Origin: Helicobacter cappadocius
GTDB taxonomy: Bacteria; Campylobacterota; Campylobacteria; Campylobacterales; Helicobacteraceae
Reading direction: 5' to 3'
Length of the DNA: 64,000 nt
Assembly: GCF_030688855.1 (NCBI RefSeq)
Contig: NZ_JAUYZK010000010.1
Span: 1 to 64,000 of the forward strand
This document shows positions 1-64,000 of this stretch, in pieces. The notes beneath the pieces were generated by a model. It was not told the origin of the DNA, ran no database searches, and saw only the letters and a list, made by a program, of their open reading frames with translations. Position numbers and translations under genes: made by a program. Each line of letters opens with the position of its first letter. The stretch's first letter is position 1.

Positions 1-164
1 ATAAGGTTTGTATTGTGATGACACGATTTTACAGATGAAAATCATTCAAACATTCTACATTATCTCAATATTATCAATGTATTCCAACCATTATGTTCAA
101 ACTATTGGCTATTTGAAGTTATCTGGCGAGGTATTGATTTGATGGATTTGATAAAATGATTTGT

Positions 165-170
165 TATAAT
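165..170 (+). promoter_or_regulatory. -10 box for the TauE/SafE gene
   Basis: A TATAAT hexamer lies 32 bases before the first start codon in very AT-rich DNA. No convincing -35 box is visible, as is usual for the main Helicobacter sigma factor. The rest of bases 1-201 shows no recognisable gene; the longest frame there is about 35 codons and looks like chance. Confidence 0.5.
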
Positions 171-201
171 TTTTTGATAATAGCATTGATTCGAGGTTAA
201 A

Positions 202-984
202 ATGCACTATGGAGATTTGAGCTTATTTGTGCTTGTTGTTTTGTTCGGAGTGTTTTTTGTAGCTGGTTTTATTGATAGTATCGCAGGTGGGGGTGGATTA
301 CTTTCAATACCTGCATTGCTCTTAGCTGGAATTCCTCCACAATATGCACTTGGAACTAATAAATTTATCGTCGTTTTTGGTACGGCTAGTGCATTAGTAA
401 ATTTTATAAAGCATAAAAAAATCATTTACAAAATCACGCTTTTAAGCGTAGTTTTTTCTTTGTTAGGAGCTCATATTGGGACAGAGCTTATTTTATCTCT
501 TAGCGAATCTATAGCAACCAAAGTTATTTTGTTTTTACTTCCTCTAAGTGCTTTGAGTATTTTTATCCCTCATAATTTTGTAAAAAATAATCCAAAAAGT
601 TTCAATTCGATCCAGACATTTTTATATGCACCATTATTGAGTTTATTAATTGGGGTATATGATGGGTTTTTTGGGGCAGGTACAGGAACATTTTTGATAC
701 TGGGATTTTATCTTTTTTTGCAGATGGATATGCTCAGTGCTTCTGCTAGTGCCAAGGCGATCAATCTAGCTTCTGGATTGGGTTCTTTGGTTACATTTGC
801 ATTTTCAAATCATATTTTTTATTTTCTTGCACTGCCATTAATAGTGGCAAATATTCTAGGAGGATATACAGGAAGTAAATTAGCCATAAAAAAAGGTGTT
901 GGACTTATTAGGATATTTATTATCATTAGTTTTGTTTTAGTGTTTATCTCCTTGTTGCTTAAATACTTAAAGTCTTATTCATAA
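202..984 (+). CDS. TauE/SafE (TSUP) family membrane permease
   Basis: This 260-residue protein is almost entirely hydrophobic, with about eight membrane segments. It has the two family repeats: FIDSIAGGGGLLSIPALL near residue 24 with GTNKF after it, and VGIYDGFFGAGTG-like sequence (GVYDGFFGAGTGTF) near residue 151. TSUP proteins export or import small sulfur-containing or organic anions across the inner membrane, and the substrate cannot be read from sequence. The gene stands alone ahead of the DAHP synthase gene. The family call is firm and the substrate is unknown. Confidence 0.85.
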   Translation: MHYGDLSLFVLVVLFGVFFVAGFIDSIAGGGGLLSIPALLLAGIPPQYALGTNKFIVVFGTASALVNFIKHKKIIYKITLLSVVFSLLGAHIGTELILSLSESIATKVILFLLPLSALSIFIPHNFVKNNPKSFNSIQTFLYAPLLSLLIGVYDGFFGAGTGTFLILGFYLFLQMDMLSASASAKAINLASGLGSLVTFAFSNHIFYFLALPLIVANILGGYTGSKLAIKKGVGLIRIFIIISFVLVFISLLLKYLKSYS

Positions 985-1034
985 CTTTAGGATAAAATAA
1001 GCTATTTTTCAGTAACCAAAAATGGAGAAATTAG

Positions 1035-2420
1035 ATGCCAACACAACAGATACCCTCTGATTTGAACCCCCAATGGGAACGTAAATCTTGGAGAAATTTT
1101 CCTATCAAACAACATCCTAGCTATGCTAACAAAAAAGAACTTCAAGAAGTTGAAGAGGAGTTGCGAAGTTATCCTCCACTGGTTTTTGCAGGAGAGGCAC
1201 GAAATCTAAAAGAGCGATTCAAAGAGGCCTCTAGGGGAAGAGCATTTTTGCTTCAGGGTGGGGATTGTGCAGAAAGTTTTTCTCAATTTAATGGCATTAA
1301 TATCCGTGATATGTTCAAAGTTATTATTCAGATGGGAGCTATATTGACGTTTGCAGGGAGTTGCCCAATAGTAAAAGTGGGTCGCTTAGCTGGACAATTT
1401 GCCAAGCCTAGATCTTCTGATGCAGAAATAGTTGAGGGAGTAGAGCTTCCTAGTTATCGCGGTGATATGATAAATGGAATGGAATTTGATGTTATTTCAA
1501 GAACCCCAGATCCCAAAAGAATGCTAAGGGCATATCATCAAAGTGCGGCTACTTTGAATTTGATTCGGGCTTTTGCACAAGGTGGAATGGCAGATTTGAA
1601 TGAGGTTCATAGGTGGAATTTGAGTTTTGTGAAAAATAATGATTTTGGGAAAAAATATGAAGAACTTGCTGATCGCATCACTCAAACACTTGGTTTTATG
1701 AAGGCTTGTGGAATCAATACGCAAAATACACCCATTTTGAAAGAAACTGAATTTTATACAAGCCATGAGGCATTGTTATTAAACTACGAAGAACAGCTTG
1801 TGCGTCAAGATAGCTTAAGTGGAGATTGGTATGGTTGTTCGGCTCACATGCTATGGATTGGTGAGAGGACAAGAGGACTGCAAGAAGCACATTTGGAATT
1901 TTTGCGAGGGTTAAAAAATCCTGTAGGCGTGAAAATAGGACCTAATGCAACCAAAGAAGATATTTTAGGTATCTGCGATGTGCTTAACCCAGAAAATGAA
2001 GCAGGTCGATTGAATTTGATTGTTCGTATGGGGGCAGATATGATTAATGAGAGATTTCCAAAACTGTTGCGATCTGTTCAAAATGAGGGTAGGGAAATTT
2101 TATGGAGTTGTGATCCAATGCACGGAAATACGATTAAAGCAAGTTCTGGATATAAAACAAGAGTTTTTGATAGTGTATTGAGTGAGGTAAAAAGTTTTTT
2201 TGAAATACACAAAGCAGAGGGGAGTTATGCTGGAGGGGTGCATCTGGAGATGACAGGACAAGATGTTACTGAATGCGTAGGGGGTTCTCAAGAGATTACA
2301 GAAGCAGGGCTAGGCTGTAACTATAACACGCAGTGCGATCCTAGACTAAATGCAACTCAGGCTATTGAACTTGCCTTTTTGATAGCAGATATATTAAAAA
2401 ATAGAAAAGTTTCTCAATAG
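1035..2420 (+). CDS. aroF: Class II 3-deoxy-7-phosphoheptulonate (DAHP) synthase
   Basis: The product condenses phosphoenolpyruvate with erythrose 4-phosphate, the first step of the shikimate pathway. At 461 residues it has the length of class II (plant-like) enzymes rather than the 350-residue class I. Visible signatures are [11 protein letters not shown] near residue 75, [17 protein letters not shown] near 276, GVKIGPNA near 300 and [10 protein letters not shown] near 355. H. pylori also uses a class II enzyme (HP0134). An ATG preceded by GGAGAA sets the start. No other aromatic pathway genes are adjacent. Confidence 0.95.
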
Positions 2421-2432
2421 ACTTTTTTCTGA

Positions 2433-2438
2433 TATAAT
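2433..2438 (+). promoter_or_regulatory. -10 box for the small lipoprotein gene
   Basis: A TATAAT sits 32 bases before the start of the 42-residue lipoprotein gene, inside a T-rich stretch just after aroF stops. An own promoter supports the small gene being real. Confidence 0.5.
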
Positions 2439-2469
2439 TTTTTTATAAGCCAACTTGTAAGGAGAGATT

Positions 2470-2598
2470 ATGTTTAAAATTTTTATTGTTACAGCATTTA
2501 CGATGATTATGTTTTTTGGCTGTGCCTTAGAAGATGCAGACTCTGAAAATCCTCCAACTCCTAGTGAAGAAACAACTTGGATTCCTGAACAAAAATAA
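2470..2598 (+). CDS. Small predicted lipoprotein (42 aa)
   Basis: This short frame begins with ATG after a GGAGAG ribosome binding site (2461-2466). It encodes a basic, hydrophobic signal segment of about 17 residues ending in MFFGC, which fits a lipobox with Cys18. The mature part is only about 25 residues, acidic and proline-rich (SENPPTPSEE). It has its own -10 box and a terminator-like hairpin behind it. Similar tiny lipoproteins of unknown function are common in Helicobacter. I do not recognise a family. Confidence 0.6.
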   Translation: MFKIFIVTAFTMIMFFGCALEDADSENPPTPSEETTWIPEQK

Positions 2599-2609
2599 AA
2601 TATCTATTT

Positions 2610-2636
2610 AGGGTGATTTTATTAAAACATCACTCT
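2610..2636 (+). terminator. Hairpin terminator after the small lipoprotein gene
   Basis: An 8-bp stem (AGGGTGAT pairing with ATCACTCT, one G-T pair) with an 11-base A/T loop is followed by a T-rich run. It lies 11 bases after the lipoprotein stop codon. Confidence 0.55.
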
Positions 2637-2776
2637 TATTTTATTTCTTCTGTTGTTTTGAGTGTTACTTTTTTTCTAAAAATATCTTTTTTCTGCTTTG
2701 AGTGCATTTCAAAATCATTTGAAATACTAGCTTTATACACTATGATAAGAATTCAATAAGATGTTAAGGGAAGGTA

Positions 2777-4843
2777 ATGAATAAATTCTTTTGGTATGTA
2801 ATTTGGGCTTTTATAGCTATTTTGGGGGCTTTTTGTTTTGGTGTTTTGACACTTAATGAAGGTGAAAATATCAGTGCAATTTGGCTTGTGGTTGCAAGTG
2901 TTTGTATCTATAGCATCGGGTATCGTTTTTATAGCAAATTTATCGCTTATAAGGTGCTGGGTCTTGACGATAATCGTGCTACTCCTGCAGTGGTAAATAA
3001 TGATGGTAGGGATTTTGTTCCCACTAATAAGATCGTTTTGTTTGGTCATCATTTTGCCGCTATTGCCGGAGCAGGACCTCTAGTAGGGCCAATATTGGCT
3101 GCTCAGATGGGTTATCTTCCTAGCATGATTTGGATATTAGTAGGAGGTGTTCTTGCAGGAGCTGTGCATGATTTTGTAGTTTTGTTTATTTCTGTGAGAC
3201 GAAATGGCAAGTCACTAGGTGAAATGATAAAAGAAGAGATGGGCAGATTCACAGGTGCTTTTGCTATGCTTGGAATTTTTGGGATTATGCTCATTATCAT
3301 TGCGATTTTGGCGATGGTAGTGGTGAAGGCTTTGGCAGATAGTCCTTGGGGATTTTTTACCATCGTGATGACAATCCCAATTGCTATTTTGATGGGAGTT
3401 TATATGAGGTTTATTCGACCAGGTAGGGTTGGAGAAGCATCTGTAATAGGTTTTGTTCTTTTGATGATTGCTCTTTATTATGGGAGATATGTTTCTTCTG
3501 ATCCTTATTTGGCAAGTTTTTTTACTTTTGATGCTCCTACACTTGCTATGATGATGATAGCTTACGGTTTTATAGCGGCTATTTTGCCTGTATGGTTTCT
3601 TTTGGCTCCTCGTGATTATTTGAGTACTTTTTTGAAAATAGGAGTGATTATAGCTATGGCACTTGCTATTTTGTATGTAGCTCCTCCTATTGAAATGCCA
3701 AAACTCACTCAGTATCTTGATGGAAGCGGACCTGTGTTTGCTGGAAGTTTGTTTCCATTTTTATTTATTACTATTGCTTGTGGTGCTATCAGCGGCTTTC
3801 ATGCTTTGATTGCTTCAGGAACGACACCTAAGATGATACAGAAAGAATCTCACATCAGATTGGTCGGTTATGGATCGATGATCATGGAATCAGGAGTGGC
3901 GATTATGGCACTTATTGCTGCTACTATCTTGCATCCTGGATTGTATTTTGCTATCAATTCACCTGCAATCAGTATCGGCACAGATATTGTTTCAGCTGCA
4001 CAGACCATCTCTAGTTGGGGGTTTCATATCTCTGCACAAGAAATAAGTAATCTTACACAAAACATTGGCGAACAAAGTATCTTGAGCCGAACAGGAGGAG
4101 CTCCTACTTTTGCTATTGGATTAGCATTGATTGTTCATCAGATCATAGGAGGGAGTGCGATGATGGGATTTTGGTATCATTTTGCGATTTTGTTTGAGGC
4201 GTTGTTTATCCTCACTGCTGTAGATGCAGGTACGAGAACTTGTCGTTTTATGGTTCAAGATATATTAGGAAATATTTATAAGCCCTTTGGTAATACCCAT
4301 TCTTATTTTTCAGGCGTCATTGCTACGGCTTTGTGTGTGGCTGGTTGGGGATATTTTCTGTATCAAGGAGCAATAGATCCAAAGGGAGGAATTTATACGC
4401 TTTGGCCTCTTTTTGGTGTGAGCAACCAAATGCTCGCAGGTATGGCGTTGTTGCTTGTGAGTGTGATTTTATTCAAAATGGGCAAGGCTAGATATGCATG
4501 GGTGAGTGCATTTCCTGCTATTTTCGTTCTTGTAGCTACGCTTTATGCAGGAGTGCTAAAGGTATTACCAGCAAGTGGAAATGCCTTAAATGATAGCGTG
4601 AGTCATATTGCCATCGCTCAAAACCTTGCTGCTAAACTCCCTAGCATTACTGATAGTGTCCAAATTTCAGCGATTGAAGCCTCTATTAGGAGCAATATTA
4701 TCGATGCTGTTTTGTGTATATTTTTTATGATTGTAACTGTTTTGGTGATTTTTTCTTGTTTGCGTATTTGTATCTTGTCTCTTAGAGATAAAAACAATCT
4801 CAAATCAACTTTGTGCGAGTCTCCATACATAAGAGCTTCATAA
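2777..4843 (+). CDS. cstA: Carbon starvation protein A (CstA) family transporter
   Basis: This 688-residue inner-membrane protein has many membrane segments and CstA signatures: the NDGRDFVPTNK motif near residue 75 and GHHFAAIAGAGPLVGP just after. CstA proteins carry peptides in Campylobacter and H. pylori and pyruvate in E. coli (CstA/BtsT). The downstream ybdD-type gene overlaps by one base (TAATG), so the pair is translationally coupled. A TATGAT -10 box lies at 2741-2746. The family is certain and the substrate is inferred. Confidence 0.95.
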   Translation: MNKFFWYVIWAFIAILGAFCFGVLTLNEGENISAIWLVVASVCIYSIGYRFYSKFIAYKVLGLDDNRATPAVVNNDGRDFVPTNKIVLFGHHFAAIAGAGPLVGPILAAQMGYLPSMIWILVGGVLAGAVHDFVVLFISVRRNGKSLGEMIKEEMGRFTGAFAMLGIFGIMLIIIAILAMVVVKALADSPWGFFTIVMTIPIAILMGVYMRFIRPGRVGEASVIGFVLLMIALYYGRYVSSDPYLASFFTFDAPTLAMMMIAYGFIAAILPVWFLLAPRDYLSTFLKIGVIIAMALAILYVAPPIEMPKLTQYLDGSGPVFAGSLFPFLFITIACGAISGFHALIASGTTPKMIQKESHIRLVGYGSMIMESGVAIMALIAATILHPGLYFAINSPAISIGTDIVSAAQTISSWGFHISAQEISNLTQNIGEQSILSRTGGAPTFAIGLALIVHQIIGGSAMMGFWYHFAILFEALFILTAVDAGTRTCRFMVQDILGNIYKPFGNTHSYFSGVIATALCVAGWGYFLYQGAIDPKGGIYTLWPLFGVSNQMLAGMALLLVSVILFKMGKARYAWVSAFPAIFVLVATLYAGVLKVLPASGNALNDSVSHIAIAQNLAAKLPSITDSVQISAIEASIRSNIIDAVLCIFFMIVTVLVIFSCLRICILSLRDKNNLKSTLCESPYIRAS

Positions 4844-5043
4844 TGAAATTTTTATCAAAAATTCAAGCAATTTATAGAAAGTCTGATCGCTTTTTTCACC
4901 TTTTGGTTGGACTTCCTAGTTATGATAAGTATCTTGAACATATGGAAAAATTTCATCCAGATAAAATACCTAAAACTCAAAAAGAGTTTTTTATACAAGC
5001 TCAAGAGGCTAGATATGGTAAAAATGGGGCAAAAAAATGCTGA
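4843..5043 (+). CDS. YbdD/YjiX family small protein
   Basis: This 66-residue basic protein has the family pattern of a short helix (FLSKIQAIYRKSDRFFHLLVGLPSYDKYLEHM) followed by HPDKIPKTQKEFFIQAQEARYG. It sits directly behind cstA, the usual arrangement in proteobacteria, where the partner is required for or modulates CstA-type uptake. I chose the ATG at 4843, which overlaps the cstA stop. A longer frame from 4813 would run inside cstA and is unlikely. Confidence 0.9.
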   Translation: MKFLSKIQAIYRKSDRFFHLLVGLPSYDKYLEHMEKFHPDKIPKTQKEFFIQAQEARYGKNGAKKC

Positions 5044-5159
5044 TAAAAGCAAAAGGATACGGTTCGTATCATACATTTTTTGCAAAACATAATAATTTTG
5101 ATATTTTTAATATGGATGAAATGAGTAGAAATTTATTTATAAAATATTTTTCTTTATGA
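5037..5159 (+). CDS. Possible 40-aa ORF overlapping the end of the ybdD-type gene
   Basis: An ATG seven bases before the stop of the preceding gene opens a 40-codon frame (starting MLIKAKGYGSYHTFF) with no strong ribosome binding site beyond a GGGG. I recognise no family. It could be a coupled small gene or chance reading of AT-rich DNA. Confidence 0.2.
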   Translation: MLIKAKGYGSYHTFFAKHNNFDIFNMDEMSRNLFIKYFSL

Positions 5160-5237
5160 TTCTAAATCAAACTTTGTATCGTTGCTATCTTTTTAGTACA
5201 ATGAGAATGTATCAAAATTAATAATAAGGAAGATGAT

Positions 5238-5990
5238 ATGAATAAAAAAAATACGAATTTGAGTAGAAGGAATTTTTTTAAAACTTCTACACTTGCTGCA
5301 GGGGCAGTGCTGGGCGGAGGTGCCTTTGCTGGTACTTTGGCAGGTTGTGATGATTCAAAAAATAACTCCCATTCTATGCAATCAAATTATGATACAAATC
5401 AGGAAGCTCAAGCAAGAGGGAGAATGTTTTTTACCAAAGACTTAGATTTCGCGGTTTTATCAGCTAGTTGTGAGCGGATTTTTCCAAAAGATGATTTAGG
5501 AGCAGGAGCTATAGAGTTAGGCGTTCCTTATTTTATAGATAATCAACTCGCAGGTGCATATGGATACAACGCTAGAGAATATATGAGCGGACCTTTTGAG
5601 AATGGCACTCCAACACAAGGTTATCAAACCCCTCTTATCCGTAGAGATATTTTTTTAGAAGGTATAAAGTCTATAGAAAATGAAGCAATAAAAAATTATA
5701 AAAAAAGTTTTGTAGATTTGGATGCTAAAAATCAAGATTTAATTCTCAAAAGTTTTGAAGCAAATAAGGTTTCTATGAAAGGGGTTTCATCAAGCTATTT
5801 TTTCTCTCTTTTGAGAGAAATGACTTTAGCTGGGGTGTATGCAGATCCTATCTATGGTGGTAATGATAAAATGCAGGGATGGAAAATGAAAGAGTTTCCT
5901 GGAGCACAAATGTCTTATATGGCATTTATTACAGATGAAAAATTTCAAAAAATATCTCCTATGTCTTTAGCTGATATGCAAGGAAAATAA
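5238..5990 (+). CDS. Gluconate 2-dehydrogenase subunit 3 family protein (Tat-exported)
   Basis: The 250-residue protein starts with a twin-arginine signal (SRRNFFKTST) and an alanine/glycine-rich hydrophobic stretch ending near LAGC, so it is exported folded. The rest matches the small subunit that accompanies GMC-type sugar-acid dehydrogenases. Its stop is one base before the start of the GMC subunit, so the two form one transcription and export unit. Campylobacter jejuni Cj0414/Cj0415 is the described counterpart, oxidising gluconate in the periplasm. A TACAAT -10 box lies at 5197-5202. Confidence 0.88.
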   Translation: MNKKNTNLSRRNFFKTSTLAAGAVLGGGAFAGTLAGCDDSKNNSHSMQSNYDTNQEAQARGRMFFTKDLDFAVLSASCERIFPKDDLGAGAIELGVPYFIDNQLAGAYGYNAREYMSGPFENGTPTQGYQTPLIRRDIFLEGIKSIENEAIKNYKKSFVDLDAKNQDLILKSFEANKVSMKGVSSSYFFSLLREMTLAGVYADPIYGGNDKMQGWKMKEFPGAQMSYMAFITDEKFQKISPMSLADMQGK

Positions 5991-5991
5991 A

Positions 5992-7704
5992 ATGGCAAAA
6001 ATATTAAAAAAAGTAGATGTATTAACCGTTGGAGTTGGCTGGACAGGAGGTATTGTAGCTGCTGAATGTGCAAAAGCTGGGCTTAAAGTCGTTGGGCTAG
6101 AACGTGGAGATATGAGGAGTACTGAAGATTTTGTAGAAGTTCATGATGAGTGGCGTTATGCTGTGAATTATGGCTTAATGCAAGATCTCTCTAAAGAAAC
6201 TGTAACCTTTAGGAATTCTCCCAAACAAAAAGCTCTTCCTATGAGAAAACTAGGCTCTTTTTTGCTTGGAGATAATTTAGGCGGAGCAGGGGTACATTGG
6301 AATGGTTGGACTTATAGATTTTTTCCTTATGATTTTCAGATCAAAACAATGACAGAGAAACGTTATGGTAAAAATAAACTTTCCAAAGACTATTTGCTTC
6401 AAGATTGGGGTATTACGTATGATGAAATGGAACCTTATTTTGATAAGTTTGAAAAGACAGCTGGAATTTCAGGTGAGGCTAAAAATCCATTTTCTGGAAA
6501 AAGATCTAGTGATTATCCTCAAGTGCCTTTGCAAAATACTCCTATTCTCTCAAAGTTTGAGCAGACAACCAAAAAAATGGGCTACCATCCCTATAGAATG
6601 CCCGCAGCAAATAGTTCTGGAAGCTACACCAATCCTGATGGAGAAGTTCTTAATCCTTGCCAATATTGTGCTTTTTGCGAAAGATTTGGTTGTGAGTATG
6701 GTGCGAAGGCAAGTCCTATTGTTACTGTTATTCCAACAGCACTTAAAACAGGAAATTATGAAATCAGATCCAATGCAAATGTGATTGAAATTCTCAAAAA
6801 AGGGAATAAAGTTATCGGGGTAAAATATGTCGATACAAAGACCTTAGAAGAATATATTCAACTTGCTGATATTGTCGTGCTTAGCAGTTTTGTGCTAAAT
6901 AATGCTAAGTTGTTAATGGTTTCAAATATTGGAGAACAATATGATCCTAAGACTCGCAAAGGCACTTTAGGAAAAAATTATTGTTATCAGCTCAATCCAG
7001 GCACAACAGCTTTTTTTGATGATCAATACAATGTTTTTATGGGTTCAGGAGCGTTAGGAACAAATATAGATGATTTCAATGGAGATAATTTTGACCATTC
7101 TAATTTAGATTTTATTCATGGAGCTTTAATCTATGGTCTCCAAAGTGGTTCTAGACCCATTTTGAGTAATCCCGTACCTGCTGGAACACCTTCTTGGGGA
7201 AGTGAGTTTAAAAAAGCTTCTGTATATAACTATACTCGTGCCATATCTGTAGGAGGACAAGGTGCTTCAATGCCACATTATCAAAATTATTTATCTTTAG
7301 ACCCTACCTATAAAGATGCCTATGGAATGCCGTTATTGAGAATGACTTATAATTTTACAGATCAAGACAGAGCTCTTTTCAAACACATAACCGCACAAAC
7401 TGAAGCGATTGCTAAGGCTATGAATCCTAAGTCTATTGTTTCTGCTGCACAAATCACAGATTATAGCGTCGTGCCTTATCAATCAACGCATAATGTTGGA
7501 GGCACTACGATGGGATCAGATCCAAAAAATAGCGTCGTGAATAATTATTTACAACACTGGGATGTGGAAAATCTTTTTGTGGTTGGAGCTGGAAATTTTG
7601 CACACAATAGCGGATATAATCCTACTGGAACTGCTGGTGCTTTGGCATATAGATGTGCTGAAGGGATTATCAAGTATCACAAAAAAGGTGGAAGTTTGGT
7701 ATAA
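5992..7704 (+). CDS. GMC-family oxidoreductase, gluconate 2-dehydrogenase large subunit
   Basis: The 570-residue flavoprotein has an N-terminal nucleotide-binding fold (VGVGWTGGIVAAECAKAG near residue 13, then GLERG), a GGAGVHWNGW segment near residue 98 and a C-terminal HNVGGTTMG and NPTGTAGALA block of GMC enzymes. A cysteine cluster (CQYCAFCERFGCEYG, near residue 223) is typical of the gluconate dehydrogenase branch. It has no signal of its own and probably crosses the membrane with the Tat-tagged subunit. No cytochrome c subunit gene is adjacent. Gluconate is the likely substrate, but related sugar acids are possible. Confidence 0.88.
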   Translation: MAKILKKVDVLTVGVGWTGGIVAAECAKAGLKVVGLERGDMRSTEDFVEVHDEWRYAVNYGLMQDLSKETVTFRNSPKQKALPMRKLGSFLLGDNLGGAGVHWNGWTYRFFPYDFQIKTMTEKRYGKNKLSKDYLLQDWGITYDEMEPYFDKFEKTAGISGEAKNPFSGKRSSDYPQVPLQNTPILSKFEQTTKKMGYHPYRMPAANSSGSYTNPDGEVLNPCQYCAFCERFGCEYGAKASPIVTVIPTALKTGNYEIRSNANVIEILKKGNKVIGVKYVDTKTLEEYIQLADIVVLSSFVLNNAKLLMVSNIGEQYDPKTRKGTLGKNYCYQLNPGTTAFFDDQYNVFMGSGALGTNIDDFNGDNFDHSNLDFIHGALIYGLQSGSRPILSNPVPAGTPSWGSEFKKASVYNYTRAISVGGQGASMPHYQNYLSLDPTYKDAYGMPLLRMTYNFTDQDRALFKHITAQTEAIAKAMNPKSIVSAAQITDYSVVPYQSTHNVGGTTMGSDPKNSVVNNYLQHWDVENLFVVGAGNFAHNSGYNPTGTAGALAYRCAEGIIKYHKKGGSLV

Positions 7705-7718
7705 ATCCTTTGGTTTCC

Positions 7719-7760
7719 TTTAGAAGGGTATCTTAATGCCCTTCTAAATTATTTTTTCTC
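7719..7760 (+). terminator. Strong intrinsic terminator after the GMC dehydrogenase pair
   Basis: A perfect 10-bp inverted repeat (TTTAGAAGGG, 7719-7728, with CCCTTCTAAA, 7739-7748) and 10-base loop is followed by a T-rich run. The remaining bases to 7890 hold only AT-rich leader for poxB. Confidence 0.8.
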
Positions 7761-7890
7761 CTTTATCTTTTCTTTCTCTTCTATTTTTAAATAAATATTT
7801 TTTATCTATTAATAATTTTATTTTTTCAAGTATCTCAATGTTTAATATTTTAGATGTAAAATGAAATAATTTTAAATTTTAGGAGCGAAA

Positions 7891-9609
7891 ATGAAAGTTG
7901 CAGAAATAATGGTCGAAGTTTTGGCAAATGCAGGAGTGCAAAGATGCTATGGGATTGTAGGTGATACACTCAATCATTTTACCGATGCTATTTATCATAG
8001 CAAAAAAATACAATGGATTCATATGAGACACGAAGAAGCAGGAGGTTTTGCAGCTGGAGCTGATGCACTTATAACAAAAAAACCAACTGCTTGTGCAGGT
8101 TCTTGCGGTCCTGGAAGTTTGCATTTTATCAACTCTTTGATGGATGCAGGACGTAACCGTGCTCCTGTGATATTGATAGCTAGTCAGCTTGATGTTCAAA
8201 ACTTGGGAACACATTTTCCTCAAGAAGTTGATTTTAAAAAAATCTATGAAAGTTTTGCAGTTTATTGTGAGCAGATAAATACCCCAGAGGAAGCTCAATA
8301 TATTATGACTATGGCGGTTCAAAATGCCATCAACAAAAGGGGAGTTGCTGTAGTAATAATGCCTGTAAATATAAGCGTACAATCTGCGCAATATGATCCA
8401 AATATGAAAATCCATTTACCAAATCCAGTGTTTTGCCCTAACGAAGATGAAATCAAGGAGATTGTCAGTTTGATTTCTAAGGGTAAAAAGGTTGGCATAT
8501 ATGCTGGAGCAGGTGTCGAAGGAGCACATGATGAGCTTGTGAAATTTGCTGAAAAGATCAAAGCACCTATAGCCCACAGTGCAAGATCAAAAGATTTTGT
8601 GGAATATGATAATCCGTATAATATGGGTATGACAGGGCTTGTGGGGGTCAAATCAGGCTTTGATATGATGAATGAATGTGATGTGTTATTGGTGTTGGGA
8701 TCGGATTTGGCATGGAGGCAGTTTTATCCACAAAAGGCTGTGATTATTCAAGTAGATAATGATTGTTCTCATCTTGGACGCAGATGTAATCCAAAAATTG
8801 CTGTTTTAGGAGATGTGAAGCATACATTAAAAAAACTTATAGAAGCAGTGAGTGAAAAAACTGATAGGAGCTTCTTAGATCATTGTCTGAAGATAAAAGA
8901 AGAAACAGATAAAAAATTACTAAAAGACACACAAGCCCCCTCTGGCGATATAATACATCCGCAATTCCTTACAGGGCTTATTGATAAATACGCTCCAAAA
9001 GACGCGCTTTTTGCAGCTGATGGAGGTTCTCCGATGGTCTGGGCATTGCGTTATTTGACAGGGACAAGAGAACGTCGTATTTTTACATCATTATTGCATG
9101 GAACGATGGCGAATGCTATGCCGATGTGCTTGGGACTAAAAAAGGCATTTCCAAATAAAGAAGTGATTTCTTTTTCAGGAGATGGTGGATTAGCTATGTT
9201 GCTTGGAGATTTGCTCAGTGCCATTCAAGAAAATATACCCATCAAGGTTGTGGTTTTTAATAATTCATCTTTGAATTTTGTTGAACTTGAACAAAAAGTA
9301 GAAGGGCTTTTGGACAATTATACAGATCTAAAAAATCCATCTTTTGCCGATCTTAGCAGGGTTATAGGATTTGATTCTTGGAGGGTTGAAAAAAGTTCAG
9401 ATTTAGAAGAAAATGTAAAAAATTTTTTTAATACTAAAAAACCGGCCTTATTGGATGTTGTAGTCAATCCTAAAGAACTCGTAATGCCTCCAAAAGTTGA
9501 ATTATCCGAAGTTGCACACTTTGCACTTTATTCAGCAAAGGCACTTATTGCAGGTAGAGCAAATGATGTTGAGGAACTGATAAAAACAAATATCAACAAG
9601 CTTATTTGA
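7891..9609 (+). CDS. poxB: Pyruvate:quinone dehydrogenase (pyruvate oxidase, ThDP enzyme)
   Basis: This 572-residue thiamine-diphosphate enzyme has an N-terminal pyrimidine-binding domain with the catalytic glutamate in HMRHEEAGGFAAG (near residue 50), a central FAD-type domain, and a C-terminal ThDP motif beginning GDGGLAMLLGD near residue 430 and ending in NN. PoxB decarboxylates pyruvate to acetate and CO2 and passes electrons to the quinone pool at the inner membrane. It lies alone after a terminator, with GGAG before the ATG. Acetolactate synthase is a possible confusion, but the LHFINSLMDAGRNRAPVIL stretch and the lone large subunit favour PoxB. Confidence 0.88.
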   Translation: MKVAEIMVEVLANAGVQRCYGIVGDTLNHFTDAIYHSKKIQWIHMRHEEAGGFAAGADALITKKPTACAGSCGPGSLHFINSLMDAGRNRAPVILIASQLDVQNLGTHFPQEVDFKKIYESFAVYCEQINTPEEAQYIMTMAVQNAINKRGVAVVIMPVNISVQSAQYDPNMKIHLPNPVFCPNEDEIKEIVSLISKGKKVGIYAGAGVEGAHDELVKFAEKIKAPIAHSARSKDFVEYDNPYNMGMTGLVGVKSGFDMMNECDVLLVLGSDLAWRQFYPQKAVIIQVDNDCSHLGRRCNPKIAVLGDVKHTLKKLIEAVSEKTDRSFLDHCLKIKEETDKKLLKDTQAPSGDIIHPQFLTGLIDKYAPKDALFAADGGSPMVWALRYLTGTRERRIFTSLLHGTMANAMPMCLGLKKAFPNKEVISFSGDGGLAMLLGDLLSAIQENIPIKVVVFNNSSLNFVELEQKVEGLLDNYTDLKNPSFADLSRVIGFDSWRVEKSSDLEENVKNFFNTKKPALLDVVVNPKELVMPPKVELSEVAHFALYSAKALIAGRANDVEELIKTNINKLI

Positions 9610-9634
9610 CAAATGTGATTATTTTTTAAACAAT

Positions 9635-9689
9635 CCCTGTTTAAGTTTTTTTTGGATATATTTCCAAAAAAGACCAAATAAAAACAGGG
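9635..9689 (+). promoter_or_regulatory. Nested inverted repeats covering the ribosome binding site of the UbiA-type gene
   Basis: An outer 8-bp perfect repeat (CCCTGTTT, 9635-9642; AAACAGGG, 9682-9689) encloses an inner 9-bp one (TTTTTTGGA, 9648-9656; TCCAAAAAA, 9663-9671). The right outer arm contains GGG of the only candidate ribosome binding site (GGGTGG) before the GTG at 9699. It may end poxB transcription, hide the binding site, or both. Confidence 0.5.
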
Positions 9690-9698
9690 TGGTTTTTC

Positions 9699-10577
9699 GT
9701 GAGTATTTTGAATGTTCTGCATTTAATGAGATTTCATCAATATATCAAGAACTTTTTTATTTTCATTCCGGCATTTTTTAGTTTCAAGTTTTTTGATGAG
9801 AACTCTATTTGCAATTCTTTGATCGCTTTTGTAGCATTTTGTTTGTGTGCAAGTGCGATTTATATCATCAATGACATTATAGATGCACCCTCAGATCGTA
9901 TCCATCCTAGTAAATCTAAGCGCCCCATCGCTAGTGGAAAAATAAAACCTAAAGTTGCCTTGTTTTTCGCAATGATTTTTTTGGTGCTTAGCATTTTTAT
10001 TTTGATATATTTGCTTCCTGAAGTGATTTTTCCGGTTGTAGTTTATGTTGTGATTAACTTACTCTACACCCTCAAACTCAAACATGTCCCTATAGTAGAT
10101 ATTTTTATCATCGCTAGTGGCTTTGTGATACGGCTATTTGTTGGTGCATTAGCAGTGAATGTTCCCTTGTCTGAATGGATTATTGTGATGACATTTTTAT
10201 TGGCATTATTTTTGGCTTTGGCAAAAAGACGCGATGATGTGATTTTATACGAGAGTAGTGGTGAGAAAATGCGCAAGGTTGTTGATGGTTACAATCTACA
10301 ATTTTTGGATATTGCTATGGCCATTAGTGGCTCAATAGTTATGATTGCATATATATTATGGAGTATTTCTGCAGAAGTAAAACTTAGGCTTCATAGCGAT
10401 TATTTGTATCTCACGAGTATATTTGTTTTGGCAGGAATATTTCGATATATGCAGATTGCTTTTGTAGAAAAAAAGAGCGGGAATCCAAGCAAAATAGTTC
10501 TGCAGGATAGATTTTTGCAAGGAGTGATTTTGTGTTGGCTAGTTAGCTTTTGGATATTAATGTATATGAGGGGTTAG
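9699..10577 (+). CDS. UbiA-family decaprenyl-phosphate phosphoribosyltransferase
   Basis: The 292-residue protein has about eight or nine membrane segments and the two aspartate motifs of UbiA enzymes: NDIIDAPSDRIHPSKSKRP near residue 66 and the segment around LKHVPIVDIFIIASGFVIR near 127. The later LALAKRRDD sequence is typical of the branch that moves phosphoribose from PRPP onto a polyprenyl phosphate (as mycobacterial Rv3806c does). It heads a locus of membrane glycosyltransferases, an epimerase and an HAD phosphatase, which fits formation of a polyprenyl-phosphate pentose donor. It begins with GTG. The family is firm; the lipid chain length is assumed. Confidence 0.85.
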   Translation: MSILNVLHLMRFHQYIKNFFIFIPAFFSFKFFDENSICNSLIAFVAFCLCASAIYIINDIIDAPSDRIHPSKSKRPIASGKIKPKVALFFAMIFLVLSIFILIYLLPEVIFPVVVYVVINLLYTLKLKHVPIVDIFIIASGFVIRLFVGALAVNVPLSEWIIVMTFLLALFLALAKRRDDVILYESSGEKMRKVVDGYNLQFLDIAMAISGSIVMIAYILWSISAEVKLRLHSDYLYLTSIFVLAGIFRYMQIAFVEKKSGNPSKIVLQDRFLQGVILCWLVSFWILMYMRG

Positions 10578-10578
10578 A

Positions 10579-10809
10579 ATGTTTTTGGAAAACTTGAAAG
10601 ACAAGATGATTTATGTATTGATGTTGCTTGTTTTGGGCTTTTTTGCCTATATGGGATATCAGTATATGGATATTCAGTTTTTGCCTACTACTCTTAAAAG
10701 ATGACTCAATATCTGCAAAAACACTTAGGGAATTGCAGACAAATCACAGGTGCAATCATCAGGAGATTTTGTTATTTTTGTAAAAAACAATAAAAAAGAG
10801 AATAGGTGA
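10579..10809 (+). pseudogene. Small membrane protein gene broken by two compensating frameshifts
   Basis: The frame from ATG 10579 encodes a hydrophobic segment (MIYVLMLLVLGFFAYMGYQY) and stops at 10702-10704 after 41 codons. Dropping one A from the AAAA at 10696-10699 continues as DDSISAKTLRELQT. Adding one A near 10741 returns to the first frame, ending as QVQSSGDFVIFVKNNKKENR with a TGA at 10807-10809 that overlaps the next ATG. The repaired product would be about 76 residues with one membrane helix. Either the gene is decayed or both indels are sequencing errors in A runs. I recognise no family. Confidence 0.55.
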
Positions 10810-11988
10810 TGGAAATTTTAGATAAAACGAAAATATTTTTGTTAGATGTGTTTAATAAATATAGATGGGTCTTTTTGATAATTTTTGTTCTGATTGCAGT
10901 TAAAAGTATTTATCAAAGTATAATCTTGTCTATGGGTAGTAGCTTGGATATGCAGTGGTATCCGGCACTTCAGTATTGGGGGATGGGGGATTTTACTCAC
11001 TCTATCAATCCTTATTTGGCTCGTTTAAATGGAGATACTTTTATGTCTCAAGATCCAAATTATGCACCATTGCTTTATGTATTGATGTATCCATTTGCCT
11101 TGATGGATTTTACTAGTGCAAAAATATCTTTTGCCATTTTTAGTATCACCTGTTTTTTTGCAACCATGTGGTTGTTCTATCGAAATAAAGTCAATCTAGC
11201 ATTTTTGTTGCTTATAGGTATTTTTGTTTTATTTGGATATACATTTGGAAATGTTATTGCCAATGGTCAGTTAGCGATAATCTTAGGGTTTTTTCTCTCA
11301 CTGGGATATTTTTATCGTAAGAGTCCCATTGTTTTGAGTTTGTGTTTGAGTATTGTATTTGTAAAATATTCTTTTGGAATCCCTATTTTGCTTGGATTTT
11401 TCTTAGCGGGTTATCGAAAAGAAACAATCTTGGCAGGATTTATCAATCTAGCATTTGTGATATTATTTGCATTTCAATTCAATATAAGCATTTTACAGTC
11501 TTTGCTTTTGCCACTAAAAGTTTCAGCACAAGCCACAGGGGTAGGACCTTCAGATTTGATGAGTTTATCTAGAATTCTATTTGATGGGGCTTTATTTATG
11601 GTTTCAAATCCATTTTTATACATGATTGGGTTTGTGTATGGTTTGTATGTCTATATATGTTTTAGATTATCCCCCCCCCCCCAGCAATATCATCAGTTCT
11701 TCTATTTTGCTATCCTTATCGACCTTCTATCATTTAGGATATGATCATTATATGTTTTTTTTGGCTGCAATGATCGCAAAAGAGCGGCTTAAAAGCACAG
11801 ATTTTTCGATGGTTTTTTTGGTAACATTAGCATTATTTTTGTGGCTTGGATCTAGGGTGCAAAAGTTTCTTCCAGATGGTTATTTTTGGGCGATGAATAT
11901 GGGAGTTGTATTTTGCTCTATTATGAGTGCAATGATCTTAATATCAGTATTTTGGATACTTTTGGGAAGAAATAAACAAGGAATTTGA
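10809..11988 (+). CDS. Phase-variable GT87-like membrane glycosyltransferase, OFF at C12
   Basis: The coding region is split at a C12 tract (11671-11682). The first part reads through the tract into a wrong frame and stops at 11744. The correct frame resumes after the tract and runs to 11988. With C11 the product is about 392 residues with some ten membrane helices. It has an NPY motif after the first extracytoplasmic loop (SINPYLARL) and ANGQLAIIL near residue 155, as in GT-C fold GT87 polyprenyl-phosphate-sugar transferases (DUF2029). The start could be GTG 10806 or ATG 10809; the latter overlaps the stop of the small gene before it. Function as a glycosyltransferase is inferred. Confidence 0.8.
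11671..11682 (+). repeat. Homopolymeric C12 tract (phase-variation switch)
   Basis: Twelve consecutive C residues lie inside a coding region. C11 (or C14) would join the two halves in frame as SPPPSNIISS; C12 ends 21 codons after the tract in LLSFRI. Such tracts change length by slipped-strand mispairing in Helicobacter and Campylobacter. Confidence 0.9.
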
Positions 11989-11989
11989 A

Positions 11990-13519
11990 ATGAATTTAGA
12001 CATAGAAAAACAAAAGAGTGATTATTTTATTTTGGGGAGTGTATTGTATATATTTTTATTTTTATTTGCAACAAATATGTTATTTCCTCCACAAAGTGAT
12101 GATTTTGATGCGTATTATCAAGCCTTAAATGGTATAGATAGTGCGATAAAATCTTATCTTACATGGAATTCAAGATTTGGAGATTTGATTTATGTAGGGT
12201 TTTTGGCTAAATATAATGCGAGTATTTATTTTGATGGTTTTATTTCTATTATGGAAACAGGGTTTTTTCTAGCTTTTTTTGTTCTTGTATTTGGTCGATT
12301 ACCAAAAAATAGCTTTGATAGCCTAATTTTATTTTTAAGTTTATTTTTCATTCTTTTTTTTACAGCTTTTGGGTCTGATTTTTTGTGGGGAAGTGGAGTT
12401 TTAAATAATCTCCTTGGTGTCTTATTGATTATGTTGTGCTTAATCCCCTATAGAATGTTTTGGAGTTCCTATTTTGAAGGAAAATTGCAGACAAAAAATT
12501 TTTCACTTATCTATACTATTTTATTTTTTTTATTGAATTTTTTCGCTGGGTGGTGTACTGAGCTAGGTGGTATTATTACTATAGCGGCTCAAATTTGTTT
12601 TTTATTTTTTGCACTTTTTGTCGCTAAAGTCAAACTTCCTTCTTGGTATTATGTGGGTATTGCTGGATTTTTGATAGGGTATTGTGTTTTATATTTTTCT
12701 CCTGGTCCTAGAATAAGAGCAATCAATTCTCCAGAATTCCTTAGTATAGCGGAGTTTTTAAAACTTTCTTTTGTAGATAAAATGAAGCGATTTTATCTAG
12801 CTATCAATGCTTATTACTCAAATATATTTGTTGTTTCTCTTTTGAGTATTTTGCTTTATTTTTTGATAAAAAATCTAAAATCAAAATCCAATAAAATCAT
12901 ATTATGGATAGGTTTTGTTCTCTTTAGTGTTGTTTTTTTAGTGCTTGGAAGGCATCTGCCCCATACATTCTTTTTTCTGTTTTGTTTTTTTGTGATTTTG
13001 TGGTGTTGTTATTTTTCATATAAAAATAAAAGTGAAGATTTCAAATATTTATTTATCGTATTTTTATTGTATTGTTTTTGGATTGTGGGTGGATTAGCAT
13101 TGGTGCAGATTCCAAATATTCCCAATAGAACAAGATTGTTTAGTGATATGATATTATTTTCTATAATGATTTTTTCTTTTATTAAAATATATGATTTATT
13201 AGATGCTAGATGGAGGAGATTTTTGGCTTCTTTGGTTATATTTGTGAGTGTTTCTTATAGCGTTTTTGTCGAAATACAGTATCTCAAACATAGAATCAGA
13301 TGGGAAAATATGATTTCTTATATTGAGCAAGAAAAAATCAAAGGTAACAAGCATATTATCATAGATGGAAGGGTTTTTGAGAGTTTGTATAAAAACTTTG
13401 GAGATTATGCTGATCCGGGATTCGATCCAGATAAATGGCCAAATGGTATGTATGCACATCGCTTTGGAGTGGATACTTTTCAAATATCAGATAGCAAAGA
13501 AAGGATTTTAAATGATTAA
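11990..13519 (+). CDS. Large membrane protein, DUF6056/GT-C-like glycosyltransferase candidate
   Basis: This 509-residue protein has about eleven to twelve membrane segments. After the first helix it shows PPQSDDFDAYYQALNG and then YLTWNSRFGD, a pattern I associate with the DUF6056 group, where acidic residues in the first periplasmic loop resemble GT-C catalytic sites. A long C-terminal loop (KIKGNKHIIIDGRVFE onward) is probably periplasmic. It follows the phase-variable gene after one base and overlaps the SMR gene by eight bases, so it belongs to the same operon. The family call is from memory and function is inferred. Confidence 0.6.
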   Translation: MNLDIEKQKSDYFILGSVLYIFLFLFATNMLFPPQSDDFDAYYQALNGIDSAIKSYLTWNSRFGDLIYVGFLAKYNASIYFDGFISIMETGFFLAFFVLVFGRLPKNSFDSLILFLSLFFILFFTAFGSDFLWGSGVLNNLLGVLLIMLCLIPYRMFWSSYFEGKLQTKNFSLIYTILFFLLNFFAGWCTELGGIITIAAQICFLFFALFVAKVKLPSWYYVGIAGFLIGYCVLYFSPGPRIRAINSPEFLSIAEFLKLSFVDKMKRFYLAINAYYSNIFVVSLLSILLYFLIKNLKSKSNKIILWIGFVLFSVVFLVLGRHLPHTFFFLFCFFVILWCCYFSYKNKSEDFKYLFIVFLLYCFWIVGGLALVQIPNIPNRTRLFSDMILFSIMIFSFIKIYDLLDARWRRFLASLVIFVSVSYSVFVEIQYLKHRIRWENMISYIEQEKIKGNKHIIIDGRVFESLYKNFGDYADPGFDPDKWPNGMYAHRFGVDTFQISDSKERILND

Positions 13520-13874
13520 GTTTATCCCTATTATTTTATTTTCTGTTGCCTTAAATGCTTTTGCACAGATTTTTATCAAAAAAGGAATGATGTCGCTTGG
13601 TTCGCTTTCTGTAAGTATGGATTTTATCCTCAGAGGATTGGGGAATTTTTATCTTTGGATGGGAATGTTATGTTATGCTATCAGCGTATTGTCTTGGATG
13701 GTTGTCCTCTCAAAGGTCAATGTAAGCATAGCGTATCCATTTTTGAGTTTGGGATTTATTTTTTCTGCAATTGTTGCTTATTATGCTTTTGGAGAGCCTT
13801 TGACGCTTTATAAAATCATCGGTATTGCACTTATTTGTGCCGGACTTTTCTTTTTGACTATTTCTAAGGGATAA
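13512..13874 (+). CDS. SMR/EamA-like small membrane protein, ArnE/ArnF-type flippase candidate
   Basis: The 120-residue protein has four membrane helices and small-multidrug-resistance features: NAFAQIFIKKGM in helix 1 and YAISVLSWMVVLSKVNVSIAYPFLSLGFIFSA across helices 2-3. Single-gene SMR proteins inside glycan loci often carry polyprenyl-phosphate sugars across the inner membrane, as ArnE/ArnF do for aminoarabinose. Its place between a GT-C-like gene and an epimerase suits that job rather than drug efflux. Which substrate it carries is inference. Confidence 0.72.
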   Translation: MIKFIPIILFSVALNAFAQIFIKKGMMSLGSLSVSMDFILRGLGNFYLWMGMLCYAISVLSWMVVLSKVNVSIAYPFLSLGFIFSAIVAYYAFGEPLTLYKIIGIALICAGLFFLTISKG

Positions 13875-13876
13875 AA

Positions 13877-14848
13877 ATGCGCTATATTATCGTTGGCGGA
13901 GCTGGATTTTTAGGTCAATATATCGTGGATTTGATCTCTGAAAAACTTGCAAAGAACGATCAAATTATTATATTAGATATTTCAAAGCCAAAAAAACTTC
14001 CCTTTGGGACAAATTTTTTTTGCATAGATATTACTAAAAAGATTGATTTTGAATTTTTACGCGATGATGTTGTTGTTCATCTTGCAGCTAGGCAATACCA
14101 TCTAAAACCACCTAGAAAAAATAGAAGAGAATATTTTTTTGATACCAATGTCTTAGGAACAAAAAATCTATTAGAGAAGATGGAAAAAGATGGTTGCAAT
14201 AAAATGATTTATTTTAGCACTGATATGGTTTATGGTAAGCCTGAATATTTACCCATAAATTCACGCCATTGCAAAAACCCCTTTGGAGAGTATGGTAAAA
14301 GTAAGCTTGAGTGTGAAAGACTTTGCGAACACTATCGCAAAAAGGGTTTTAGTATCACTATTTTCCGTCCGCGTATGATAGTAGGGAAGGGTAGATTTGG
14401 GATTTTGATAAAATTATTTAAGTTAATGGAGATGGGATTGCCCATACCAATGATTGGAAGTGGAAATAACTGTTACCAGATGGTGAGCGTGAGAGATTGT
14501 GCTAGTGCTATTTGGTTGGCATTGCAAAAAGGTATCCCCAATGTCGAGCTTAATCTAGGAAGCAAAAATCCACCAAAGGTAAAAGATTTACTCAAAAAAA
14601 TGGTCGCACAAACGGGTTCTAAATCTTGGGTAATACCAACTTATGGAAGGTTTGTAAAATATACTTTAGGTTTTTTAGGTTTTTTGGGATTAGAGATCAT
14701 GTATAAAGAACAATATAAAATCGCTGATGAGGAATATGTGGTGGATATTACTGAAGCTAGAGATATTTTGGGTTGGGAACCAATGCAAGAAGATGGAGAT
14801 ATGTTGATAGAGGCCTATAATGAATACAAAGCATCAAAAGAAAAATAA
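13877..14848 (+). CDS. NAD-dependent epimerase/dehydratase (extended SDR)
   Basis: The 323-residue protein starts with a Rossmann glycine motif (IVGGAGFLGQYIVD). It has the catalytic set STDMVYG near residue 115 and YGKSK near residue 138, followed by FRPRMIVG. It is two bases after the SMR gene. In a polyprenyl-phosphate pentose locus an SDR could perform the reduction half of a 2-epimerisation (as DprE2 does), but the flavin oxidase partner (DprE1) is not encoded nearby. A nucleotide-sugar epimerase or reductase remains possible. Confidence 0.82.
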   Translation: MRYIIVGGAGFLGQYIVDLISEKLAKNDQIIILDISKPKKLPFGTNFFCIDITKKIDFEFLRDDVVVHLAARQYHLKPPRKNRREYFFDTNVLGTKNLLEKMEKDGCNKMIYFSTDMVYGKPEYLPINSRHCKNPFGEYGKSKLECERLCEHYRKKGFSITIFRPRMIVGKGRFGILIKLFKLMEMGLPIPMIGSGNNCYQMVSVRDCASAIWLALQKGIPNVELNLGSKNPPKVKDLLKKMVAQTGSKSWVIPTYGRFVKYTLGFLGFLGLEIMYKEQYKIADEEYVVDITEARDILGWEPMQEDGDMLIEAYNEYKASKEK

Positions 14849-14860
14849 GAAAAATAAAAA

Positions 14861-15457
14861 ATGAAACAAAACATAGCTTTTTTTGATTTTGATGGAACTA
14901 TTACTCGCAGAGATAGCCTGTTTTTATTTGTCAAATTTTTAGTAGGACACAGGAAATTTTATTGGGGTATTTTGATTCATTTGCATATTTTATTGGGATA
15001 TTTGATGGGGGTATTAAAAAACTCCTATGCAAAAGAGAGATTGAGTGAATATTTTTTCAAAGGCTATGAGGGCAAGGAGTTTTTAATTGAATGTGAGAAG
15101 TTTCTGACAATTCTAAAAACAACACTCAAAGATTCTGCTCTTGAAAGGCTGTATTGGCACAAACAGCAAGGAGATAAAATTGTTTTGGTTAGTGCCAGTT
15201 TTGAAGAATATCTTATTCCCTTGTGTAGAGAGCTTCAGATAGATTGTATTGGGACGGCTCTGGAGGTCAAAAATGCAAAGCTTACAGGAAGATTTGCATG
15301 TGCTAATTGCTATGGAAAAGAAAAATCAATCAGAATTCAAAATAAGTATGATTTAAAAGACTATGCGAAAATTTATGCTTATGGGGATAGCAGTGGCGAT
15401 AAAGAGATGTTAGCATTAGCATCTATAGAGAATAGATTTTATAAATTTTTCAAATAA
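14861..15457 (+). CDS. HAD-IB family phosphatase
   Basis: This 198-residue soluble enzyme shows HAD motif I FFDFDGTIT at residues 7-15, motif II VSAS near 112 and motif IV GDSSGDKEML near 174, with a helical cap between. It closes the operon that begins with the UbiA-type gene. HAD proteins often accompany, or are fused to, such UbiA enzymes, and the likely task is removal of the 5-phosphate from polyprenyl-phosphoryl phosphoribose. SerB-like phosphoserine phosphatase is an alternative. Confidence 0.8.
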   Translation: MKQNIAFFDFDGTITRRDSLFLFVKFLVGHRKFYWGILIHLHILLGYLMGVLKNSYAKERLSEYFFKGYEGKEFLIECEKFLTILKTTLKDSALERLYWHKQQGDKIVLVSASFEEYLIPLCRELQIDCIGTALEVKNAKLTGRFACANCYGKEKSIRIQNKYDLKDYAKIYAYGDSSGDKEMLALASIENRFYKFFK

Positions 15458-15587
15458 AAGAATGTATAAAACTTCGTATTTTCTATGCAGTTAGCATTAA
15501 TTTTGTGATTATTTGGGTAAAATCTCAAAATTTTAAAAAAGCTAATACGATTTATTTGACATCAAGAGATATGAAAAAGGGTAGAAA

Positions 15588-16613
15588 ATGAAAAAATATG
15601 TTGTAGGAGTAGTGGGTGCTAGTGGAGCTGTAGGGGAAGAACTTTTTAGGGTTTTAGATGAACGTAAATTTCCTATCAAGAAAATCGTACCATTAGCAAG
15701 TATGCGTAGTGCAGGAGAAGAAATAGAGGCATTTGGCGAAAACCATAAAATATTAGAAACTACTCACCAGGTTTTTGAAAAAGAAGGTATAGAGATCGCG
15801 TTTTTTTCAGCAGGTGGAAGCGTGAGCGCGGAATTTGCTCCTAGTGCAGCAAAGGCAGGGGCAGTTGTGATAGATAATACAAGTCATTTTCGTATGCAAG
15901 ATGATGTTCCTCTCATCGTCCCTGAAGTAAATCCTGAAGATATATCGAAGTGGAAAAAGACAGGAATTATCGCTAATCCAAATTGTTCTACGATTCAGAT
16001 GGTGCAGGTTTTAGGACCACTTCATAAGGCATTTGGTATTAAGCGAGTGGATGTTAGCACTTATCAGGCAGTCAGTGGTGCAGGTAAAAAAGGGATGGAA
16101 GAATTGGTGATGCAAATGCAAAAATTCTTCGCTTTTGAACTAGAAGATTGTGAACCAAAAGCTTTTCCTTACCGCATTGCACTTAATCTTATTCCTCAAA
16201 TTGATATTTTTATGCCCAATGACTATACAAAAGAAGAAATGAAAATGGTTAATGAAACACATAAGATTTTAGGATCGGATTTTCCTTTGAGTGCAACTTG
16301 TGTAAGAGTTCCTGTCTTGAGATCACATAGCGAAGCCATCAGCATTTCTTTTGAACGCGAAGTCAAAGCACAAGAAGCAAGAGAGATTTTAGAAAAATCT
16401 AAAAATATTGTTGTCGTGGATACTCCTACTGAAAAGCTCTATCCAATGCCAATTATTTCTACAGATACAGATGAAACTTATGTGGGTCGTATTAGAAATG
16501 ATATTTATGACAGAAAAATATTACATTTATGGTGTGTGGCAGATCAATTACGTGTAGGAGCAGCCACAAATGCTGTGAAGATTGCACAAAAGTGGATAGA
16601 GCTTAATGGTTGA
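15588..16613 (+). CDS. asd: Aspartate-semialdehyde dehydrogenase
   Basis: The enzyme reduces aspartyl phosphate to aspartate semialdehyde for lysine, diaminopimelate, threonine and methionine synthesis. The 341-residue product has VGASGAVGEEL at the N-terminus for NADPH binding, the active-site cysteine in NPNCSTIQMV near residue 133, and SAYQAVSGAG-type sequence (STYQAVSGAGKKG) near residue 162. A TAAAAT -10 box with TGGG before it lies at 15518-15523. The 3' end overlaps the convergent DUF2147 gene by 11 bases. Confidence 0.95.
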   Translation: MKKYVVGVVGASGAVGEELFRVLDERKFPIKKIVPLASMRSAGEEIEAFGENHKILETTHQVFEKEGIEIAFFSAGGSVSAEFAPSAAKAGAVVIDNTSHFRMQDDVPLIVPEVNPEDISKWKKTGIIANPNCSTIQMVQVLGPLHKAFGIKRVDVSTYQAVSGAGKKGMEELVMQMQKFFAFELEDCEPKAFPYRIALNLIPQIDIFMPNDYTKEEMKMVNETHKILGSDFPLSATCVRVPVLRSHSEAISISFEREVKAQEAREILEKSKNIVVVDTPTEKLYPMPIISTDTDETYVGRIRNDIYDRKILHLWCVADQLRVGAATNAVKIAQKWIELNG

Positions 16614-17100
16614 TTTGAGAAATAGTGCTTAGAACCTCTTGGAAGTTGGGTCTTTTGATCCCCCTTTCTTTGACTTCTTCTTCGGTGAGCTTTTTCCACA
16701 AAAAAGTTTTTCCTATGTATCCGGTTGAATCAATGCTAGAGTAAAAGTCTAAATCACCATTTTTTCTTTGGTGGATTCTGACATAATAGGTTCTGCCATC
16801 GTAGAAATTGTAAGCCTTGCCATTTTTATAATTGTTTGGAGAGGTTTGGATAAGATCATACAAAAAGACAACCCCTTTATCATTCCTGTTTCTTAGTTCG
16901 GGATTTGGATTTTTCGAGTCTTTTTTAGGTGGTGAATGATCGGCATTTTCTAATCCGTATGCGTAATATTCGCCATTAATTTTGAAGAATTCAACATAAG
17001 CACTCTTGAAAAACAAAAAAGATTGCGATTGATATACTCCTACAAGCTCATTTCCAAACAGAAAATTTAGAAAAAATAAAACTATAATCCCATACTTCAT
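16603..17100 (-). CDS. DUF2147 family exported protein
   Basis: A 165-residue protein with a signal peptide of about 16 residues ending at FLFGN. The body follows the DUF2147 pattern: LVGVYQSQSFLFFKSAYVEFF, a charged loop with KNPNPELRNR, and YDGRTYYVRIHQRKNGDLDFYSSIDSTGYIGKTFLWKK near the end. The family is periplasmic and of unknown biochemical role. It is nine bases downstream of the YhcH-type gene on the same strand, so the two probably share a transcript. Confidence 0.8.
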   Translation of the reverse strand: MKYGIIVLFFLNFLFGNELVGVYQSQSFLFFKSAYVEFFKINGEYYAYGLENADHSPPKKDSKNPNPELRNRNDKGVVFLYDLIQTSPNNYKNGKAYNFYDGRTYYVRIHQRKNGDLDFYSSIDSTGYIGKTFLWKKLTEEEVKERGIKRPNFQEVLSTISQINH

Positions 17101-17109
17101 AGCTATGCT

Positions 17110-17625
17110 TTATAGACTCACTTTGACAATCGATCTAGGAACTTTGATAACTATTTTTGAAACATTATTTTCTATATTGTCAAAACTAAGTCCCCCAGCA
17201 TGAACATCATTATCAAAAAAAATCGCTAACATGCCTTCATCTAGTCTAATTTTTGAGGTTTTTGAATTTTTATTATAAATAATCAAGTCTTTTTGTTCAT
17301 TGTAAGGAGTTTTGATTTCAAAATCATTTTTATCGCCTATTTCAAAGAATTCCACGCCTTTTACTACTAGTTGAAAATCTATGTATTTGATATGGGTTTC
17401 ATAAAATGCCTCATCTATGCTTTTGAGGGGATAGGATTGGGCGATGGCAAACATGCCGTTAATAAGATCGGATTTATTCTCTGTCTTTAGTGGTGTGTTT
17501 ATTGTATGTTGATGGCTAGGGTGATTTGGATTTATCGCATCGCTCATATAACTATAGAGATATTTGAGATCATTATTTTTTTGAAATAAAGATTCTAAAG
17601 AATGTAATTTTCCTATGATTGCCAT
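17110..17625 (-). CDS. YhcH/YjgK/YiaL family protein (DUF386)
   Basis: This 171-residue soluble protein fits the cupin-like YhcH/YjgK/YiaL group, with metal-ligand motifs YETHIKYIDFQLVVKG near residue 76 and FFDNDVHAGG near residue 138. Members occur in sialic acid and other sugar-acid operons and as EbgC with beta-galactosidase; some act as anomerases. No sugar catabolic genes are adjacent here. The family is clear and the substrate is unknown. Confidence 0.85.
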   Translation of the reverse strand: MAIIGKLHSLESLFQKNNDLKYLYSYMSDAINPNHPSHQHTINTPLKTENKSDLINGMFAIAQSYPLKSIDEAFYETHIKYIDFQLVVKGVEFFEIGDKNDFEIKTPYNEQKDLIIYNKNSKTSKIRLDEGMLAIFFDNDVHAGGLSFDNIENNVSKIVIKVPRSIVKVSL

Positions 17626-17729
17626 TATTCTTCCTGAAAAGATTCAAAGTTTGTCATTATTTATTTGTGGATGTAATTGTATCACTTTATTTTAAATATT
17701 TGCATATGCAATCATTTAAAACAATAGGA

Positions 17730-17735
17730 TATAAT
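17730..17735 (+). promoter_or_regulatory. -10 box for the DUF3943-type gene
   Basis: A TATAAT preceded by AGGA lies 39 bases before the TTG start at 17775. The 150-base gap between the divergent YhcH-type gene and this one holds nothing else recognisable. Confidence 0.5.
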
Positions 17736-17774
17736 TACAACAAAAGATGATAATGTTTTCGGAGAGTAATTAAG

Positions 17775-18518
17775 TTGAAGATTTTAAAAACTTTGTTGAT
17801 AGTTTGTATTTGTACTAATTTATTCGGATCTTCGCTTGAAGAGACACTCAAAAATCCAAAAATCAAACACTATAATTTCCCTGCAAAACCCGATGAACCA
17901 GGTAATCCATACTATTATGTCCCTGACAGCAAAGGTAAGTATCTTGGAACGAGTGCTGGAATATTAGGCATAGGTTTGATTGTGGGTATTACAGGATTGT
18001 ATTTGATGCCTGAGAGTGTTACAAACTGGGATAGGGAAAGATTTGGACTTAGAAGTTGGGTTCAGGATGTTTCAATCGCTCCTGCTGTAGATAATGATAA
18101 TTTTTGGCTCAATGGCGTTGCACATCCATATTTTGGAGCTGTATATTATCTTCAGCCACGAAAGGCAGGGTATAGTTGGCCTGAATCTGTGCTTTTTTCT
18201 TTTATGACTTCAGCATTTTTTTGGGAATATGGCATTGAGGCTTTTGTAGAGATTCCTAGTTGGCAAGACTTGATCTATACTCCTGCGATGGGTTCAATAT
18301 TTGGAGAAATTTTTTACCAACTTACACGTTATATACAATCAAATAATGGAGAGCTTTTTGGCTCCAGGATTTTGGGTTATACGCTTATTGCTTTGATGGA
18401 TCCAATAGGTTTTATTATTTCAGATCTCGGATTGGGTGAATTTGTAGGGGTCAAAAATAAAAACAAGATAGTCGGGGGCATTTCTCCGCTTGGGATAAGT
18501 TTTGCTTATAGATTTTAG
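17775..18518 (+). CDS. DUF3943 family outer-envelope protein
   Basis: The 247-residue protein starts with TTG after GGAGAG and has a signal peptide (ILKTLLIVCICTNLFGSS). A glycine-rich helix follows near residue 60. Next come WLNGVAHPYFGAVYYLQPR and FFWEYGIEAFVEIPSWQDLIYTPAMGSIFGE, which match the DUF3943 pattern. It ends in SFAYRF, a terminal aromatic residue as in outer-membrane beta proteins. The function is unknown. Confidence 0.7.
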   Translation: MKILKTLLIVCICTNLFGSSLEETLKNPKIKHYNFPAKPDEPGNPYYYVPDSKGKYLGTSAGILGIGLIVGITGLYLMPESVTNWDRERFGLRSWVQDVSIAPAVDNDNFWLNGVAHPYFGAVYYLQPRKAGYSWPESVLFSFMTSAFFWEYGIEAFVEIPSWQDLIYTPAMGSIFGEIFYQLTRYIQSNNGELFGSRILGYTLIALMDPIGFIISDLGLGEFVGVKNKNKIVGGISPLGISFAYRF

Positions 18519-18546
18519 GATTTTCCAAATTCGATATTTTTCTTGA

Positions 18547-18552
18547 TATAAT
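18547..18552 (+). promoter_or_regulatory. -10 box of the ribA-molybdopterin operon
   Basis: A TATAAT lies 31 bases before the TTG start of ribA. The seven genes that follow are so tightly packed that this is the only evident promoter for the group. Confidence 0.55.
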
Positions 18553-18582
18553 TGGATATAGAAATGAATAAAAGGATAGTTT

Positions 18583-19188
18583 TTGGAAAGATATCAAGTT
18601 TCAGAACGTGCAAAATTGCCCACCCGATTTGGTAATTTTTTTATACAGTCATTTAGAGAATTGAAGCCAGAAAAAGATTGTGAATGTCCTGTAGAACATC
18701 TAGTTGTTTTTACAGGTGATTTTTGTGATACTCCTGTTGTTAGAGTTCATTCTGAATGTTTGACCGGAGATGTTTTTGGTTCTCAAAAGTGTGATTGTGG
18801 TGGAGAACTTGCGTTAGCAATGCAAAAAATAGCACAAGAGCAAGAAAATGGCAAAAGTGGAATGTTGATATATTTGCGTCAAGAAGGTAGGGGTATTGGG
18901 CTTTTTAATAAGGTTAATGCCTACGCTCTGCAAGATACAGGTTATGATACGGTTGAGGCAAATGAGGCACTTGGTTTTAAAAGCGATAATCGAGATTATT
19001 CTATCGTGGGAGATATTTTCAAATACTACAAGATCAAAAAAATCCGCTTACTTACGAACAATCCTAGAAAAATCGAGGCGATGGGAAAATATGTTGAAGT
19101 TATCAGAGATAGCATTCTTGTGCCAAGTAACTCTTACAACGAAAAATACCTAGCTACAAAGAAGGCAAAATTAGGTCATTTATTATAA
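18583..19188 (+). CDS. ribA: GTP cyclohydrolase II
   Basis: This 201-residue enzyme opens the GTP ring in the first step of riboflavin synthesis. The zinc cysteines are visible in [21 protein letters not shown] near residue 52, and the catalytic loop reads [13 protein letters not shown] near residue 95. It starts with TTG after AAAGGA. moeA begins at the next base, so it is the first gene of a cofactor operon. H. pylori HP0802 is in the same neighbourhood of molybdopterin genes. Confidence 0.95.
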
Positions 19189-20433
19189 ATGCAAAAAAAT
19201 ATTAGTTTTTATGAAGCCATAGATTTTATACTCAAATCTCAAATTTCGCTATTAGGGAGAGAAAAAGTAGTCTTTAGCGATGCGTTAGGCAGGGTTTTAG
19301 CTCAAGATATTATCGCTAAGTCTAATATGCCTAAATTTCCCACTTCAAGCATGGATGGTTATGCCTTTTGTTTTGCAGACTTTCCCAGACTTTTGTCAGA
19401 AGGTCTTTTTTTAGATGGGGATAATCCAGCAGGTGCTGATGTGGAATTTTCTTTAAAACCTGCCAGTGCTATCAAAACTTTTACAGGCTCAAGAATGCCT
19501 AAAAATTCAGATACGATTTTATTGGTAGAATATAGTGTTTGTAAGGAAGGGAAAGTATTTTTGTCTCAAGATGCCCCTGTGATAAAAAAAGGGGATTGGG
19601 TGCGATGTGTTGGAGAAAATTATTGTAGTGGTGATGTTTTGCTTAAAAGAGGTGATTTTATAGGAGCATATGAAATTGGTCTTTTGGCTGATTTAAATGA
19701 GGTTTTTGTGGAAGTCTTTAGAAAACCAAAGGTTGCGATTTTAACAGGTGGTTCGGAGATTATTGAGGTTGGAGAAAATCGAGATTGTGAAAATATGATC
19801 TACAGCGTGAATAATCATTTGCTTAAAGCGATGGTAACCTCAATGGGAGGAGAAGGGATTTTATATCCCATAATGCCCGATAAAAAAGAGACAATAAAAG
19901 AGCTAATGTCTGAGGCTTTTAGAGATTGCGATATATTGCTTAGCACAGGGGGTATGAGTATGGGTGATTATGACTTTACTCAACAGGCTATAGCAGAACT
20001 TTGCGAAGTGGTTTTTAAAGGTGTTAGAATAAAACCGGGAAAACCTTTTGGTTACGCACTCTATCACCAAGATCAAAAAATAAAACACTTACTAGCTTTG
20101 CCTGGATCACCCAATTCGGCTGCATTGAGTTTTTATTTGTTTGGCAGTGTTGTTTTTGCTAAGATGTTTGGCATAACTTATGAGCATCAAGTATTAAAAG
20201 CCATTTTAAGTGAAGATGTAATCAGAACTGATAGCAGGATGGAATTTCGAGTTTGTGATTTAGAGATTTTTGAAGGTAGATATTATGCCAATTTTTCAAA
20301 AAAAAGAATTTTTCAAAGCTCGGTTATAAACAATTTATGTGGTAAATCTGCCTTAGTGATACTGCAAGAAAATGGAGAAAATTTGCATAAGGGTGATGAG
20401 GTTGATATGATTATTTTCAAAAATTTTTTATAG
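19189..20433 (+). CDS. moeA: Molybdopterin molybdenumtransferase
   Basis: MoeA inserts molybdate into adenylated molybdopterin. The 414-residue protein has the N-terminal PTSSMDGYAF motif near residue 52, the MoCF-type domain with STGGMSMGDYD near residue 253 and GVRIKPGKPFGYAL near 280, and a C-terminal beta-barrel domain. It begins immediately after the ribA stop and lies eight bases before moaD. Confidence 0.95.
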   Translation: MQKNISFYEAIDFILKSQISLLGREKVVFSDALGRVLAQDIIAKSNMPKFPTSSMDGYAFCFADFPRLLSEGLFLDGDNPAGADVEFSLKPASAIKTFTGSRMPKNSDTILLVEYSVCKEGKVFLSQDAPVIKKGDWVRCVGENYCSGDVLLKRGDFIGAYEIGLLADLNEVFVEVFRKPKVAILTGGSEIIEVGENRDCENMIYSVNNHLLKAMVTSMGGEGILYPIMPDKKETIKELMSEAFRDCDILLSTGGMSMGDYDFTQQAIAELCEVVFKGVRIKPGKPFGYALYHQDQKIKHLLALPGSPNSAALSFYLFGSVVFAKMFGITYEHQVLKAILSEDVIRTDSRMEFRVCDLEIFEGRYYANFSKKRIFQSSVINNLCGKSALVILQENGENLHKGDEVDMIIFKNFL

Positions 20434-20441
20434 GAGATATT

Positions 20442-20663
20442 ATGATAAGCGTTGAATTTCTAGGACCTATCGGTGAAAATAAAATGGAATTAGATGTAAA
20501 AAATCTCACAGAACTCAAGGAAAAATTACAAGGTATTGAAAGTATTAAAAAATGGTTGCCAATGAGTGCTTTAGCTATCAATGATGTTTTGGTAGAAGAT
20601 ATAAATACCCCTTTAAAAGATGGTGATAAGGTGGTTATCTTACCCCCTGTTTGTGGCGGTTGA
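20442..20663 (+). CDS. moaD: Molybdopterin synthase sulfur carrier subunit
   Basis: A 73-residue ubiquitin-fold protein ending in VCGGG-like Gly-Gly (PPVCGG), the tail that carries the thiocarboxylate sulfur. It has ALAINDVLVEDINTPLKDGDKVVILPPV as in other MoaD proteins. It is preceded by TAGGAG and followed three bases later by moaE, its partner. Confidence 0.93.
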   Translation: MISVEFLGPIGENKMELDVKNLTELKEKLQGIESIKKWLPMSALAINDVLVEDINTPLKDGDKVVILPPVCGG

Positions 20664-20666
20664 ATA

Positions 20667-21104
20667 ATGCTTGAAATTTATGAAGGTGCTTTGCCAACCT
20701 ATGAAATCTATCAAAAATGGGAATTACAGGCAAAAAATAGAAATTTCGGTGCGTTTTGTGTCTTTACAGGTATTGTTAGGGAAGAAAAGCAGATAGAGGG
20801 ATTGAGCTTTGATATTTACAAGCCACTTTTAGATAAGTGGTTTTGTCATTGGGAAGAAAAAGCAGCCCACCAAGAGGTGGTTTTGATGATGGCACATTCA
20901 GTTGGGGATGTTAAAAATGCTCAAAGTTCCTATATGTCCGCAACCATGTCTTCTCACAGAAAAATAGCTTTGGCTATATATGAGGATTTTATAGAGGATT
21001 TTAAGCATAATGCACCGATTTGGAAATACGATCTCAAAGACGGAAAAAGAATTTATGCCATAGATAGGAGCCATCATTTAAATGGAAGTGGTATTTTGAG
21101 CTGA
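20667..21104 (+). CDS. moaE: Molybdopterin synthase catalytic subunit
   Basis: This 145-residue protein forms the MoaD-MoaE heterotetramer that adds the dithiolene sulfurs to precursor Z. FCVFTGIVREEKQ (near residue 30), the SYMSATMSSHRKIAL stretch (near 90) and HNAPIWKYDLKDGKR (near 116), with the conserved lysines, are all MoaE features. Its last base overlaps the mobB start. Confidence 0.93.
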   Translation: MLEIYEGALPTYEIYQKWELQAKNRNFGAFCVFTGIVREEKQIEGLSFDIYKPLLDKWFCHWEEKAAHQEVVLMMAHSVGDVKNAQSSYMSATMSSHRKIALAIYEDFIEDFKHNAPIWKYDLKDGKRIYAIDRSHHLNGSGILS

Positions 21105-21595
21105 TGAAGATTGTCGCATTTACTGGAAAAAGCAACAGTGGCAAAACAACATTGATTGAAAAAATTATCAAGGTTTTGCATCCGAGCTATTGTGTAGCTG
21201 CTATCAAGCACGATCCTAAAAATAAAGCTCAAATCGATACAGAAGGCAAAGATAGCTATAAATTTTTTCAAGCAGGGGCAGATGTGGTTATCGCCTCAGC
21301 AAATAAAACAACGATGATGTTTCAAGATGCTTTAGATATGGAGTTTTTATACAAGATGTTTTATAAAAAAGATTATGTTTTTATAGAGGGACTAAAAGAG
21401 CTTGAACTTCCTAGAATTTGCGTTGTACGAGATGAAATTGATGAAAAATATATTCCTTATAGTGATGCTTTTGCACTAGATATGAGTGTAAAAAATATTT
21501 CGATTTTACCATCAGGGGTTTGCGTACTTGATGTGAATAATCCTAAAGAGATTATTGAATGGATTGACAAAAATGCAAGGAAAATTAATGGATAA
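21104..21595 (+). CDS. mobB: Molybdopterin-guanine dinucleotide biosynthesis protein B
   Basis: A 163-residue GTP-binding protein with Walker A FTGKSNSGKTTLIEK at residues 5-19 and the MobB sequence AAIKHDPKNKAQIDTEGKDSYKFFQAGADVV. MobB assists attachment of GMP to molybdopterin. The ATG overlaps the moaE stop (TGATGA) and the 3' end overlaps mog by eight bases. Confidence 0.92.
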   Translation: MKIVAFTGKSNSGKTTLIEKIIKVLHPSYCVAAIKHDPKNKAQIDTEGKDSYKFFQAGADVVIASANKTTMMFQDALDMEFLYKMFYKKDYVFIEGLKELELPRICVVRDEIDEKYIPYSDAFALDMSVKNISILPSGVCVLDVNNPKEIIEWIDKNARKING

Positions 21596-22118
21596 GATAA
21601 AAATCGGGATTGTCGTTACAAGTGATAGGGCGTTTAATGGTATTTATGAAGATATTTCTGGAGCAGCGATTCAAGAAGTTCTCAAGGAATATATACTTAA
21701 TGAATGTGAATATATATATAGACTCATAGAAGATGATCAAAAAGTGATTGAAAAGAACTTTATAGAGTTGTGTGATATTCAAAGGTGTGATTTGATAGTC
21801 AGCACAGGTGGCACGGGTCCAGCAAGTAGAGATGTTACTCCAGAGGCAACAGAAAATGTGTGTGAAAAAATGATGCCTGGTTTTGGAGAACTGATGCGTC
21901 AAACTAGCTTGAAATATGTTCCTACAGCTATCCTTTCTAGGCAGAGTGCAGGAATTAGAAAAAACTCTCTGATTGTCAATCTACCTGGCAAACCAAAAAG
22001 TATCAGAGAATGTTTAGAAGCGGTATTTCCAGCTATTCCTTATTGTATTGATCTTATCGGTGGAGGATATATAGAGGCAAATGAGGATAATATCAAGATT
22101 TTTCGTCCAAAATCTTGA
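21588..22118 (+). CDS. mog: Molybdopterin adenylyltransferase
   Basis: The enzyme adenylates molybdopterin before MoeA adds molybdenum. The product (176 residues from this start) has STGGTGPASRDVTPEAT near residue 70 and LPGKPKSIRECLEAVFPAIPYCIDLIGG near the C-terminus, which favours Mog over MoaB. I chose ATG 21588 because AAGGA lies eight bases upstream and the protein then begins DKIKIGIVVTSDRA. A frame from 21555 would read further into mobB. Confidence 0.92.
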   Translation: MDKIKIGIVVTSDRAFNGIYEDISGAAIQEVLKEYILNECEYIYRLIEDDQKVIEKNFIELCDIQRCDLIVSTGGTGPASRDVTPEATENVCEKMMPGFGELMRQTSLKYVPTAILSRQSAGIRKNSLIVNLPGKPKSIRECLEAVFPAIPYCIDLIGGGYIEANEDNIKIFRPKS

Positions 22119-22149
22119 ACGTAATTGACATCATCTATAAGGAATTAGA

Positions 22150-22623
22150 ATGCAACTCACTCATATCAATGAACAAAATCACCCAAAAATGGTCGATATA
22201 GGGCAAAAAGAGGCAACTAAAAGAATCGCTAGAGCAAGTGGTAAAATCACTATGAACAAGGAAGCTTATAATGTGATTATTTCTCAATCTTCCAAAAAAG
22301 GTCCTGTATTGCAAACAGCAATCATCGCAGCTATCATGGGTGCGAAAAAAACAAGCGATATTATACCGATGTGCCATCCTTTGATGCTAAATGGCATTGA
22401 TGTGCAGATAGAACAAGATGATATTTCTTGCAGTTTTGTTTTGAGCTCCAGCGTAAAGACAGAAGGCAAAACAGGTGTTGAGATGGAGGCATTAAGTAGC
22501 GTGAGTATAGGACTTTTGACGATTTATGATATGGTTAAAGCGATTGATAAGACAATGATTATCAGCGATATCAAACTCGAACTTAAAAGTGGCGGAAAAA
22601 GTGGTGATTATATCCGGGGTTGA
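22150..22623 (+). CDS. moaC: Cyclic pyranopterin monophosphate synthase accessory protein
   Basis: MoaC works with MoaA to turn GTP into cyclic pyranopterin monophosphate. The 157-residue product has [18 protein letters not shown] near residue 12, [14 protein letters not shown] near 75 and [33 protein letters not shown] near 100 with the expected histidine and glutamate. AAGGAA precedes the ATG. MoaA itself is not in the window. Confidence 0.95.
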
Positions 22624-22744
22624 GTGAGCGGCTTATTAAGCTAAGGTTAGGAATAAGAACAAATTCTAAAATTTAAAAACCGAAAAACCGATCGCTTAGT
22701 TATCTTCAAATCTTTGAGAACACAAGCTATTCTAAAAAATATGC

Positions 22745-22750
22745 TAGAAT
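22745..22750 (+). promoter_or_regulatory. -10 box for purN
   Basis: A TAGAAT preceded by TATGC (extended -10 type) lies 48 bases before the TTG of purN, in the 174-base gap after moaC. The rest of that gap contains an 11-base palindrome (GCTTATTAAGC) and no gene. Confidence 0.4.
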
Positions 22751-22797
22751 TCTGATCACGAAATACAACGACAAAGAACAACAAAGGATAGATATAT

Positions 22798-23412
22798 TTG
22801 AAAAATATTAATCTCGTTATTCTCTTTAGTGGCAATGGGAGTAATATGGAAAATTTGATTAATTCTCTTCATTCTCAAGAATATTTTCTCAAAGACACTC
22901 AAGAGAAGGCAAAAATCCAAATTTCCTGTGCTGTTACAAACAATCCTAATGCTTATGGGATTTCCAGATGCGAAGCATTGGGAATAAATTGTGAAATATT
23001 GCCTCACAAGGATTTTGATTGTAGAGAAGATTTTGATGTAGCACTTATTGATCTTTTGAAAAACTATCAGCCCGATGCTGTTATTTTGGCTGGTTTTATG
23101 AGAATTTTGTCCCCGATTTTTACTTCGACGATCAGATCTATTAATATTCATCCTTCTCTTCTTCCTAAACACAAAGGATCAAATGCGATTAAAGACACTT
23201 ATGAATCAGATGATGAATTTGGAGGAGTGAGCGTACATTGGGTCAATGAGATATTAGATGGTGGAGAGATAATTTTACAAGATTATATTCCTAAAATCGC
23301 AGGAGAGAGTTTGGAAGAGTTTGAAAACAGAATCCATCAGCTAGAATATGCACTCTATCCAAATGCTATATTAAAAGCATTAAACCTAACACAAGTGATA
23401 AAAAATGGATAA
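22798..23412 (+). CDS. purN: Phosphoribosylglycinamide formyltransferase
   Basis: This 204-residue purine enzyme moves a formyl group from 10-formyltetrahydrofolate to GAR. It has the FSGNGSNMENL phosphate loop near residue 9, AGFMRILSPIF near 99, NIHPSLLPKHKG with the catalytic histidine near 118 and GVSVHWVNEILDGGEII near 143. It starts with TTG after AAGGA and overlaps the antiporter gene by eight bases. Confidence 0.94.
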   Translation: MKNINLVILFSGNGSNMENLINSLHSQEYFLKDTQEKAKIQISCAVTNNPNAYGISRCEALGINCEILPHKDFDCREDFDVALIDLLKNYQPDAVILAGFMRILSPIFTSTIRSINIHPSLLPKHKGSNAIKDTYESDDEFGGVSVHWVNEILDGGEIILQDYIPKIAGESLEEFENRIHQLEYALYPNAILKALNLTQVIKNG

Positions 23413-24571
23413 TTTGGTTACTTTTGCAATTATTTCAATACTGATAGTTTTTGCTCCATTTGTGAGCAAAGTAACAAAGATTCCTATCGTAGTCGTTGAG
23501 ATGGTATTGGGGGCTTTGGCGTATTATCTGGGCATTGTTAAGCATTCAGAAGCCTTTGATACTCTAGCAGAAGTGGGTTTTTTATTTCTGATGTTTCTAT
23601 GTGGTATGGAAGTGGATTTGCGAGGATTCAAAAGACTTGGAAAGACATTTTTAAAAAGAGCGGGAATTTATTTTTTAGTTTTGTATGTCGTGGCAGCTTC
23701 AGCTGTTCTTCTTCTGAAGCTACCGCCTATTTATATTGCAGCATTTCCGGTGATGAGTCTAGGAATGATTATGGCACTTATTAAGGACTATGGAAAAAAT
23801 ATGCCTTGGCTTGATCTTGCTTTGAAGGTAGGGATTATTGGAGAACTTGTAAGTATAGCTGTTTTGGTTATTATCAATGGAACTTATTCTTATGGTCTAA
23901 CAATTGATCTTTATAAAACTTTAGCGGTTTTGTTGTTGTTTATACTTGTTATTGTGGGTGTATTTCAGATGGGTAGGATATTGTTTTGGTGGTTTCCGAA
24001 TTTAAAATTATTTATTATGCCCTATGATGATGCGAACAATCAAGACATTCGCTTTAGTATGATGCTATTTTTTGGTCTGATTGTGATTGTGATTTGGTTA
24101 GGGCTAGAGAGTGTTTTAGGAGCATTTTTGGCAGGTATGATCGTGGCTACATTTTTTCCATACAAGCACGAATTGATAGACAAACTCAATGATATTGGTT
24201 TTGGTTTTTTTGTGCCATTATTTTTTGTGCATGTAGGTACGACGCTTGATCTTGGATTGATTATCCATACTCCAACTTTGATGTTGCATGGAATGTTTAT
24301 CGTCGTAGCTATGATAAGTTTGAGATTACTATCTGCGACAATCGCCTTTAGGACATATTTCAAAAGTGCAAAAAACACCGTTTTATTTGCACTGAGTGAT
24401 TCGATGCCTTTGACATTTTTGGTTGCCACTGCAGCTTTGGGGCTACAGCTCAAGGCAATGGATCAAAACACTTATTATTCATTTTTGCTTGCAGCTATTT
24501 TTGAGGGAATCATTTTTACAATCTTTATTAAGCTTGTTTATAATTTATGGAAGGTCAAAAAGGTAAAATAA
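23405..24571 (+). CDS. CPA2-family cation/proton antiporter
   Basis: A 388-residue inner-membrane protein with about 12 helices and the CPA2 (KefB/NapA-like) layout. LPIVVVEMVLGALAYYLG-type sequence is near residue 25 and FLFLMFLCGMEVDLRGF near residue 60. The FGFFVPLFFVHVGTTLDL region (near 260) matches the antiporter core crossing. There is no C-terminal TrkA-N nucleotide domain, so it is a bare antiporter. Coupling to purN is by an 8-base overlap only. Whether it moves Na+ or K+ cannot be read. Confidence 0.87.
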   Translation: MDNLVTFAIISILIVFAPFVSKVTKIPIVVVEMVLGALAYYLGIVKHSEAFDTLAEVGFLFLMFLCGMEVDLRGFKRLGKTFLKRAGIYFLVLYVVAASAVLLLKLPPIYIAAFPVMSLGMIMALIKDYGKNMPWLDLALKVGIIGELVSIAVLVIINGTYSYGLTIDLYKTLAVLLLFILVIVGVFQMGRILFWWFPNLKLFIMPYDDANNQDIRFSMMLFFGLIVIVIWLGLESVLGAFLAGMIVATFFPYKHELIDKLNDIGFGFFVPLFFVHVGTTLDLGLIIHTPTLMLHGMFIVVAMISLRLLSATIAFRTYFKSAKNTVLFALSDSMPLTFLVATAALGLQLKAMDQNTYYSFLLAAIFEGIIFTIFIKLVYNLWKVKKVK

Positions 24572-24621
24572 ATCTTTTGAATTTATAAAAAAGATTTGGA
24601 ACTAAAAATCCTTATCTAGCC

Positions 24622-25812
24622 CTAAAGTGCCTCCTCAAACCTAAGCAGTCTGTCTCTGTAATACTCATACTGCTTCTTCCTCATCTGTATCTCCGCAGGA
24701 ATCCCCAAAGAAATATCACTTACAAGCTCATCAAACTTATCCAAAATCCCCACAATCCGCTCCTGCTCCTCTAAAGGCGGAATGGGGATTTTGAGGTTAT
24801 AAAGGTCATTTCTGTTGATGCCTGGAACTCCACCTTCAATTCTCATTTTTTCTAAATTTAACATTTGCAAATAATAAAAAATGAATTTCAGATTATCTTT
24901 TGTTTTCATAACACTATAAAAAGCAGTATCAATTGGGCAACAATTTTCTTCAACAAAATTTAGTTTTCCAGCAGAACCTTTTCGACCAATAATAATAACA
25001 GGTGCGGCAACAAAAAAAGTATTATGAGAACCAACAACCCCATTTGAGCCATATACTTTATAGTTTCCTTCTATTCGTTTTGATTGAGGCAGATTTGTTC
25101 CATACTCTAGATTCATAATTTCCCCAAGCGTCTTGTATTCAACTAATCCCCCCCCCCCATCATTTTCAAAGCTGAGGAGTTTGTCCCTGTAATATTTGTA
25201 TTGTTTTTGTCTGAGTTGTAGCTCTGTTTGTAATTGTGCTTCTAGCTCTGTTTGCAAATCTGTGAAAGTATCTAGGATTTTCACGATTTCTTCTTGGATG
25301 GGTAGAGGCGGGATGGGGATAATCACCTCTGCCATCTTTTTTTTGGAAACATTAAATCGAGTAACTCCACTTGCTGTACGTTTTATTTGATCTCTTAGTG
25401 TATCTGAACGAAATAGATATTTTGAAAAACCCGGAATAAGCATATTTGGATTATTCAAACGATAGCCAAAACAAAAGCTATTGAGATATATTTCTTCGCT
25501 TATTTCTTCACATAATACAGAAGACATTCCACATTCTTGAATATTTTCAGAAGAACCTGTAAATAAAATATCTCCTAGTTTTATGGTTTTTTGCTTTTCA
25601 TCTGGAGCAATTTTTACCTTATCTTTTATATTGATATTTATTGATAGATTATTGTAAATATTCATATAGGTTATAAATTTGGCATTGCCATCTGTGAAAT
25701 CATTTTTTGATTTACCGCTCAGCCCTCCATAAAAAACCCCAATATCACCGATTTTTTTATATTCCACGCCATTAGGACAATGCTGATGAATGAGTTTTTG
25801 TATTTCGTTCAT
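24622..25812 (-). CDS. hsdS: Type I restriction-modification specificity subunit with in-frame G11 switch
   Basis: This 396-residue protein has two target-recognition domains, each followed by a conserved helix. The first ends in PIPPLPIQEEIVKILDTF and LRQKQYKYYRDKLLSF; the second in PIPPLEEQERIVGILDKF and MRKKQYEYYRDRLLRF. Between them, near residue 219, a G11 tract codes for four glycines (DGGGGLVEY). At 11 G the full protein is made. With 10 or 12 G, stop codons follow at once, giving a half subunit of about 220 residues. No hsdM or hsdR gene is nearby. It sets DNA target sequence for partners encoded elsewhere. Confidence 0.9.
   Translation of the reverse strand: MNEIQKLIHQHCPNGVEYKKIGDIGVFYGGLSGKSKNDFTDGNAKFITYMNIYNNLSININIKDKVKIAPDEKQKTIKLGDILFTGSSENIQECGMSSVLCEEISEEIYLNSFCFGYRLNNPNMLIPGFSKYLFRSDTLRDQIKRTASGVTRFNVSKKKMAEVIIPIPPLPIQEEIVKILDTFTDLQTELEAQLQTELQLRQKQYKYYRDKLLSFENDGGGGLVEYKTLGEIMNLEYGTNLPQSKRIEGNYKVYGSNGVVGSHNTFFVAAPVIIIGRKGSAGKLNFVEENCCPIDTAFYSVMKTKDNLKFIFYYLQMLNLEKMRIEGGVPGINRNDLYNLKIPIPPLEEQERIVGILDKFDELVSDISLGIPAEIQMRKKQYEYYRDRLLRFEEAL
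25148..25158 (-). repeat. Homopolymeric G11 tract in hsdS (C11 on the plus strand)
   Basis: Eleven G residues on the coding strand sit exactly at the junction of the two recognition halves. G10 gives GAT TAG and G12 gives ATT AGT TGA directly after the tract, so both changes truncate cleanly. Confidence 0.92.
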
Positions 25813-25814
25813 TT

Positions 25815-26498
25815 TTATTTGGATTTTGTTATATTGATTTTAAATATATATGGCTTTTCTCTGATGAAGACTTTTAATTCTATCACTCCAGTTTTGATCT
25901 TATTTGGTTTGATGGCAATAAAACCGCCTTTTGCCTTGCCCTCTACGCTCAAAGTAGATTTTCTTAGATAGTTTGTGGCTAGAATTTTTCGTGCTTGTGC
26001 TTGTTCTGCGATGGCTTGTTGGTTTTGAATATTGTCCATAAAAAATGGACTGAAAAACAGACTATAAGCCAAAAAGCCCCCTCTGCCAAAATATAGCATT
26101 GGTGCATAAATATTTGTATTATTTACTGGTGGGGTAGGGATACCAAAATCCTGCAAAATATCGGTGAAATCATAACTTGAATGAAGGATTTGATCGTATG
26201 TGAGGATTTCTAGCTTGTTTTGATTTTGGGTTGCTTGAAGATTATCAATATCAAAGATAATATCTTTTCCAGATGTGATTTGAGCCCCGACATAGATAAC
26301 TAGCGGGGATTTGCTAAGACCTCCAAGTTTGTGCTGTGAGACTTCGATCTGAACCTTTGAGTCTTCTTTTGAAGCATCTAAAATATCTATTCCTTTGTCA
26401 TAACGTGTGATGTTTTCAGGAGCGACATTGTAACTCGCACAAGAACTAATAAGTATTGCCAAAAGTGCTAAAAACACTATTTTGATTGATGTTTTCAT
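25815..26498 (-). CDS. Predicted lipoprotein of unknown function
   Basis: A 227-residue protein with a lipoprotein signal (LALLAILISSCASYN, Cys near residue 20). The mature part is mixed polar sequence with a hydrophobic stretch LAYSLFFSPFFMDNIQ near 146 and a C-terminal beta-rich region (VIELKVFIREKPYIFKINI). I recognise no named domain; similar lipoproteins occur in Helicobacter and Campylobacter. hsdS begins two bases after its stop, so hsdS may be co-transcribed with it. Confidence 0.7.
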   Translation of the reverse strand: MKTSIKIVFLALLAILISSCASYNVAPENITRYDKGIDILDASKEDSKVQIEVSQHKLGGLSKSPLVIYVGAQITSGKDIIFDIDNLQATQNQNKLEILTYDQILHSSYDFTDILQDFGIPTPPVNNTNIYAPMLYFGRGGFLAYSLFFSPFFMDNIQNQQAIAEQAQARKILATNYLRKSTLSVEGKAKGGFIAIKPNKIKTGVIELKVFIREKPYIFKINITKSK

Positions 26499-26522
26499 TT
26501 TAAGAATCCTTTTAAGGGGTTT

Positions 26523-26756
26523 TTATGCTTTGAATAATTCCTTTCGCTTAATCTTGAGCGATTTTATAACTTCTATGATTTCTTTTTGTCCATAGGAAGT
26601 ATCTTCATCAAGATTATCTAATTCTTCTAAATATGCGTCAATAGCTTGTTCGATACATTCTGTTTTTACTCCTGCAAAATGCAATGCAACGCCCAACATA
26701 TCGATAACTTCAAGAGCAAGATCTTCGAAATCTATTTTATCTTCATTTGTCTTCAT
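26523..26756 (-). CDS. Small acidic protein of unknown function
   Basis: This 77-residue protein is acidic and predicted all-helical (FEDLALEVIDMLGVALHFAG, then ECIEQAIDAYLEELDNLDED). It has AAGGAA before the ATG and lies between the DHH phosphoesterase and lipoprotein genes, all on the minus strand with short gaps. No family is recognised, but coding character and spacing support a real gene. Confidence 0.65.
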   Translation of the reverse strand: MKTNEDKIDFEDLALEVIDMLGVALHFAGVKTECIEQAIDAYLEELDNLDEDTSYGQKEIIEVIKSLKIKRKELFKA

Positions 26757-26776
26757 TTTTTTTTCCTTGTATTTGT

Positions 26777-27862
26777 TTATGCTTGAGAAGTTTCCAAAAT
26801 CCTGTCGATTTGACGCTTGATATCTTCATATAAAAAGCTTTCTCTAAATCCGTCTATTTTTCCCCCAGAGGCATTTTTGTGTCCTCCGCCATTAAAAAGT
26901 TCCTTGCTCATAGCACTTACATCACATTTTCCATTTGCTCTAAGACTGACATTACCCCTAGAATTGACATCTATATAATAATCAAATTCTGGATTTTGAC
27001 TTAGAAATAGATTTGCAAGAACGCTGATTCCTCCCATAGAATAACTTAAAAATCCTTTTTTATCACCATATGAGATACTGCATTGAGATTTTTTTTGAGA
27101 TAAGAGATTTACCTGTGCAAAAGAAGCAATATTGTCCATTGTCTGAAGATCGGGATCTCCTCCTAGTGCGATTTTTTTGAGACGAAATATTTCATTATCA
27201 AATTTGATCTCTCCTTTTTGCAACAAAAGATAATTTCTAGCTTCTTTGAGTAATTTGAGCTTGTAGTCTCTGTGCTCTGTATCAAACATAAAACGATTGA
27301 GTTCGTTTGAATTTGAAATCATACTCATAGCAACTTTGCCAAATTCAAATCCAAAGCCATTTTCTTGCCAAATATCTACAGAGTTTATCATTTCTACCAT
27401 TGGATTTAGCCATTTTTCATCTTCAGGGTTTATCAAGGGATATTTTTCTTTGAGTGTTTCATAGGTGATTTTTGTTCCGCATCGATTGGAATCTAGGTAA
27501 TACCAATGGTAAGCTTTAGCACTTTCTTCCCCGCTGATATGGTGATCTAAAAGAGAGATTTCTATATCTTTTCCAGCTAATCTATTTTCATCAACTCTTT
27601 CTTGAAGATATTTAGCCTCTTGCATAGAGAGGTTTAAATCGGTGATGAGTATCAGAAATTTGGCTTGTGATTTGGAATGAAATTTTGATTCTAGTTTGCC
27701 TTGTATTGAGTTGTTGATATTGTCCAATATTGAATTGATACGTACCATAACTTCCTTGCCATAATTGGCATTATAAAAATGAATATTTTTAAAAAAGTGT
27801 TTAGAGATGAGCTGACAACCATAGCCGTCAAGATCGATGTGAGATAGATGATGAACTTCCAT
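26777..27862 (-). CDS. DHH/DHHA1 family phosphoesterase
   Basis: A 361-residue hydrolase with SHIDLDGYGCQL at the N-terminus, LITDLN near residue 74, SLLDHHISG near residue 103 (the DHH signature) and a C-terminal DHHA1 domain ending in NGGGHKNASGGK near residue 327. These proteins degrade short oligoribonucleotides or cyclic dinucleotide products (NrnA/NrnB types). It follows flhA after eight bases, the same order as H. pylori HP1041-HP1042. The exact substrate is unknown. Confidence 0.87.
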   Translation of the reverse strand: MEVHHLSHIDLDGYGCQLISKHFFKNIHFYNANYGKEVMVRINSILDNINNSIQGKLESKFHSKSQAKFLILITDLNLSMQEAKYLQERVDENRLAGKDIEISLLDHHISGEESAKAYHWYYLDSNRCGTKITYETLKEKYPLINPEDEKWLNPMVEMINSVDIWQENGFGFEFGKVAMSMISNSNELNRFMFDTEHRDYKLKLLKEARNYLLLQKGEIKFDNEIFRLKKIALGGDPDLQTMDNIASFAQVNLLSQKKSQCSISYGDKKGFLSYSMGGISVLANLFLSQNPEFDYYIDVNSRGNVSLRANGKCDVSAMSKELFNGGGHKNASGGKIDGFRESFLYEDIKRQIDRILETSQA

Positions 27863-27870
27863 TTTTTTCC

Positions 27871-30087
27871 TTAAAAATTAATATTGATATTGCCTAAAAC
27901 TTCATATTTTGCGTTTGTATCAAGTTCTGCATGACTTAAAACAACCAAATCGATCTTAAACTGCTCGACCTTATTAGCTAGAGCACGTCTAAGCTCTGGA
28001 TCTACGATGAGGATCACAGGAGCGATACCCTTTTGAAGTACTTTCATAGATTCTTCGCTGATAGCATCAAGAAGTTTTTGCATATCAGTTGCATTTAGTA
28101 GCAATGTTCTTCCAGAGGGCTGTTCTTTTAACTTGCCAAGAAGGTATTGTTCAGAAGTGGTTGATAATGTGAGAAGTTTTAATGTCCCATCTTCGGATTT
28201 AAAAATATTGGTGATAACCCTTGAGAGTTTGGAGCGGACTTGTTCGGTAATGATCGCGACATCATTTTGCACCATAGGAGCTACATCGGTGATGGTTTCG
28301 AGAATAGTGAGCATATCTCTGATAGGTATTTTTTCGTGCAATAACTCTTGTAGAACAGATCGAATAACACCTGTTGGAATCCCCTTGGCTTCTTCTATGA
28401 TGGCTGGATAGTCTTGAGCAAGTCTCTCTAGGAGTGATTTCACTTCATCTTTTGTGATGAACTCTTCTGCATAGCTTTTTACAAGCTCACTCATATGTGT
28501 AGCAATAACCGTAGAAGGATCAATAATAGTGTATCCTTGGATAATAGCTTCTTCTTTGTCTTTTTGATCTATCCATAAAGCATCCATTCCAAAGGCAGGT
28601 TCTTTTGTGGGAATACCTTCGATTTCTTTGCCCACAAAACCTGTATTCATAGCCAGGAATTTATCAGGCATTACACTTCCTTCGCCAATCACAATTCCTT
28701 TTAGTTTGATTTCATAGTTTGTAGGTGGAAGTTGGAGATTGTCTCTAATCCTGATTTGTGGCATCAAAAACCCATAATCACTCGCTATTTTTTTACGAAT
28801 ACCTCTTACTCTCTCTAGTAGATCTCCGCCTTGTTTGACATCTGCAAGACCAATAAGCTGATACCCCAATGCTAGTTCTAAGAGCTCTACTTTGAGGACT
28901 TCATCGATGACCTTTTCTTCTTCTTTTTTGATTTCCTCAGGAGTTTTTTGTGCTTTTGTGCTTTGATGATTAGAAATATTATTTTCTTGATCGGAGCTTT
29001 TTGCAGAGGCTGCAGAAATATCCATATTCATTTTTTTGCCTAACCATTTTTCAAAAATAGAAAATAGATTTTTTTTATCTTCTCTTGAGATTATCCAAGC
29101 AATAAACAAAAATAAAACCCCCACAAAAGCCAAAGAAAATGTCGGTAATCCCGGTATAGTAGCAAATAAAACCAGTATAAGACCCACTATAATGAGTATC
29201 TTGCTTTTGCTAGTGAGCTGAGTGATAAGTTTGCTAGCAAAATTCTCTTCTTCGCCTTGTGTGGTTCTAGTAGCGACTATACCTGTTGCAGTAGCAATAA
29301 TAAGTGCAGGTATTTGACCTACAAGTCCATCCCCGATGGTAAGAACGGTAAAGGTGGATGCACTGTATGCCATACTCATATCTCTTTGAAAAACCCCAAC
29401 TAGAAATCCACCAATGATATTGATAAGCGTAATAATGATTGAAGCAATCGCATCTCCTTTTACGAATTTACTTGCTCCATCCATTGCTCCATAGAAATCA
29501 GCCTCTTGCGTGAGGGCATTACGTCTTTTTTTTGCTTCTTCGTTATCAATAAGTCCAGAGTTTAAATCAGCATCAATTGCCATTTGCTTTCCAGGCATTG
29601 CATCAAGTGCAAACCTCGCTCTAACTTCTGTAACCCTTGTTGAACCATTGGTTACAACAAGGAGATTGACAAGCACCAAAATGGTGAAGATTATTGTTCC
29701 GATAACATAATTTCCACCTACGGTGAATTCTCCAAATGCAGCGATAATATCACTCACTGCTTCAGGACCTTTGTATCCTTCTGTGAGTATCATTCTTGTT
29801 GTGGCAACATTGAGTGCAAGTCTATAGAGCGTTACAATCAAAAGCAGAGTAGGGAAAGCAGAAAAATCTGTAGGTTTTGTAATATAAAGCCCAATAAGAA
29901 TAATCAGTACAGATAAAGCAATAGAAATAGTGAGTAAAAAATCTAGCAAGAAAGGTGGCAATGGCACAATGATAATCGCTAAAATCGCAATTACAAAGGC
30001 AACAACGGTTAAATCTTTGGATTCTGTGATGTATCTTAGCGATGGAATAATCTTTCTAATGATATTTTTTTGTCTCTCTGAAGCCAC
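27871..30087 (-). CDS. flhA: Flagellar type III export gate protein FlhA
   Basis: The 738-residue product has an N-terminal region of about eight membrane helices. It carries the FHIPEP-family signature [20 protein letters not shown] near residue 152, followed by a large cytoplasmic domain after a charged linker near residue 360. FlhA forms the nonameric export gate for flagellar subunits, and in Helicobacter its presence is also needed for flagellar gene regulation. It is divergent from rpsO across a 117-base gap. Confidence 0.97.
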
Positions 30088-30204
30088 TGCTATTGACGCC
30101 TTATTCTGAAAATATTTATGGGATTTTACAATCTTTAATGTAAAATTTCGCTTTTTTAATGTAATATACCGTTTTTAAAATTAAATACCCTTCAGGAGGT
30201 CATT

Positions 30205-30477
30205 ATGGCTTTAGATACGGCGAAAAAACAAGAGATTATCTCAAAATTTTCCAGAAATAGCAAGGACACAGGTTCTTCAGAGGTTCAAGTAGCGTTGTTT
30301 AGTAAAAGGATTTCAGAACTAACAGAGCACCTAAAGGCAAATCCAAAAGATCATTCTAGTCGATTGGGACTTTTAAAGCTAGTAGGACAGAGAAAAAATT
30401 TGCTCAAGTATCTCAAAAAAACACAATACCAAAGATATGCTAAATTGATTGCTGAAATAGGCATCAAAGACAGATAA
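30205..30477 (+). CDS. rpsO: Ribosomal protein S15
   Basis: A 90-residue small-subunit protein of usual length. It has the conserved [24 protein letters not shown] and [22 protein letters not shown] segments, with AGGAGG before the ATG. It is followed eight bases later by the O-antigen ligase gene, the HP1040-HP1039 order of H. pylori. Confidence 0.98.
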
Positions 30478-30485
30478 GGTTTTTT

Positions 30486-31775
30486 TTGAATACATTACTT
30501 TCAAAATCTTCAAGCAGGATGAATCTATTTTTTACGATTTTATCCTGTGCTGTTTTCCTCCTTTCTTGTTTAAATCATTCTTCAGAAGTTGTTTTGATAA
30601 TGTTTTTTTTGTCACTAATAGTTTGTCTTTTTAGATTTTCTAGGACAAATGTTGAGCAGGGAATAAAATATATTATTTATGCTTTTGTTGCAATGTTTGC
30701 GACAATCATTCCAAATTTATTTTTCAATAACGGTTTTGCTTACGATCATTTTAGAAGCTTCAACATGCAGGTATCTTATTTGGTCGCTTCTGCAGTGCTT
30801 TTTTTGATGATTGGACTAAGGGTTTCTTTGAATCCTAAGATTATCATTTATGCGATTTGTATAGCAGCTTATATTAATGGGATTATTGGGATTGTCCAAA
30901 AAGTATTTTTTCATATAGATAGAGTTAATGGTTTTACTGGAATTTTTGAATTTGCACATTTGAGTGCTGTTTTGGGACTATGTGTTTTTACTTACTTTTT
31001 GAAAGAAAACACAAGCTTTAAAGAACGTATATTTTTTGGAATTGCTTTTGTATTGATTGTATCTGTGCTTATTTTTAATGAATCGCGAGGAATTGCTATA
31101 GGCTTTGCTTGTGGATGTTTGGTGATTTTGTGTATTTATATTTTTGTTAAAAAAATGAAAATTGTTTATGCTTTTAAAAGTATAGCTCTTTTGGTTATTC
31201 TTCTTTTGATTTTAGGGGGGACTCTTTCTCCTTTTGTAAAAAGCTCTTTAGAACGTTATCATCTGATAAAAACAGATTTGCAAGAATATGAGCATAAAAA
31301 TAGCGATACTAGCATAGGAGCTCGTTTTGATATGTGGAAAGAAGCTTATAGAGCGTTTAAAATTTCTCCTATTATAGGGCTAAATCCAAAAAGTCTGTGC
31401 GAATATGTAAAATATCCAAATGGAGAGATACATCCACGAAATCATTGCTATCAACGACTTCATAGCGAATTTTTTAATACTCTAGCTAGAAAGGGTATTT
31501 TGGGTATTTTGGCATTATTGGCAGTTTGGATAACCACAGGTGTATTCTTTGCTAAAACAATCAAGTCAGATGATGCTTTAGAAGCTATATTTGGAAAAAA
31601 TGAAGCACTTGCTTCGGTGTTTAGTATTTCTTTTATGGGTATATTGGCTCTATATATCGTAAGTGGCGCAGGAAATGAACCAATGATTGCATTTTCAGAG
31701 GGGAATTATTTTCTTTTGATTGTAATCGTCTTTGCTAGTATTGTTTATCCCTATAGAAACAAATCTTCAAGATAA
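30486..31775 (+). CDS. waaL: O-antigen ligase (WaaL/Wzy_C family)
   Basis: The 429-residue protein has about ten to twelve membrane helices. A large periplasmic loop (about residues 270-330) contains GARFDMWKEAYRAFKISPIIGLNPKS and RLHSEFFNTLARKGILGIL, the pattern of O-antigen ligases. It joins O-chain to lipid A-core at the periplasmic face. The TTG at 30486 has AAGG seven bases before; ATG 30522 is an alternative. It opens the lipopolysaccharide region to 36.6 kb. Confidence 0.85.
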   Translation: MNTLLSKSSSRMNLFFTILSCAVFLLSCLNHSSEVVLIMFFLSLIVCLFRFSRTNVEQGIKYIIYAFVAMFATIIPNLFFNNGFAYDHFRSFNMQVSYLVASAVLFLMIGLRVSLNPKIIIYAICIAAYINGIIGIVQKVFFHIDRVNGFTGIFEFAHLSAVLGLCVFTYFLKENTSFKERIFFGIAFVLIVSVLIFNESRGIAIGFACGCLVILCIYIFVKKMKIVYAFKSIALLVILLLILGGTLSPFVKSSLERYHLIKTDLQEYEHKNSDTSIGARFDMWKEAYRAFKISPIIGLNPKSLCEYVKYPNGEIHPRNHCYQRLHSEFFNTLARKGILGILALLAVWITTGVFFAKTIKSDDALEAIFGKNEALASVFSISFMGILALYIVSGAGNEPMIAFSEGNYFLLIVIVFASIVYPYRNKSSR

Positions 31776-31791
31776 TTTTTGTCTCTTGAAG
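31765..31791. terminator. Inverted repeat at the end of waaL
   Basis: A perfect 8-bp repeat (CTTCAAGA with TCTTGAAG, 11-base loop) spans the waaL stop codon in the convergent gap before the GT10 gene. There is no clean T run, so terminator activity is uncertain. Confidence 0.4.
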
Positions 31792-31839
31792 GATTTATAA
31801 TAAAGAAGGCTATCATACACTCTTTTTTATCATTTTTTA

Positions 31840-32856
31840 TCAATCTTTTTTGATAAATTTTTGATATTTTTTGATCTTATCTCTATCAATAAGATAGTTT
31901 CGAAAACGATGTCGCATTGATTTTATAGGAATCATAGCACTGAGCATTCTGATAGAAAAAGGAACTTTTCCATAATGACCATTTTCATCTCGATTGGGCA
32001 GTGAGTCTTTGTGATAAATATGCGGATTTGAAAATATATTTTCAAAGAAATCTAAGATTTTATCATCATTTAGATTTTCACAGAATTTTTCATTGTTTAG
32101 ATAGGGGAGTGAAAGTTTTTGGAGATATTTTTCATCATCGTTATCTAGCTCCATAATGACTTTGATAACTTCATCAATAGAGTCATAATCATTCACATCT
32201 ATAAAAGCATCTTTATTAAAATCTCTTCCCACTAAGGAAGACCCCCAATAAATCGGAATAGTTTTGCTCAAAAACGCATCTAAAATCTTCTCTGTAGTGT
32301 AACCAGGGTGGGTGCTATTTTCAAAAGCGATAGAGAATTTATATTTTTTTTGGAATTCGAGTTTATCTTTTATTGCCCCTCCTATATTGTTTAAAAATCT
32401 ACCTCCAGAATCTACCTGTTTGTATTTAGATAGTTGATGGAAGAATTCTTGTCTGATAGGATCGGCTTGGAGGTTGTTGGAATATACAAAATTACAAAAT
32501 TTTCTTTTTGCATCTTCTGGTGTAATCTTTCTGTCAAACTTTCTACCTTCATGTATATAGTTGTCCAAATACATATAATACAAAGGTAATCTTAGATGTC
32601 TATCTCCATATTCTAAAAATTCAAAACTTAGTGCGTAGTCATAGGCATTAAAATTCGGAACTATATTTTCGCCGATAAAAATAATTCTAGGACAAGTATA
32701 TTTCTTAAAATCACTTCCAAAAACAGAGCAGATCACAAAATCAGGATTAGGAGAGATTTCTACTTCAAATCTTTTGGATAGAATTCTTGTGAAGAAATTG
32801 TCATGTGCGTCAAAATCCACCCACATATCTACGAAATTTAGTTTTATTTTTTTCAT
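31840..32856 (-). CDS. futA: GT10 alpha-1,3-fucosyltransferase
   Basis: The 338-residue enzyme has the C-terminal GT10 donor-site block: YKFSIAFENSTHPGYTTEK near residue 175, then DAFLSKTIPIYWG. It starts with the DMWVDFDAHDNFFTRIL segment typical of Helicobacter FucT. GT10 enzymes move fucose from GDP-fucose to GlcNAc or glucose, as in Lewis x formation on H. pylori LPS. The C-terminal heptad repeats of H. pylori FutA/FutB are absent, though a basic tail is kept. GGAGGG precedes the ATG. The symbol follows the family, and acceptor linkage is inferred. Confidence 0.88.
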   Translation of the reverse strand: MKKIKLNFVDMWVDFDAHDNFFTRILSKRFEVEISPNPDFVICSVFGSDFKKYTCPRIIFIGENIVPNFNAYDYALSFEFLEYGDRHLRLPLYYMYLDNYIHEGRKFDRKITPEDAKRKFCNFVYSNNLQADPIRQEFFHQLSKYKQVDSGGRFLNNIGGAIKDKLEFQKKYKFSIAFENSTHPGYTTEKILDAFLSKTIPIYWGSSLVGRDFNKDAFIDVNDYDSIDEVIKVIMELDNDDEKYLQKLSLPYLNNEKFCENLNDDKILDFFENIFSNPHIYHKDSLPNRDENGHYGKVPFSIRMLSAMIPIKSMRHRFRNYLIDRDKIKKYQKFIKKD

Positions 32857-32939
32857 CTACCCTCCAAAAAATTTAGGATTTAAGTTTTTAATTGTATCGC
32901 AAACTATTGAAATTCATTCAAAAATCATCAAAATCCAAC

Positions 32940-33920
32940 TCATTTAAAAATCTGTTTTTCTATGCTTGAAATTTCTATTTGATGTGTTTGGTAAAAATAT
33001 TTTCTTAACACTAAAAAAGATATGAGATTCTCGGTTTTTTTATCCAAAAATTGTTTGATGTAGCTATTTGCGTTTTGAATGATTTCTTTGGATTCATTAG
33101 GATGAGAGATATAGTATTCCAAACGATCTTGCAAGTTTTCATAATTAGATTTTATCTTGATGTAATGCATATTTGGAATAAGTCTGCCTTCCATAAACCA
33201 AGTTTCAAATTTTGGTTCTGGCATCACTGCAAGAGAGTTTGAGCTCATTATCCATTTGAGATTTGTGGCAACATCATTTCCTTCTAGTGATAAAATAAAT
33301 TTGTATTGCATATGATTTTCTATGCTGATTTTTTCTTTTTTCCATATTTTTAATTCTTCTTCATCTTCCTTGCCCACATGACCTAAATCGCATATGGAAT
33401 GATTAAAATACTTCCTCATAAAGTCTTTTCGATGATTTTGGTAACAAGCTCCACGAAAAAATAAAATATCTTTTTTTGATTCGTATTTTATCAAAGGAAG
33501 AGAGGTGAAGAATTTAAAATGCCTGATTTTGTCCATATTGAGTAAGATATTATTACTAAAATCCTTAAGTACTGGACGAGATTTGCATAAAGAAGGAGTT
33601 GAGAGTTCGAAATTTATATCTCCTTGCTCTAAGGTATAAAGCAGATGCTTGGGAAAAAATCTCATATGCTCATAAGTGTCAAAGAAATACCTCGAACCTT
33701 TTTTTAATAGCTCAAAGTTGCTTAGATTGGGTATTTTTGGCACTGAGGTTGGGATAAAACAGCAGTAATAATTCACTCTTTTAGAGATTTTTTCAAGTTC
33801 ATAATCATTTAGTTTTGAAATAGCTGAAAGTTTGGATTTGATAGCATATTTTCCTAGAAACTTTGGATATAGGAAATATTTTATTCCATTTATATTGTAT
33901 AAGAAAATATTTTTTTTCAT
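32940..33920 (-). CDS. GT90 (CAP10/LpsA-like) glycosyltransferase
   Basis: This 326-residue protein has the GT90 core. KKDILFFRGACYQNHRKDFM near residue 148 is followed by IENHMQYKFILSLEGNDVATNLKWIMSSNSLAVMPEPKFETWFMEG. GT90 members add glucose, xylose or other sugars to glycans, and bacterial ones modify LPS. It lies upstream of the GT10 gene on the same strand. The sugar is not predictable from sequence. Confidence 0.85.
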   Translation of the reverse strand: MKKNIFLYNINGIKYFLYPKFLGKYAIKSKLSAISKLNDYELEKISKRVNYYCCFIPTSVPKIPNLSNFELLKKGSRYFFDTYEHMRFFPKHLLYTLEQGDINFELSTPSLCKSRPVLKDFSNNILLNMDKIRHFKFFTSLPLIKYESKKDILFFRGACYQNHRKDFMRKYFNHSICDLGHVGKEDEEELKIWKKEKISIENHMQYKFILSLEGNDVATNLKWIMSSNSLAVMPEPKFETWFMEGRLIPNMHYIKIKSNYENLQDRLEYYISHPNESKEIIQNANSYIKQFLDKKTENLISFLVLRKYFYQTHQIEISSIEKQIFK

Positions 33921-34015
33921 ATTAAAATCTTTTGAGGTTATTTTTTAATTTCCTAAAAAAACATTATATCTAAAACATTCGTAAAAATAGCCTGAAGAGA
34001 ACTCTACAATTTTGA

Positions 34016-34021
34016 TATAAT
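34016..34021 (+). promoter_or_regulatory. -10 box for the tandem GT25 genes
   Basis: A TATAAT lies 30 bases before the GTG start at 34052, in the gap divergent from the GT90 gene. Confidence 0.5.
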
Positions 34022-34051
34022 TTAAAAAAGATTTTATTTGAAGGTTTGCTT

Positions 34052-34795
34052 GTGAAAATATTTATCATCAACTTAGATAGAGCAAAAGACAGAAAAGAAT
34101 TTATGCAAAATCAAATCAATAAACTCAGCGATCTACAGCAAGTAGAATTTATTTTTTTTGATGCTATTGATGCGAAAAATAACGAGCATCATTCTTTTGA
34201 TAAATATTATTGTAGTTTTTTGACCAAACTTTACCGTGCAAAAGATTCTACAGAAGGGGAGAAGGCTTGTTATGCATCTCACTTTTCTTTGTGGCAAAAA
34301 TGCGTAGAGTTAGATGAACCTATTGTGATCTTAGAAGATGATATTGAATTATTGCCTGAATTCATAGAAGGAATCAAAAGGATTTTTAGCTCTAGTTATG
34401 AGTATGTGAGATTGGTCGTTACAGATAAACCAAAAAATCCCTTTATACCAATACAAAATAGTTTTGTTATGACTTATGATGAACTTGCAGGGGCTCAAGG
34501 ATATTATCTCACTCCAAAAGGGGCTAAAAAATTTATCAAAGGCTCTAAATACTGGGTATTACCTGTGGATAATTATATGGATAGGATTTCTATGCATGGA
34601 GTGAAGACTATTTTGCACATACCTTTTTTAATAAAAGGAGATGAGCAGATGGGGGAAAATACCACTATTCCCAATCGCTATAACAAAAACCTAAAAAAAC
34701 CATTCTTTTGGAAGATGTTGCGAGAAATGTATCGTTTTTTTATCCAGATCAAACAGAATTTATACGTTATTTTGTGCAAACAGGGGTTGTTGTGA
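34052..34795 (+). CDS. GT25 LPS glycosyltransferase, copy 1
   Basis: The 247-residue enzyme has the GT25 start VKIFIINLDRAKDRKEFM, ACYASHFSLWQKCVELDEPIVILEDDIELLPEF near residue 72 with the EDD motif, and AQGYYLTPKGAKKFI near 150. Helicobacter GT25 proteins are beta-1,4-galactosyltransferases that build LacNAc or Lewis units on LPS. I chose GTG 34052, with AAGG seven bases before, over TTG 34046 because copy 2 starts at the matching GTG. The product differs from copy 2 mainly in residues 50-70 and 121-150. Confidence 0.88.
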   Translation: MKIFIINLDRAKDRKEFMQNQINKLSDLQQVEFIFFDAIDAKNNEHHSFDKYYCSFLTKLYRAKDSTEGEKACYASHFSLWQKCVELDEPIVILEDDIELLPEFIEGIKRIFSSSYEYVRLVVTDKPKNPFIPIQNSFVMTYDELAGAQGYYLTPKGAKKFIKGSKYWVLPVDNYMDRISMHGVKTILHIPFLIKGDEQMGENTTIPNRYNKNLKKPFFWKMLREMYRFFIQIKQNLYVILCKQGLL

Positions 34796-35535
34796 AAATA
34801 TTTATCATCAACTTAGATAGGGCAAAAGACAGAAAAGAATTTATGCAAAATCAAATCAATAAACTCAGCGATCTACGGCAAGTAGAATTTATTTTTTTTG
34901 ATGCTATTGATGCGAAAAATGATGAACATCATCGTTTTGTGGGGCATTATCGAAAATTTTTGGCTATTAGTAATGGTGGAAGAGAGTTAAAAGAAAGTGA
35001 AAAGGCTTGTTATGCATCTCACTTTTCTTTGTGGCAAAAATGCGTAGAGTTAGGTGAACCTATTGTGATCTTAGAAGATGATATTGAATTATTGCCTGAA
35101 TTCATAGAAGGAATCAAAAGGATTTTTAGCTCTAGTTATGAGTATGTGAGATTGATGGGATTAGATACCTCAAATAAATCTTTTATTGAGCTAAATGAGC
35201 ATTTTAGCCTAACTTATGATGAAGTTTTGGGGACACAAGGTTATTATCTCACAGCAAAAGGGGCTAAAAAATTTATCAAAGGCTCTAAATACTGGGTATT
35301 ACCTGTGGATAATTATATGGATAGGGTTTTTATACATGGAGTGAGAAATATTTTGCATATGCCATTTTTGATAAAAGAAAACGATCAGATGAGTGCCAAT
35401 ACTACTATTCCTAATCGTTACGAAAACGATAAAATGAAAAAGCCTTTTTCATATAGAGTCTCTCGTGAATTTTGTAGGCTCTATAATCAAATCAGAAAAA
35501 GAGTTTATATTTTTATAGACAAAAGCTTTCTTTGA
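34792..35535 (+). CDS. GT25 LPS glycosyltransferase, copy 2
   Basis: This second 247-residue GT25 protein has the same N-terminus, EDD motif and C-terminal half as copy 1. Its variable stretches differ: HHRFVGHYRKFLAISNGGRELKE near residue 46 and LMGLDTSNKSFIELNEHF near 120. The GTG at 34792 overlaps the stop of copy 1 (GTGA), with AGGGG upstream, so the pair is coupled. A longer frame from 34708 would read copy 1 out of frame. It may keep the donor and change the acceptor. The 3' end overlaps the GT9 gene by 23 bases. Confidence 0.88.
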   Translation: MKIFIINLDRAKDRKEFMQNQINKLSDLRQVEFIFFDAIDAKNDEHHRFVGHYRKFLAISNGGRELKESEKACYASHFSLWQKCVELGEPIVILEDDIELLPEFIEGIKRIFSSSYEYVRLMGLDTSNKSFIELNEHFSLTYDEVLGTQGYYLTAKGAKKFIKGSKYWVLPVDNYMDRVFIHGVRNILHMPFLIKENDQMSANTTIPNRYENDKMKKPFSYRVSREFCRLYNQIRKRVYIFIDKSFL

Positions 35536-36574
35536 TTTTCTTATAAATATCATCAACTTTAATGCTATCCATACATAGATAATAGGGGCATTTTAGGCTA
35601 CAAGAAGTGCATTCAGGTAAGGGATTGTTGTTTTTGTCCTTTGGGGTTATGATGATGTGTTTTTGTGGATTGGATGTAAAAGGTCCCCACCTACTGGGCT
35701 TACAAGATCTCATTAGGGTATGAAATCCCATCGTGGGTGTGTCTAGGGCGATAGCACAATGCAAGGGGCCTGTGCCATTGCTCAAAAATAACTTGGATTG
35801 TGCGATAATGCCAAAAAATTCTCTCAGTGGTTTTTGTTCCTCTAGTAGGTTATTTGCACTGATAAGAGGATAGTTTTTTAGCATTTGTGCATATCTTTGT
35901 AATTCTTCATTTGAGCCGGTGATGAGAATTTCAGCAAGATTTTCTTCTATGATTTTTTGAGCCAATAAAAGATAGTTATCAGTACTCCAATCTTTTGATG
36001 ATCCACCACTACCTGGATGCAAGATGATGAGATTTTTTGACTTATCCCCGAATTTTTTTTCTAAATATTGCTTGGCTGTAGCTTTTTCGCTCTCACTTAG
36101 ATAGATTTTTGGATAAAAAATCTTTTGAATTCCTAGCGGCTTGAGTAGGTTTAGGTTATATTGAGCTTCGTTTTGAGAACCGTTAGATCTTTTTTGACGA
36201 ATTTTGTGTGTGAAAAATATCGATCTAAGCTTGGAAAGTATACCAATACGAATGGGAATTTTGGCAAAAAATGGTACATAGGTGGCTAGTTTTGACGCAA
36301 AAAATGAAATACTGATGTCGATTTTTTTGGTTTTTAGAAACGATATGAGATCTTTTTGAGAGTATTTATCTATCAATATAACTTCATCTACAAAAGGGTT
36401 ATTTTCGAGCAATGGGGCAGTATAAGAACTCAAAGCGAAGTATATATAACTATTAGGATAGGTGTCTTTGATGGCCTCAGCACATTGTATAGTAAGTGCA
36501 CTGTCTCCAAGTCTATCGGTTCTAAAAAGAACAATACGAAGAGGAGATGATTTTTCAAAGGTTATTTTTTTCAT
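35513..36574 (-). CDS. GT9 family heptosyltransferase-like glycosyltransferase
   Basis: The product (353 residues from ATG 36574) has IVLFRTDRLGDSALTIQCAEAIK at the N-terminus, LIILHPGSGGSSKDWSTDNYLLLA near residue 183 and FLSNGTGPLHCAIALDTPTMGFHTLMRS near 270, the ADP-heptose transferase pattern. A cysteine cluster (CTSCSLKCPYYLC) lies near the C-terminus. It probably adds an inner- or outer-core LPS sugar. An upstream extension to 36811 would translate the antisense of tRNA-Leu and is rejected. No strong ribosome binding site is visible before the chosen ATG. Confidence 0.83.
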   Translation of the reverse strand: MKKITFEKSSPLRIVLFRTDRLGDSALTIQCAEAIKDTYPNSYIYFALSSYTAPLLENNPFVDEVILIDKYSQKDLISFLKTKKIDISISFFASKLATYVPFFAKIPIRIGILSKLRSIFFTHKIRQKRSNGSQNEAQYNLNLLKPLGIQKIFYPKIYLSESEKATAKQYLEKKFGDKSKNLIILHPGSGGSSKDWSTDNYLLLAQKIIEENLAEILITGSNEELQRYAQMLKNYPLISANNLLEEQKPLREFFGIIAQSKLFLSNGTGPLHCAIALDTPTMGFHTLMRSCKPSRWGPFTSNPQKHIIITPKDKNNNPLPECTSCSLKCPYYLCMDSIKVDDIYKKIKESFCL

Positions 36575-36732
36575 TTTTAGAACTTCTGCCCGTAAGCTTC
36601 CTTGTGTTGTGATTTTTGTGGTGTTTATAAAAGAAAATTGTAGCAAAAAAAATTTGCCAAAATACACAAAGATTTCAATACTAAGGGATTTTAATAAAAG
36701 CTTGAGATTTGGTGGTGAATTGTTTGATAAAG

Positions 36733-36817
<85 letters not shown>

Positions 36818-36992
36818 AATCGCAACTACAATTAGTCAATGTAGAACATTTATAGAACCTATTGAGGGCGGTATTTTACTCACTAAAACTTTAAATCAAA
36901 CTGAAAAGAATTTAAAAAGAGCTTATGGGGACTTCTTAAGAAATTTTTTGTTATTCTTTGGAAATTATTAGCAAAGCAGAAAGGATACCAAA

Positions 36993-38030
36993 ATGGTAGA
37001 TAAGATTATTCCTCGCAAAAAGATATATAATCCCAATTCGACCGAAAGCGTAAATGATCGTAGGATTTTTGGAGGAAATCCTACAAGTATGTTTGATCTC
37101 AACAAAATTAAGTATCAATGGGCGTATAATCTTTGGAAGCTGATGTTGGCAAATACTTGGTTTCCTGAGGAAGTCAATATGAACAGCGATAAACTTGATT
37201 ATGGGAACCATCTCACCATTCAAGAAAAGCTAGGTTATGATAGAGCGTTGGCACAGCTTATTTTTATGGATAGTTTGCAAACAAATAATCTCATCGATAA
37301 TGTCAATCCCTTTATGACAAGTCCTGAAATAAATCTAATTCTAGTCAGACAAGCTTATGAAGAAGCCCTGCATTCTCAAAGTTACGCTGTGATGGTGGAA
37401 TCAATTTCTGCAAATACTGAAGAAATATACGATATGTGGCGTGTAGATATGCAGCTTCGTAGCAAAAATGATTATATCGCTGATGTTTATTTGCAACTTT
37501 CAGAAAATCCTACAGAACAAAATCTAGTCAAAGCGATGTTTGCTAATCAAATATTAGAAGGGATTTATTTTTATAGTGGATTTAGTTATTTTTACACTCT
37601 TGCTAGGAGTGGAAAAATGTTAGGCTCTGCACAAATGATACGTTTCATACAACGTGATGAAGTTACGCATCTTGTTTTATTTCAAAATATGATAAATGCC
37701 ACAAGAAAAGAAAGACCTGATCTTTTTACAAAATCACTTGAAGAGGAAGTGATTGAAATGTTCAGAAAAGCAGTTGAGATAGAATCACAATGGGGTATTT
37801 ATATCACTCAAGGACAGATTTTAGGACTTACCTCTGAAATCATTCATCAATATATCCAAAGTCTCGCTGATGATAGACTCTCAAAAGTTGGTCTTCCCAA
37901 ACTTTATAATGTGGTCAATCCTATCAAATGGGTGGATCAATTTGCTAGTTTTAATGATCAAAAAACTAACTTTTTTGAAGCAAAAGTCACTAATTACGCT
38001 AAAGGAAGCGTGAATTTTGATGATTTCTAA
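36993..38030 (+). CDS. nrdB: Ribonucleoside-diphosphate reductase small subunit (class Ia)
   Basis: The 345-residue beta subunit carries metal ligands in [19 protein letters not shown] near residue 125 and [16 protein letters not shown] near residue 211. The tyrosine in HSQSYA aligns with the radical tyrosine of E. coli NrdB. It supplies deoxyribonucleotides with an NrdA encoded elsewhere. AAAGGA precedes the ATG. pcm follows as in H. pylori HP0364-HP0363. Confidence 0.95.
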
Positions 38031-38100
38031 GAATTCATATGATTTTATCAACCTATGCAAATTTTTTGATGATATTAAATCTTAAAACTATGGAATAAAT

Positions 38101-38733
38101 ATGTTTAGACTCAAAGGTCACTTGATGTGCGATCAAATCGCTAGAAAATTTCCTCTTCAAGATAATGTTAAGGAGGCAATCTCAAATATTGATAGAGAGT
38201 TATTTGTTCCAGCTTCACTTAAACATTTAGCTTATAATTTGGATGCACTTCCAATGGGGGCTGATCAATGGATAAGCTCTCCTTTGACGGTTGCGAAAAT
38301 GACTCAATACCTCATACCAGAGGGCGGAGACAGTGTGCTTGAAATAGGATGTGGAAGTGGTTATCAAGCTATGGTTCTCTCCAGGCTTTTTCGACGAGTT
38401 TTTTCAATAGAACGTATCGAAAAACTACTCTTAGAAGCAAAGGAGCGAATTAGAAAATCAGGAATAAGTAATATTAATACCAAGTTAGATGATGGTCAAA
38501 ATGGTTGGGCAGCCTTTGCTCCTTATGATAGGATAATGTTTTCAGCTTGTGTTCAAAAAATACCTGATGCTATTATAGAACAGCTTGAAGAAGGTGGCAT
38601 TTTGGTTGCACCTATTGCAGATGGTGATACTCAAGTTATTGCTCGATTTAGAAAAAAAAATAATCAGCTAAGTACTCCTGAAATTTTGGAGAAATGTCTT
38701 TTTGTGCCAGTTCTTGATGGTGTGATGAGATAA
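38101..38733 (+). CDS. pcm: Protein-L-isoaspartate O-methyltransferase
   Basis: A 210-residue SAM-dependent enzyme with the PCMT pattern: [20 protein letters not shown] near residue 53, [20 protein letters not shown] (SAM site) near 77, and [16 protein letters not shown] near 160. It repairs isoaspartyl residues in aged proteins. Its last base overlaps the A24 peptidase start. Confidence 0.93.
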
Positions 38734-39449
38734 TGTTGATTGGTTTTTTTGATTCTGATAAAACCACTCTTTTATATCAATATTTATCCTCTCCTAATTT
38801 ATTTGATCTCAATGCTTTATGGCTGAGTATTTTGGGTGTTGTTATTTTTCTTACAACACAGCTTTTATTTTATATTCAAAAAAGAAAACCAAAAACGGAT
38901 TTTACCTTTTTACAGAATTTGTTCTTTTCCAAAACTGAAAGTGTGTTTTTGGTACTGATTTTTTTTGCTGGAGGCATAGGAATTGCTTATCTCTATGGTG
39001 GGATATTTCAAATTTGGCTAATGGTTGTTTTTAGCTTTTTAGTTCTTTTATCTGCGATAGATTACAAGGTTTTGGCCGTTCCTGATTGGATAAATTTCGT
39101 ATTGTTTGTCTGTGTTTTGGTAGGAATGATTTATTTTTCACAAAATTTTTGGGATATTTTGCTTGGTGGACTAAGTATTGCTGGAATGTTTAGCATATTG
39201 AGAATTTTTGGGGATATGATTTGGCATAAAGAGGTCTTAGGTGAGGGGGATATTGTTTTTGGAGCTAGTGTGGGAATGTTACTAGGAGTTTATGGCAGTT
39301 TAATGAGCATTTTTTGGGGTTGTGTGTTTGCCTCTATATATAGTGTTTTAGTTAGATTTTTTGGAAAGAAAATTACCAAACTACCGCTTATAATGATTAT
39401 TTTTATAGGCTTATTATTTTATTTTTTAATGGGCATCATCAATGATTAA
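38733..39449 (+). CDS. A24 family prepilin-type peptidase
   Basis: The 238-residue membrane protein has about seven helices and the two aspartates of type IV prepilin peptidases, in LSAIDYKVLAVPDW near residue 111 and GEGDIVFGASVG near residue 169. The N-terminal methyltransferase domain of full-length PilD is missing, so it would cleave but not methylate. It lies between pcm and lptF in an overlapping run. No pilin or pseudopilin gene is in the window. Confidence 0.85.
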   Translation: MLIGFFDSDKTTLLYQYLSSPNLFDLNALWLSILGVVIFLTTQLLFYIQKRKPKTDFTFLQNLFFSKTESVFLVLIFFAGGIGIAYLYGGIFQIWLMVVFSFLVLLSAIDYKVLAVPDWINFVLFVCVLVGMIYFSQNFWDILLGGLSIAGMFSILRIFGDMIWHKEVLGEGDIVFGASVGMLLGVYGSLMSIFWGCVFASIYSVLVRFFGKKITKLPLIMIIFIGLLFYFLMGIIND

Positions 39450-40458
39450 GCAATATATTTTTTTAGCCGTTTCTCAAATATTTTTTCCATTTTTTTTAGT
39501 GCTGTTTTTTATTGCCTCTGTCGTATTGCTTATTGGAATAGCTGGGGTTACATTGGTTGTCAAAATGGACATTTTAGACCTGGGACAACTTTTTTTATAT
39601 TCGCTGCCTGGAACGGTTTTTTTTATTATTCCTATTACATTTTTTGCTTCTTGTGTTTTAGGTATTTCTCGCCTTTGTTATGATTATGAATTGCTTGTTT
39701 TTTTCTCATTAGGGATTTCGCCAAAAACGATTTTAAAAGTTTTTGTCCCTATCAGTGTTTTAGTCAGTATTGTTTTGTTGATGTTCTCGCTTGTGATGAT
39801 ACCTCTCTCAAAGAGTGCTTATTCAGATTTTATTGCAGAGAAGAAAAATAAAGTTGATGTTAATATAAGACCAGGAGAATTTGGTCAAAAACTCGGCGAT
39901 TGGCTTGTATATGTAAATGGTATCAGTCATAACAAATATAACCAACTCGTGCTTTTTTCTAGTGATGGGTTATCTCAAGAAAGCTTTATTGTGGCTAATA
40001 GTGGTGAAGTCAATAATAAAAATGGAGTTTTTGAGCTTAATCTTTATGATGGAGATGCTTATTTTGCACAAAATAAAGAGATAAATAAAGTTGATTTCAA
40101 ACAAATGAGTTTAAAAAATCAAACAGGATCTATTAAGCTAAGTTCTTATGATTTGATTGATTATTGGAAAAGTGCTTTTAGTGGAGATTCATCCCAAGCT
40201 AGAAGACTAGCACAGGCTATAATGACTTCTTTATTTCCCATTGTAAGTGTGTTTTTGATACCTTTATTTGGAATTGCCAATCCAAGATTTCATAAAAATA
40301 TGTCTTATATTTATATTTTGCTTGGCGTGGGGATTTATTTTTTGATTATGCACATAACAAGTCAAAGTGCTCCTTTTTGGGGAATGGTATTATTGCCTAG
40401 TATTTGGCTTAGTATTTCCTACTTTTTTTATAAACGATTTATTTTGAAATTTTACTGA
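39442..40458 (+). CDS. lptF: LptF/LptG family LPS-export permease
   Basis: A 338-residue protein of the YjgP/YjgQ family: three N-terminal helices, a periplasmic beta-jellyroll region (about residues 125-250, with VNIRPGEFGQKLGDWLVYVNG), then three C-terminal helices. It forms the inner-membrane LPS extraction complex with LptB and a second permease. It overlaps the A24 peptidase by eight bases and truA by one. LptF rather than LptG is chosen by position (HP0362) and is not certain. Confidence 0.88.
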   Translation: MIKQYIFLAVSQIFFPFFLVLFFIASVVLLIGIAGVTLVVKMDILDLGQLFLYSLPGTVFFIIPITFFASCVLGISRLCYDYELLVFFSLGISPKTILKVFVPISVLVSIVLLMFSLVMIPLSKSAYSDFIAEKKNKVDVNIRPGEFGQKLGDWLVYVNGISHNKYNQLVLFSSDGLSQESFIVANSGEVNNKNGVFELNLYDGDAYFAQNKEINKVDFKQMSLKNQTGSIKLSSYDLIDYWKSAFSGDSSQARRLAQAIMTSLFPIVSVFLIPLFGIANPRFHKNMSYIYILLGVGIYFLIMHITSQSAPFWGMVLLPSIWLSISYFFYKRFILKFY

Positions 40459-41198
40459 TGAAAAAGATTTTTGCAAAAATAGCATATGATGGAAGTGCTT
40501 TTAGTGGTTTTGCTAGACAAAGACAAAAAGATATAATGAGTGTAACTGAACGCATAGAAATTGCTCTTAGGAGTATGGGAATAAATGATGAGATTATTTC
40601 TGCAGGAAGAACGGACAAAGGAGTTCATGCCACTGGTCAAATAATCAGCTTTTGCGTGGATGAAAAAATACAGATTTCAAAAATAAAATCACTCTTGAAT
40701 TACAAACTCTACCCTTATATTTTTGTCAAGAATATTTACGAAACAGATATGTCTTTTCAACCTAGATTTGATGCAAGATACAGAGGATACAGATATATTT
40801 TTTGTGATAATTTTTCTAATCCTTTTATCTCAAAATATGTTTCAGTTGAAAAATACGGATCAAAAGAACTCATCCAAGAGGCTCTGAATCTTTTTGTCGG
40901 AAAACATTGTTTTAGCTATTTTAAAAAACAAGGAAGTGATACAAAAACAGATATTAGAGAAATATATAAGGCAACAATATACCAACATAAAATTTTTTCT
41001 AAAAATTGTAATATCATTTATTTACAAGCCAATGGTTTTTTGCGATCTCAAGTCAGACTCATGATAGGAGCTGCACTTGCTTATTCTAGGGGGGAAATTA
41101 CATTAGAAGAGATTTTATTACAACTAGATTGTAAAAAACATTCTTATAGCAAACCTGTAAGTGCTAATGGGTTGTATTTAGTGCGAGTGATTTATTAA
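40458..41198 (+). CDS. truA: tRNA pseudouridine synthase A
   Basis: The 246-residue enzyme makes pseudouridine at tRNA positions 38-40. The catalytic aspartate is in ISAGRTDKGVHATGQ near residue 52. RFDARYRGYRYIF and FLRSQVRLMIGAALAYSRGEI are further TruA blocks. The ATG overlaps the lptF stop (TGATGA). Confidence 0.95.
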   Translation: MKKIFAKIAYDGSAFSGFARQRQKDIMSVTERIEIALRSMGINDEIISAGRTDKGVHATGQIISFCVDEKIQISKIKSLLNYKLYPYIFVKNIYETDMSFQPRFDARYRGYRYIFCDNFSNPFISKYVSVEKYGSKELIQEALNLFVGKHCFSYFKKQGSDTKTDIREIYKATIYQHKIFSKNCNIIYLQANGFLRSQVRLMIGAALAYSRGEITLEEILLQLDCKKHSYSKPVSANGLYLVRVIY

Positions 41199-41227
41199 AA
41201 TATATCTTATTTTAAAGCTGCATTGAT

Positions 41228-41233
41228 TATAAT
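41228..41233 (+). promoter_or_regulatory. -10 box of the 6S RNA
   Basis: TATAAT is placed seven bases before the first paired base of the structured RNA (41240), which fixes a likely transcription start there. Confidence 0.65.
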
Positions 41234-41239
41234 ATATAT

Positions 41240-41432
41240 GCCTGAATGATTCGTGTTTGTTAAAAATTGCGAGTCTATTAATAAGTATTTTCAGGTCAAT
41301 CGTAGCAATCTTTGTGTGTTCGGTATTTTTGCTTGAGCCTTCTGTGGTTAGAATCTGCCGCCTAATAAGATTCTCTTGACCTAATTTGTAGCTTTTCGGG
41401 CTACGCATCAATACATAGCGGTCATTTGGGTA
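41240..41432 (+). ncRNA. ssrS: 6S RNA (epsilonproteobacterial, purD-motif type)
   Basis: The 254-base gap before purD holds a highly structured transcript. Its ends pair: CCTGAATGATTCG at 41241-41253 with CGGTCATTTGGG at 41419-41430, using some G-U pairs. Inside are AGGTCAA/TTGACCT, AGAATCT/AGATTCT and GTAGC/GCTAC repeats, giving one long bulged rod. A structured element upstream of purD in Campylobacterota was described as the purD motif and later recognised as 6S RNA, which binds sigma-70-type RNA polymerase in stationary phase. Position, promoter and fold all agree. No covariance model was run. Confidence 0.75.
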
Positions 41433-41452
41433 ATTGATAGAAAGATAAAATA

Positions 41453-42745
41453 ATGAAGTCAATCACATCTCAAAAAATTTTAATTATTGGAAATGGTGGC
41501 AGAGAGTATGCTATAGGTAGAGCTTTTTCACAGGATTCTCGCGTGGATAGGATTTATTTTTATCCCGGAAATGGTGGTACAAACAAATTGGGGGAAAATA
41601 TATCTGTTCAAACAGATGAAGAGCTTATCAGATTTATTTTATCTCATCAAATAGATTTTGTATTTATTGGTCCAGAAGCACCTTTGGTGGAAGGAATGAG
41701 CGATGTTCTTAGAGAAGCTGGAATCAAAGTCTTTGGCCCAAGTTCTAAAGCAGCACAATTAGAAGGCTCTAAGGCTTTTATGAAAGATTTTGTTTCCCGC
41801 TTTGGCATTCCTACTGCAAGATATTTGCAAACTTCACATTATGATGAAGCCAGAGAGTTTATCATTTCCTTGACACCACCTATTGTGTTAAAGGCAGATG
41901 GATTGTGTGCAGGTAAGGGTGTGGTGATTGTAAATACTCATAAACAAGCCCTTGAAGAACTTAAAAACATGCTTGAAGGCAAGAGTTTTGGAGAAGCTGC
42001 TAGATGTGTTGTGATCGAAGAATTTTTAGATGGCTATGAGCTTTCGGTTTTTGCCTTGTGCGATGGAGAAGAATATGTATTACTTCCAGCATCTCAAGAT
42101 CATAAACGTCTTTTGAGTGCAGATAGAGGTCCAAATACAGGAGGTATGGGTGCTTATGCCCCAACACCTCTATGTGATGAAGAAATGATGAAAAAAATCG
42201 AGAATTTGATTATAAAACCTACGCTCAAAGGTATGCAAAAAGAAAAAATGCCATTTTATGGGGTTTTGTTTGCAGGTATTATGGTGGTCTCTATAGGAGA
42301 TGTATTGCAACCATATTTGCTTGAATTTAATGTTCGTTTTGGAGATCCTGAATGTGAAATTTTGCTTCCATTGCTCAAAACACCTCTTTTAGATCTCTGT
42401 TATGGTGTGATGGAGCATAAATTAGGATTATTGAAGGTTGAAATCTCTCAGAGATATTGTGTAGGTGTGGTTATTGCATCGCAAAACTATCCTTATAGCA
42501 CCTCTGAAGCTAAGGCTATTAGCATCAATGATGTTGATGAAAATTTAGGGCATATTTGCTTTGCAGGGGTGAATTTAAAAGATGGTATTCTTATGGCTAC
42601 AGGAGGGCGAGTATTGGTTTGTGTTGGGGTAGGGGAGAGTTTAAAAGAAGCTAGAAAAAACGCGTATGCACTCGTTGGCAAAGTTCATTTTGATGGAATG
42701 AATTATCGCGATGATATTGGATTTAGGGCATTGAAGAATGTATAA
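41453..42745 (+). CDS. purD: Phosphoribosylamine-glycine ligase
   Basis: The 430-residue purine enzyme joins glycine to phosphoribosylamine using ATP. It has ILIIGNGGREYAIG at the N-terminus, GPEAPLVEGM near residue 73, VLKADGLCAGKGVVI near 142 and DHKRLLSADRGPNTGGMGAYAP near 216, an ATP-grasp protein of normal length. It stands directly behind the 6S RNA. Confidence 0.96.
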   Translation: MKSITSQKILIIGNGGREYAIGRAFSQDSRVDRIYFYPGNGGTNKLGENISVQTDEELIRFILSHQIDFVFIGPEAPLVEGMSDVLREAGIKVFGPSSKAAQLEGSKAFMKDFVSRFGIPTARYLQTSHYDEAREFIISLTPPIVLKADGLCAGKGVVIVNTHKQALEELKNMLEGKSFGEAARCVVIEEFLDGYELSVFALCDGEEYVLLPASQDHKRLLSADRGPNTGGMGAYAPTPLCDEEMMKKIENLIIKPTLKGMQKEKMPFYGVLFAGIMVVSIGDVLQPYLLEFNVRFGDPECEILLPLLKTPLLDLCYGVMEHKLGLLKVEISQRYCVGVVIASQNYPYSTSEAKAISINDVDENLGHICFAGVNLKDGILMATGGRVLVCVGVGESLKEARKNAYALVGKVHFDGMNYRDDIGFRALKNV

Positions 42746-42777
42746 AAAAACTAGATATCTAAATTTTTGAGGCATAG

Positions 42778-43242
42778 ATGATTTATACAGATGACAAAAT
42801 AGAGGAAATCCTATATCGAGAAAACATCAAAATACCCTCTTTTTCTCATAGAGTATCAGCTTTTATTATTGATATATTCTTGGTTGTATTGATTACTTGG
42901 GGAGTGTATATCAATTTTTTAAGTACCTCTTCTAGCGATATACAAACTAAAATATATTCAATTCAAAAGCTCATTCTTATTTATTTTTTTTTAGAACTTA
43001 GTTATGAAGTTATTTGTCTTAGATATTTAAGTGCCTCCATTGGAAAGATGATTTTTGGAATCAAAGTTATTTCCTTATTGGATTTGGATAGACCTGTTTT
43101 AAAAACCATATTTCAAAGATCGACTTTGAAGGTTTTTGAAGAAATATTTGGTTTTGTATTGTTTATTTTTGCCATCGATAATAGGTTTTATCGAGGTCTT
43201 CACGACAAAGTAAGCAAAACACTTGTCGTATCAGATAGGTAA
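42778..43242 (+). CDS. RDD family membrane protein
   Basis: A 154-residue protein with three membrane helices and RDD-family features: FSHRVSAFIIDIFLVVLIT near residue 22, the SIGKMIFGIKVISLLD segment near 83 and FYRGLHDKVSKTLVV at the end. The arginine-aspartate pair in the first helix gives the family its name. The role is unknown. It lies between purD and lptD, as in H. pylori. Confidence 0.85.
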   Translation: MIYTDDKIEEILYRENIKIPSFSHRVSAFIIDIFLVVLITWGVYINFLSTSSSDIQTKIYSIQKLILIYFFLELSYEVICLRYLSASIGKMIFGIKVISLLDLDRPVLKTIFQRSTLKVFEEIFGFVLFIFAIDNRFYRGLHDKVSKTLVVSDR

Positions 43243-43246
43243 AATT

Positions 43247-45505
43247 TTGATTAGATTTAGTATCGTTTTTATTATTCTTAGCTGTTTTGTTTTTGCCACA
43301 CAGAGTGCTGTTCAAAAATTTGACAAAAATAACAACAAGGTTTTTGAACTTCTAGCAGATAGTGTAAAAGGCGAGGGTAATGTAGTCGTTGCTTCAGGAA
43401 ATGCTGTTTTACTTAATACTGATATTTATATTCTTGCTGATAGGATTTCATATGATACAAAAAATCGAGTTGCCACCATTGATGGTAATATAAAGATATA
43501 TAAAGGTGGAGGACTTTTTGCACGAGCAGAGCATATTGTCTTAAACATGAATGAAAAATACGAAATTATTAATCCATTTTATCTACAAGATGGCATCAGT
43601 GGATTATGGATAAGTTCAGAAAATGCAGAAAATCGAGACAAAAAATATAGCTTCAAGAGGGTAACTGTTTCTGGATGTAGTATAGAAAATCCAATCTGGC
43701 ATATTGACGCAACCTCTGGATCTTATAACTCCGACAAATCAGCCCTATCTTTATGGAATCCAAAAATATATATAGGAGATATTCCTATTTTATATTTTCC
43801 TTATATACATCTTTCCACTAGCACGAAAAGAACAACTGGATTGCTATATCCAGAATTTGCAGCTTCCAATACAGAAGGTTTTGTTTATATGCAACCTTTT
43901 TACCTTGCACTGCAAGATTTTTGGGATATGACCCTCACACCTCAAGTTAGGACAAATAGAGGTTATGGGGCAAATTTTGAAGCACGTTTTATCAACAAAG
44001 AACAGGATAAATTTAGCTTTACAACGAGATTTTTTCATAACAATATGGATTATTATAAAAAATATAGTCTTAGAAATAAAAATGTTTATGGTTTTGAACT
44101 TGCACATACAAGTCGCGATCCTCTCCAAAAATATTTTGGCTTAAAAAACTCTATTGATAATGGTCTTTATCTGGATTTTTTGTATATGAACGACCTAGAT
44201 TATGCTCGATTTGAAAATATCAATACCATTATTACTGATGGAACGCATATGTCTAGGGGAAACTATTATGTTCAGACCGAGAACAACTACTACGGGATTA
44301 ACTTCAAGTATTTTATCAACCTAAATAAAATCAACAACGACACAACCTTCCAGTCTTTACCAAATTTACAGTACCACAAATATTTAGATTCACTATTTTT
44401 TAAAAATCTTTTATATTCTCTTGATTATCAATTTAAAAACACCACTAGAGATATTGGCTATGGATATGTTCAAAACTCTCTAAATATTCCTGTTGGTTTA
44501 CAATTTTCACTTTTTAAAAAATACATCTCATTAGGGATTTGGAATAATATTTATATGAGCAATGCTATTCTTACAAGATCCCAAAACACCTATATACCCA
44601 ATCTTGATAAAAAATCCACTAGAGAGTATGGAAATATCTTATCAGCGGGATATAGTATTTATTTAAACTCTGATTTGGCAAAGGATTACAATAAAGTTTT
44701 CCACACTATTCAATTCCAACTTGCATTCAATGCTCCTTATTTTGAATTGTCAAATGGTTTGTTTGATTCGCAAATGTACAAAAAAACCACCCTTGCAAAA
44801 AGCCTATATTCCAAAAATAGTCTTGAGCAATATCTCATCAATGGCAAATCCTATAGTGATATTTGGGATCCTAATAGTCTAACCGGAACGGCTATATCCG
44901 CAAAAACAATGGATATAGGTCTCACTCAATATTTTTATGGATTAGGTGCAAAAGAATTATTTTATTGGAAAATAACTCAAACTTTAAACTTTGATGATCC
45001 AGTGTCCATTGCTCGTATTCCTATGGAAAATAAAATTGGTTTTTCTCCGCTAAAAGGTCTAGATATGTACGCGAGTATTTTTTATTCGTTTTATTACAAT
45101 GCCTTAGATGAAATCGCATTGAATGCAAATTATAAATATAAATATATGATTGCAAATTTATCGTATTATATCAAGAGAGATTTTCGCGATGATGGTATTA
45201 ATAAGATTGTAGAAAATTCTGCAAACTATCTCAAAGGTGGTTTTAGCAATGATTTTGGATATTTTGGTTTGAGTGCTTCTGCGGGATATGATATCAAAAA
45301 CAATGTTTTGCTTGATTGGGATGTTGGTATTTTCAAAAATATTCGTTGTTTTGGTATTGGACTTAAGTTTGTCAATCAAAGAAGACCAATACTTACAAAC
45401 GATCCCGGAAATCCTCTTGAGGTATTGAAAAACACTTACATCAAATTAGAGTTGAATTTCGTACCTCTTACAAATACTGGGCTTACCTATCGGATTACAA
45501 AATAA
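43247..45505 (+). CDS. lptD: LPS-assembly outer-membrane protein LptD
   Basis: The protein (about 752 residues) has a signal peptide (IRFSIVFIILSCFVFATQS), an N-terminal jellyroll region (DSVKGEGNVVVASGNAVLLN, then GNIKIYKGGGLFARAEHIVL) and a long beta-barrel from about residue 190 with STKRTTGLLYPEF. LptD inserts LPS into the outer leaflet. I prefer TTG 43247, with AGG eight bases before and a clean signal peptide, over the in-frame TTG at 43223 that overlaps the RDD gene. Confidence 0.9.
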   Translation: MIRFSIVFIILSCFVFATQSAVQKFDKNNNKVFELLADSVKGEGNVVVASGNAVLLNTDIYILADRISYDTKNRVATIDGNIKIYKGGGLFARAEHIVLNMNEKYEIINPFYLQDGISGLWISSENAENRDKKYSFKRVTVSGCSIENPIWHIDATSGSYNSDKSALSLWNPKIYIGDIPILYFPYIHLSTSTKRTTGLLYPEFAASNTEGFVYMQPFYLALQDFWDMTLTPQVRTNRGYGANFEARFINKEQDKFSFTTRFFHNNMDYYKKYSLRNKNVYGFELAHTSRDPLQKYFGLKNSIDNGLYLDFLYMNDLDYARFENINTIITDGTHMSRGNYYVQTENNYYGINFKYFINLNKINNDTTFQSLPNLQYHKYLDSLFFKNLLYSLDYQFKNTTRDIGYGYVQNSLNIPVGLQFSLFKKYISLGIWNNIYMSNAILTRSQNTYIPNLDKKSTREYGNILSAGYSIYLNSDLAKDYNKVFHTIQFQLAFNAPYFELSNGLFDSQMYKKTTLAKSLYSKNSLEQYLINGKSYSDIWDPNSLTGTAISAKTMDIGLTQYFYGLGAKELFYWKITQTLNFDDPVSIARIPMENKIGFSPLKGLDMYASIFYSFYYNALDEIALNANYKYKYMIANLSYYIKRDFRDDGINKIVENSANYLKGGFSNDFGYFGLSASAGYDIKNNVLLDWDVGIFKNIRCFGIGLKFVNQRRPILTNDPGNPLEVLKNTYIKLELNFVPLTNTGLTYRITK

Positions 45506-45514
45506 GGAAACACA

Positions 45515-46189
45515 ATGGGTACAACAAAAATAGATAATCTCAAATTTGAAAATAGAGATGATGCTTTGGGACGTTTGATGGATGAGATATTGATACGACA
45601 TTTAGACACCAAAAATTCTATCATTCTTGCTACAAGTTTAGCAGGAGTGGGTTTTGGAGAAAAAATGTCTAAAAGGATGAATATCCCATTGGATTTTTTA
45701 TTTACTATGCCTATTTATGCACCCTTAAATAGTGAATGTGAAATTGCTATTGTGAGTGAAAATATGGATATAATTATGAATGAAGCATTGATTGACTCTT
45801 TTGATATTACTTTAGATTATGTTTATGGAGAAGCTAAAAGAACCTATGAAGAAGATATTTTGGCTGATATATACAAATTCAGAAAAGGTTCTATGATAAG
45901 TTCCTTGAACGATAAAGATGTTTTTATTGTTGATCAAGGGGTTGAAACAGGTCTTACAATGAATGTTGCCATTCAAACTTGCATTTCAAAAGGAGCTAGG
46001 AGCGTGTATGTTGCCACACCTGTGATAGCCAAAAATGTCGCCTCCTGTTTGTCTGAGATATGTGATGAGGTCATCAGCGTATTCAAACCCGATCATTTTG
46101 TTTCTACTGCCCATTATTACAAATCCTTACCTGCTATGGATGAAGAAGAAGTCGAAGAGATATTAGATCGATCTTTGAAAAAAATATAA
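45515..46189 (+). CDS. Phosphoribosyltransferase-fold protein
   Basis: A 224-residue protein with a type I phosphoribosyltransferase layout. NSIILATSLAGVGFGEKMSK is near residue 35 and the PRPP loop region reads KDVFIVDQGVETGLTMNVAI near residue 133, where the usual DDxxxTG becomes DQGVETG. It matches the HP1214 position between lptD and pnp. The base or other substrate is unknown, and with an altered PRPP loop it may not be a standard salvage enzyme. Confidence 0.78.
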   Translation: MGTTKIDNLKFENRDDALGRLMDEILIRHLDTKNSIILATSLAGVGFGEKMSKRMNIPLDFLFTMPIYAPLNSECEIAIVSENMDIIMNEALIDSFDITLDYVYGEAKRTYEEDILADIYKFRKGSMISSLNDKDVFIVDQGVETGLTMNVAIQTCISKGARSVYVATPVIAKNVASCLSEICDEVISVFKPDHFVSTAHYYKSLPAMDEEEVEEILDRSLKKI

Positions 46190-46209
46190 TTACAATTTAA
46201 GGAATTCAA

Positions 46210-48303
46210 GTGAATATTGTCGAAATAGAGCTAAAAAATCTAAAAGAAAAATACACCCTAAACTACATTGCAAAACAATCAAGCGGATCTGTTTTGTACC
46301 AAAGCGGTGGTACGGTTATTTTAGCAAGTGTTGCTGTAGATGAAAAAATCGTAGAAGAAGATTTTCTTCCACTTACTGTTCAGTATATAGAAAAATCTTA
46401 CGCTGTAGGAAAATTTCCAGGTGGTTTTATCAAGCGAGAGGGAAAACCCGGTGAATTTGAGACGCTCACTTCAAGAATTATTGATAGAACTCTTCGTCCT
46501 GTATTCCCAAAAGGCTATAGCTATCCTACGCAGATTACCTTGATGGTGCTTAGTTGTGACAAACAAAGCGATCTTCAAGTCTGTGCTCTTAATGCCGCAG
46601 CAAATGCACTTTATGTTTCTAGCTTACCTTTTTATCATCCTATAAATGCACTTAGGGTAGGGATGATTGAAGGTGAATTCATTATCAATCCAACAATGCA
46701 AGAGCTTGATAATTCTACTCTCGATCTGTATGTTTCAGGTAGTAATGATGAATTATTGATGATAGAAATGCGATCTCTTGCAAAAAAATCAGGTGCAAAT
46801 GAAATCAGCGAAGAAAAACTTTTAGATGCACTCAGTCTAGCAAAAGATTATATTTCAAATTCTTGTATGCAGTATCAAAAAGCTTTTGATACTTATAAGG
46901 AAAATCCGCTAAACCTTGTGTTGAGGACTGAAAAAAATAATCCACAAATCTATCAATATATTCAAGAAAATTATATCGTGGAAGTCCAAAATAGCCTCCA
47001 AGAGATGGCAAAAAGTGAAAGAAATACAGGATTGAAAAAAATTGCTGAATCTATAGCACAAAATACAGATTGGGAGATTTCAGAAATTAATCCTGTTTTG
47101 GAAAACTACAAAAAAGAAATCATAAGGCATCAAATACTTGAGCAAAAAACAAGATGTGATGGACGTGGATATGAAGATATCAGACCCATACAAATACAAA
47201 CAAACATTCTTCCCTTTGCACATGGAAGTGCCTTATTTACTAGAGGTCAAACTCAAGCTCTTGTTGTGAGTACTATTGGTGCAGATAGTGATGCTCAAAC
47301 TCAAGAAATGCTTACTGACAAAATTCCTAATAAAGAAAAATTTATGTTCCATTATAATTTTCCTGGATTTAGCGTAGGGGAAGCAAGTATGATTGGTTCT
47401 GTAGGTAGGAGAGAATTAGGACATGGAAATCTTGCAAAAAGAGCTTTAGAAAGCAGTATTTTAGACCATTCTAAAACCATTAGATTGGTATCAGAAATAT
47501 TGGAGTCTAATGGATCTAGTTCAATGGCTAGTGTTTGTGGTGGTTCTTTGGCATTGTGTGCTAGTGGCATTGAAATAAGCTCTCTTGTTGCTGGAGTGGC
47601 TATGGGACTTGTTGTGCAAGAAGATAAATACGCTATTTTAACAGATATAAATGGACTAGAAGATCATGATGGGGATATGGATTTCAAAATCGCTGGATCA
47701 AAAGATGGAATCACTGCGATGCAGATGGATATCAAAATGGGTGGTATTTCTCATCATATATTGAAAGAAGCTCTATATCAAGCAAAAAAAGCTAGAGAAT
47801 ATATATTAAATATCATGGAAGAAGCTAGGTCAAAAATCATCCTCAATACAGATATTCTTCCAAGTTCAGAAGTCTTCAATGTCCCCTCTAGTAAAATTGT
47901 AGAGATTATTGGTCAAGGTGGAAGGGTAATTAAAGATATTATCGAACGTTTTGGAGTGAGTATTGATCTAAATAGAGAAGATGGAGAGGTTAAAATTTCT
48001 GGAAGTGACAAAAATAATGTGACTGCCGCAAAAGACTTTATTATTAATCTCATACAAAGTCAAAAAATTGATTTGAGTAAGTATGAAACCGGTCTTATTT
48101 TTGAAGGTGAAGTAAAAAAAGTACTTGATTTTGGTGCATTTGTATCGCTTCCAAATGGTGGTGATGGATTATTACATATTAGCAAGATAACTAAAAATAG
48201 AGACGAGAGTATCAAGAACTATATTTCTGAAGGAGATAGAGTAAGGTGCCAAATTTTGGGTCTAAACAAGGGAAAAATCGAACTTGATTTGATAAAAAGC
48301 TAG
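46210..48303 (+). CDS. pnp: Polynucleotide phosphorylase
   Basis: The 697-residue exoribonuclease has two RNase PH cores (about residues 1-220 and 305-535, with FPGFSVGEASMIGSVGRRE-type sequence near 385), a KH domain (VPSSKIVEIIGQGGRVIKDI near 559) and a C-terminal S1 domain (GLIFEGEVKKVLDFGAFVSL near 632). It degrades mRNA from the 3' end and supports cold and host adaptation. It starts with GTG after AAGGAA. Confidence 0.97.
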   Translation: MNIVEIELKNLKEKYTLNYIAKQSSGSVLYQSGGTVILASVAVDEKIVEEDFLPLTVQYIEKSYAVGKFPGGFIKREGKPGEFETLTSRIIDRTLRPVFPKGYSYPTQITLMVLSCDKQSDLQVCALNAAANALYVSSLPFYHPINALRVGMIEGEFIINPTMQELDNSTLDLYVSGSNDELLMIEMRSLAKKSGANEISEEKLLDALSLAKDYISNSCMQYQKAFDTYKENPLNLVLRTEKNNPQIYQYIQENYIVEVQNSLQEMAKSERNTGLKKIAESIAQNTDWEISEINPVLENYKKEIIRHQILEQKTRCDGRGYEDIRPIQIQTNILPFAHGSALFTRGQTQALVVSTIGADSDAQTQEMLTDKIPNKEKFMFHYNFPGFSVGEASMIGSVGRRELGHGNLAKRALESSILDHSKTIRLVSEILESNGSSSMASVCGGSLALCASGIEISSLVAGVAMGLVVQEDKYAILTDINGLEDHDGDMDFKIAGSKDGITAMQMDIKMGGISHHILKEALYQAKKAREYILNIMEEARSKIILNTDILPSSEVFNVPSSKIVEIIGQGGRVIKDIIERFGVSIDLNREDGEVKISGSDKNNVTAAKDFIINLIQSQKIDLSKYETGLIFEGEVKKVLDFGAFVSLPNGGDGLLHISKITKNRDESIKNYISEGDRVRCQILGLNKGKIELDLIKS

Positions 48304-48320
48304 GATTTTAAACTTACATT

Positions 48321-48326
48321 TATAAT
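48321..48326 (+). promoter_or_regulatory. -10 box for atpE
   Basis: A TATAAT lies 77 bases before the atpE ATG. The leader contains a strong ribosome binding site (AGGAG) next to the start. Confidence 0.45.
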
Positions 48327-48402
48327 TTTTTAGAGATAATCCCACTTCAGAGTTCAAGTAGGGGATAGATCCGAAAGAGCTTAAATCTTACAGGAGTTTA
48401 TT

Positions 48403-48714
48403 ATGAAATTTTTCTTAATGATGTTTTTTGGTTTAGTTGGTTTTGCTTTCGCTAACGATGTGAGTGGTATGGATATGATAAAATCTTATTCTGTTGCTGG
48501 TGCGGTAATCGGACTGGGAATAGCTGCACTTGGTGGTGCTATCGGTATGGGACATGCTGCTGCTGCGACTATTTCAGGAACTGCTAGAAATCCAGGAATT
48601 GGCGGAAAGCTTTTGACCACAATGTTCATCGCTCTTGCTATGATTGAAGCTCAAGTTATTTATACGCTAGTTTTTGCAATTATTGCTATCTATGGAAATC
48701 CTTTCATAGGTTAA
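48403..48714 (+). CDS. atpE: ATP synthase subunit c
   Basis: A 103-residue proteolipid with an N-terminal signal-like helix (FLMMFFGLVGFAFAND) and the two-helix hairpin containing GAVIGLGIAALGGAIGMGHAAAATISGTARNPG. The proton-carrying glutamate is in ALAMIEAQVIYTLV. Campylobacterota c subunits are about 105 residues with this N-terminal extension. The gene stands apart from the main atp operon. Confidence 0.96.
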   Translation: MKFFLMMFFGLVGFAFANDVSGMDMIKSYSVAGAVIGLGIAALGGAIGMGHAAAATISGTARNPGIGGKLLTTMFIALAMIEAQVIYTLVFAIIAIYGNPFIG

Positions 48715-48722
48715 TTTCTTTT

Positions 48723-48739
48723 ACCTCCATTTTGGAGGT
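48723..48739 (+). terminator. Hairpin between atpE and the tRNA-Leu genes
   Basis: A perfect 6-bp repeat (ACCTCC/GGAGGT) with a five-base loop follows the atpE stop by eight bases. It lacks a T run, so it may be a processing or weak termination hairpin. Confidence 0.4.
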
Positions 48740-48743
48740 TCAT

Positions 48744-48828
48744 GCGCTGGTGGTGGAACTGGTAGACACGCCATCTTGAGGGGGTGGTGAGGCAACTCGT
48801 GCGAGTTCAAGTCTCGCTCAGCGCACCA
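48744..48828 (+). tRNA. tRNA-Leu (anticodon GAG)
   Basis: It begins GCGCTGG and ends CAGCGCACCA with CCA encoded. The D-arm reads AACTGGTAGAC, the anticodon stem is CCATC/GGTGG with loop TTGAGGG, and a long variable arm and T-loop TTCAAGTCT follow. Confidence 0.95.
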
Positions 48829-48838
48829 TAGTAAAAAT

Positions 48839-48925
48839 GCCGGAGTGGTGAAACTGGTAGACGCGCTAGACTCAAAATCTAGTAGGGGCAACCCTGTGTC
48901 GGTTCAAGTCCGACCTTCGGCACCA
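48839..48925 (+). tRNA. tRNA-Leu (anticodon CAA)
   Basis: It begins GCCGGAG and ends CTTCGGCACCA, ten bases after the preceding tRNA. The anticodon stem CTAGA/TCTAG closes loop CTCAAAA, giving CAA, and a long variable arm follows. The pair is probably one transcript. Confidence 0.95.
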
Positions 48926-49075
48926 TTTATCTTCTAAAATATCCTCCAAACCATAAAAATTCCGTTTAAAAGCATCTTTTAAATATTTGAACTTGGGCAA
49001 TAGAATCTCTATTAAAAACTCTGCACTCTTAGATGATGGCACTTCAAGTTGGTAAACAATAAACTCAATCTCTCC
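48926..49075 (-). other. Possible decayed coding remnant next to tRNA-Leu
   Basis: The minus strand is open for 50 codons up to the 3' end of the tRNA, reading protein-like sequence (FIVYQLEVPSSKSAEFLIEI, then LPKFKYLKDAFKRNFYGLED). It has no ATG start, follows a stop at 49076-49078 and runs into the tRNA. It may be a fragment of a lost gene or of an element inserted at the tRNA. I recognise no family. Confidence 0.25.
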
Positions 49076-49088
49076 TTAAGGAACTAAT

Positions 49089-49268
49089 ATGAAGCTCAGC
49101 GATGATTGGAGATTGTATGCAGATGTGAGCAGAACCTTCTTTAGTTGTCATTATTTTTCGCAGGATAAGGGGGGGGGAGCCATACCAACCAAACAAACTT
49201 CATCACTCTTATTGCTTTTATCGTTATTATTGGTTGCTAAATTATTTGTTTGCGGGAAACATGTTTAA
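49089..49268 (+). CDS. Tiny ORF with a G9 tract, possible phase-variable membrane peptide
   Basis: This 59-codon frame starts with ATG six bases after a perfect AAGGA (49078-49082). A G9 tract falls at codons 27-30 (DKGGGA), and the present frame ends in a hydrophobic stretch (SSLLLLLSLLLVAKLFVC). One G more gives a different hydrophobic ending (NFITLIAFIVIIGC); one G less gives a polar, aromatic tail. No family is recognised. It lies in the 412-base gap between the tRNA-Leu pair and hisD, and may be a remnant. Confidence 0.4.
   Translation: MKLSDDWRLYADVSRTFFSCHYFSQDKGGGAIPTKQTSSLLLLLSLLLVAKLFVCGKHV
49169..49177 (+). repeat. Homopolymeric G9 tract
   Basis: Nine consecutive G residues in otherwise AT-rich DNA, inside the tiny ORF. 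The length is in the range that varies by slippage in Helicobacter and Campylobacter. Confidence 0.85.
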
Positions 49269-49297
49269 AGAATAAAAAATAAATGTTTTGATTGTGA

Positions 49298-49303
49298 TAT
49301 AAT
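49298..49303 (+). promoter_or_regulatory. -10 box for the hisD operon
   Basis: TATAAT preceded by TGTGA lies 43 bases before the hisD ATG. It is the evident promoter for the dense run of genes that follows. Confidence 0.55.
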
Positions 49304-49346
49304 ATTTGATAGGTTTATCCTTAAAAATATCTAAGGATTGGTGCGG

Positions 49347-50645
49347 ATGATAAAAATATTCAATACTTCAGATTCTAATTTTTCTGCAACCTTTATGGAA
49401 ATTTTAAATCGTGGAAAAATGGATATCAAGAATGTAACTCCTATAGTACAAAATCTTCTGGATGATGTTATTTTTAGGGGTATAGATGCCCTTAAAGAAA
49501 ACATTTTTAAATTTGATAAATGGGAGCCTAGGGGTTTAGATGATATTCGTATACCTCTAAATGATCTTGCAAAAGCCTATAATCAATTAGATGATAATGC
49601 AAAATCTGCACTACATACAGCATACGACAGAATTTATTCCTTTCATTTGAAACAAAAACCCAAGACCTGGCTTGATTTTGAGGAAAATGGGACTGTTTTG
49701 GGGCAAAAGATAACACCTGTGGATAGAGCTGGTCTTTATATACCTGGTGGAAAAGCCGTCTATCCAAGCTCTTTATTAATGAATGCAATTCCTGCGATCG
49801 TTGCAGGAGTGAAAGATATTATTGTATGCACTCCTACGCCATCTAATGAACCTAATAATATTCTTTTGGCGACAGCATATTTGTGCGGAATAAAGGAGAT
49901 ATACAAAGTCGGTGGAGCGAGTGCTATTGGTTTGATGGCATATGGAATTGATGGCGTGAAAAAAGTGGATGTAATAACAGGACCAGGCAATATCTTTGTT
50001 GCCACTGCAAAAAAACTTGTATTTGGTGAAGTTTGTATTGATATGATAGCAGGTCCTAGTGAGATCGGCATTATTGCTGATGAAAATGCCAATCCTAAAT
50101 ATATAGCACATGATTTGCTTTCTCAATCAGAACATGATGAAATGGCAAGTTCAATTTTAATAACCACAAGCAAAGAACTCGCTACAGAAGTTTCAGCTCA
50201 TGTATCCATGATTTTACCTAGCCTTAGTCGTAAAAATATTGCCAAAGAAAGTATTTCAAATCGAGGAGCTATTATCGTTGCTAAAGATATAGATGAATGT
50301 ATTGCTTTGAGCAATCAACTCGCTTTTGAACATTTGGAGATATTAACTCACAATTCTTTTGAACTTTTGTCTAGGATAAAACACGCCGGAGCAATTTTTT
50401 TGGGAGAAAACACTCCAGAACCTATTGGAGATTATCTTGCAGGACCTAATCATACCCTTCCTACAGGAGGAAGTGCAAAGTTTTTTTCTCCTCTAGGAAC
50501 AGAGGTTTTTATGAAAAAAAGTTCTATTATTAGCTTTTCAAAACAAGCACTTGATGAATTAGGTGAAGAGTGTGCAATATTAGCGGATTTAGAGGGGCTT
50601 GATGCACATAAAAAAGCAATTTTAGTTAGAAAAAAGGAGATTTGA
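49347..50645 (+). CDS. hisD: Histidinol dehydrogenase
   Basis: The 432-residue enzyme oxidises histidinol to histidine. It has AGLYIPGGKAVYPSSLLMNAIPA near residue 130, GPGNIFVATAKKLVFG near 212, the zinc region AGPSEIGIIADENANPKYIAHDLLSQSEHDE near 234 and GDYLAGPNHTLPTGG near 360. ATG 49347 is chosen because AAGGA (49333-49337) is well spaced; TTG 49338 and GTG 49341 are too close to it. Other his genes are not adjacent. H. pylori lacks this pathway. Confidence 0.94.
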   Translation: MIKIFNTSDSNFSATFMEILNRGKMDIKNVTPIVQNLLDDVIFRGIDALKENIFKFDKWEPRGLDDIRIPLNDLAKAYNQLDDNAKSALHTAYDRIYSFHLKQKPKTWLDFEENGTVLGQKITPVDRAGLYIPGGKAVYPSSLLMNAIPAIVAGVKDIIVCTPTPSNEPNNILLATAYLCGIKEIYKVGGASAIGLMAYGIDGVKKVDVITGPGNIFVATAKKLVFGEVCIDMIAGPSEIGIIADENANPKYIAHDLLSQSEHDEMASSILITTSKELATEVSAHVSMILPSLSRKNIAKESISNRGAIIVAKDIDECIALSNQLAFEHLEILTHNSFELLSRIKHAGAIFLGENTPEPIGDYLAGPNHTLPTGGSAKFFSPLGTEVFMKKSSIISFSKQALDELGEECAILADLEGLDAHKKAILVRKKEI

Positions 50646-50932
50646 TGTGGGAAGAATTTGATAATTTGGAAGTTTTGCAAGGAAATCCTTTGGAAAAATG
50701 GAAAGATATTATTTTTAATGCTAGTAGAACATTATCAAGTGCTGAACTTGATAGATTGCTAGAATTACAGGCTATTTATGAAATTATCTTAGAAGAGCAT
50801 TCACTTGATGGAAAACTTAGAGAATTTTATGTAAAATTGGATGATGATCTTGATTTACAAGACAGACTTAAGCATCAAAAAAGCAATATCGCAATTGAAT
50901 CGATGGCTAAGATATTAAGTGAAAATGAATAA
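50645..50932 (+). CDS. DUF2018 family protein (HP0242-like)
   Basis: A 95-residue, all-helical acidic protein. Sequence LEVLQGNPLEKWKDIIFNASRTLSSAELDRLLELQAIYEI and the ending SMAKILSENE closely follow H. pylori HP0242 as I remember it, whose crystal structure is an intertwined, knot-like homodimer. The ATG overlaps the hisD stop (TGATG). The function is unknown. It stands in the HP0242-HP0241-HP0240-HP0239 order. Confidence 0.82.
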   Translation: MWEEFDNLEVLQGNPLEKWKDIIFNASRTLSSAELDRLLELQAIYEIILEEHSLDGKLREFYVKLDDDLDLQDRLKHQKSNIAIESMAKILSENE

Positions 50933-51317
50933 AATATTCATTTTCTTTGTGCTGAGTAGTTTTCTTTTTGGTAAGTCTCCAATCTGGAACACGAGCGAAA
51001 ATATTGTTTTAAAAAAAGATGAAGTCTATTCTGGGGTAATTTATGAAGGACATCTTGAAAAACCGCTTTTCTTTAGATGGACATTGTATAAAAATCACGG
51101 ACTTGTAGTGTATTTGAATTATGATAAATTTCCTTATCAGTTTATTTTATATCAAGATTATCAGAGAGAGACTTTCAAGCTTTTATTGTTTGGAAAGAAT
51201 GTGGCGAATAGTTTTTCATATTTGTATCTCTCATTCAAAGATTTTGATGAGAAAAACAATACAGCTTCACTCTGGCTTGGTGTATCTGGAGATGCACAAT
51301 TTTTTCATAAAAATTAG
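50925..51317 (+). CDS. Exported protein of unknown function (HP0241-like position)
   Basis: This protein of about 130 residues has a signal peptide (MNKIFIFFVLSSFLFGKSP) and a beta-rich mature part (EVYSGVIYEGHLEKPLFFRW, ending ASLWLGVSGDAQFF). ATG 50925 overlaps the stop of the DUF2018 gene; GTG 50919 is an alternative. No domain is recognised. It probably acts in the periplasm. Confidence 0.72.
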   Translation: MNKIFIFFVLSSFLFGKSPIWNTSENIVLKKDEVYSGVIYEGHLEKPLFFRWTLYKNHGLVVYLNYDKFPYQFILYQDYQRETFKLLLFGKNVANSFSYLYLSFKDFDEKNNTASLWLGVSGDAQFFHKN

Positions 51318-51326
51318 GGGTTTTTG

Positions 51327-52220
51327 ATGTTACAAAAGATCACTCAAAGAATAGAAGATTTGATTAAGGAGATAGGAAATCCTTATGTTGATACCCTTTC
51401 TTCTAAGATAACTTCTGGAAAAATGCTCAGAAGTAAGCTTGTTTTAGCTATATGCCAAGATCATGTAGATGTGGTGAATCTATGTGCGATTATTGAAATG
51501 ATACAAAGTGCTTCTTTGTTGCACGATGATGTCATTGATGAATCAGATATTAGACGGGGACATCCTTCGATTAATGCTATTTTTGGGAATAAAAACTCTA
51601 TTATGCTTGGAGATATTTTTTATTCTAAGGCGTTTTTCGAGCTTACAAAAATGGATGTTAGGATTGCTAAAAGTATTTCTAATGCCGTTATTGAGCTTTC
51701 AAGAGGGGAAATTGATGATGTATTTATGAGTGAAACATTTAATACAGATAAGAAAAGATATTTTCAAATGCTTCAAGACAAGACAGCTTCTTTAATTGCA
51801 GCAAGTGCTGAGTCAGCGGCTATTTTAGCTGATCTTGATCATCAAAAATACAAAGATTATGGAATAAATCTTGGTATTGCCTTTCAGGTTATCGATGATT
51901 TGTTAGATATTACTCAGGATTCTAGCACTCTTGGAAAACCCGCAATGAATGATTTTAAAGAAGGTAAGACCACTCTTCCTTATATATATCTATATGAAAT
52001 GCTTCCTGAAGATGAAAAAAAGATTTTGGTTTCATATTTTAAGCAAAATAAGATAGAGATAGATCGCTGGTTAAAAGAGCATTTTGATAAATATCATATC
52101 ATACCTTTAGTTTTTCAAGAGGCCAAAAAATATGCAAAATTAGCTATTTCTGCTATCGAAGATGAAAATAATAAATCTCTTGAAGAAGTCGTTGAAAATA
52201 TGATAAATAGGGAGTTTTGA
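51327..52220 (+). CDS. ispB: Long-chain polyprenyl diphosphate synthase
   Basis: This 297-residue enzyme extends farnesyl diphosphate with isopentenyl units. The two aspartate-rich motifs are visible: LLHDDVIDESDIRRGHPS near residue 65 and FQVIDDLLDITQD near residue 190, with GKTTLPYIYL after. The small residues before the first motif suit a long-chain (octaprenyl-type) product for menaquinone, or for the polyprenyl phosphates used in glycan synthesis. The stop overlaps the hemA ATG. The chain length is not proven. Confidence 0.88.
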   Translation: MLQKITQRIEDLIKEIGNPYVDTLSSKITSGKMLRSKLVLAICQDHVDVVNLCAIIEMIQSASLLHDDVIDESDIRRGHPSINAIFGNKNSIMLGDIFYSKAFFELTKMDVRIAKSISNAVIELSRGEIDDVFMSETFNTDKKRYFQMLQDKTASLIAASAESAAILADLDHQKYKDYGINLGIAFQVIDDLLDITQDSSTLGKPAMNDFKEGKTTLPYIYLYEMLPEDEKKILVSYFKQNKIEIDRWLKEHFDKYHIIPLVFQEAKKYAKLAISAIEDENNKSLEEVVENMINREF

Positions 52221-53551
52221 TGGATTTAGAAGCAGGGTATTTATCAATTAGCTTTTCACATAAAAACACTGAAATAACAATGAGAGAAAAGCTCTCATTT
52301 GCATCTACAGAATCTATCAAAAATTTTTTACAAACCTTAAAATCTAAAGATAGCCACCTCAAAGAGATTATATTGCTTTCTACTTGCAATCGTTTTGAAA
52401 TATATGCTTATACAGATAGTCCTGGGGATACAAAAAACTTTATCCTTTCTATACTTGCACAAATAAGAGATATTGATGAGGGATTTTTGCAAGAAATAGC
52501 TGATGTTTTTATTGATCAGGGGGCTGTTCATCATCTATTTTGTGTTGCTAGTAGTTTGGATAGTATTGTAGTTGGAGAAACACAAATAGGTGGTCAGCTA
52601 AAGAGTGCATACAAACTTTCCTTTGACAATGGCTTTTGTGGTAAAAATTTAACTAGATTGATTCATTTTGCTTTCAGGTGTGCAGCACAGGTTCGCAATT
52701 CAACCCAAATATCTCAAAATGCAGTTTCTGTAGCTTCTGTAGCGGTCAAAGAAGCAAATGTTTTATTTGAAAAAAATAATATAAAAAATAAAGTCGCTAT
52801 TGTGGTTGGGGTTGGCGATATGGGCATTTTGGCAAGTAAGCATTTGCTTCATCTGGGTTATAGGATATTATTATTGAATCGAAATAAACAAAATGCTTTG
52901 AATGTGTCAAATGAATTAAATTCAGAATATAATGATATGGTAGAGGTGAGAGATTTTTCTACTTTGTCTAGTTTGATAAATGAATATCCTCTTTTGTTTT
53001 GTGCGACATCTGCACCGCATTGCATTATCCAAAACTCTATGATAAAAACCACTTCATTCCAGCGTTTTTGGTTTGATCTTGCTGTTCCTAGAGATATTGA
53101 AAATCCCAATAGAGAAGATATTTTTCTTTTTTCTGTGGATGATTTACAACAAGTTGCCTCTGAAAACCTTGTAAATAGAAGAAAAAATACAACAAAAGCA
53201 TATGAAGTTGTAGGCATATTTACATTAGAGTTTTTCAAATGGCTTCAAACTTTGGGAGTAGATCCACTTATTAAAAAAATCCGAGAATTTGCAAAAGAAG
53301 CATCTCTTAAAGAACTTGAAAGAGCAGTAAAAAAAGGTTTTATCCCTAGTGAATATGAAGATAATGTTGCTAAGGTATTGCATGGTGCATTCAATATTTT
53401 CTTGCATAAACCAACAATAAACATCAAAAATTTTGCCGATAAAGAGGAAGCTGATCCTATTATAGAGGCTATGAAGGCTGTTTTTGATATTGATGATGAA
53501 GTAATGCTTATCAATCGCTACAAATGCGAATATGATACGACACTAAACTAA
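52220..53551 (+). CDS. hemA: Glutamyl-tRNA reductase
   Basis: The first enzyme of C5 haem synthesis, 443 residues. The catalytic cysteine is in [16 protein letters not shown] near residue 55. [13 protein letters not shown] lies near residue 120 and the NADPH domain starts [17 protein letters not shown] near 195. ATG 52220 has AGGGAG upstream and overlaps the polyprenyl synthase stop. The N-terminus is unusual in lacking the common MxLLxxGLNHKTAP motif; it reads [18 protein letters not shown] instead. Confidence 0.94.
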
Positions 53552-53559
53552 GGACTAGA

Positions 53560-55317
53560 ATGTTATTTTCACAAATGTTTATTCCCACCACAAAGGAGAC
53601 TCCAAAAGATGCAGTCCTCAAAAGTCATCAATTTTTGATTCGTGCAGGATATATTCATCAGATTGGGAGTGGAATTTATAATTTTTTGCCACTTGGAAAA
53701 AAAGTAGTAGAAAAAATCTCCAAAGTTGTCAGAGATGAGATGAATCGCTCTGGGGCACAAGAGATTTTGATGGGATTTGTTACTCCTGCTGAACTATGGA
53801 AAAGTAGCGGACGTTATGAAAAATATGGTGGGGAGCTGTTAAGATTTAAAGACAGAAAAGAAAATGAATTTGTGCTTGGTCCAACACATGAAGAGAGTGT
53901 GACAGAGATAGCAAAATCTTATATTAAGAGCTACAAGCAACTCCCCTTGAATCTTTATCAGATTCATACAAAATTTCGAGATGAACTCAGACCTAGGTTT
54001 GGATTGATGAGGGGTAGGGAGTTCATAATGAAGGATTCTTATAGTTTTCATGCTAGTAAAGAGGATTTAGATAGAGAATTTAGCAAAATGGAGAATGTCT
54101 ATCGAAATATTTTTAGAACACTTGATCTTGATTTTAGAGTCGTTCAAGCCGATAGTGGTGCTATTGGAGGAAGTGGCAGTAAAGAATTTATGGTTTTAGC
54201 AGATTCTGGAGAGGATACAATCGTTGTTTGTTCAAAATGCGACTATGCTTCCAATATTGAGGCAGCAAAACGTTCAAAACTCGTCTATGAAGCAATACCA
54301 CCTAAGGCAGAGTTCTCTAAATTCCATACCCCGAAAATTAACACTATTAAAAAACTCGTAGAATTTTTTAAAGTGGATGAATTTTTCACTTTAAAAGCAG
54401 TTGTAAAAAAAGCTATTTTTGATTCACACACACAAAAACTAGATGAGTTAGTTTATTTCTTTTTGCGTGGAGTTGATGAACTCGAAACAACCAAAGCCTT
54501 AAATGCTCTCAATAAAAATGGAGCAAATATTTTAGAGCTTGTAGATGCTAGTACTGAAGAGCTTATCGAATGTGGATTAAAACCCGGATTTATAGGTCCT
54601 TATGCACTTAAAAATATAACAAATGCCAATCATGTTATTTTTGATATTGATTTGGAAAATGCAGAGGATTTGATATGTGGAGCAAACGAAGAAGATTATC
54701 ATTTTGTAGGGGTTGATTTGAGCTTGTTTGAAGGGTTGGTTTATGAAGATATAGCAAAAGTCAAAGAAGGTGATAAATGCCCATTATGCGAAGGTATTCT
54801 TGAATATAAAAAAGGCATTGAAGTAGGACATATTTTCAAGTTAGGACAACGTTATTCAAAGCCTCTGAACGCTAGTTTTTTGGACAAAGATGGGAAGAGT
54901 GCTTTTTTTGAAATGGGATGTTATGGGATTGGCATTACTCGTCTGCTTCCTGCTATTTTAGAACAAAAAAGCGATGATAAGGGTTGTGTATGGACATCCT
55001 CTAGTGTGCCGTTTGATTTGAGTATTATTGTTTCAAATACAAAAGACAACCATCAGCTAGAATATGCTCATAAGATTTATGAAGAATTAAAAAAATCAGG
55101 ATTAGATATTCTTTTTGATGATAGGGATATAAGGTTTGGATCAAAAATGGCAGATTTTGAATTGATAGGTTCTGCTTATGCTATTATTGTTGGTAAAAAT
55201 TTTGAAAATGGAATCGTTGAGTTAGTGAGTAGAAAAGATTTGAAAAAACAAGACTTAGATTGCGAAAAACTCACAGATGAAATTATTCAAAGATTCCAAA
55301 ATACTAAGAGAAAGTGA
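53560..55317 (+). CDS. proS: Proline-tRNA ligase (bacterial type)
   Basis: The 585-residue class II synthetase has motif 1 [16 protein letters not shown] near residue 38, motif 2 with [26 protein letters not shown] near 138, an editing insertion (about residues 225-385) and motif 3 [17 protein letters not shown] near 443. The insertion marks the prokaryote-like form. It lies eight bases after hemA. Confidence 0.97.
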
Positions 55318-55318
55318 T

Positions 55319-55783
55319 ATGCGTTTTTTTTATTTCATTATTATTAGCTATATTTTCGTTGAACTTATTTGCACGACGCTTTATATAGTGGAATTTGGTG
55401 CGTGGATGTTCTTTTTGGAATTTGTTATGACTTCTTTGCTTAGTATGCTTATAATGTTTTGGATTAGGGGTGATATTTTAGAAGGATTGAGAAAATTTAA
55501 TAAGGGTCAGATTTCTCTATCTGATTTTGTGGGCGGAAATTTTGCACGTGTTGTTGGAGCTTTTCTTTTGCTATTTCCGGGTATTTTTGCTGATTTTTTA
55601 GGAATTATTTTGGAGATATATGCTTTTTTTGTTTTGAAAGTTTTCAAAAAAAATCTTCAGAATACCTCAAAAAGAGAGAATTCATTTGATAATTTTGAGC
55701 GGTCTAGTTGGAGTTATAGAAATTTTTCTAATGAAGAAATTATTGATGTGGAAATTATTCAAGAACCAAAAAATCTCAAATAA
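55319..55783 (+). CDS. fxsA: FxsA family membrane protein
   Basis: A 154-residue membrane protein with four helices: [20 protein letters not shown], then [16 protein letters not shown], and later [20 protein letters not shown], which is the conserved FxsA segment. ATG 55319 overlaps the region of the proS stop. FxsA is named for suppressing phage T7 exclusion in E. coli; its normal role is unknown. The 3' tail is charged and variable. Confidence 0.8.
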
Positions 55784-55791
55784 GGGAAATG

Positions 55792-56730
55792 ATGAATAAG
55801 CTTATTATTGGCTCAAGGGGAAGCGTACTGGCATTGTGGCAGGCTGAATATATTCAAAAAAGACTTCAGGATGAATTGGGAATTTTTAGTGATATTCAGG
55901 TTGTAAAAACAAAAGGAGATAAAATTTTAGATGTTCCCCTGTCCAAAATAGGAGGTAAAGGACTTTTTACAAAAGAACTTGAGGAGCTTTTGCTTGATGG
56001 TGAGATTGATTTGGCTGTGCATTCTCTAAAGGATGTGCCTGTTGATTTTATAGAGGGGTTAGGACTTGCTTGTATTACACAAAGAGAAGACATGAGAGAT
56101 TGTTTTTTAAGTCAAAAATATCCTAGCTTAGAATCTTTACCAAAAAAATCAAAGGTTGGAACAACTTCTCTGAGAAGATCAATGCAGCTAAAGGCTTTCA
56201 GGAGTGATTTGGATACACAGAGTTTGCGTGGCAATGTTCAAACAAGGCTCAAGAGGCTAGATGAAGGAGATTTTGATGCGATTATTTTGGCACAAGCAGG
56301 GGTAAATCGCTTGAAAATTAGCAAAAAACAAATCAAATACATTGTGCCACTATCTGAACAGGTGATGATACCAGCAATGGGGCAGGGTGCCTTAGGGATA
56401 GAAATGAGAGTGAATCATCCAATGTATGAAGAGATAAAAAAACTTTCTGATTATCCCACCAGTGTATGTACTCAAGCAGAAAGAACTTTTGTGAGAATCT
56501 TAGAGGGCGGATGTCAGGTTCCTATTGGTGTAAATGCACAAATTCAAGATAAAAATATTACCATCAGTGCAATTGTAGGACTTCCTGATGGAAGTGAAAT
56601 TCTAAAAAATACAATCCAAGGAGAAGTCCATAAAGTCGAATCTTTGGTGCGGGAATTAGCCGATTATTTTATAGAAAATAATGCAAGAGAATTATTAAAC
56701 AAAGCACAAAATATGGTTTTGGATAGCTAA
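55792..56730 (+). CDS. hemC: Hydroxymethylbilane synthase (porphobilinogen deaminase)
   Basis: The 312-residue enzyme polymerises four porphobilinogens. It has [17 protein letters not shown] at the N-terminus, [11 protein letters not shown] near residue 80, [12 protein letters not shown] near 125 and the dipyrromethane-binding cysteine in [11 protein letters not shown] near 240. Two ATGs abut (55789 and 55792); AAGGG spacing favours the second. Confidence 0.95.
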
Positions 56731-56733
56731 GAA

Positions 56734-57342
56734 GTGCTTTTTGACGGTCTTTATGGGATTAGCGATGAAAAGCTTACTCCTTATGAAAAAATTTTTGATA
56801 TGCTTGAACTTGCTATTTTAGGTGGCGTAAAAATTTTTCAACTCAGAGATAAAAACCATAGCGATGATGAATTGTTTGAGATTTCCAAGAAGCTTTGTGA
56901 ATTTTGTATGCAAAGAGATGTACTGTTTGTGATGAATGATAGGGTTGAACTCGCAATTGCAATCAAATCCCCAGCTTTACATATTGGTGGGGAAGATTGT
57001 GATTTAAAGAAAGCTAGAAAAATGTTTGATGGCAAGATTGGAGTTTCTTGTTATAACTGCTTAGAATCTGCACAAAAAGCACAGAAACAAGGAGCTGATT
57101 ATGTAGCTTTTGGAGCATTTTTTTCTTCAAAGACAAAGCCCAATGCAAGAAAGGCGGATTTAGAAATTTTAGAAAAAGCGAAAAAAAAATTAGATATTCC
57201 TATCTGTGGTATTGGAGGGATTTTACCTGAAAATGTCAATAAGCTAAAAAAGGCAGATATGATAGCCGTAATCGGAGGATTATGGAATGGAGATATACAA
57301 AAAAATGCAGAAATTCTAAAAAGAAAATGGAGAGGGGATTAG
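56734..57342 (+). CDS. thiE: Thiamine phosphate synthase
   Basis: A 202-residue TIM-barrel enzyme that couples the thiazole and pyrimidine halves of thiamine. It has KIFQLRDKNHSDDELFEI near residue 34, FVMNDRVELAIAI near 66, LHIGGEDCDL near 78, FGAFFSSKTKPNA near 128 and GIGGILPENVNKL near 158. A TenI-type thiazole tautomerase is a possible alternative. It begins with GTG three bases after hemC. Confidence 0.87.
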   Translation: MLFDGLYGISDEKLTPYEKIFDMLELAILGGVKIFQLRDKNHSDDELFEISKKLCEFCMQRDVLFVMNDRVELAIAIKSPALHIGGEDCDLKKARKMFDGKIGVSCYNCLESAQKAQKQGADYVAFGAFFSSKTKPNARKADLEILEKAKKKLDIPICGIGGILPENVNKLKKADMIAVIGGLWNGDIQKNAEILKRKWRGD

Positions 57343-57358
57343 CCCTCACCAAATGAAG

Positions 57359-57607
57359 TTATCTTGTTTTTGGATTCGCTTCATTCACTCTGATTGTTCG
57401 ACCCATAAAGTCTGTTTCATTCAAAGAGCTAATAGCTTTTAAAGCTTGATCGTCTTCCATTTCTACAAAACCAAAGCCTTTTGCTCTGTCAGTTTCTCTG
57501 TCGCTGATTAATTTTACAGAAACTACATTGCCATACTTGCTAAAGAGTTCTTTAACATCTTCATTTGTCGCATTATAAGCGAGATTTCCTACATAAATAC
57601 TTTTCAA
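57359..57607 (-). CDS. RNA-recognition-motif RNA-binding protein
   Basis: The 82-residue protein is a single RRM domain with RNP2 SIYVGNLAYNAT at residues 3-14 and RNP1 RAKGFGFVEMED near residue 42. Small RRM proteins of this kind (Rbp) occur in cyanobacteria and Helicobacter and bind RNA; targets here are unknown. The gene has a leader containing a short hairpin (57640-57661) and converges on thiE. Confidence 0.9.
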   Translation of the reverse strand: MKSIYVGNLAYNATNEDVKELFSKYGNVVSVKLISDRETDRAKGFGFVEMEDDQALKAISSLNETDFMGRTIRVNEANPKTR

Positions 57608-57775
57608 TTCAATTCTCCGTTATACTAAAAATTAGAGGTAGACCTCAACGAAACTCGGTCTTTAATGTGTAGGTAGAGAATCAGAGATCTTAGACAAATA
57701 CCAAAAAACTCAAACTTACAAACTAAAGTATGATATGTTAAGCTACTTAACCTTAAAAAAGAATTAAAATTTTGA

Positions 57776-59011
57776 TTATTCGTTCCTTAAGACAGATAAG
57801 GCATCGACTTCAGAAGCTTTTTTAGCTGGATAATATGAAGATGCACATACAATAATTATTGCTCCAATGACGGTGGAAAAGAAATCCATCAAAGATAGGT
57901 CTATAGGAAGTTTGGTTATTCCATAAACGTCTGCAGGTAGAGAAATAATGGGAAATGTAGAAAGGATGTAAAGTCCAAACATTGCCAATACAATTCCAAA
58001 AACAATACCACTTATGCCAATAAAATTTCCTAACCAAAAAAATGTTTTTTTAATTTCTTTGGAACTTGCCCCTAAACTCAATAGCAATGCAATTTCTTTG
58101 CGTCGATTCATTACCACCATCAAAAGAGAACTGATAATATTTAAAGAAGCCATTAAAATAATCAACATCAGCACAATGAATAAAACCCTTTTTTCTAGTG
58201 CCATCGCAGAGAAAAAATTACCATTTTGTTGCCACCATCCTTCTATGCCTATTCCATAATTTTTGGTATTCAAGAGAAATTCTTTGATCTTAACGATATC
58301 TTCCATTGGATGTTTGGAGTAGATATGAATTCCATCATAAACCCCAGCAGGAAGATTTTTTATTGCAGCAATTGCAGAAATATTTGCATACAGATAGCTT
58401 GTATCATAAGCCTTTAGGCCTGAATTGAAAAAGCCTTTTATGTTAAATCTCTTCATTGTAGGAGAGAGTGTAAGTCCAGTAGGTTCGAGTTTTGTAAAAA
58501 ATAGACTGATTTTAGAACCTTTTTCTACCATTAGAGTTTCTTTGAGTCCTTCGCCTATAATCAAAGAAAATTTATCTTGATAAAAATCTGAAATTTTTAT
58601 ACCCTCAAGAGCTTTTGCCAATATTTCATTAATTTTTGCCTCTTTTTGAATATCCACACCAAAGACAATTCCTGCAGACATAATCCCATTATCTCTAGCT
58701 ACAGATTCAACTCTAAGATAGGGGCTGAAGATAAGATCGGGAAATTTTTCTTCCAATTGGTCTAATACATCTTCGGAAATTCCTCGAGAGGTTGTAGCAA
58801 ATAAGGTGAGGGGATAATTCATCACAAAGAGTTTTTTTTCAAATTCCTTGCTCATTCCATTCATTATCGCCATTGCTACGATTAAAACCATTACACCTAC
58901 ACCTACGCCCAAGAATGCAAGAATAGCTGTTATAGATATAAAAGGTTGGGTTTTGTCAAAACGCAAATAACGTTTTAGCAAAAATCTTATCAATGTTGTT
59001 TTACTTGGCAT
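57776..59011 (-). CDS. LolC/LolE-like ABC transporter permease
   Basis: The 411-residue protein has one N-terminal helix ([26 protein letters not shown]), a large periplasmic domain (about residues 50-260) and three C-terminal helices of the FtsX/MacB type ([25 protein letters not shown], then [23 protein letters not shown]). It probably helps release lipoproteins to LolA, whose gene lies on the other side of secA. It overlaps the secA end by 11 bases. A separate ATPase partner (LolD) is not in the window. Confidence 0.86.
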
Positions 59012-61571
59012 TTTGTGCTAATAACCCCTTTTTGGGACCACTTTTTCCGTGACATTGTTTATATTTTTTACCACTGCCACAAGGACAACTCTCATTTCGA
59101 GATATTTTTTTTGGATTTATATCAAGCTCTATGTCTTCAAGATTGTAATTCAAGTCCGCTTGAGATTGCTCAAGTTCTTCAATGATCTTATGGGCACCAT
59201 CTTGGGTTTGCTGTAAGTCTTCAGAGGCGAATTGTATGATATGGAGAGTTTTAATAGCTTCGACCTTAATAGACTGAATTAGCTCTAAAAATAGATTGTA
59301 GCTTTCTTTTTTGTATTCAACAAGAGGATCTTTTTGATTGTAGCCTCTCAGACCTATGCCTGTTTTTAGGTTATCCATTGTATAAAGATGCTCTCTCCAG
59401 TTATTATCTAATACTTGTAGATAAATAATCCTCTCTATTTCATTTTTTTGATCGTATCCTAGTGAAAGCATTTTATCTTCATATTCTTTGATAAGTTTTT
59501 TCAAGATGTGATGATAGATTTCATCATGATTGAGTGTTTCTATTTCGCTTTTTGATATATCTGTTCCAAAATCCTCTTTTATAATTGCCCTTATACCCTC
59601 TATATCTGTGCTATCTCCTTCAAAAGTTTGAGTTTTTTGAAGGCATTGCATAAGTGCATATTGGCGATTTTCCTCAATACGTGTATTCATGTTGTATTGG
59701 GTATCTAAGAGTTCATTTCTAAATTTATAAACCGTTTTTCTTTGTTCATTAGCAACATCATCGTACTCCAAAAGGTGTTTTCTGGATTCAAAATGTAAAT
59801 TTTCCACCTTTTTTTGAGCACCTTCTACCGATCTAGTGACAAGCCCTGATTCGATATGTTCGCCGTTTTTTAATCCTAATCTCTCCATGATTCCTTTGAT
59901 TTTATCGCTACCAAATATTCTAAGAAGAGGATCTTCCAAGCTCAAATAAAATTGACTTGTGCCTGGATCGCCTTGTCTTCCACTTCTTCCTCTTAATTGG
60001 TTGTCAATTCTACGGCTCTCATGTCTTTCTGTCCCAATGATATACAATCCCCCTAATTGCTTGATTTCTTCTTCAAGTTTTATATCCACACCTCTTCCAG
60101 CCATATTTGTAGCTATGGTCACCGCTCCTTTTTTTCCAGCATCTTTGATGATTTCAGCTTCTCTTGTGTGTTGTTTTGCATTCAAAACGGTATGAGGAAT
60201 ACGTTCTTTTTGTAAAAGTGCGTGCAAAACTTCACTTTTCTCAATACTTGCAGTACCTACCAAAACAGGCTGACCTTTTGAATGAAGCTCTTTGATTTTT
60301 TTAATAACAGCTTCAAATTTTTCTTGCTCACTTTTATAGATAAGATCATTAAGATCTTTTCTTTTGATAGGAACATTGGTGGGGATAGAAACAACTTCTA
60401 GGTTATAAATTTGAAGAAATTCACTCGCTTCTGTTTGCGCTGTTCCTGTCATTCCTGAGAGTTTTTCATAGAGTCTAAAATAATTTTGAAATGTAATATC
60501 AGCTAAAGTTTGACTTTCTTCTTTTATCTTCACTTTTTCTTTAGCTTCTAGGGCTTGATGGAGACCTTCGCTAAATCTACGTCCCTCACTCAAACGTCCT
60601 GTAAATTCATCTACAATAATGACTTCATCTTCTGCAACAACATAGTCTTTGTCTTTAGAAAATAAATGATTTGCTTTTAGAGCTTGATCCAAGTGATGTG
60701 ATAGTGCAGCATTTTCAATACTATATAGATTTTCAATCCCAAAAAGTTCTTCAGCTTTTTTGATACCTTTTTCATTGATAAGAATCACGCGATTTTTTTC
60801 ATCAATGGTAAAATCTTCCTCGACCTTGAGTTTTTTTGCAACCTGATCGGCATTTTCATAATTTTCCATTTTACGATTAACCGGACCTGATATAATAAGC
60901 GGGGTTCTCGCCTCATCTATCAATATAGAATCCACTTCATCGATAATGGCAAAAAAATGCCCTTTTTGGACTTTTTGATCAAGAGAATATTTCATATTAT
61001 CGCGTAGATAATCAAAGCCAAATTCATTATTTGTTCCATACACAATATCATTTGAATATACTTCAAGTCTTTGATTATCGTCTTTTACCTCAGCGGTAAT
61101 AACCCCTATGCTATAACCTAGAAAATTATATAAAGGCTCCATTTCGTTTGCATCTCGATTGGCTAGATAATCATTTACTGTAACTACATGAACACTTTTT
61201 CCACTCATCGCATTCAATGCAACAGCCAAAGTTGCTACAAGGGTTTTTCCTTCCCCAGTCTTCATTTCTGCGATTTTGCCATCATTTAAGACCATTCCCC
61301 CAATAAGCTGGACATCAAAATGTCTCATATTGAGTATTCTTTTGGAAGCTTCTCTAGTGATAGCAAAACTATCTTCTAGTACATCATCAAGAGTTTTTTT
61401 TCCTTCCTGAAGTAAATTTTTGAGATTATTAAACTCATTTTGCAAAACTTCATCGCTCATGGCTTGGTATTTTGGCTCTAGTGCATTGATTGATTGAACA
61501 CGTTTTTGGTATTTTTTGATGAGCTTATCGTTTCTAGTTCCTATGATTTTTCCTACGAGTGTTTGTATCAT
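59001..61571 (-). CDS. secA: Preprotein translocase ATPase SecA
   Basis: This 856-residue motor drives proteins through SecYEG. It has Walker [19 protein letters not shown] near residue 103, the DEAD-type box [21 protein letters not shown] near 207, helicase motif GRGVDIKL and [18 protein letters not shown] near 520, and the C-terminal zinc motif [14 protein letters not shown]. The order lolA-secA-permease matches H. pylori HP0785 to HP0787. Confidence 0.98.
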
Positions 61572-61660
61572 TGAGTAACCTTGTATTTTTTTGAATAATT
61601 TTATTTTAACACAGTTAGGGTAAAATTGCTTTAAAATAGATGCTACTACTAGGAATATAG

Positions 61661-62185
61661 ATGTATTTTATTAGAATATTTTTTGTGTTTTGTGTGTTGT
61701 GTGTGAGTATGTATGGTTTGAGTGAGGATATAAAGACTTTTCGTGCTGATTTTATTCAAAATGTTCATAGTGATAATGCCGCAGAAGTGTCATATAGTGG
61801 ATATATTGAAGCAAAATCTCCTAATCTTGCAAAATGGACATACAACAAGCCGTTAAAAAAAGAAATATATATCGATGGGCAAGATGTGGTTGTCTATGAG
61901 CCTAATCTTCTTCAAGCCACTATAACTCACTTGAAAGAAAACACTGATTTTATTTCTATATTAAAAAAAGCAGTACTATCAAAAGATGGAAAATATCGAT
62001 CTAAAATAGGAAATACCTCATATGAACTTACTTTTAAAGACCAGAAGCCTTATTTGCTTGACTTTGTAGATGAGTTTGGCAATGCTATCAATATAAAATT
62101 TAGTAATGTTGTTATTAATTCTGTCATAGATAAGAAAGATTTTGTTTTTATTCCCGGTCCTGATATTGATATTATTCATCAGTGA
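61661..62185 (+). CDS. lolA: Periplasmic lipoprotein carrier protein LolA
   Basis: The 174-residue protein has a signal peptide ([20 protein letters not shown]). The LolA pattern follows: [57 protein letters not shown]. LolA shuttles lipoproteins from the inner membrane release complex to the outer membrane. It is divergent from secA across a 90-base gap. Confidence 0.93.
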
Positions 62186-62319
62186 TGTTTTTAGCTATCA
62201 AGATCATCAGCTTTTACATCATCAAAGTCTCTAATGGCTTTAATTCTATAGAAGGTTTACCATCTATATCAATCCTTTTATGACAACCTTTTATTTTTAG
62301 GGCAAACCTATTTTTTGGT

Positions 62320-62325
62320 TACAAT
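62320..62325 (+). promoter_or_regulatory. -10 box for the restriction-methylation gene
   Basis: A TACAAT lies 32 bases before the ATG at 62358. The 172-base gap after lolA also holds a short protein-like stretch on the minus strand in two frames, too weak to call a gene. Confidence 0.4.
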
Positions 62326-62357
62326 ACAAAAAAAATAGATGAAGGAAATTAAGCGGA

Positions 62358-64000
62358 ATGCAAAATATGAAACTTGGTCTTAATTTAATACCAATAAAAG
62401 ATTTTTTGGGGATTTTTAGTCCATATTATCTTAAAGCCAACAACAGCATTAGACAAGCAGACATTGATGAATTTAAGAAATCTGTTGCAAAATATCTTAA
62501 GGAGGTTGAAGAGAAAAGTCTTAGCAAACAAAGCGAAAAAACAATAGCTAACACAGCATTACAAGCATTGTTTGAATCTGCAGGATTTAAAGCTGAACCA
62601 AAAGATCAAGAAGGCAATAGCGGTATTGATATGGCAATTTTTGATGAAAATAAGCAAGTAGCAGTCATTATTGAAGCTAAAAAATCTATAAATAAAAAGG
62701 AAATGATAAGCAAAGAAGATGTAAATAAAAAAGCTTTTGCTGAAGCAATTTTATATTATTTAAGAGAAAGAGATAAATTGAATTTATCTATAAAATTTAT
62801 CATCATTACAGATTTTTACCAATTTTTTATTTTTAGTGCTAAGATTTTTGAGATTTTTAATAAGAAAAATAATAAAATCAAAACTCTTTATGATAATTGG
62901 AAAGATAATAACTCATCAATGTTTGATGGGAATACAAAAGAGTTTTATGACGAAATTCAAAAAATTATCAATGATTCTAGTTTTTTGGATTCTTTGCCTC
63001 AAAATAAAATATTTGACAATAAAATCAATGCAGGGTTTTTTGTTTTAGAGAAAGAAAAATCAGAGGACGAATGGTTTTATCTATATAAATTTTTTCATGT
63101 AAATTTTCTGCTTAATAAGTTCAATCCTAATGATGCTAATGTTTTGAATAAGAGTTTCTATAGTGAACTTCTTTATATAATTGGACTTTGTGAAAAAAAA
63201 GAAGGTAAACAAAACATAATTTTGCCTTCTAAAGAAACTTTGGAAGGCAAGGGAACTCTTTATCACAATATCTTATCAAATATTCCAAGCAATGATAAGA
63301 GAAAAAATGAAATTTTTGAACCTGCTTTAGAAATTTTAATTATTTGGCTAAATCGAATTTTATTTTTAAAACTTTTAGAAATAAGTCTGTCGAACTATAA
63401 CCCTTCTAAAAATCTAAAATTTTTAAATAAAGACAAAATACAAGATTTTAAAATGTTTAATAATTTATTTTTTGAAGTATTAGCAAAAAAACAAAAAGAG
63501 AGAGATAAGGAAATTGCAAAGAATTTTAATTATTTACCTTATTTGAATTCAAGTCTTTTTACAAAAAGCCAAAAAGAAAAAATCGAAATTTCTGAGCTAA
63601 ATAACCTTAAGTTAGAATATTTCAAGAACACACAAATTAAAAACAAGGAAGGAAACGCCCAAAAAGGAGAAGCTGAATGGCTAGATTATCTATTTGAGTT
63701 TTTAGAAGCTTTTGATTTTGGAGAAATTGACGAAAATAAAAAGCAAAAAGAATTTCATGTTTCTAAAAATGAGAAAATACTAATTAATTCAAGTGTTTTA
63801 GGATTGGTATTTGAAAAACTTAATGGATATAAAGAGGGGAGTTTTTATACTCCAAGTTTTATCACTAGCTATATCTGTAAAAAAAGTTTAGAGCAAATTG
63901 TGGTGGAAAAATTTAGAATTTTTCATGATAATTTTAAGGATTGTAAAAAAATAGAAGATGTTAGTGATGTTATATGGACTAATTTTGTGGGCAAACAAGA
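62358..64000 (+). CDS. Type IIG-like fused restriction endonuclease and methyltransferase, N-terminal part
   Basis: The frame is open for 547 codons from ATG 62358 and continues past the window, so only the N-terminal part is seen. AAGGAAA lies 12 bases upstream. Near residues 88-106 the sequence GIDMAIFDENKQVAVIIEAKK supplies the D and ExK residues of a PD-(D/E)xK nuclease. At about residue 494, EKLNGYKEGSFYTPSFITSYI is the usual entry to an N6-adenine methyltransferase domain. Nuclease followed by methylase in one chain is the type IIG layout. No homopolymer tract of G or C is seen in this part. Confidence 0.75.
   Translation, partial: MQNMKLGLNLIPIKDFLGIFSPYYLKANNSIRQADIDEFKKSVAKYLKEVEEKSLSKQSEKTIANTALQALFESAGFKAEPKDQEGNSGIDMAIFDENKQVAVIIEAKKSINKKEMISKEDVNKKAFAEAILYYLRERDKLNLSIKFIIITDFYQFFIFSAKIFEIFNKKNNKIKTLYDNWKDNNSSMFDGNTKEFYDEIQKIINDSSFLDSLPQNKIFDNKINAGFFVLEKEKSEDEWFYLYKFFHVNFLLNKFNPNDANVLNKSFYSELLYIIGLCEKKEGKQNIILPSKETLEGKGTLYHNILSNIPSNDKRKNEIFEPALEILIIWLNRILFLKLLEISLSNYNPSKNLKFLNKDKIQDFKMFNNLFFEVLAKKQKERDKEIAKNFNYLPYLNSSLFTKSQKEKIEISELNNLKLEYFKNTQIKNKEGNAQKGEAEWLDYLFEFLEAFDFGEIDENKKQKEFHVSKNEKILINSSVLGLVFEKLNGYKEGSFYTPSFITSYICKKSLEQIVVEKFRIFHDNFKDCKKIEDVSDVIWTNFVGKQ

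Follow-up and report, generated by a model that had tools for sequence, protein, structure and literature searches.

A probable lipid-linked pentofuranose decoration locus in Helicobacter cappadocius, with a GalE-like SDR in place of DprE1/DprE2

What would a Helicobacter do with a UbiA-type enzyme, a set of membrane proteins, an epimerase and a phosphatase encoded side by side? The window analysed here, i.e. the whole 64,000-nucleotide stretch at positions 1 to 64,000 of contig NZ_JAUYZK010000010.1 of Helicobacter cappadocius, a species of the lizard group, carries on its plus strand the entire run which a sequence-only reading had described: UbiA, two membrane proteins, an SMR carrier, an SDR and an HAD phosphatase. 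The answer proposed here starts from what the sequences show directly, namely which genes are present and to which families they belong, which of them occur together, how the SDR alternates with DprE1 and where the tracts lie; it is that H. cappadocius very probably makes a membrane-lipid-bound pentose and attaches it to its surface. The features of the locus are as follows.

9699-10577, plus strand: UbiA-type phosphoribosyltransferase (PPPRS), from Pfam UbiA, NCBIfam PRK12324 and the DPPRS alignment
10578-10805 (recognisable part 10597-10692), plus strand: remnant of a PMT_2-like GT-C gene, from identity to the 571-aa GT-C of relatives
10806-11988, plus strand: GT87-like GT-C gene, out of frame, from its orthologue in G002, Pfam GT87 and AlphaFold
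11671-11682, plus strand: C12 homopolymer, candidate phase-variation switch of the GT87-like gene, from the sequence
11990-13519, plus strand: DUF6056 multi-TM protein, second candidate GT-C, from Pfam PF19528
13512-13874, plus strand: SMR/EamA carrier, ArnF-like, proposed polyprenyl-P-pentose flippase, from NCBIfam ArnF
13877-14848, plus strand: extended SDR, which would epimerise polyprenyl-P-ribofuranose as a single enzyme, from Pfam Epimerase and motifs
14861-15457, plus strand: HAD-IB phosphatase, proposed 5-phosphate remover, from TIGR01490

Between GT-C and HAD, neighbouring genes are spaced by -8 to +12 nt. The gene set lies next to asd, with synteny kept in five other Helicobacter genomes, and core pieces of the locus recur in several phyla; hence, the clustering is not due to chance. 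A fecal contig (L100) bears a compact operon in the order UbiA-HAD-SMR-SDR-GT, the HAD gene directly following UbiA. A promoter scan of the locus returned matches no more frequently than in shuffled sequence, and the only terminator-like site lies within the SMR gene.

The UbiA protein matches Pfam UbiA at 6e-28 and exceeds the cut-offs of NCBIfam PRK12324.1-2 (239.7 bits, cut-off 234) and PRK12324.1-4 (222 bits, cut-off 207), the 4-hydroxybenzoate models scoring at most 41 bits. Moreover, the Mycobacterium tuberculosis DPPRS structure 8j8j aligns with it over the full length (E 1.1e-38), and its NDxxDxxxD motif INDIIDAPSD pairs with VNDVRDVEAD of DPPRS. The earlier assignment to the phosphoribosyltransferases is thus borne out, and identity with 4-hydroxybenzoate prenyltransferase is rejected on the NCBIfam scores. 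PPPRS is present in 17 of 121 Helicobacteraceae genomes.

The mycobacterial decaprenylphosphoryl-arabinose pathway comprises Rv3806c, Rv3807c, DprE1/E2, Rv3789 and Emb/Aft. The Helicobacter locus shares with it a homologous UbiA of the DPPRS type, a small flippase and the GT-C logic, yet it is devoid of DprE1 (tested, see below), an extended SDR standing in place of DprE1/DprE2, and it has an HAD phosphatase to which the mycobacterial one is unrelated. Arabinosylation of group IV pilin in Pseudomonas aeruginosa, by PSPA7_6246 and its partners, is by description likewise based on a Gram-negative PPPRS-derived donor feeding a periplasmic GT-C; however, no pilin locus is found at the Helicobacter site, and the epimerase is another one. 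The riban of H. pylori was set aside as a precedent, for the passage describing it deals with the sugar, not with a lipid-linked pathway (PMC5371381).

A better fit than the arabinan, Nod or pilin precedents is provided by the three-component systems for pentofuranose glycosylation reported in Kelly et al. 2024, in which genetics, NMR and in vitro assays back the association of PPPRS, HAD, ArnE-like carrier, GT-C and GalE-like SDR (PMC11127046); the latter enzyme would account for the absence of DprE1. In Citrobacter youngae O2, one GalE-like SDR converts undecaprenyl-P-ribofuranose into the xylofuranose form, with experimental support (PMC11127046). In common with C. youngae O1/O2, the Helicobacter locus has a UbiA-type PPPRS, a putative phosphoribose phosphatase of the HAD family, a small ArnE/EmrE-like carrier, candidate GT-C enzymes and a GalE-like SDR replacing DprE1/E2. 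Unlike in C. youngae, PPPRS and HAD are separate proteins, the candidate transferases are GT87-like/DUF6056 by Pfam, GT136 being the family of the three-component systems, the locus is not seen inside an O-antigen locus, and G/C tracts occur throughout the Helicobacteraceae loci. The SDR and ORF13 are likened by described motif types only, Gly-rich and YxxxK, both present in the Helicobacter SDR. All in all, I regard the locus as a likely pentofuranose decoration system of the three-component type, with a GalE-like SDR in place of DprE1/E2.

The earlier proposal of a related pentose donor serving surface or periplasmic decoration is supported by the UbiA assignment and by the co-occurrence of SDR and PPPRS; beyond that, the individual reactions, the way in which the carrier flips, the sugar transferred and its acceptor are my inference. 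The HAD phosphatase would strip the 5-phosphate, leaving undP-ribofuranose, of which the extended SDR, a GalE-like NAD enzyme, would epimerise one carbon, most likely C3, to give undP-xylofuranose, a step modelled on ORF13 of C. youngae O2. The ArnF-like SMR carrier would then flip the lipid sugar, and periplasmic GT-Cs (GT87-like, DUF6056) would transfer the pentose to a glycan or protein at the surface or in the periplasm. By analogy, xylofuranose appears to be the likeliest sugar.

The SDR scores 118 bits against Pfam Epimerase, its motifs GGxGFxG and YGKSK (YxxxK) are intact and kept in nine orthologues, and it is GalE-like by sequence; its closest solved relatives act on NDP-sugars, and among PDB entries it also matches, distantly, CDP-tyvelose 2-epimerase. 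As to the missing flavin oxidase, a search for DprE1 by way of the ALO domain had no match in the 121 Helicobacteraceae genomes, a test judged weak, as a true DprE1 (L090) matched FAD_binding_4 only. The search was therefore repeated with a probe validated against the PDB DprE1 (1e-72), which gave strong matches only in two Helicobacteraceae genomes, G041 and G045; the earlier remark on the missing DprE1 is correct for the source genome in both searches. In G041 and G045, a true DprE1 lies next to PPPRS with a classical DprE2-like SDR nearby and without the extended SDR, though their loci resemble the Helicobacter one in having a PPPRS with a G/C tract and a GT87-like transferase. The extended SDR occurs in 13 of the 17 PPPRS-bearing Helicobacteraceae, all 13 SDR-positive genomes carry PPPRS, and none of the 17 has both extended SDR and DprE1. 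Two explanations had been offered for the missing oxidase; a different epimerisation is the better one, because the extended SDR is found where two sister lineages carry DprE1/DprE2 and because C. youngae O2 sets a precedent, the transfer of ribose itself being less favoured.

Along the same line, one may suppose that the donor pathway is as proposed and that the SDR is instead a C2 epimerase, yielding polyprenyl-P-arabinofuranose in one step and replacing DprE1 plus DprE2. The SDR does stand where G041 and G045 have DprE1/DprE2, and extended SDRs can act at C2, as CDP-tyvelose 2-epimerase does; yet the only characterised single SDR of such a system yields the C3 epimer xylofuranose, and in the arabinofuranose systems that have been published, homologues of DprE1/E2 were present (PMC11127046), which makes arabinofuranose a serious but rather unlikely outcome. 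Nor need the SDR always be the sole epimerase, since Neorhizobium has a DprE1-like gene next to its SDR homologue, a divergent one (43%) on a long branch. In the SDR tree, the homologues from Neorhizobium and Azospirillum are remote, and many deep branches are unresolved. No SDR homologue was found in 392 Enterobacteriaceae-group genomes (E 1e-40), among which the only HAD-UbiA fusion, in G170, is of the DprE1/E2 type.

The GT87-like gene is read in two ORFs, 10806-11744 and 11626-11988, in different overlapping frames with their junction at the C12 tract; both match one 398-aa orthologue, which in G002 is a single open frame with a C11 tract. Pfam GT87 matches the first half of the gene at 23.8 bits, just below the 25-bit cut-off, and the AlphaFold model of the intact orthologue is moderately similar to the GT-C mannosyltransferase PimE (TM 0.63, E 1.6e-3), and matches other GT-C enzymes as well. 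The DUF6056 protein (PF19528, 146.7 bits, cut-off 27, E 1.1e-42) has a PPQSDD motif after TM1 and no relative in the PDB, and its AlphaFold model, built from four sequences, is too poor for fold comparison (pLDDT 42.6); topology, motif and context suggest a second candidate GT-C. The 228-nt gap at 10578-10805 contains the remnant of another GT-C, positions 10597-10692 being 69% identical to residues 21-52 of the 571-aa protein that in relatives sits between UbiA and the GT87-like gene. With the GT87-like gene out of frame and the other GT-C deleted, the DUF6056 protein is the only intact candidate transferase within the window's cluster in the present isolate. The frame break and the remnant might be taken to mean that the locus is decaying and that H. 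cappadocius bears no decoration; UbiA, DUF6056, SMR, SDR and HAD are, however, each intact, and the break falls in a homopolymer of a gene that G002 keeps in one open frame, so that decay is improbable.

Among NCBIfam models, the SMR carrier comes closest to the ArnF flippase subunit (56.3 bits, 4.2e-15, below the cut-off of 99), ArnF and ArnE being its top models, both under their curated cut-offs. Of 22 loci inspected, 21 have its gene immediately upstream of the SDR gene; the pair is also found in Alphaproteobacteria, Bacillota, Synergistota and Spirochaetes, and 11 of 12 non-Helicobacter genomes having the SDR encode PPPRS. Across phyla the SDR thus goes with PPPRS and not with a nucleotide-sugar locus. 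The HAD-IB protein scores 118.2 bits against TIGR01490 (cut-off 98.3) and carries the motifs DFDGT and GDSSGD; a homologue is present in all 11 PPPRS genomes tested and absent from the congener G001, itself without PPPRS, and no significant alignment was obtained with the HAD (PRP) domain of one fused HAD-UbiA protein. Were ribofuranose itself transferred, with the SDR serving some unrelated sugar nucleotide or modifying the acceptor glycan, PPPRS and phosphatase would be enough, as they are for the ribose donor of C. youngae O1 (PMC11127046), in keeping with the NDP-sugars of the SDR's solved relatives; the SMR-SDR adjacency, the near-perfect co-occurrence with PPPRS across phyla and the alternation with DprE1 render this quite improbable. 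Hardly credible is an aromatic prenyltransferase, 4-hydroxybenzoate or other, in a cluster unrelated to pentoses, for although the UbiA superfamily is common to both, the equivalog score, the full-length DPPRS alignment and the motif contradict it, and SMR, GT-C, SDR and HAD genes stand beside UbiA.

The proposed pentofuranose locus gains a further aspect from its G/C tracts, which in the loci of relatives are about 11-fold enriched (108 ten-mer positions vs 9.7 expected, the genome-wide counts being ten-mer positions, not tracts). PPPRS has an internal tract in 14 of 17 genomes, nine of them out of frame, and the SDR has one in two species. As the relatives' tracts are located in PPPRS, SDR and most transferases, the decoration is probably phase-variable in them, and the tracts presumably do switch. 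The window's own cluster has one tract only, in itself not surprising, a coding homopolymer that alters the frame and differs between relatives (C12 here, C11 and open in G002). The new element is that tracts occur locus-wide, PPPRS and SDR included, from which on/off phase variation is predicted and, perhaps, switching of sugar identity too. Tentatively, control might be layered through tracts independent of one another, the PPPRS tract setting the decoration on or off, the GT-C tracts its site, and the SDR tract the choice between ribofuranose and its epimer with presence unchanged; if true, the identity of the sugar would itself be phase-variable, through an epimerase whose substrate is the lipid-linked donor.

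To sum up, few Gram-negative bacteria have been shown to use lipid-linked donors for pentofuranose decoration, and the literature searched contained no such pathway for Helicobacter. The Helicobacteraceae represent a natural experiment, in which sister lineages pair the same PPPRS with either the extended SDR or DprE1/DprE2, so that the role of the SDR is directly testable. If the tracts switch, antigenic variation would operate at donor synthesis and sugar identity, not at the transferase alone, and UbiA-SMR-SDR would be a marker gene set with which to look for these glycans among gut and marine bacteria.

Six genes, all on the plus strand, span positions 9699-15457 of the window, and asd starts 130 nt downstream of them:

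9699-10577, +, UbiA-type polyprenyl-phosphate phosphoribosyltransferase (PPPRS)
10806-11988, +, split GT-C gene, GT87-like
11990-13519, +, DUF6056 membrane protein
13512-13874, +, small SMR/EamA carrier
13877-14848, +, extended SDR
14861-15457, +, HAD-IB phosphatase

The genes from the GT-C to the HAD are spaced by -8 to +12 nt, an operon-like arrangement. A C12 run at 11671-11682 divides the split gene into a part in one frame and a following part in another. Between the split gene and the UbiA gene, 10597-10692 matches residues 21-52 of the relatives' 571-aa GT-C at 69% identity; since this remnant sits where the relatives have that gene, a transferase gene has been lost from the window. Upstream (5238-9609), a Tat-type gluconate-dehydrogenase-like subunit, a GMC oxidoreductase and a pyruvate-oxidase-type TPP enzyme are largely kept across the genus, with no sign of a link to a pentose pathway. 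The flanking genes read (5238-9609 and 15588-21104) indicate no LPS, capsule or pilin cluster that would hint at the acceptor. In the sole congener without PPPRS (G001, locus L113), different genes lie upstream of asd and the HAD gene is missing too, so the module was lost or never present there.

The UbiA protein passes both NCBIfam equivalogs for decaprenyl-phosphate phosphoribosyltransferase (DPPRS; 239.7 bits, cut-off 234, and 222 bits, cut-off 207). A grouping with 4-hydroxybenzoate prenyltransferases, which the sequence-only reading had named as fatal to its proposal, is rejected, for those models score at most 41 bits. The top PDB match is M. tuberculosis DPPRS (8j8j, 1.1e-38), full length and with the NDxxDxxxD motif aligned, whose residues matter for the activity of Citrobacter ORF15 (Kelly et al. 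2024, PMC11127046). The HAD protein carries DFDGT and GDSSGD motifs and passes the TIGR01490 cut-off. The SMR carrier is nearest to ArnF/ArnE, the undP-aminoarabinose flippases, at scores under their curated cut-offs; the extended SDR is GalE-like by sequence comparison, its Gly-rich and YxxxK motifs being kept in nine orthologues. For the GT87-like protein, the model of an intact orthologue (pLDDT 66.7, pTM 0.73) has PimE (TM 0.63) and other GT-C enzymes as its best PDB matches; because the E-value is 1.6e-3, support for a predicted GT-C fold is moderate.

The closest known system is that of Citrobacter youngae O1/O2 (PMC11127046). There, polyprenyl-P-ribofuranose is the product of a UbiA-type PPPRS carrying an HAD phosphatase domain; flipping is likely done by an ArnE/EmrE-like carrier, and a periplasmic GT-C reaction transfers the sugar. 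This system fits better than the mycobacterial, Nod-factor and pilin precedents proposed earlier. A single GalE-like SDR, ORF13, decides there between ribofuranose and xylofuranose; homologues of ORF13 are reported from systems that make xylofuranose, and homologues of DprE1/E2 from those that make arabinofuranose (PMC11127046). The window has a putative counterpart for each of the Citrobacter parts.

A search of 121 Helicobacteraceae genomes for the ALO domain gave no hit, while the positive control Corynebacterium glutamicum matched. Because one true DprE1 has no ALO match, the search was redone with that protein as probe (1e-72 against PDB DprE1), which matched strongly only in G041 and G045; the window genome has neither match, in line with the absence of a DprE1-like flavin oxidase remarked on from the sequence. 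In those two genomes DprE1 (top NCBIfam match DprE1, 338.7 bits, under cut-off) directly adjoins PPPRS, with a classical DprE2-like SDR of 260-275 aa nearby. PPPRS occurs in 17 of the 121 genomes and the extended SDR in 13, every one among the 17 and none with DprE1, counts which are not independent events as the genomes are related; in G093 and G096, the remaining PPPRS genomes, which show neither, contig ends truncate the locus. The extended SDR and DprE1/E2 are thus alternatives beside the same synthase, and no other result speaks as strongly for an SDR that acts on the lipid-linked pentose.

In the proposed pathway, UbiA would convert PRPP to polyprenyl-P-ribose-5-P, the HAD protein would take off the phosphate, the SDR would epimerise, the SMR carrier would flip the product and a GT-C would attach the sugar. 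A pathway of this class is very likely; given it, the sugar is probably xylofuranose, with arabinofuranose rather unlikely and ribofuranose or another sugar less likely still.

Beyond Helicobacter, scanning a genome collection of 85,000 species turned up the SDR in Alphaproteobacteria of gut and marine origin and in one member each of Synergistaceae, Lachnospiraceae, Selenomonas and Spirochaetaceae. An SMR gene lies immediately upstream of the SDR gene in 21 of the 22 loci examined, and 11 of 12 non-Helicobacter SDR genomes encode PPPRS, six in the same locus. At 898-5419, MT837543.1 (L100) carries an entire UbiA-HAD-SMR-SDR-GT-C operon and, after it, a flippase-like gene; this unverified 6.6-kb fecal contig was deposited as bacteriophage and is probably bacterial or a seroconverting element. 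The phosphatase differs by group: HAD in Helicobacter and L100, and in gut Alphaproteobacteria a PgpA-family protein, a candidate substitute, encoded directly upstream of PPPRS:

L053, 8261-8749, PgpA-family phosphatase gene
L055, 8261-8749, PgpA-family phosphatase gene
L091, 9416-9880, PgpA-family phosphatase gene

Published systems likewise use unrelated phosphatases. As a caution, Neorhizobium has a distant SDR homologue (43%, long branch) beside an HAD-UbiA fusion and a DprE1-like gene.

On its own, the one tract in the window cluster would not stand out. For the clusters of 14 genomes, however, genome totals (genome sizes rounded) predict 9.7 ten-mer G/C positions, and 108 are observed. 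A tract of at least nine G/C lies inside PPPRS in 14 of 17 PPPRS genomes, mostly at window residues 95-97 and otherwise shortly after; the frame is broken in nine of these genes and kept in four, and a contig end interrupts the remaining one. Tract lengths, in PPPRS and elsewhere, were read from draft assemblies and may be off by one base. Neither the window nor its nearest relative has the PPPRS tract; theirs lies in the GT87-like gene, which is broken at C12 in the window and open at C11 in that relative, G002. Among the SDR genes, two have a tract, out of frame in G003 and in frame in G006, and in the H. canis and H. equorum groups tracts also occur in GT-C, GtrA-like, acyltransferase and methyltransferase-like genes. 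The H. canis-group locus (L041, L099 (G055), L036, L096 (G059)) is expanded, with several GT-Cs and these other three kinds of gene, nearly every gene having its own tract. Elsewhere in the window, tracts at 25148 (C11) and 49169 (G9) mark candidate phase-variable genes. A Selenomonas and a Spirochaetaceae bin also have G/C tracts within or close to PPPRS and SDR (L061 8979; L062 9085, 9957, 13290), which suggests that the same pathway is independently phase-variable there.

Open-access literature searches found no report of a phase-variable pentofuranose donor synthase or epimerase, nor, as the sequence-only reading had stated, of this pathway in Helicobacter. Since in Citrobacter loss of the SDR alters the sugar while transfer continues, the SDR tract might, by analogy, act as a switch of sugar identity. 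The kind of system is already known; what is new is the host, the split gene architecture and transferase families, in which Helicobacter differs from C. youngae, and the probable control by tracts.
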